A stretch of 21,031 nucleotides of DNA from a virus, in the IMG/VR virus record IMGVR_UViG_3300044998_001370, positions 1-21,031 of that record; one strand, given 5' to 3'. A program made the translations under genes and the position numbers. Positions 1 to 21,031 of this stretch are shown here, piece by piece. The notes below the pieces were generated by a model. It made no database searches and was not told the DNA's origin. It saw only the letters and a list, made by a program, of their open reading frames with translations. Positions within the stretch are counted from its first letter, which is position 1; each line of letters starts with the position of its first letter.

Positions 1-132
1 GCGGACGCCGGTGACCCGCCGCCAACCGCGTTCCTGATAGCGCCAGCCCTGTTAACCACGAGGATCATCCCGAATGAGGGGTGCCGAGGCCGAGAGAGTG
101 GGTTTGAAACGGTTCCGAACAGGGAGCTTCTG

Positions 133-164
133 ACCGGCCCGCGAAAGCGGGCCGGTTTTGCTTT
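133..164 (+). terminator. Intrinsic (rho-independent) terminator
   Basis: A perfect 9-bp GC-rich stem (CCGGCCCGC at 134-142 and GCGGGCCGG at 147-155) encloses a GAAA tetraloop and is followed by a T-rich run (TTTTGCTTT, 156-164). This is the classic intrinsic terminator layout on the + strand. It ends whatever unit lies upstream of the window and insulates the operon that starts at 508. The product of the upstream unit is not visible. Confidence 0.88.
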
Positions 165-348
165 ACGGATCGGCCGGTTTGCGGAGTCCGGGCGGGATGG
201 CGGAAACGACGGAGAATCCGGGGTCAAACGCTGGGTGGGTCTGGCCGCCGTGCTCTCGGTTTGCGGCCGCCCGGTCGGGCCGCGACGAGAACCCCCGGCG
301 TTCGCGTCGCCCTCTCGGTCGAACCTCTCAAACTCTCTCCGACTCTCG

Positions 349-360
349 GTTAGCGCTAAC
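349..360. promoter_or_regulatory. 12-bp perfect palindrome, candidate operator
   Basis: GTTAGCGCTAAC is an exact inverted repeat with no spacer. It lies about 150 bases upstream of the operon's first start codon and overlaps the third CTCTCGGT copy by two bases. Such symmetry is typical of a dimeric repressor or activator site. No regulator is assigned, although the winged-helix protein of the same operon (5438-7108) could be autoregulatory. The functional assignment is inference. Confidence 0.35.
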
Positions 361-495
361 GCCGATTTGACGCGGGGTTCCGATCGGGGGTGGGCTTCTT
401 GATGGGAGACGACTCGGAAGAGAGAGGCTGAGAGCGTCCGCGGCTGCTCGGCCGATGGTCTCCGCGCCGGTCAGGTTGGGAATCGCATCGACTCG

Positions 496-501
496 TACAA
501 T
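496..501 (+). promoter_or_regulatory. Candidate -10 box giving a leaderless start at 508
   Basis: TACAAT differs from the consensus TATAAT by one base and sits exactly six bases before the ATG at 508. Transcription would therefore start at or next to the A of the start codon. No Shine-Dalgarno sequence lies upstream of this ATG, which fits a leaderless mRNA. The -35 region is weak: the matching position, 473-478, reads AGGTTG. Confidence is moderate because a single -10 hexamer can arise by chance. Confidence 0.45.
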
Positions 502-507
502 CGCACC

Positions 508-2124
508 ATGCCCAAGTTCTATCAGGAGTTGCTCGCCCTCGCGCAATCAGATGCGGCTGCCATCCAGATTGTCTCGCATGAATGGGAGCGGGTGCGGGGT
601 TTCGTCGCGGGCCTGTCACGAGATCTTGGCATTCCGGCTCGCGTCTGGAGCCTTTCGCGCGGAGTGGCGGACCTCGATGAGGTGGCTCAGGTTGGCCAAC
701 CTGACCCGAGTCAGACCGACCCCCAAGAAGTGCTCAAATCGCACTGCGAGGATAAGAAGCCGGCCATACTCCTCATGGAGGACGCACACTACTTCTACCT
801 CGCGTCGGATCGCCGGCATGAAGTGGCCCGATGGCTACGAGAAGCAGCGCGGCTCCGTGGCTCGCCGCGCAAGCTGCTCATCCTCTCTGGTCCCGTTCCG
901 GGTCTACCCCCCGAGACCGTGAAGGAGATTCCGGCCCTTGACGTGCCCTTACCTGACCAGGAGGACTTGAAGGAAGTCTGCCTCAGCGTCGCGCAGGAGC
1001 AGGCAGTCGAGTGTGATCCCGTCGAGTCTCTGCTCGAAGCGGCGAGGGGCTTGACCGTCATGGAAGCGCGTCTGGCCTTTGCTCGTGCAGCGCACGAGAA
1101 GGGTCGGCTGGGGCCGGAAGCCATCCCGCTGGTTGCGCAGGAGAAGTCGCGGGTCATCAAGCAGAGCGGCGTGTTGGAATACTTCGAGCCGAACGCCACG
1201 ATGCGAGATGTCGGTGGCTTGGACAATCTCAAGGCATGGCTGGATCGACGCGGACGCGGCTTCGGGCACGGCGCTCGCGAGCATGGGCTCGAGCCGCCGC
1301 GTGGGATCGTACTGCTCGGCATTCAAGGCTGTGGCAAGTCGCTGATTGCTAAGTCGGTTGCAGCCGCATGGCAGTTCCCATTGCTGAGGTTCGATCTGGG
1401 CCGCGTGTTCGGCGGGGTCGTCGGGCAGTCCGAAGGCAACATGCGGCTTGCGCTCCAGGTCGCTGAAGCGTTGGCTCCGTGTGTGTTGTGGATCGACGAG
1501 ATTGAGAAGGGCCTTTCTGGGATGGGCAGTTCGGATCAGCTCGACGCGGGGGTTTCCGCTCGCGTGGGCGGCACGCTGCTGACGTGGATGCAAGAGAAGA
1601 CCGCGCCCGTGTTCACCGTCGCCACAGCGAATCGCATCGAAGCGCTGCCCCCCGAACTGCTGCGGAAGGGGCGATTCGACGAGATCTTCTTCGTCGATCT
1701 GCCCACCGCGGACGCCCGCAAGGAGATCCTCTCGATTCACCTGTCCAAGAAAAAGCGAGCCCCAAAGGACTTCGAACTGGACCGGCTTGCCCAGGACTCG
1801 CTTGGCTTCTCGGGCGCGGAGCTCGAAGAAGCGGTCCGGGAGGCCCTGTTCGAGTCCTTCGCCGAAGGGAAGGAGGTCACCACCGAGCACATTGCCCGCG
1901 CGATCAAGGCAACATTCCCTCTCTCCCGCACGATGCGCGACCAGATCACCCAGCTGAGGGAATGGTCACGGGCCAGGGCGAGGCGGGCGAGCAGCCAAGA
2001 ACCCGAGCCGTTGCCTCAGGATTCGGGTGGGCCGGTTCCAATCCTCCGTCAGGAGCAACGCAATCCCTTCGTACCACGAACGTCAGCCGCGGGAACCGAG
2101 GAGCGCGGCGAGCGTCGAATGTGA
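508..2124 (+). CDS. Ycf46-type AAA+ ATPase
   Basis: A 538-residue AAA+ ATPase that fits the Ycf46 family of cyanobacteria and plastids. Residues 1-220 form a helical N-terminal region. The AAA module follows at about 225-470, with Walker A GIQGCGKS (271-278), Walker B CVLWIDE (325-331), a sensor-like ATANR segment and an arginine-finger region RKGRFDE starting at 386. The C-terminal 50 residues are polar and probably disordered. The family is thought to remodel protein or nucleoprotein substrates by ATP hydrolysis, but the substrate is unknown. The ATG start has no SD and lies six bases after a -10-like TACAAT. The gene opens a seven-gene operon, and its TGA overlaps the GTG start of the helicase. 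The AAA+ assignment is secure; the Ycf46 subfamily call rests on overall resemblance. Confidence 0.92.
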   Translation: MPKFYQELLALAQSDAAAIQIVSHEWERVRGFVAGLSRDLGIPARVWSLSRGVADLDEVAQVGQPDPSQTDPQEVLKSHCEDKKPAILLMEDAHYFYLASDRRHEVARWLREAARLRGSPRKLLILSGPVPGLPPETVKEIPALDVPLPDQEDLKEVCLSVAQEQAVECDPVESLLEAARGLTVMEARLAFARAAHEKGRLGPEAIPLVAQEKSRVIKQSGVLEYFEPNATMRDVGGLDNLKAWLDRRGRGFGHGAREHGLEPPRGIVLLGIQGCGKSLIAKSVAAAWQFPLLRFDLGRVFGGVVGQSEGNMRLALQVAEALAPCVLWIDEIEKGLSGMGSSDQLDAGVSARVGGTLLTWMQEKTAPVFTVATANRIEALPPELLRKGRFDEIFFVDLPTADARKEILSIHLSKKKRAPKDFELDRLAQDSLGFSGAELEEAVREALFESFAEGKEVTTEHIARAIKATFPLSRTMRDQITQLREWSRARARRASSQEPEPLPQDSGGPVPILRQEQRNPFVPRTSAAGTEERGERRM

Positions 2125-5100
2125 TCTCGTTGCCCAGCATCAAGAAAGGCCGTCTCGTGGGACTACTGAACTACCTAGCGATGGAGCCGACGCAGCGGGC
2201 GTCTGTGATTCAACAGCAGGCCCGCGACGCGCTTGGCCCATTCGAGAGGTACCTGTTCCAAGCACGCCAGAACGCGGAAGAACGCCAACAACGGCACCGC
2301 TTTGCGTTCGAAGTTGTTCGTCGCAAGCACGTGTATCGGTTGCACCCTCTCGACACGCTGGTCGTCCTACGTGCTCACGCGAGCGTGCGTTGGCTGCTGG
2401 AGGGATGGCCTTCACACCGAGGATTTGACCTCACCCGCAAGCTCAACAATGTCGACCGCCAGGAGTACCTCCGCGTCACCGCGGCGACGCAAGTTCCGGC
2501 GGGCCTGCTGATTGAGACTGATTCCGAGCAGTTGCTGGAGGGTGATCGGATCGAGTGGTGCGGGCAGGAGTGCGTGGCTCGGAAGCCAGCTGCCTCAGGC
2601 AGACCGCAAACTGTTGCAGCCGAGGACGGACGAGCGCTGGAAGTTCGTTGGTGGGGTCGAATCGACGAGGATGAGGCCCTTTGCCTCGAAGGTCGCATCG
2701 AAGACTCGACCCTCATCGTTGATGGACAGCGGCGAGAATGCTCGGCATTGTCCGTTTGGGCAGAGTGCAGAATCGCACGCGATTCCAAACGACGCGAGTA
2801 TCCCATCCTGGGCGACACGCTGCGATTGGACGAACCCCTCTCGGGCAGTGTTCTGCTGGCCGACAGGATGAGCGTGCGCCTGGAGGCCAAACCGGCCGAT
2901 GGACGAGGGCGCAGCGGGAACTGGATTCAACTCCTGCTGCCGGACGACTTCCCCGCAGAGCAGGCATTGCTGGACCCGCGGGCCGAGTTCTGTGAGGGCG
3001 AAGAGGTCCGTGAGATCTGGACAGCCCCCGAGCGACGGCACGCGGAATGCCTCAGGATCTTCGAGGTGGACCGCGACCGATACCAGCTGCGCCTTAAGGA
3101 CTTGCCGGCGAAGGGAACGCGCTTCCTCTATGCGCCCCTTGACACACGTGCCGTCGATACCCAGAAGAGGGCCGTTCAGCAACTGCGATACAGCCCTCTG
3201 CCCGCGCATCGCGGTTTGATTCGGTTGTGCGAGAACCCGGAGAAGGCGAGATGGCCAGATGTCCCGGCGTGGTCTTTGCCTGAGCCGGATTGGGAGCTGC
3301 TCGACAAACCCGAGATCGACGGCACCGAGGAGCAACGCGACTTCGTGCGCAAAGCCCTTGCCACAACCGATATCGCGCTGCTTCAAGGGCCGCCCGGTTC
3401 TGGCAAAACGACCGCCATCTGCGAACTGGTGCTGCAGGCGATCAAGAGGGGCGAGCGTGTGCTCATGTGCGCCACGACGCACGTTGCTATCGACAACGCG
3501 CTGGAGAAGCTTTACGACAAACGTCCAGAGATGCTTGAAGCGGTCCGGATTGGTATCGAGGATCGGGTGGATGAGAAGGTACGCGCCCTGCAACTTGACC
3601 GGCGAATCCAGTCGGTCGTGGACTCCTGGCGTGCACATGGCCTCTTTGAGGATCTGTCCGATGACGAACGATGGGAAGCCGCGCAGAGCCTCGTGGTAAC
3701 GAGCGCCAATCTGACGTGCAGCACAACAGCCGGGATCCTCAATCATCCACAGTTGCGGTCGCAGAGGTTCACTGGTGGCGACCGGCCACTGACGACCTTC
3801 GTGCCCTGGGACCTGCTCATCATCGACGAGGCGAGCAAGACGACCGTTACGGAGTTCATCATTCCTGCGTTGCTTGCCCGCAAGCACATCATCGTCGGCG
3901 ATGTGCAGCAGTTGCCTCCATTCACGAACGTCGACGATCTCGAAGCCAACATTGCGCATGTGAGCGATGATGCCGGGAAGGACCTTATCCCGCAGACCTT
4001 GCAACGTGCCCGACTCATCGCGTGGAGATTGACCCGTGAGCCGGTGCGAGGTGCGGGCGTGCGATGGCTGATCGTCGAGGCGACGGAGGTGCTCGATCAT
4101 CTGGAGCGAGAAATTCTGGAGTCCGATTCAAATCGGCAGATCGCTCGCGTCTCGCGGAATGCGCGTCCGGGGCCAGTCCCGCGAGTGACCGTCAAAGAAC
4201 TGGAGAGCGGCTCCGGAACGGTGCTTCGCCTTGCAGCGGCGGAGTGGGTGCTGGTAGATCTGGACGCTTGGCCGCAAGTCCATGATGCTCTGCCTGGTGG
4301 ATTCGTGTTCGCCACAGGGCCGATGGATGAGTGTACCTCCTGGGCATTCCGGCACGCGGCCACCCTGACGCACTCGCCTCGAATCCCGCCGTTTTGGGAG
4401 CGAGGCAGGCAAGTAGCCGCGCGAAACGAACTGGAGCGGATCGAGCGAGACTTTCTCTCTCGACGAACTTGGGCCGCGGAGGTCGCCTGGCGGCTGAAGC
4501 GATGGCACGAACTGCGGTGGAGCGCCGATCGGAAGGAACGAGATCGGATGCAACGCGGACTGGACGAACTGGTGCCGCACACATGGAAGGGGATTCGAGA
4601 GTCGATTGCGGATCAGCGCGACATCGGCCTCCCGAGCGTGATCGAAGTTGTGCAGGAGGGAGTCGGGGCTGGGAGGTCCCGCCGCCCGAACTTTCTGGCA
4701 CATGGGCTGCGCGCCTCACCGGAGGTCCTGAAGGCCAGGTTCGAGTGCCTGACCTATCAGCATCGGATGCACCCCGAGATCTCGAACTACCCACGAAGCG
4801 TCATCTATGAGCGATTGGCCAAGCAAGCCGCCTTGCGGGATGCCAACACGATTCCGATGCGTGATGCTGTCGTCCGATGGGACTTTGCGCCAGAGGTCCG
4901 CAGACGACGAGTATGGATGGACATCCACGGGAGCGAACACCGGGGTGTAAACGAAGCCGAAGTGAAGGCGATGAAGTCCTGGCTAGAGCGGTTTATCGAC
5001 TGGGCCGAGCGCAAGGGACCACCTGCTGGCCGCAGACCTCCATCCGGCAAGAAGCGCGCGGTGTGGGAGGTCGCGTGTCTGTGCTTCTACGTCCGCCAGG

Positions 5101-5441
5101 AGGAGGCGATTTCCGACATGGTGCGACAAGTTACCGGATCGGACGCACGTCACTGCTTTCTGTACCCGAATGAGGACGAGCCGCTGATCGAGATTCGCTG
5201 CGGCACGGTCGATCGGTTTCAGGGACGGGAGGCGGATCTGGTACTGCTCTCGATGCGGAACACCGGGCGCGTGGGGTTTCTTGACAGCCCGAACAGGATC
5301 AACGTCGGGGTGACGAGAGCGCGGCAACAACTGGTCATCTTCGGCCGGTACGATTTCTATGCCAAGGACGATCGCGTGGCATTGGAGCTCAGGGAGTTGG
5401 CCACTATGACGCCTCGTATCAATGGGGGAAGGCACTCGTGA
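2121..5441 (+). CDS. UPF1-like SF1 helicase with long N-terminal extension
   Basis: An 1106-residue superfamily 1 helicase of the UPF1/DNA2-like (AAA_11/AAA_12) type. Motif I GPPGSGKT is at 423-430, motif II DEAS at 569-572, motif III GDVQQLPP from 593, motif IV YQHRMHP from 879, motif V GTVDRFQGREAD from 1028 and motif VI VGVTRARQQ from 1062. All are intact, so ATP-driven unwinding or translocation on RNA or DNA is expected. The first 400 residues match no domain I recognise. Motifs III and IV are separated by about 280 residues, far more than usual, so a domain seems to be inserted there. The frame is open upstream to 1584, but that part overlaps the ATPase gene. GTG 2121 overlaps the ATPase stop (GTGA) and is preferred. 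The helicase stop overlaps the next gene in the same way. Confidence 0.93.
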   Translation: MISLPSIKKGRLVGLLNYLAMEPTQRASVIQQQARDALGPFERYLFQARQNAEERQQRHRFAFEVVRRKHVYRLHPLDTLVVLRAHASVRWLLEGWPSHRGFDLTRKLNNVDRQEYLRVTAATQVPAGLLIETDSEQLLEGDRIEWCGQECVARKPAASGRPQTVAAEDGRALEVRWWGRIDEDEALCLEGRIEDSTLIVDGQRRECSALSVWAECRIARDSKRREYPILGDTLRLDEPLSGSVLLADRMSVRLEAKPADGRGRSGNWIQLLLPDDFPAEQALLDPRAEFCEGEEVREIWTAPERRHAECLRIFEVDRDRYQLRLKDLPAKGTRFLYAPLDTRAVDTQKRAVQQLRYSPLPAHRGLIRLCENPEKARWPDVPAWSLPEPDWELLDKPEIDGTEEQRDFVRKALATTDIALLQGPPGSGKTTAICELVLQAIKRGERVLMCATTHVAIDNALEKLYDKRPEMLEAVRIGIEDRVDEKVRALQLDRRIQSVVDSWRAHGLFEDLSDDERWEAAQSLVVTSANLTCSTTAGILNHPQLRSQRFTGGDRPLTTFVPWDLLIIDEASKTTVTEFIIPALLARKHIIVGDVQQLPPFTNVDDLEANIAHVSDDAGKDLIPQTLQRARLIAWRLTREPVRGAGVRWLIVEATEVLDHLEREILESDSNRQIARVSRNARPGPVPRVTVKELESGSGTVLRLAAAEWVLVDLDAWPQVHDALPGGFVFATGPMDECTSWAFRHAATLTHSPRIPPFWERGRQVAARNELERIERDFLSRRTWAAEVAWRLKRWHELRWSADRKERDRMQRGLDELVPHTWKGIRESIADQRDIGLPSVIEVVQEGVGAGRSRRPNFLAHGLRASPEVLKARFECLTYQHRMHPEISNYPRSVIYERLAKQAALRDANTIPMRDAVVRWDFAPEVRRRRVWMDIHGSEHRGVNEAEVKAMKSWLERFIDWAERKGPPAGRRPPSGKKRAVWEVACLCFYVRQEEAISDMVRQVTGSDARHCFLYPNEDEPLIEIRCGTVDRFQGREADLVLLSMRNTGRVGFLDSPNRINVGVTRARQQLVIFGRYDFYAKDDRVALELRELATMTPRINGGRHS

Positions 5442-7108
5442 GATGTGAACTCGTGACGTCCCTGAAGGTGCACCGATTCGCTGCGTTTGCAGAGATGGCC
5501 GTGTATGTCAAACGACCGGAGATGCAGGCACTATGCCGGGCAGCGCTAAAGGCTGGTGGTGTCATCACGCACGAGGCGGTGCGCAGCGTGCTGCCTGATG
5601 CCACGGACGTAGCGTGCAGCAACATCATCGGCTGGTGCCGCGAGATCGGCTTGTGTGACAAGCGTGACGTGCTCACCGAGACGGGTAAGCAAGCAGCGAG
5701 CGAAGAAGGTGAAGCACCCCTGCTTGAACAGGGCGTGTACGCGCTGTGGGGCGTCGAGCACCCCGTTCTCGGCGGGCGCATCCTTCACTGGGAGCGAATC
5801 CGGATCGACCGCAACGATGAGGGAACTCCTGCCCAACTGCCCTTGACGATCGACTTGAACCAGGTCTGGCGGTCGGTCATTTCGGGCAAGGGGTTTGCGG
5901 TGCGTGATCTGCCGAGCGGGAACCGTGAGCCGCTCGGGTATACGGATTCTGACCATCAGTCCACTTGCGAGCTTCGGTGGAACATTGACTTCCGCTTGGG
6001 AATAAGCCAATGGACGCTCGCCGGACGTATCGCCGGTGGCCGCGATGGTGACCCGGGGCCGATTCGTTCCACACCTACAGATCGTCCGTGCGACCTGCGC
6101 ACGCTGGCCGACCGTTGGATGCGTGGAGTCAAACCTGCGGAGGGACGCTGGAATCTTCAGCAACGCCGCCTCGAGGTGCCGTTCAAGGAAACTCTTGACG
6201 AAGCCGTACGACACACCTTTCAGACTTCGGTCAATCTCGACGAGGTGGAAGGTCCCGATGGTGACGTCTATGAGCATGTCCGCATCACAGATGTACCTGT
6301 CGGCCCGGCGACGCCGGACGACGCGCGTCGATGGATGCTGTGGCGGCTGCGTCGGCGCCTCGCCGAGCCGGGCTATCGATCGGCAGATGCCCTGGCCGCG
6401 GAGTACGTCGCCGTCACCGAAGGCACGCCGCTCGAGGCGATGACTGCGGCACCAGAGCCGGAGGAGATTCTGAAGGAGACGCGGAACGAGCGGCCGTTGT
6501 TCTGGCGTGTTGCCGCAGGGCTCGACCTGACCTGCGAACCCAAGGTGGTGGTTGCGAAGTCCACAAAGGTCGCTCTCTCGGCACCTTCATCACCCGCGAG
6601 TGTTCGGCTCGTTCGAGACTCCAACCTCTCGATGCAGGAGTTGCTGTCTCGATTGCTCGGCACGGTCCGCCCGCGGCGAGTGCTTATCTGCGATCGCTTC
6701 GTTCGCGGCGATGGCAACCTGGCCTGCCTCAGGCTTCTGCATGACTCGCTACGTCAGCAGCATGCGAACTCGCGGCTCTTCGTGCTGACTGATCGGGATG
6801 CAGCGGACCCAAGGCAGGCCGCGCGAATTCAGCAGGTAGTTGGCGAGTCGCCCGTGTGGTATGAGCAGGCGTTCGGACGCATCAGGGCCGAGCAGCCGCA
6901 CGACCGATTCCTTCTCGTCGACTCCGGCGATACCCGTCTCGCGTGGCAGATGTCCAACAGCCCGCTCGACGCGCGACCTCTTCTTGGCAAGGCCGCGACG
7001 CCGGACGCGCCACTGAAGTGGCGAGATCTGGCCTGCACACCGGTCGCTCCGTCGGAGCTGTACTACCCGTACTTGATCAAGTGGTTCGATGGAGGGAAGC
7101 CCGTATGA
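5438..7108 (+). CDS. Winged-helix protein with possible PLD-like C-terminal domain
   Basis: A 556-residue protein with no close family that I recognise. Residues about 25-85 look like a winged helix: GVITHEAVRSVLP, then a recognition-helix-like segment, then GLCDKRDVLTETGK. The middle is polar and strand-rich. Near the C terminus, RVLICDRFV (414-422) and HDRFLLVD (488-495) are spaced like the two halves of a phospholipase D-like fold, in which a variant HxK element often reads HDR. The lysine of a canonical HKD motif is absent, so nuclease activity is uncertain and the domain may be degenerate. The GTG start overlaps the helicase stop (GTGA), with a purine-rich GGGGGAAGG upstream. Overlap with both neighbours suggests coupled translation. 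DNA or RNA recognition is inferred; the gene is certain, its function is not. Confidence 0.85.
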   Translation: MRCELVTSLKVHRFAAFAEMAVYVKRPEMQALCRAALKAGGVITHEAVRSVLPDATDVACSNIIGWCREIGLCDKRDVLTETGKQAASEEGEAPLLEQGVYALWGVEHPVLGGRILHWERIRIDRNDEGTPAQLPLTIDLNQVWRSVISGKGFAVRDLPSGNREPLGYTDSDHQSTCELRWNIDFRLGISQWTLAGRIAGGRDGDPGPIRSTPTDRPCDLRTLADRWMRGVKPAEGRWNLQQRRLEVPFKETLDEAVRHTFQTSVNLDEVEGPDGDVYEHVRITDVPVGPATPDDARRWMLWRLRRRLAEPGYRSADALAAEYVAVTEGTPLEAMTAAPEPEEILKETRNERPLFWRVAAGLDLTCEPKVVVAKSTKVALSAPSSPASVRLVRDSNLSMQELLSRLLGTVRPRRVLICDRFVRGDGNLACLRLLHDSLRQQHANSRLFVLTDRDAADPRQAARIQQVVGESPVWYEQAFGRIRAEQPHDRFLLVDSGDTRLAWQMSNSPLDARPLLGKAATPDAPLKWRDLACTPVAPSELYYPYLIKWFDGGKPV

Positions 7109-9111
7109 CCACTCTACGTGGCCCCATCCAGCTGTACTCACGCCGAAATACGGTCGACCGTTCAGATGTGCGCATTGCGGTCGCGTGGGAGTGCCTCGCG
7201 CAAGGCACGGAAGGGCTCGCTCCGACTGACCCCTGGATCGACCCGACGAGCGCACATTTCAGCGACATGATCCGGCGCGTGGTGGGCGATGCCAGCCAGC
7301 CATCGATGTTTGTGCTGCCTGAAACGGCACCAAGTTCGCTCACGCGTGCCATGCTCGAAGCCACGGCGGGTGATCGCCGCGTGTACGTGCTGGGCTCGCT
7401 CGGGTTTGGGGCCGGGCAGCGCGATCCGGGCCTGCGCGACAGGGCATCGGCCTTCGTGCTCGCTCGCCGCACTTCGCTGCCGCTGCTTTCGGCCGTGGTC
7501 AACTGCTCGACCCGGCGCGCTGGGCTCTGCATCGGTGCCCTCGCGACCGGAGCACCCCAATGGGCCATTGAGCTTGACGAGGGCCAGAGCGCTGGGTTCG
7601 TCCGCGTCGCCCTCCACTGGTTCTGGCATCACGCCGCGGATGAAGCATGGACAGAGTCGAAGTCACCAGCGTTGACGTTTCAGCCGCCTCAAGACCGCCC
7701 AGTCGATGTCGTCCCACCAACGGACGGCCCGGTGCGGCTTCTTCGCAGACCGGTCGATTCTGAAGTTGCCCCGGGTGACGCGGTTTGTGTTCGAAGCACA
7801 AGCGTCGGGCTACCCCAGCGGGCGCGCCGACTGATCACTACGCCATCGGGAGATGGTCAGGCGGATCTGGCAGCGCTTGTTGCGGCCGGGTCGGAAGTGA
7901 TCGGTCTTGCGCAGGTGCTGCCGGACTTATGGGTGACGCCGTCGGAGGGCATGATCGAATGGCCGATCGCCGACTTCATGCTCCGGATCACACTCAACTC
8001 GTCTCAAGCTCGCACGCTCCACGATGCGCTGCTTCAAGCCAGGCCAGCAGCTGTTCTCCGCAGAGAGGTACCTCTGCGGGCCCTGTCTGGGGCGGTCTGG
8101 CTTCCGAATGCTGCTTCGGCCAAGCCATGCATCGACGAAGCAGAGATTGAGGTCGGCGAAGTTCCTTGCGAGTCCCTGGATGAGGTATCGAACAAGGAGC
8201 CAGAAAAATGGCCGGACGCACCTCCGCTCGTCCGCAAGGCAATCTTCGCATGGACGAATGTCCCGCCCACGCCACCTGCGAAAGCGGTGCGCAGCGACCT
8301 TTACCAGCAGTGGGATGAAGCGGACAAGTCTCTGTCCTTACGCGTCAAGACCTGCAGTGAACAGCTCAAGTCCGCCGGGGAACGCAGCGATCAGGCAAGA
8401 TCAATACTCGGACGCTGGTTTGAAGGGGTGCTCGGCCTTGACCGAAAGCGACGCGAATTGGTGGCCGAGTGCGAGTCGCTTGCTGTCGTGAAACTCGCCG
8501 GCGGGTCGGTGGATGCCGCTCGTGGGTTCGTGGAACGCCTGAAGACGCTCGAAGCTGGCGTGCAGGAGTATGTCCGTGGCGTGGATAGCGATATCGCCAA
8601 GGCCGACGAACAGCAGCAGCGCGAACAGTGGGAGAAAGAGCAGGCCGAGCACAGGGCGCAACTCGACGAGATTGACGCCAAGATTGCAGCTGCGAAGCAG
8701 CAGAAATCGTCCCTCGACGAGGAGAGCAAGGATGGTCAGCGGAAAGGGGAGAGCGATTCGGACTGGAAGGCACGGCAGCGAAGGCTCAACGATGACCTGA
8801 AGACTGTTGCCAACGATATCGCACGTCTCAACGGCAGCCGGAGTCAGCATGAGCAGGCGCTGAAGCGTCCCTTCAGTCCGAAGTCGAGGCATGGCAATGA
8901 CGCGAAGAGAAGCAGCGGCAAAGGGTTTGTTCCCGCACCAACGAAGGCGTCGGCGGGACTTCGGGTCCCCGCCGAGGCCCTGCCCTCAATAGGAGAACTG
9001 TTCGAGGCTGGAACGGACCGATACCTGGCGATCGACACCTGGGAACAGCACGATCCTGGCCGTGCCGAGGCCGCTCGACTGAAGGCACGCATGGTTGCTC
9101 GAAAGAGGTGA
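7105..9111 (+). CDS. Unknown protein with long C-terminal coiled coil
   Basis: A 668-residue protein that I do not recognise. The first 400 residues look globular, with mixed hydrophobic strands and a tryptophan-rich stretch LHWFWHHAADEAW. Residues about 400-590 are rich in Glu, Gln, Lys, Arg and Ala in heptad-like order, indicating one or more coiled coils. The last 50 residues form a small conserved-looking tail (GELFEAGTDRYLAIDTWEQ). No signal peptide or transmembrane segment is evident. ATG 7105 overlaps the preceding stop (ATGA) and has GGAGGGA eight or so bases upstream. Earlier in-frame starts exist inside the upstream gene but are unlikely. A scaffold or adaptor role for the two ATPases of the operon is a guess from the coiled coil. 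Confidence 0.87.
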   Translation: MTTLRGPIQLYSRRNTVDRSDVRIAVAWECLAQGTEGLAPTDPWIDPTSAHFSDMIRRVVGDASQPSMFVLPETAPSSLTRAMLEATAGDRRVYVLGSLGFGAGQRDPGLRDRASAFVLARRTSLPLLSAVVNCSTRRAGLCIGALATGAPQWAIELDEGQSAGFVRVALHWFWHHAADEAWTESKSPALTFQPPQDRPVDVVPPTDGPVRLLRRPVDSEVAPGDAVCVRSTSVGLPQRARRLITTPSGDGQADLAALVAAGSEVIGLAQVLPDLWVTPSEGMIEWPIADFMLRITLNSSQARTLHDALLQARPAAVLRREVPLRALSGAVWLPNAASAKPCIDEAEIEVGEVPCESLDEVSNKEPEKWPDAPPLVRKAIFAWTNVPPTPPAKAVRSDLYQQWDEADKSLSLRVKTCSEQLKSAGERSDQARSILGRWFEGVLGLDRKRRELVAECESLAVVKLAGGSVDAARGFVERLKTLEAGVQEYVRGVDSDIAKADEQQQREQWEKEQAEHRAQLDEIDAKIAAAKQQKSSLDEESKDGQRKGESDSDWKARQRRLNDDLKTVANDIARLNGSRSQHEQALKRPFSPKSRHGNDAKRSSGKGFVPAPTKASAGLRVPAEALPSIGELFEAGTDRYLAIDTWEQHDPGRAEAARLKARMVARKR

Positions 9112-9114
9112 CGT

Positions 9115-9330
9115 ATGCGAGAACAGCGAATCGAGATCGAGATCGATGAACACGGCCGGATCAAGGCCGACGCGCACGGCTTCACGGGTGATGCGTGCAT
9201 CAAGGACCTGGAGAAGATTCTCGCCGATTGCCCCGGCGCATTGGTAAGCGTCGACCGGAAACAGTCTGATCGGCCGACAAGTGCCACGACGTCCAATCAG
9301 GCCAACCTGAAGAGCGGAGGTAGGCCATGA
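9115..9330 (+). CDS. DUF2997 family small protein
   Basis: A 71-residue protein whose opening (IEIEIDEHGRIKADAHGFTG, then CIKDLEKIL) has the pattern of the DUF2997 family: a short beta-rich N terminus with a conserved Gly and Cys before a helix. The C-terminal 20 residues are polar and probably flexible. DUF2997 proteins have no established biochemical role. From general knowledge they often lie next to DUF1257 (Ycf35) genes, as here. The start is three bases after the previous stop and is preceded by AGAGG. The stop overlaps the DUF1257 start (ATGA). The single cysteine at the family's conserved position is worth noting because the operon ends with an iron-sulfur enzyme. Confidence 0.8.
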   Translation: MREQRIEIEIDEHGRIKADAHGFTGDACIKDLEKILADCPGALVSVDRKQSDRPTSATTSNQANLKSGGRP

Positions 9331-9821
9331 GCGCATACCTGCAACTCGCCACTCCAATGACCGATGCCGAGTGCCTTGTGGATGCCCTCGCTGACGTTGG
9401 CTTTGCACGTTCTATGGTGGAGATTCATGAACAGGCGGTGGCACTGGTTGGCTACGAGGGAGCCGCGCGAGAGCAGCAGGCCCACATCATCATCCGCCGC
9501 CAGCACGTCGGTAGCGGCTCAAACGATGTCGGATTCGTCCGGACACCGACCGGCTTTCGTTTGATCGTGAGCGGGTATGACCAGTCGCGCTTCGGTTCGG
9601 CGTGGCTGGCACGCTTGAGCAGCCGCTACGAAGTACATCAAATGGAGAAGGACCGTCGTCTGGCCGAGGAACAGCGCCGAGCCGCGGAGGAAGAACGGCG
9701 ACGTCTCGTCGAGGCGACCCGGTCGGCGGTGATCGAGAAGGCCAAGAACAGCGGGTATCGCATCGAGGAGCGCGTCGAGCAAGGCTGTGTCCGGCTGGTA
9801 CTCTCCAAGCGGGTTTATTGA
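9327..9821 (+). CDS. DUF1257 (Ycf35-like) protein
   Basis: A 164-residue protein fitting DUF1257, the family that includes cyanobacterial and plastid Ycf35. The N-terminal half (about 1-100) is a mixed alpha/beta domain containing DAECLVDALADVGF, a conserved-looking YDQSRFG segment and a following short helix. Residues 104-140 are a long charged helix, almost all Glu, Arg and Ala. The last 20 residues are beta-like (RVEQGCVRLVLSK). The family's function is unknown. A strong SD (GGAGGT, 9316-9321) lies six bases upstream, the best in the operon, suggesting that this protein is made at a higher rate. The start overlaps the DUF2997 stop and the stop overlaps the radical-SAM start (TGATG). Confidence 0.85.
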   Translation: MSAYLQLATPMTDAECLVDALADVGFARSMVEIHEQAVALVGYEGAAREQQAHIIIRRQHVGSGSNDVGFVRTPTGFRLIVSGYDQSRFGSAWLARLSSRYEVHQMEKDRRLAEEQRRAAEEERRRLVEATRSAVIEKAKNSGYRIEERVEQGCVRLVLSKRVY

Positions 9822-10426
9822 TGAGCACCTCGGGGACCATCAACGTGGCGCGATGGCTGTCGCGGAGCAGCGTTAACGGCCCCGGAGAACGCTTCGTTCT
9901 TTGGGTTCAAGGCTGCCCTCTGCACTGCCCGGGCTGCTGGAACCCGGACACATGGTCTCACGCTCCGCGCCGGTTGATGGCCGTTTCCGAGATCGCCGAC
10001 CTGATCTCCAAGAGCGGGCCAATTGACGGAGTCACGTTCACGGGTGGCGAGCCATTCGCTCAGGCGTGTGGCTTGGCCGTGCTGGCCGAGCACCTCCGTG
10101 GCACCGGCATGTCGCTCATGGCGTTTACGGGATACGAAATTGAAGAGCTCGTCGAAGCCGAGCAAAAGCGACTGCTCGGACTGCTGGACATCGTGGTGAC
10201 GGGAAGGTATGTGCGTGAACTGAGATCTGATGGATTGCTATGGCGGGGCTCGAGCAACCAGCGGGTTCATTTCCTAACGGAGCGCCATAGAGCGTGTGAG
10301 ACGACGAACGCGCATCGTCCTGTGGCAGAGATCGTGATACCGGACTCTGGCCCAAGCGTCGTGACAGGCTTCCCCGATTCCGGGTTGCTGCGTCGGCTCG
10401 GCGTGGCGTCGCGTGGGCATCCGTAG
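9821..10426 (+). CDS. Radical-SAM activase-like 4Fe-4S protein (NrdG-like)
   Basis: A 201-residue member of the small radical-SAM activating-enzyme group related to NrdG and PflA. The cluster-binding CxxxCxxC is intact as C32, C36 and C39 (GCPLHCPGCWN), and the GGEP motif that contacts S-adenosylmethionine is at 75-78. MAFTGYEIEEL and the later DIVVTGRYV follow the NrdG pattern. Such enzymes bind one 4Fe-4S cluster, cleave SAM to a 5'-deoxyadenosyl radical and usually generate a glycyl radical on a partner. No ribonucleotide reductase or other glycyl-radical enzyme is visible here, so the substrate may be another protein of the operon. ATG 9821 overlaps the DUF1257 stop by one base. The longer frame starting at 9602 would lie inside DUF1257 and is rejected. 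Confidence 0.9.
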   Translation: MSTSGTINVARWLSRSSVNGPGERFVLWVQGCPLHCPGCWNPDTWSHAPRRLMAVSEIADLISKSGPIDGVTFTGGEPFAQACGLAVLAEHLRGTGMSLMAFTGYEIEELVEAEQKRLLGLLDIVVTGRYVRELRSDGLLWRGSSNQRVHFLTERHRACETTNAHRPVAEIVIPDSGPSVVTGFPDSGLLRRLGVASRGHP

Positions 10427-10741
10427 GCCTCTCAAACACACGCGACGGCTTCGAGGCTTCGTTTCTGATTCTGGCGGCGTCTCCAAGCGCCAAGGGATCA
10501 TCGAAATCCAATGTCGCCGTATCGACGCCGAGGCGAGACTCGTGAATCTGCCTGCTGATTGCTCGATTTTCCACAGTCTCTCGGACACTCGACGATCAAC
10601 CCTGGGAGTCGTCACACGGCTCCTTCGGAGACACGCCACCATCGGAACCGTTTGCGTAGATGGTGGTTGACGCCCCGCTGGCGGGCGGCCCGACCCCATC
10701 GCTGACCCGCCCCCTGGGCGAGCCAACGCACGGATGCATCC
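10427..10741. other. Spacer between the seven-gene operon and the integration module
   Basis: About 315 bases with no supported gene. A + strand frame (10413-10670) and longer minus-strand frames cross it, but they read as basic Arg-rich chance ORFs without motifs. No intrinsic terminator with a U-tract and no clear promoter was found. Composition changes across this stretch from moderately to very GC-rich, which suggests a junction between DNA of different origin. It may hold an element boundary or a recombination site. Confidence 0.4.
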
Positions 10742-10981
10742 ATGCCGATCGACCTCGACGAAAGGGCCGAGCGCGATGACTTCGCGCTGCCCGACCTGCT
10801 GACCCCGGCCAAGCGGCTGCGGATCATCGCGGACATTCTGGCCGAGGGCGTGCGCCGGCGGCGCGAGGATGCCCGCCGCATGGGCGAGCCGGGTGACATT
10901 TCGCAGCATCCAGAAAGAGAGGATTCAGGACTTGAAGCCTCGGGACCGGTCCGCCTTGATCGTCCACTCCAGGGCGGTTGA
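10742..10981 (+). CDS. Small hypothetical protein of the recombinase module
   Basis: A 79-residue protein. Its first half (MPIDLDERAERDDFALPDLL, then a helical RLRIIADILAEGVRRRREDARR) looks like a genuine acidic-then-basic helical sequence. The C-terminal third is polar. I know no function for it, but small ORFs of this kind do occur ahead of DUF2924 and serine-recombinase genes in phage-like elements. There is no clear SD before the ATG. It lies 24 bases upstream of the DUF2924 gene in the same direction and is probably cotranscribed. Confidence is moderate because the protein is short and I cannot search for homologues. Confidence 0.6.
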   Translation: MPIDLDERAERDDFALPDLLTPAKRLRIIADILAEGVRRRREDARRMGEPGDISQHPEREDSGLEASGPVRLDRPLQGG

Positions 10982-11005
10982 CGCCTTGCGAACCGGAGAG
11001 TCCCG

Positions 11006-11533
11006 ATGATGCCACACCCTTCGCCCCCACCCGATAATCCCGCCACGGCCGCCCGAGCCCTCGCCAAGCTCACCGTTGCCGAACTGAGGCAGCGCTACGC
11101 CGAGGTCTTCGGCGAGCCGACGCGGACGAACCACAAGCAGTACCTCATCAAGCGGATCGTCTGGCGGACGCAGGCGCTCCGCGAGGGCGGTTTGTCGGAA
11201 CGGGCTCGGCGGCGGGCGCTCGAACTGGCCGACGACGCGGAGATCCGCCTGAGCGCCCCCCGGGCGATGGCACGCGGGCCGGGGACGACGGTGGCGGCGG
11301 CGTTCGACGCGGGCCGCCCGGCGTCGTTCCCGAAGCCCGGGGCCGTGATCCGCCGCGAGTACAAGGGACGGGCGGTCGTGGTGCGGGTGCTGCCGCGCGG
11401 GTTCGAGTACGAGGGCGAGGTGTACCGCTCGCTCACGGCGATCGCCCGAAAGATCACCGGGGCGCACTGGAACGGCGTGAGCTTCTTCGGCCTGCCGTCG
11501 GCACGCGGGAAGAAGGCGGAGGTTGAGGCATGA
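11006..11533 (+). CDS. DUF2924 domain protein
   Basis: A 175-residue basic protein fitting DUF2924. Residues 15-70 carry the family's start (LTVAELRQRYAEVFGEPTRT, then the helix HKQYLIKRIVWR). Residues about 105-170 carry the C-terminal part, with VIRREYKGRAVVVRVL, a YRSLTAIA helix and WNGVSFFGL. The C-terminal part resembles a small DNA-binding fold found beside phage recombinases. DUF2924 genes commonly sit immediately upstream of large serine recombinases, as here, so a role in recombination control is likely but unproven. A GGAGAG sequence (10994-10999) serves as SD, and a second in-frame ATG at 11009 is also possible. The stop overlaps the recombinase start (ATGA), implying coupled translation. 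Confidence 0.85.
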   Translation: MMPHPSPPPDNPATAARALAKLTVAELRQRYAEVFGEPTRTNHKQYLIKRIVWRTQALREGGLSERARRRALELADDAEIRLSAPRAMARGPGTTVAAAFDAGRPASFPKPGAVIRREYKGRAVVVRVLPRGFEYEGEVYRSLTAIARKITGAHWNGVSFFGLPSARGKKAEVEA

Positions 11534-13095
11534 GGAAGCAACCGGAGGCTAAGCCGAAGACGCGGGTGCAGTGCGCCATCTACACCCGCAAGAGCACCGA
11601 AGAGGGGCTCGAACAGGAGTTCAACTCGCTCGACGCGCAGCGCGAGAGCGCCGAGGCGTACATCGCCAGCCAGAAGGGCGAGGGCTGGGTCGCGCTCCCC
11701 GACCGCTACGACGATGGGGGCTTCACGGGCGGGAACATGGAGCGGCCGGCGGTGAAGCGTCTGATGGCGGACATCGAGTCCGGCAAGGTGGACTGCGTGG
11801 TCGTCTACAAGGTGGACCGCCTGAGCCGCTCTCTCATCGACTTTGCCCGCATGATGGAGGTGTTCGAGCGGAAGAAAGTCTCGTTCGTCTCCGTCACCCA
11901 GCAGTTCAACACGACGCAGTCGATGGGGCGGCTCACGCTGAACATCCTGCTCTCGTTCGCGCAGTTCGAGCGGGAGATCATCAGCGAACGCACGCGGGAC
12001 AAGATCGCGGCGGCCCGGCGCAAGGGGAAGTGGTCGGGCGGACGATCGATCCTCGGCTACGACGTGGACCCGGTGACGAAGAAGCTCGTGGTGAACCGCC
12101 AGGAGGCGGACCTAGTCCGCGAGATATTCCGGATGTACGTCGCCAAGCGGTCGCTGCTGGATGTCTGCCGCGATCTGAACCAGCGGGGCCTTCGGACCAA
12201 GGTCGTCCGCACCCGCAAGGGCCAGACGTACGGTGGGCGGGAGTGGGACAAGGCGGGGGTGTTGAAGGTGCTCGCCAACGTTCTGTACCGAGGGCGCGTC
12301 CGCTACAAGGCCGAGACGTTCCCCGGCGAGCACGAGGCGATCGTGCCCGACGACCTGTGGACGAAGGTTCATGAACGGCTGAGAACCAATGGCCGCTCGG
12401 GCGGCATGCACCTGCGCAACAAGTACGGGGCGCTCCTGAAGGGCCTGATCCACTGCGGTCCGTGCGGGCTCACGATGGGCCACACGATGACCAGCAAGAA
12501 CGGCGCGCGAATGTACCGCTACTACGTCTGCTACAAGGCGCAGAAGCAGGGATGGGACTCGTGCCCGTGCCGCTCGCTGCCCGCCGAGCAGATCGAGGGT
12601 TTCGTCGTCGAGCAGATCAAGCGTATCGGGAAGGACCCGGAGTTACTGTCGCTCACGCTGGCCAAGTGCCGGGAACAGATGACCGCGCAGCGGCTGGCCG
12701 CGGAGGGGGAACTGGCGGGAGTCGAGCGGGACCTGGCCCGCCTTCACGCCGATCTGGGCCGGACGGCGAGCGACGCCGCCCGCGACGCCCACGCGGCGGC
12801 CCGGCTGGCGGACCTCCACGAAATGGTGCGCGGGGCCGAGGAACGGGCGGCCACGCTCCGGCGAGCGATCGAGGAGGCGAGCGCGGACGGGATCACGAAA
12901 GCGGAGATAGACGCGGCGCTCGCCGAGTTCGACGGGGTCTGGTCGCGCCTATCGCCGAAGGAGCAGGCGAGGCTGATGCGGATGCTGGTCCAGCGGGTGG
13001 ACTACGACGCGACGAAGGGGTCGGTCTCCATCACGTTCCACCCGCTGGGCCTGCGATCCATCGGACAGCGCGGCGTTGAAGAGGAGGCGGCATGA
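11530..13095 (+). CDS. Large serine recombinase
   Basis: A 521-residue site-specific recombinase. The N-terminal resolvase domain has the catalytic serine in YTRKS (Ser22), then the conserved DRYDDGGFTGGNMERP, VVYKVDRLSRS and SFAQFEREIISERTRD elements through about residue 160. A recombinase domain follows (about 175-295), then a zinc ribbon in which CGPCG and the later CPC supply the metal-binding cysteines. The C-terminal 160 residues contain a coiled coil (ERDLARLHADLG region), typical of integrases that control excision direction. These enzymes integrate or excise DNA between attachment sites. The start overlaps the DUF2924 stop and the stop overlaps the next gene's start. It is probably the integrase of the element in this window. 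All expected catalytic and structural parts appear present. Confidence 0.95.
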   Translation: MRKQPEAKPKTRVQCAIYTRKSTEEGLEQEFNSLDAQRESAEAYIASQKGEGWVALPDRYDDGGFTGGNMERPAVKRLMADIESGKVDCVVVYKVDRLSRSLIDFARMMEVFERKKVSFVSVTQQFNTTQSMGRLTLNILLSFAQFEREIISERTRDKIAAARRKGKWSGGRSILGYDVDPVTKKLVVNRQEADLVREIFRMYVAKRSLLDVCRDLNQRGLRTKVVRTRKGQTYGGREWDKAGVLKVLANVLYRGRVRYKAETFPGEHEAIVPDDLWTKVHERLRTNGRSGGMHLRNKYGALLKGLIHCGPCGLTMGHTMTSKNGARMYRYYVCYKAQKQGWDSCPCRSLPAEQIEGFVVEQIKRIGKDPELLSLTLAKCREQMTAQRLAAEGELAGVERDLARLHADLGRTASDAARDAHAAARLADLHEMVRGAEERAATLRRAIEEASADGITKAEIDAALAEFDGVWSRLSPKEQARLMRMLVQRVDYDATKGSVSITFHPLGLRSIGQRGVEEEAA

Positions 13096-13520
13096 CCGAC
13101 GGCGTCACCATCGACTTCAAAGTCCACTTCACCACGGGTCAGTGCGGCACGCGCGTGATGCATGCGGGAGAACGTGCGACGCCGGCAGAGATGCCCGAAG
13201 GCCGCGTGCCGCGCATCTCGAAGTTGATGGCGCTGGCGATCCGCTTCGAGGAGCTGGTCCGCAGCGGCGAGGTGGCCGATTTCGCGGATATCGCCGAACT
13301 GGGCCACGTCACGCGGGCTCGCGTGAGCCAGATCGTCAACCTGCTGAACCTCGCGCCGGACATCCAGGAGGCGATCCTGTTCCTGCCGCGGGTGGCAGGG
13401 GAAGGGGGGACGGTGTCGGAGCGGCAGGTTCGAACGATCGCGGCGGAAGCAGATTGGGCCAGGCAACGCGAGTCGTGGCGCTCACTCGTCGGCTCTACAG
13501 CAGGTGGCCGAATTCGCTGA
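13092..13520 (+). CDS. ParB/KorB-like HTH protein
   Basis: A 142-residue protein with a helix-turn-helix at about residues 58-95: FADIAELGHVTRARVSQIVN followed by LLNLAPDIQEAIL. This matches the central HTH of ParB/KorB-type and related phage DNA-binding proteins. There is no N-terminal ParB nuclease domain, so partition activity is unlikely. A role as DNA-binding partner or directionality factor for the recombinase is plausible. The ATG overlaps the recombinase stop (ATGA), and the four genes from 10742 form one coupled unit. The 3' end overlaps the convergent PIN toxin gene by 26 bases, which is unusual. The true stop could be read through only if sequence errors are present. Confidence 0.8.
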   Translation: MTDGVTIDFKVHFTTGQCGTRVMHAGERATPAEMPEGRVPRISKLMALAIRFEELVRSGEVADFADIAELGHVTRARVSQIVNLLNLAPDIQEAILFLPRVAGEGGTVSERQVRTIAAEADWARQRESWRSLVGSTAGGRIR

Positions 13521-14064
13521 GGCGGGAGACCGTGTCAGGAAGGCGCTGCGCGGCCAGCGAGTCGAGGTACTCTTCGACAGACTTCGCCGGGTTGCGCAGC
13601 GCTTCCCGCTGGCGTTTTGCCGCGGAGCATACCGCGCCCGGGGCGAGGTCGATTAGGTGCGAGATGAACTCGTCGGGATGCTGGGCCTCAATGCCGAACC
13701 CGGCGATGTACGGGTTGGGAAAGTCCTTCAGGTTGAACGTGACGATGACATCGGCCCGGGCGCGGATCGCCGCCGCGACGACGTGGCGATCATTCGGGTC
13801 GGGCAGTTCCAGGCCGTTGATCAGCGGCTCGTATCCGACGACGAGGCAGTCCCGGACGTGGGAGTTCATGAGGTCGCGCGTGCGGTCGAGTTGGGCGCGC
13901 GACAGGTCGGGTCGGTCCTCGAGCAGCTTGCCGATCCACTCCTCGTGGATGCGGTCGGTCCAGCGAGCGCGGAACAGGTCGGTCAGCGCGATGCGCATGA
14001 GGAAGTCCCGGAGCGGAGCCGGGTACAGCACGCATGAGTCGTAGAGTGCTGTGAAGGTCGCCAT
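13495..14064 (-). CDS. PIN-domain ribonuclease toxin
   Basis: A 189-residue PIN-domain protein. The acidic metal-binding residues of the fold are visible: D9 (ALYDSCVLYP), E41/E42 (IHEEW), D92 (DPNDRHVV) and D114 in the region FNLKDFP. PIN toxins cleave RNA, commonly tRNA or mRNA, and are neutralised by a cognate antitoxin. It lies 34 bases downstream of an excisionase-like HTH gene on the same strand, the usual antitoxin-first order. The C-terminal 50 residues extend beyond the minimal PIN fold. Its 3' end overlaps the convergent HTH gene at 13495-13520. The PIN call is strong, and the toxin role is inferred from gene order. Confidence 0.87.
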   Translation of the reverse strand: MATFTALYDSCVLYPAPLRDFLMRIALTDLFRARWTDRIHEEWIGKLLEDRPDLSRAQLDRTRDLMNSHVRDCLVVGYEPLINGLELPDPNDRHVVAAAIRARADVIVTFNLKDFPNPYIAGFGIEAQHPDEFISHLIDLAPGAVCSAAKRQREALRNPAKSVEEYLDSLAAQRLPDTVSRLSEFGHLL

Positions 14065-14098
14065 CGCGCCGTCGCATCCTTGCCGGGTGGCCGGCGCA

Positions 14099-14566
14099 TC
14101 AGTAGCCCATACGGAGTTCCTGCGCCTGCTTCGTCAGCTCGTCGAGAGCCTCGTGGCGCTTGGCGTCCATCGCGTCCTTGTACCGCATGAGCTCGACGAA
14201 GAGTACACGCCGGTGGGTGCCGACCTTGCGGTAGTCGATCCTCCCGGCGTCAAGCTCCTTGACGAGGAACGGCCGCGAGACGCCCAGGAGGTCGGCGGCC
14301 TGCTGCGTGGTCAGTTCGGCGTGGATCGGCATGAGCGTCACGGCGTTGCCCTCGGCCATCTGCGTCAGCAGGTGGACCAGCAGCTGGACGGCGGCGGCGG
14401 GAAGCAGGATGTCGGGGCCGTCACCGTCTGTGATCCGGACCCGAAGGTCCTGCTTGGCGTACGGCGAGAGCCTCCGGCTGGACTCCCGGGCAAGCCGGGA
14501 CTCGTGGTCGGTCGGTGCGACCGGGCCGATCCGGGCGTTTCGGGGTGGCAGGGCGGTAGTCGACAT
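14099..14566 (-). CDS. Excisionase-family HTH antitoxin
   Basis: A 155-residue protein with a MerR/excisionase-type (HTH_17) helix-turn-helix near the C-terminal half: LTTQQAADLLGVSRPFLVKE, then IDYRKVGTHRRVLF. Proteins of this kind pair with downstream PIN toxins, binding the toxin and repressing the shared promoter. The N-terminal half is charged. I chose the ATG at 14566 because GAGAGGA lies just before it. An in-frame ATG at 14602 would add twelve residues, and the frame is open further upstream without good reason to extend it. The PIN gene follows after 34 bases. An imperfect dyad at 14585-14600 could be the autoregulatory site. Confidence 0.83.
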   Translation of the reverse strand: MSTTALPPRNARIGPVAPTDHESRLARESSRRLSPYAKQDLRVRITDGDGPDILLPAAAVQLLVHLLTQMAEGNAVTLMPIHAELTTQQAADLLGVSRPFLVKELDAGRIDYRKVGTHRRVLFVELMRYKDAMDAKRHEALDELTKQAQELRMGY

Positions 14567-14584
14567 GGGTGGGTCCTCTCCAGT

Positions 14585-14600
14585 GGACAGTCTATCGTCC
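14585..14600. promoter_or_regulatory. Imperfect dyad upstream of the toxin-antitoxin pair
   Basis: GGACAGTCTATCGTCC has four-base perfect arms (GGAC/GTCC) and partial pairing inside. It lies directly upstream of the antitoxin start, where antitoxins usually bind to repress their own operon. Calling it an operator is inference from position and symmetry. The sequence is short enough to occur by chance. Confidence 0.3.
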
Positions 14601-14771
14601 ATCTGCAATAATCGCAACCAGTGCAATCTACGAATCTCGACCGGGTTCGGTTCGGTCCGGCCGGAAAGGACCGTCACCACCCCGTCTCGCAGGCAGTTCT
14701 CGGGCCCTGAGCAGGCAGAGGAGCACCACATCTCGGGCAGGGCATGCCTGAGCGACCCCAGGAGTAGAGCG

Positions 14772-15968
14772 ATGGCCGATCCCTTCCGACCCCGGTTTCT
14801 CACGCCCTCCAGCCTCCGCGACATCGACAGGCCGGGCCTGTTCCGCCTGCTCGGGCCCTACCTGGAGTGGTTCGCGGCCCAAGGCCTGAAGATCCGAAGC
14901 GAGCGCGACCTCGACAGCGAGGTGTTCGACCGCCTCTCGCTCGTCGTCATGGCGGGGACGAACCTGCCCCCCGGCTTGCCCGAGATGCTCGTGCTGCTGG
15001 GGGATGTGTCCAAGCCGGAGATGCACGATCGCCTCGTATCGCTCGCCGGGCGCGCGAAACTCAAGGCGGACCCGAAGGACCCGACCGCCGACCTCGCCGT
15101 TCGCATCTTCCTGAAGGCGCCGAATCTCCTCGAGGACCTCCACGTTGAACTGGCCTCGCTTCGGCCGCGGCGGATCTGCCGCTACCTCGCCGTGAAGAAG
15201 GCCATCCCCAAGTTGCCCAAGGACTGGAAGAAGCGGTGCTCCCTGGTTGAGGCAAGCCTCCTCCGGGACTTCCAGAAGCGACACCGAGGCGGCGGCACAA
15301 GGGTGCATGCTTTCCCGGAAGGCGATGGACTACGGCTGATGATTCGCCGCGGGGACACGCTTCGGACCCAGCCCGTGATCGACGACCAGAACGAATCACG
15401 GCGGCTGGTGCTTCGGCCCGAATTGTACGACGTGGTCCGGTACGATCCGCGTCACGGGGATCTCTTGGTCAACGCCCGGGCGCAGGGGGACGTGCGCGCC
15501 TACTGCCACTACATCGGCCTACACATCTTCAACAACCAGGCCCTGTTCGATTCCTTCGAGCCGCCGCCGCGGTACTCGCTCGAGCCGATCCGTGCTATGG
15601 GCCAGGCAGTTTTGGATCGGGGCGGATTCGAGGAGATCGAGGAAGTGAGCCTGGTCACGCTCGACCTCGTGCATCCGGCGCTCGATCATGTTGAGGTGCG
15701 CCTGGGGCCGGACGACGTGTTCACCGCGCTTCAACTCGTCGGGAATCGCATCGACGACTCGGCGGTCATGATGCGGGCCAAGCTCTGTTTCAAGCTCGTC
15801 GGCGAGAAGCGTACTCGGCCTGTCTTGCTCGAGCCTCCGATCAAAGCGACATACGAGCACGACGATGCGGCCGAGGTCATCGAGCTGTTCCTGGAGGATC
15901 GGAAGTTCCTCATGACGCGAACGGAGTCCCTGAATGCCGTCGCCCAGACGCTCTTTGCTGTGTCTTGA
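14772..15968 (+). CDS. Unknown 398-residue protein, first of a coupled pair
   Basis: A 398-residue soluble-looking protein that I do not recognise. The N terminus (SLRDIDRPGLFRLLGPYLEW) is helical. A basic helical region lies near 130-175 (PKLPKDWKKRCSLVEASLL), and a beta-rich section follows. There is no signal peptide, membrane segment or nucleotide-binding motif. The frame is open upstream to 14259 but crosses the antisense antitoxin gene. ATG 14772 is preferred because AGGAG (14760-14764) lies seven bases before it. The following gene starts inside its 3' end (35-base overlap), so the two are probably translated together and may act as partners. The position next to a toxin-antitoxin pair in a mobile region suggests a cargo or defence role, but no function is claimed. 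Confidence 0.83.
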   Translation: MADPFRPRFLTPSSLRDIDRPGLFRLLGPYLEWFAAQGLKIRSERDLDSEVFDRLSLVVMAGTNLPPGLPEMLVLLGDVSKPEMHDRLVSLAGRAKLKADPKDPTADLAVRIFLKAPNLLEDLHVELASLRPRRICRYLAVKKAIPKLPKDWKKRCSLVEASLLRDFQKRHRGGGTRVHAFPEGDGLRLMIRRGDTLRTQPVIDDQNESRRLVLRPELYDVVRYDPRHGDLLVNARAQGDVRAYCHYIGLHIFNNQALFDSFEPPPRYSLEPIRAMGQAVLDRGGFEEIEEVSLVTLDLVHPALDHVEVRLGPDDVFTALQLVGNRIDDSAVMMRAKLCFKLVGEKRTRPVLLEPPIKATYEHDDAAEVIELFLEDRKFLMTRTESLNAVAQTLFAVS

Positions 15969-16890
15969 ACGCTTTTCCCTGGCGGGAGCGACGCTGGCGG
16001 ACTGGCAACGCGAGGCCGGCGATGGCTTCGCCGTGATTCAGTCGTTGCTTCGAGACACGAGCCGTCTCGCGCAGCGGTGGTCGCGCCCGGGCAAGCCCGC
16101 GATGCGGATTGTCGAGCATGGCGACGGACGCGCGGTGGCCGTATGTGACCAGGAGATGGACGAGCCGGTCGAGTTGTCGCACGCGGATCGCGTGCTTCGT
16201 CGCACCTGCGAGCGGCGGCTGCGCTCCCACTTGTGCAACGTGCTCGGGCTCCACGAGACGCGCGAGCCAACGACGCCACTCCCTGGCGTTCTCTTCATCG
16301 GGGACTGGCGGCCGGAGGCGGCGGTGAGCATCCAGGTCTCGGTCATCGTGACGTACTCGGCCGACGATCTCTCGCGCCACCTGCTGGACGTGCGGCAGAA
16401 AGCACAACGCCCCCCGATACTCATGACGTTCACGCGGCAACACTGGTCCCCGCGGCAGGAACCATCGTTGGCGGACGGCCGGATGGTGCTCGTGCCGCTC
16501 GAGGACGTCCTCGACGAACGCGACGGCGCGTGGCACCGTCTGCCATCCTGGGACACCTTTGCTCGCAAAGCTCTACCTCAGGGTGGATCGCCGCCTCTGG
16601 ACCTCGAAGCTCTCAAAGAGCAGGTTCAACGCCTCAAGCCAATGGAGCGCGAAGCAATCGTCGCGCTGGCAGAGAAGCGGCTTGTGGGTCCCAACTCCGG
16701 AAGATTGCCGAGTCAGAGCCTGCTCGCAAAGTGGGCAGGCAACTACGAGCCCGACGCGACCTTCAAAGCGGCCATGTCGAATCTCGTCAAGATGCGGTTC
16801 CTGGACAACGCCCGCCATCATGGAACACGGGGCGGCTACTTCCTCACGCCGCTCGGCCTGGAGGCGTCGAAACTGATCGACCAGTCATGA
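15934..16890 (+). CDS. Unknown protein with C-terminal winged helix
   Basis: A 318-residue protein. Residues about 235-315 look like a winged helix: a helix EREAIVALAEKRLV, then LPSQSLLAKWAG, then a recognition-helix-like FKAAMSNLVKMRFL and the wing GTRGGYFLTPLGLEA. The first 220 residues contain beta-rich stretches (VLFIGDWRPEAAVSIQVSVI) but no family that I recognise. DNA binding is likely from the winged helix. The ATG lies within the previous gene, 35 bases before its stop, with GGAG (15923-15926) upstream, so expression is coupled. A transcriptional regulator or the DNA-recognition subunit of a two-gene system are both possible. Palindromic repeats begin at its stop codon. Confidence 0.8.
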   Translation: MPSPRRSLLCLERFSLAGATLADWQREAGDGFAVIQSLLRDTSRLAQRWSRPGKPAMRIVEHGDGRAVAVCDQEMDEPVELSHADRVLRRTCERRLRSHLCNVLGLHETREPTTPLPGVLFIGDWRPEAAVSIQVSVIVTYSADDLSRHLLDVRQKAQRPPILMTFTRQHWSPRQEPSLADGRMVLVPLEDVLDERDGAWHRLPSWDTFARKALPQGGSPPLDLEALKEQVQRLKPMEREAIVALAEKRLVGPNSGRLPSQSLLAKWAGNYEPDATFKAAMSNLVKMRFLDNARHHGTRGGYFLTPLGLEASKLIDQS

Positions 16891-16896
16891 CTAGTC
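16883..16896. repeat. Overlapping palindromes at the end of the 15934 gene
   Basis: AGTCATGACT (16883-16892) and GACTAGTC (16889-16896) are perfect palindromes sharing four bases, and the stop codon lies within the first. A related GGACTGATC follows at once. They may be a regulator site or a remnant crossover site. There is no U-tract, so a terminator is unlikely. Confidence 0.3.
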
Positions 16897-16932
16897 AGGA
16901 CTGATCCCACGCTTCGAACGCGAGAGACTCCC

Positions 16933-16949
16933 GCCAGTTGATCACTGGC
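16933..16949. promoter_or_regulatory. Operator-like dyad (GCCAGT-N5-ACTGGC)
   Basis: Perfect six-base arms flank a five-base centre (TGATC). The dyad lies about 45 bases upstream of a strong SD-ATG pair (16968-16983) and about 280 bases upstream of the sigma-like gene that opens the phage module. Position and symmetry suggest binding by a phage-type repressor. The assignment is inference. Confidence 0.35.
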
Positions 16950-16980
16950 CTGGCCCCCGAGGGTCCCAAGGAGTCTCACG

Positions 16981-17049
16981 ATGATGTGCATCTCACCCGT
17001 CCCTGAAGCTCGCTGGCGTTCGCCTCCGCTCGGAGTCGTGCGCGCGTAG
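16981..17049 (+). CDS. Possible 22-residue leader peptide
   Basis: ATG 16981 follows a near-perfect SD (AAGGAG, 16968-16973) at a spacing of seven bases, one of the best ribosome binding sites in the window. The frame stops after 22 codons (ATGATGTGCATC... to TAG). The peptide has no recognisable motif. It could be a regulatory leader peptide, a small phage protein, or the truncated start of a lost gene. Its existence is supported only by the SD and spacing. Confidence 0.3.
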   Translation: MMCISPVPEARWRSPPLGVVRA

Positions 17050-17228
17050 CGCGATCGGCGAGCGCACCACGCGCTCCGCCTCGGGCGAATCCGCCCATCA
17101 CCCTTTGGTCGCGTCCGAGTCCGCTCGGCACCGCGGCCCGCCCCAGACCCGTCATTCCACTTGACAGCACTCAACGCGGCCCTGTGCCTCGGCGCGGTGG
17201 CTGCGCGCAGAAACAGAAGGACAAGCAG

Positions 17229-17750
17229 ATGGAAATGGACCGCATCACGATCGAGTTCGCCTGGAAAGTCATTAACAGCGAGGTCGCCCGCTATCGGCAG
17301 CGAGGCTGCATCCGCAGCACTCATGCGGAGGACGTCGCCAGCGCCGTGATGGTGCATCTCGTCGAGGCGTGGGGTCGGTACGACCCGAGCCGTGGGCCGG
17401 TCGAGGCCTTCATCAACCAGGTTGTCACCACGCGCCTGGTGTCGGTACTGCGCGAGCGGCATTCGCGGAAGCGGGGCGGGCGGGCGCGCTCGCTCGGGTG
17501 CCTCGGAGAGGAGCCCGCCGACCCCGCATGGTCGCACGACCGGTGGCGTCGCCTGACCGACCTTCGGATGGACCTGGAATCGGTGCGCCGTCGGCTGAAC
17601 CCCAAGCAGCACAGCGTCTGCGACCAACTCCTCCGCGACCTGCTGGCGCATGCCGCGAAGGAGATGGGCATCCCTCGCCGCACGCTGCGCGACAACGTCG
17701 CCAAGATCCGCCGCATCTTCCGGGACGCGGGCCTTGAGGAGTACTTCTGA
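17229..17750 (+). CDS. Sigma-factor-like phage regulator
   Basis: A 173-residue protein with the two-part layout of a small sigma-70/ECF-like factor. Region-2-like helices are at about 15-80 (HAEDVASAVMVHLVEAWGRY, then AFINQVVTTRLVSVLRERHS), followed by a linker. A C-terminal region-4-like HTH follows (AHAAKEMGIPRRTLRDNVAK). Such proteins direct RNA polymerase or bind DNA to control phage genes, and some are only sigma-like HTH proteins. ATG 17229 has AAGGA (17217-17221) upstream and is preferred over the GTG at 17184. It is the first gene of the replication/recombination module, a typical place for a phage middle- or late-gene regulator. A sigma-like fold is likely; true promoter specificity is inferred. 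Confidence 0.75.
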   Translation: MEMDRITIEFAWKVINSEVARYRQRGCIRSTHAEDVASAVMVHLVEAWGRYDPSRGPVEAFINQVVTTRLVSVLRERHSRKRGGRARSLGCLGEEPADPAWSHDRWRRLTDLRMDLESVRRRLNPKQHSVCDQLLRDLLAHAAKEMGIPRRTLRDNVAKIRRIFRDAGLEEYF

Positions 17751-17802
17751 ATCGCACGCCACGGCGCGCGCGTTTCGCGTAGATGGACCCCGGAGAACTG
17801 CC

Positions 17803-18150
17803 ATGACCAACACCGACGCCCGAGCGGGCCGGTTCGTGTACCGGCTCGCGTTCCAGATTCCCGTGGACATGGAGGCCGTGGAGGAGACGCTCCTCCTGGC
17901 GATCCTGGCGGTCGGCTGCCTATACGGCGATGCGGCCGTCCGGCTCGACGCGGGATACGCCATCAACGCCGACGAGCGCATCGTCGTGATCGATGCGGGC
18001 ACCGAGACGGGCCGCGCGGTCGCGCGTGTGTTCATCGGTTTCTGCACGCGGGAGTTCGGCGACGACACGTTCAGCGTCGCACGCACTGACGGGCCGGTGC
18101 CGAAGAGGCCGTCCGCCGCGGCCCGCCACCCGTGCGAGACGGGTGCGTGA
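17803..18150 (+). CDS. Small hypothetical phage-module protein
   Basis: A 115-residue protein with a compact alpha/beta start (RFVYRLAFQIPVDMEAVEET, then a hydrophobic LLLAILAVGCLYG stretch) and a strand-like IVVIDAGTETG segment. The last 20 residues are basic and polar. I recognise no family. The hydrophobic stretch is too short and too interrupted to be a confident membrane span. The ATG has GGAG (17792-17795) eight bases upstream. It lies between the sigma-like gene and the Sak4-like ATPase, spaced for cotranscription, so it probably belongs to the phage DNA-metabolism module. The frame is open upstream, but that part overlaps the sigma-like gene. Confidence 0.7.
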   Translation: MTNTDARAGRFVYRLAFQIPVDMEAVEETLLLAILAVGCLYGDAAVRLDAGYAINADERIVVIDAGTETGRAVARVFIGFCTREFGDDTFSVARTDGPVPKRPSAAARHPCETGA

Positions 18151-18251
18151 CTGAGCGTCCCTCCATCCCCGCTCTTCCCCTCGTCCGTCTCGGCCAAGGC
18201 GATTACATCCGCGACATCTTCCCCCACGACCTCGTTCCCATCGGAGACCCC

Positions 18252-19082
18252 ATGACCGCAACCAGCCTGATGAACCAGATCAACAGGGGCCGCAGGCCCA
18301 AGCCCCGGCGCGTGATGCTGTACGGCACGCACGGAATCGGTAAGAGCACGTTCGGCGCGATGGCCGAGAACCCGATCTTCATTCCGACCGAGGATGGCCT
18401 CGGCGACATCGAGTGCGAGTCGTTCCCGCTGGCCAAGTCGCTCGGAGACGTGATGGCGGCATTGGAGTCGCTCTACTCCGGCGAGCACGGGTACAGGACC
18501 GTCGTCATCGACAGCCTCGACTGGCTCGAGCGCCTCATCTGGAACGAGGTCTGCGAGGACGAGCAGGTCGAGAGCATCGAGAAGATCGGGTACGCCAAGG
18601 GTTACACGTTCGCCATCGAGAAGTGGCGGATGGTGCTCGGGGCGCTGGATGCCCTCCGCGGCGACCGCGGCATGACCGTGGTCGTCATCGCCCACGCCAA
18701 GATCGAGAAGTTTGAGAACCCCGAGACCGTCCCCTACGACCGCTACTCGCCGCGCCTGCACAAGCTGGCGTCCGCGCTGGTCCAGGAGTGGGCCGACGAG
18801 GTGCTCTTCGCCACGTACAAGGTGCTCACGGTCAAGGTGGACGAGGGCTTCAACAAGGCCAAGCACAACGGCGTGGGCACCGGCGAGCGGATCATCCGCA
18901 CCGTCGAGCGCCCTGCGCACGTTGCGAAGAACCGCTTGAACCTCCCCGAGGAGCTGCCGCTCGACTACCGCGTCTTCGCCGCGCACGTGGCTGGCACGCG
19001 CGGCGACTCCGCTCCCACCACACCGAACACCAACGCCGCGCCCACCACGGGCGAGGCCGTCACTCCGTCATCCGCCAACTGA
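18252..19082 (+). CDS. Sak4-like phage recombination ATPase (AAA_24)
   Basis: A 276-residue RecA-fold ATPase of the phage Sak4/AAA_24 type. Walker A is YGTHGIGKST (24-33), and Walker B ends in VVIDSLDWLE with Asp87. A later RGMTVVVIAHAKIEKF matches the strand and motif-3 region of this group. The C-terminal 30 residues are low-complexity Thr, Ala and Pro. Sak4 proteins bind single-stranded DNA and promote annealing or recombination during phage replication. They are often encoded beside a single-strand-binding or DUF669 protein, as here. ATG 18252 has GGAG (18243-18246) upstream; the longer frame from 18132 is not needed. The DUF669 gene starts 14 bases after its stop. Confidence 0.9.
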   Translation: MTATSLMNQINRGRRPKPRRVMLYGTHGIGKSTFGAMAENPIFIPTEDGLGDIECESFPLAKSLGDVMAALESLYSGEHGYRTVVIDSLDWLERLIWNEVCEDEQVESIEKIGYAKGYTFAIEKWRMVLGALDALRGDRGMTVVVIAHAKIEKFENPETVPYDRYSPRLHKLASALVQEWADEVLFATYKVLTVKVDEGFNKAKHNGVGTGERIIRTVERPAHVAKNRLNLPEELPLDYRVFAAHVAGTRGDSAPTTPNTNAAPTTGEAVTPSSAN

Positions 19083-19096
19083 AAGGACTCTGACCC

Positions 19097-19573
19097 ATGG
19101 CAAACCTGAACAACTTCGATGCGAACAACGTGGACCCCTCCGTCGCTCTCGACCCGATCCCCGCGGGCAAGTACATCGCCGTCGTCACCGAGACGGAAAT
19201 GAAGCCGACCAAGGCGGGCGGTGGGAAGTACCTCCAACTCACGTTCCAGATCATCGACGGGGACCACAAGGGCCGCCTCGTGTGGGCGCGGCTGAACCTG
19301 GAGAACAAGAGCGAGATGACGGTGAAGATCGCGCGGGGCGAGCTCTCCGCGATCTGCCGCGCCGTCGGCGTCATGGCCCCGAAGGACTCGATCGAGCTTC
19401 ACAACATCCCGCTGGAGATCAACGTCGGGCTGAAGAAGCGCGACGACAACGGCGAGTTCACGAACGTCATCAAGGGATACGGGAAGAAGGGCGCGAGCGG
19501 GGGCGGCGGTGCTACGGGCGCTCGCGTGTCCGCCGGCGTCGGCCCTGGGAGCACGCCGCCGTGGAAGCGATAA
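19097..19573 (+). CDS. DUF669 phage protein (SSB-like role)
   Basis: A 158-residue protein fitting DUF669: a short N terminus, then PIPAGKYIAVVTETEMKPTK, a GGKYLQLTFQIIDGDHKGRL core and the LELENK-like ARLNLENKSEMT segment. A polar Gly-rich tail follows (about 133-158), as in single-strand-binding proteins. DUF669 proteins are found in phage replication clusters with Sak4 ATPases and RusA resolvases and probably act on single-stranded DNA. The start is 14 bases after the ATPase gene. The stop lies within the RusA start region (13-base overlap). Confidence 0.9.
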   Translation: MANLNNFDANNVDPSVALDPIPAGKYIAVVTETEMKPTKAGGGKYLQLTFQIIDGDHKGRLVWARLNLENKSEMTVKIARGELSAICRAVGVMAPKDSIELHNIPLEINVGLKKRDDNGEFTNVIKGYGKKGASGGGGATGARVSAGVGPGSTPPWKR

Positions 19574-19947
19574 GCCCATCCGGTCGCGTCCTCGAGCTCC
19601 CGTACCCGCCGAGTGTGAACCACATCTGGCGGCGCATGGGGCACAGGACCGTCATCAGCCGCGAGGGTCGGCGCTACCGCACGGACGTGTGCGCCGCCCT
19701 CGCGGCGATGCGGGTAGAGCGGATGGATGGACGCCTGGCGGTGCGCGTCACCGTCTGCCCTCCCGATCGCCGCCGGCGCGACCTGGACAACGTGCAGAAG
19801 GCGCTGCTTGACGCGCTCGCCAAGGGAGGGGCCTACCGCGACGACTCGCAGATCGATCGGCTGGAAGTGGAGCGAGGCCCGGTGACGCCGGGCGGCAAAG
19901 TGCTGGTGGAACTGACCCAGATCACAACGCAAGGAACCAACCCGTGA
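19561..19947 (+). CDS. rusA: RusA-family Holliday junction resolvase
   Basis: A 128-residue endonuclease of the RusA family. The N terminus has the typical LPYPPSVNHIWRR. The acidic residues are D74, D76 and D95, spaced as the catalytic D70, D72 and D91 of E. coli RusA, and K80 matches the conserved lysine. RusA dimers cut four-way DNA junctions made during recombination. GTG 19561 is the chosen start because it has GGGAG (19547-19551) upstream and leaves a normal family length. The frame is open further upstream, but that part lies inside DUF669. The stop overlaps the next gene (GTGA). It belongs to the same phage module as the Sak4-like ATPase. Confidence 0.92.
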   Translation: MEAISPSGRVLELPYPPSVNHIWRRMGHRTVISREGRRYRTDVCAALAAMRVERMDGRLAVRVTVCPPDRRRRDLDNVQKALLDALAKGGAYRDDSQIDRLEVERGPVTPGGKVLVELTQITTQGTNP

Positions 19948-20225
19948 ACCAGAACCCCGGACGTTGGCACCGAGTCGCCATTGAGTGGTCGGACGGCGCG
20001 AGCATCTCGACCGGCTCGATCCAGATGCCGTACGAAGCGAACAGCGAGCTCAACAGCACCGTGGCCATCTCCCTCGGCTGCGTGCTCCGGCAACTCGGAA
20101 TGTCCGACGTGATCGTTGCCGCCGAGATCCTGAGCCACTCGGAACCGAACGACGCCAATGGAGAGGTGCTTGCCGAGGCCGCAGGCCGGTTTCTGCATCG
20201 CCGAGAGGACTCCCTCAAGCAATGA
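19944..20225 (+). CDS. Small hypothetical protein of the phage module
   Basis: A 93-residue protein I do not recognise. The first third is polar and beta-like; the rest is helical (STVAISLGCVLRQLGMSDVI, then AAEILSH). There are no cysteines besides one in the helix and no membrane segment. The GTG start overlaps the RusA stop (GTGA), and its own stop overlaps the helicase start (ATGA), so it is firmly part of the coupled module. A role with RusA or the helicase is inferred from position only. Confidence 0.75.
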   Translation: MNQNPGRWHRVAIEWSDGASISTGSIQMPYEANSELNSTVAISLGCVLRQLGMSDVIVAAEILSHSEPNDANGEVLAEAAGRFLHRREDSLKQ

Positions 20226-21031
20226 ACCTCCGACCCTATCAATCCGAAGCCGTCGCCGCGGTGTACGAGCACCTGCGGACGCGCGATGACAACCCCTGCG
20301 TGGTGATTCCGACCGGCGGGGGCAAGACGCCCGTCATCGCCACGATCTGCCGCGACGCGGTCGGGCCGTGGAACGGGTCATCCTGGCCCACGTCAAGGAA
20401 CTCCTGGAGCAGGCAGCGGACAAACTCCGCACCATCGCGCCGGACGTGCCCGTGGGCATCTACTCGGCGGGGCTGAAGCGCAAGGACCTCGGGTACGCCG
20501 TCACCATCGCGGGCATCCAGTCGATCTATCAGCGGGCGTGCGACCTGGGGCCGGTGGACCTGCTCATCGTGGATGAGGCGCACCTGATCCCGCCCGACGG
20601 CGAGGGGATGTATCGGCAGTTCATCGTCGACGCCAAGGTTGTGAACCCGCTGGTGCGGGTGATCGGGCTGACGGCGACGCCTTTCCGGATGAAGTCGGGG
20701 CCGATCTGCGAGCCCAGCAACATCCTCAACCATGTGTGCTTCGAGGTCGGCGTCCGCGAGCTGATCGTGCAGGGCTTCTTGTCGCCGCTGCGGACGAAGG
20801 CGGGGCTCCAGAAAGTCAGCACCGACGATCTGCACGTCCGCGCCGGCGAGTTCGTCGCCAGCGAGGTCGAGGACCTTATGGACAAAGACGCCCTGGTCGA
20901 GGGAGCGTGCGCCGAGATTGTCGAGCACACGCGGGACCGCGCGGCAACGCTGATCTTCTCGTCGGGCATCCGCCACGGGCAGCACATCGTCGATGTGCTC
21001 AAAACCAAGCACGGCATCGAGTGCGGGTTCG
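20222..21031 (+). CDS. DEAH-box SF2 helicase, frameshifted and cut by the window end
   Basis: The N-terminal part of a superfamily 2 phage-type helicase. MNLRPYQSEAVAAVY opens the Q-motif-like region, and motif I follows as IPTGGGKT. Reading in the starting frame then loses similarity after TICRDAV. Another frame continues with VILAHVKELLEQA, motif II DEAH (20572-20583) and motif III TATPF, and stays open to the window edge. A one-base deletion, or an equivalent change, between about 20355 and 20377 explains this. It could be a real mutation, a sequencing error or a programmed shift; no clear slippery heptamer is seen. The ATG overlaps the preceding stop. Helicases of this type unwind DNA in phage replication or recombination. 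The 3' part lies outside the window. Confidence 0.85.

Follow-up and report, generated by a model that had tools for sequence, protein, structure and literature searches.

A conserved seven-gene helicase operon on a virus contig, a candidate defence system joining a helicase-PLD core to an AAA-DUF1257-DUF2997 and radical-SAM module

The window analysed here is the whole 21,031-nucleotide stretch (positions 1-21,031) of IMG/VR virus record IMGVR_UViG_3300044998_001370. It holds an operon of seven genes (positions 508-10426), a serine recombinase and a probable toxin-antitoxin pair, arranged as follows.

508..2124, forward strand: G1, CDC48-like AAA+ ATPase (Pfam AAA, 7e-28)
2121..5441, forward strand: G2, UPF1/IGHMBP2-like SF1 helicase, GTG start (Pfam AAA_11, 3e-33; AAA_12, 8e-28)
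5438..7108, forward strand: G3, winged-helix/PLD-like protein, GTG start, no significant Pfam match
7105..9111, forward strand: G4, degenerate tandem PLD protein with a coiled coil, no significant Pfam match
9115..9330, forward strand: G5, small DUF2997 protein (Pfam 6e-5, just under the cut-off)
9327..9821, forward strand: G6, DUF1257 protein of the Ycf35 family (Pfam 1e-6, over the cut-off)
9821..10426, forward strand: G7, NrdG/PFL-activase-like radical-SAM protein, ATG start (Pfam Fer4_12, 5e-35, and Radical_SAM)
11530..13095, forward strand: serine recombinase; in five loci (L008-L012) a homologue follows G7 at a distance of 0.4-1.1 kb
13495-14824, reverse strand: PIN_3 and HTH_17 proteins, a probable toxin-antitoxin pair on DNA shared with L008

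Neighbouring frames overlap by 4 nt at G1/G2, G2/G3, G3/G4 and G5/G6 and are 3 nt apart at G4/G5; the G6/G7 overlap is 1 nt with the ATG at 9821, or 4 nt if G7 starts at the TTG at 9818. The coordinates thus bear out the original prediction of seven frames in one run, each junction an overlap or a three-base gap. Its calls of an AAA protein, a UPF1-like helicase, a DUF1257 protein and a radical-SAM protein all correspond to significant Pfam matches. The assignment of G5 to DUF2997 lies just under the Pfam cut-off, but the homologues share a G-F-x-G-x-x-C motif with an invariant Cys.

The arrangement is far from unique to this contig. A helicase alignment was scanned against 84,980 species genomes and the seven proteins were mapped on the 80 loci returned. 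The complete set was found in 20 other loci among these, in the order G1 to G7 and mostly with 4-nt overlaps; in L014, L016, L019, L021 and L023 the frames are in place, the automatic choice of start codons having put the G5-G7 starts out of order. Carriers of all seven genes include Phycisphaerae (L008-L011, helicase identity 66-95%), a Planctomycetota MAG (L015), many Myxococcota, Pseudomonas sp. A-1 (L017:8421-18230), Kuenenia, where the helicase is split across two frames (L029), and a MAG labelled Rhizobiaceae that is possibly misbinned (L032). Genes missing from loci of this group are mostly explained by cuts at contig ends; L020 lacks G7 although its contig runs on, and L027 has G2-G4 only. 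Divergent versions, in some of which genes have moved or went undetected, occur in Desulfobacterales (L033), Poseidoniales (L048), Fibrobacter (L037, L080), Tenericutes (L073) and another archaeal MAG (L052), where G1 comes last. Such recurrence in unrelated genomes is far beyond chance.

Distance matrices correlate for all gene pairs (Mantel rho 0.45-0.97, p 0.001). When the DNA is compared with L009 and L011, similarity is lost right at the operon ends or slightly within them, and clustering of the flanking proteins disclosed no neighbour common to all loci; apart from the serine recombinase, present in five of them, only a four-member group, to which a protein kinase (L015) belongs, and a single pair were obtained. 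From the recurrence, the correlation between gene pairs, the lack of a common flanking gene and the loss of similarity at the operon ends we conclude that the conserved unit consists of these seven genes. In relatives the genes are not scattered and unlinked but form a conserved set with clear bounds. Three loci (L022:7794-11162, L030:18447-22496 and L048:8724-10970) have a large protein without a Pfam match directly or shortly after G7; these proteins do not cluster together.

G2 has a long N-terminal region ahead of its helicase domain. The motifs GPPGSGKT and DEAS are present in 34 of 34 relatives, and Q-[HY]-RMH, QGxExD and TRA in 31 of the 34. Among solved structures, those of SMUBP-2 and UPF1, both helicases, come closest to it. 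The top PADLOC profile is MkoA of the Mokosh system (5.8e-76), the best stretch aligning residues 312-615 with 534-843 of 1112 and so covering part of MkoA only. Mokosh resembles the operon in that a protein of PLD fold accompanies a UPF1-like helicase. However, Pfam detects no kinase or NERD region in G2, neither G3 nor G4 matches MkoB at E 0.1 in PADLOC, though G4 has a PLD fold, and the operon has five genes more than the helicase-PLD pair of Mokosh. The best reading of these comparisons is that the operon would be a distant relative of Mokosh among helicase-PLD systems.

The two proteins that follow were modelled with AlphaFold from orthologue alignments and are confident locally (mean pLDDT 87.2 for G3 and 85.6 for G4), with uncertain placement of the domains (pTM 0.56 and 0.60, respectively). 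The sequence of G3 gave nothing significant against the PDB. The top PDB matches of its model are to MITD1 (E 4e-5 to 9e-4), whose domain we take to be PLD-like; TDP1 matches less well and falls short of significance (E 0.09 and above). In this C-terminal domain H488-x-R490 is invariant in 21 sequences and sits within P-H-x-R-[YF] in most homologues. The N-terminal part shows weak homology to the winged-helix-like product of the second gene in a related operon described below; together with the MITD1-like C-terminal fold, this suits the earlier label of winged-helix/PLD-like protein. G4 had been described as a coiled-coil protein. The coiled coil is indeed present (residues ~398-587, followed by a small C-terminal domain), but the first ~390 residues also adopt a PLD fold, a tandem PLD region extending over residues ~8-390. 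Its model matches PPK1 (8e-5) and then Zucchini, SauUSI and Nuc (4e-3 to 2e-2), and profile comparison aligns residues 8-389 with the PLD protein of the related operon (99.8%, 5e-29). In this comparison the motif is gone at both HKD positions, and motif scans of G4 homologues give sporadic strings only. With PLD-type homology and fold and the HKD lost at both positions, we class G4 as a pseudo-PLD that also carries a coiled coil. The list of parts first proposed was thus right, except that G4 is devoid of PLD active sites and that the H-x-R of G3 constitutes a putative site. Since catalytic motifs are missing from G4 and an arginine of G3 stands where a lysine is expected, the operon may hold no nuclease.

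The related, sister operon has four genes, encoding a helicase, a wHTH protein, a PLD protein and a CARF-AAA-HTH protein, and was seen in plasmid matches, in L005 and L006 and in many of the loci L040-L087. Its first three genes correspond, in the same order, to the helicase, the N-terminal part of G3 and G4; however, the second gene is shorter, the PLD protein has two HKD motifs, and a CARF-AAA-HTH regulator, matching RtcR_PspF1 at 9e-126 and 5e-209, takes the place of G1, G5, G6 and G7. Two results are clear from this comparison. G2-G3-G4, that is, an SF1 helicase, a wHTH/PLD-like protein and a tandem-PLD fold, form a core common to both operons, and an AAA-DUF1257-DUF2997 cassette with an NrdG-like radical-SAM gene stands where the sister has its CARF-AAA-HTH gene. 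No CARF-AAA-HTH match was obtained among G1-G7, or in L008-L032 and L070. Among 54 further loci (L033-L087 without L070), 27 carry CARF-AAA-HTH without G1 or G5-G7, eight carry G1 and/or G5-G7 without CARF, and 19 have neither, owing in part to contig ends or divergence; both modules together were seen in no examined locus. In a helicase tree (quick mode) the CARF-type helicases form one clade and the seven-gene type does not form a single one; two plasmid STK-helicases, stand-ins for MkoA whose identity as MkoA is assumed, lie outside the whole family. The sister operon recurs in many Pseudomonadota and other genomes, and no name was found for it; it lies near dndB in L005 and near cas1/cas2 in L006. 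A helicase-G3-G4 set with no detected AAA, DUF or radical-SAM genes occurs in L027 and L148-L151 and could be a minimal variant or the product of contig-end cuts.

The replacing module has relatives of its own. DUF1257/Ycf35 and DUF2997 are best known from plastids and cyanobacteria. G1 bears a CDC48/FtsH-like AAA domain at its C-terminus (residues ~227-483) and is 34% identical, over nearly its full length, to an AAA protein adjoining DUF1257/DUF2997 on a Nostoc plasmid. Stand-alone Ycf46/Ycf35/DUF2997 cassettes have homologous AAA, DUF1257 and DUF2997 genes side by side, as the operon does, but are devoid of the helicase, G3 and G4. In Myxococcota, where the AAA-DUF1257(-DUF2997) cassette also occurs by itself, DUF1257 was found in 80 of 379 genomes, with an AAA gene adjoining it in all 12 of the short loci read, and none of eight stand-alone cassettes inspected has a G7-like gene next to it. 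The AAA tree places the operon copies in one clade separate from the stand-alone copies (support 100/100), long branches calling for caution. PDB sequence searches with the DUF1257 and DUF2997 alignments returned nothing significant. In G5, positions G22 and C28 of the G-F-x-G-x-x-C motif do not vary across 21 sequences; a DUF2997 copy in L007, which retains GFxGxxC with no adjacent radical-SAM gene, makes it less likely that G5 is a radical-SAM substrate. G1 also resembles IetA of IetAS in its AAA domain (PADLOC 2e-20); however, it scores 68.4 bits against a NCBIfam cut-off of 510 bits for IetA, and no protease partner was identified. Cyanobacteria have a DUF2997-ycf35-fed7 gene group, the fed7 operon of Synechocystis (PMC4284462), in which Fed7 is a [4Fe-4S] ferredoxin and not, like G7, a radical-SAM protein.

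G7 itself has CxxxCxxC and GGEP in 27 of 27 relatives and shares the minimal radical-SAM fold and the CxxxCxxC with NrdG and pyruvate formate-lyase activase. However, its score against NrdG (115.5 bits) is under the curated equivalog cut-off of NCBIfam (126.1 bits), and none of the seven genes encodes a glycyl-radical enzyme.

No named system with this gene set was found in PADLOC-DB 2023, NCBIfam 2026 or Pfam, and the set is unnamed in the open literature searched, a scope outside which lie subscription papers and the current DefenseFinder models. DUF1257 is mentioned in only 3 of 5.39 million open papers. Together with its conservation and clear bounds, this supports the view, put forward in the original prediction, of an undescribed multi-protein system that may act on nucleic acid or on modified protein. 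As judged from sequence, its kind, a multi-gene helicase-PLD defence-like system, would be a known one and its combination of modules would not. DISARM/ARMADA, defined by a YprA-family helicase and a methyltransferase (PMC12458937), was considered and rejected, no match to DrmA, DrmB or PglX being found in G1-G7.

Several findings bear on mobility. The neighbours named at the outset (serine recombinase, toxin-antitoxin pair, phage genes) are all there, and DUF2924, AAA_24, DUF669 and RusA were also found. Bases 1-19108 of the window recur without a difference within a 57-kb IMG/VR contig that encodes capsid/protease, terminase and tape-measure proteins. Upstream on that contig (L109:234-11519) lie genes for a 2221-aa RHS-repeat protein, a secretin and a T2SSE ATPase, an unusual set beside tailed-phage head and tail genes; the record may include host DNA. 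The operon adjoins terminase in L009. The Phycisphaerae MAG HBSAPP03 (L008) matches the window over 15.2 kb at 90.6% identity and over a further 4.2 kb at 81%. Just upstream of its operon lies a complete Azaca system (L008:1398-7766, reverse strand; ZacA 2e-124, ZacB 1e-173, ZacC E=0), at the place where HBSAPP03 and the virus contig diverge, the latter having other genes there. The serine recombinase is probably a mobility partner outside the conserved unit. Carriage is sparse: a single strong match among 29 genomes from one family, 2 of 298 in a sample of the class Phycisphaerae (four candidates scored per genome, so that some may be missed) and, in Myxococcota, matches to G4 that are both long and strong in about 14 of 379 genomes (three candidates scored per genome). 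Trees nest Pseudomonas sp. A-1 among the Myxococcota. A tblastn search of plasmids with G3 and G4 gave no match.

These features lead us to regard the operon as probably a self-contained, horizontally moved system of defence, or inter-element conflict, that travels here as prophage cargo and would work along the lines proposed below. A role in defence is the best-supported reading by analogy with relatives and neighbours; it is favoured by the patchy carriage, the prophage cargo, the relation to the Mokosh helicase, the Azaca genes beside the L008 operon, the dndB and cas1/cas2 genes near sister operons and the PADLOC-like genes in the flanks. PADLOC families numbered 59 and 43 in two sets of 101 flanking proteins, whereas a single control set, also of 101 proteins, gave 23. 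These are counts of families rather than distinct proteins, which redundant profiles, kinases, methylases and helicases inflate, and the control itself contained DISARM/Dpd-like genes; the excess is no more than suggestive.

One could instead envision an RNA-damage response or an RNA-repair machine in which damaged RNA would be the substrate of the UPF1-like helicase and the PLD-fold proteins. As in RNA-repair operons, a regulator of the RtcR type is encoded in the sister operon, and the best solved relatives of G2, SMUBP-2 and UPF1, would fit such a role. We nevertheless consider this unlikely given the rare carriage, the prophage cargo, Azaca in L008 and the dndB and cas1/cas2 genes near the two sister operons viewed; moreover, RNA damage itself can trigger defence systems, so the two readings overlap. 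Still less probable is that the operon serves the prophage's own replication, lysogeny or counter-defence. Its contig is indeed a phage one, with phage replication genes close by, but the seven-gene unit is also found in unrelated surroundings, such as beside recC in Pseudomonas sp. A-1. Furthermore, IMG/VR scans with G2, G3 or G4 yielded one further contig only, a longer copy of the window contig, which indicates that the operon is not a gene set usual in phages. Finally, that a Ycf46/Ycf35-type cassette and a helicase operon, both ordinary, adjoin by chance is very improbable and already refuted: the AAA-DUF1257-DUF2997 cassette does exist alone, and helicase-G3-G4 occurs with no detected cassette in L027 and L148-L151, but in 20 loci the core is bracketed by cassette genes, G1 ahead of it and G5-G7 behind it, with overlapping junctions, the operon AAA forms its own clade (100/100) and the genes co-vary.

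If the operon does act in defence, the families of its proteins suggest the following course of events. G3 and the coiled-coil pseudo-PLD G4 would bind or scaffold foreign nucleic acid, along which the helicase G2 would translocate; the PLD-like domain of G3, through its H-x-R, or the helicase alone would then destroy or block the nucleic acid. G1, the AAA+ ATPase, might load, remodel or release the complex through G5 and G6 as adaptors and thus serve as a switch, and G7 might introduce a radical-type or Fe-S-dependent modification into one of the components, or keep it in place. It is tempting to speculate, tentatively and with more doubt than confidence, that this is a widespread and hitherto undescribed immune system of bacteria and archaea in which the AAA/DUF1257/DUF2997 and radical-SAM proteins control the helicase, a pseudo-nuclease scaffold replaces the PLD nuclease, and radical chemistry, directed at nucleic acid or a small protein, provides the switch or the weapon.

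What recurs is a conserved, bounded unit in which a recognisable core is combined with an exchangeable control module, either the CARF regulator or the AAA-DUF1257-DUF2997-radical-SAM set. DUF1257/Ycf35 and DUF2997 are thereby placed in a helicase machine that sits on mobile DNA, and what they do can be tested in a Pseudomonas that grows in culture. Should the defence reading prove true, radical-SAM activase chemistry, of another kind than viperin's, would join helicase-based immunity. In Pseudomonas sp. A-1 the operon ends ~50 bp before recC (L017:18284-21772, forward strand), a possible insertion hotspot.
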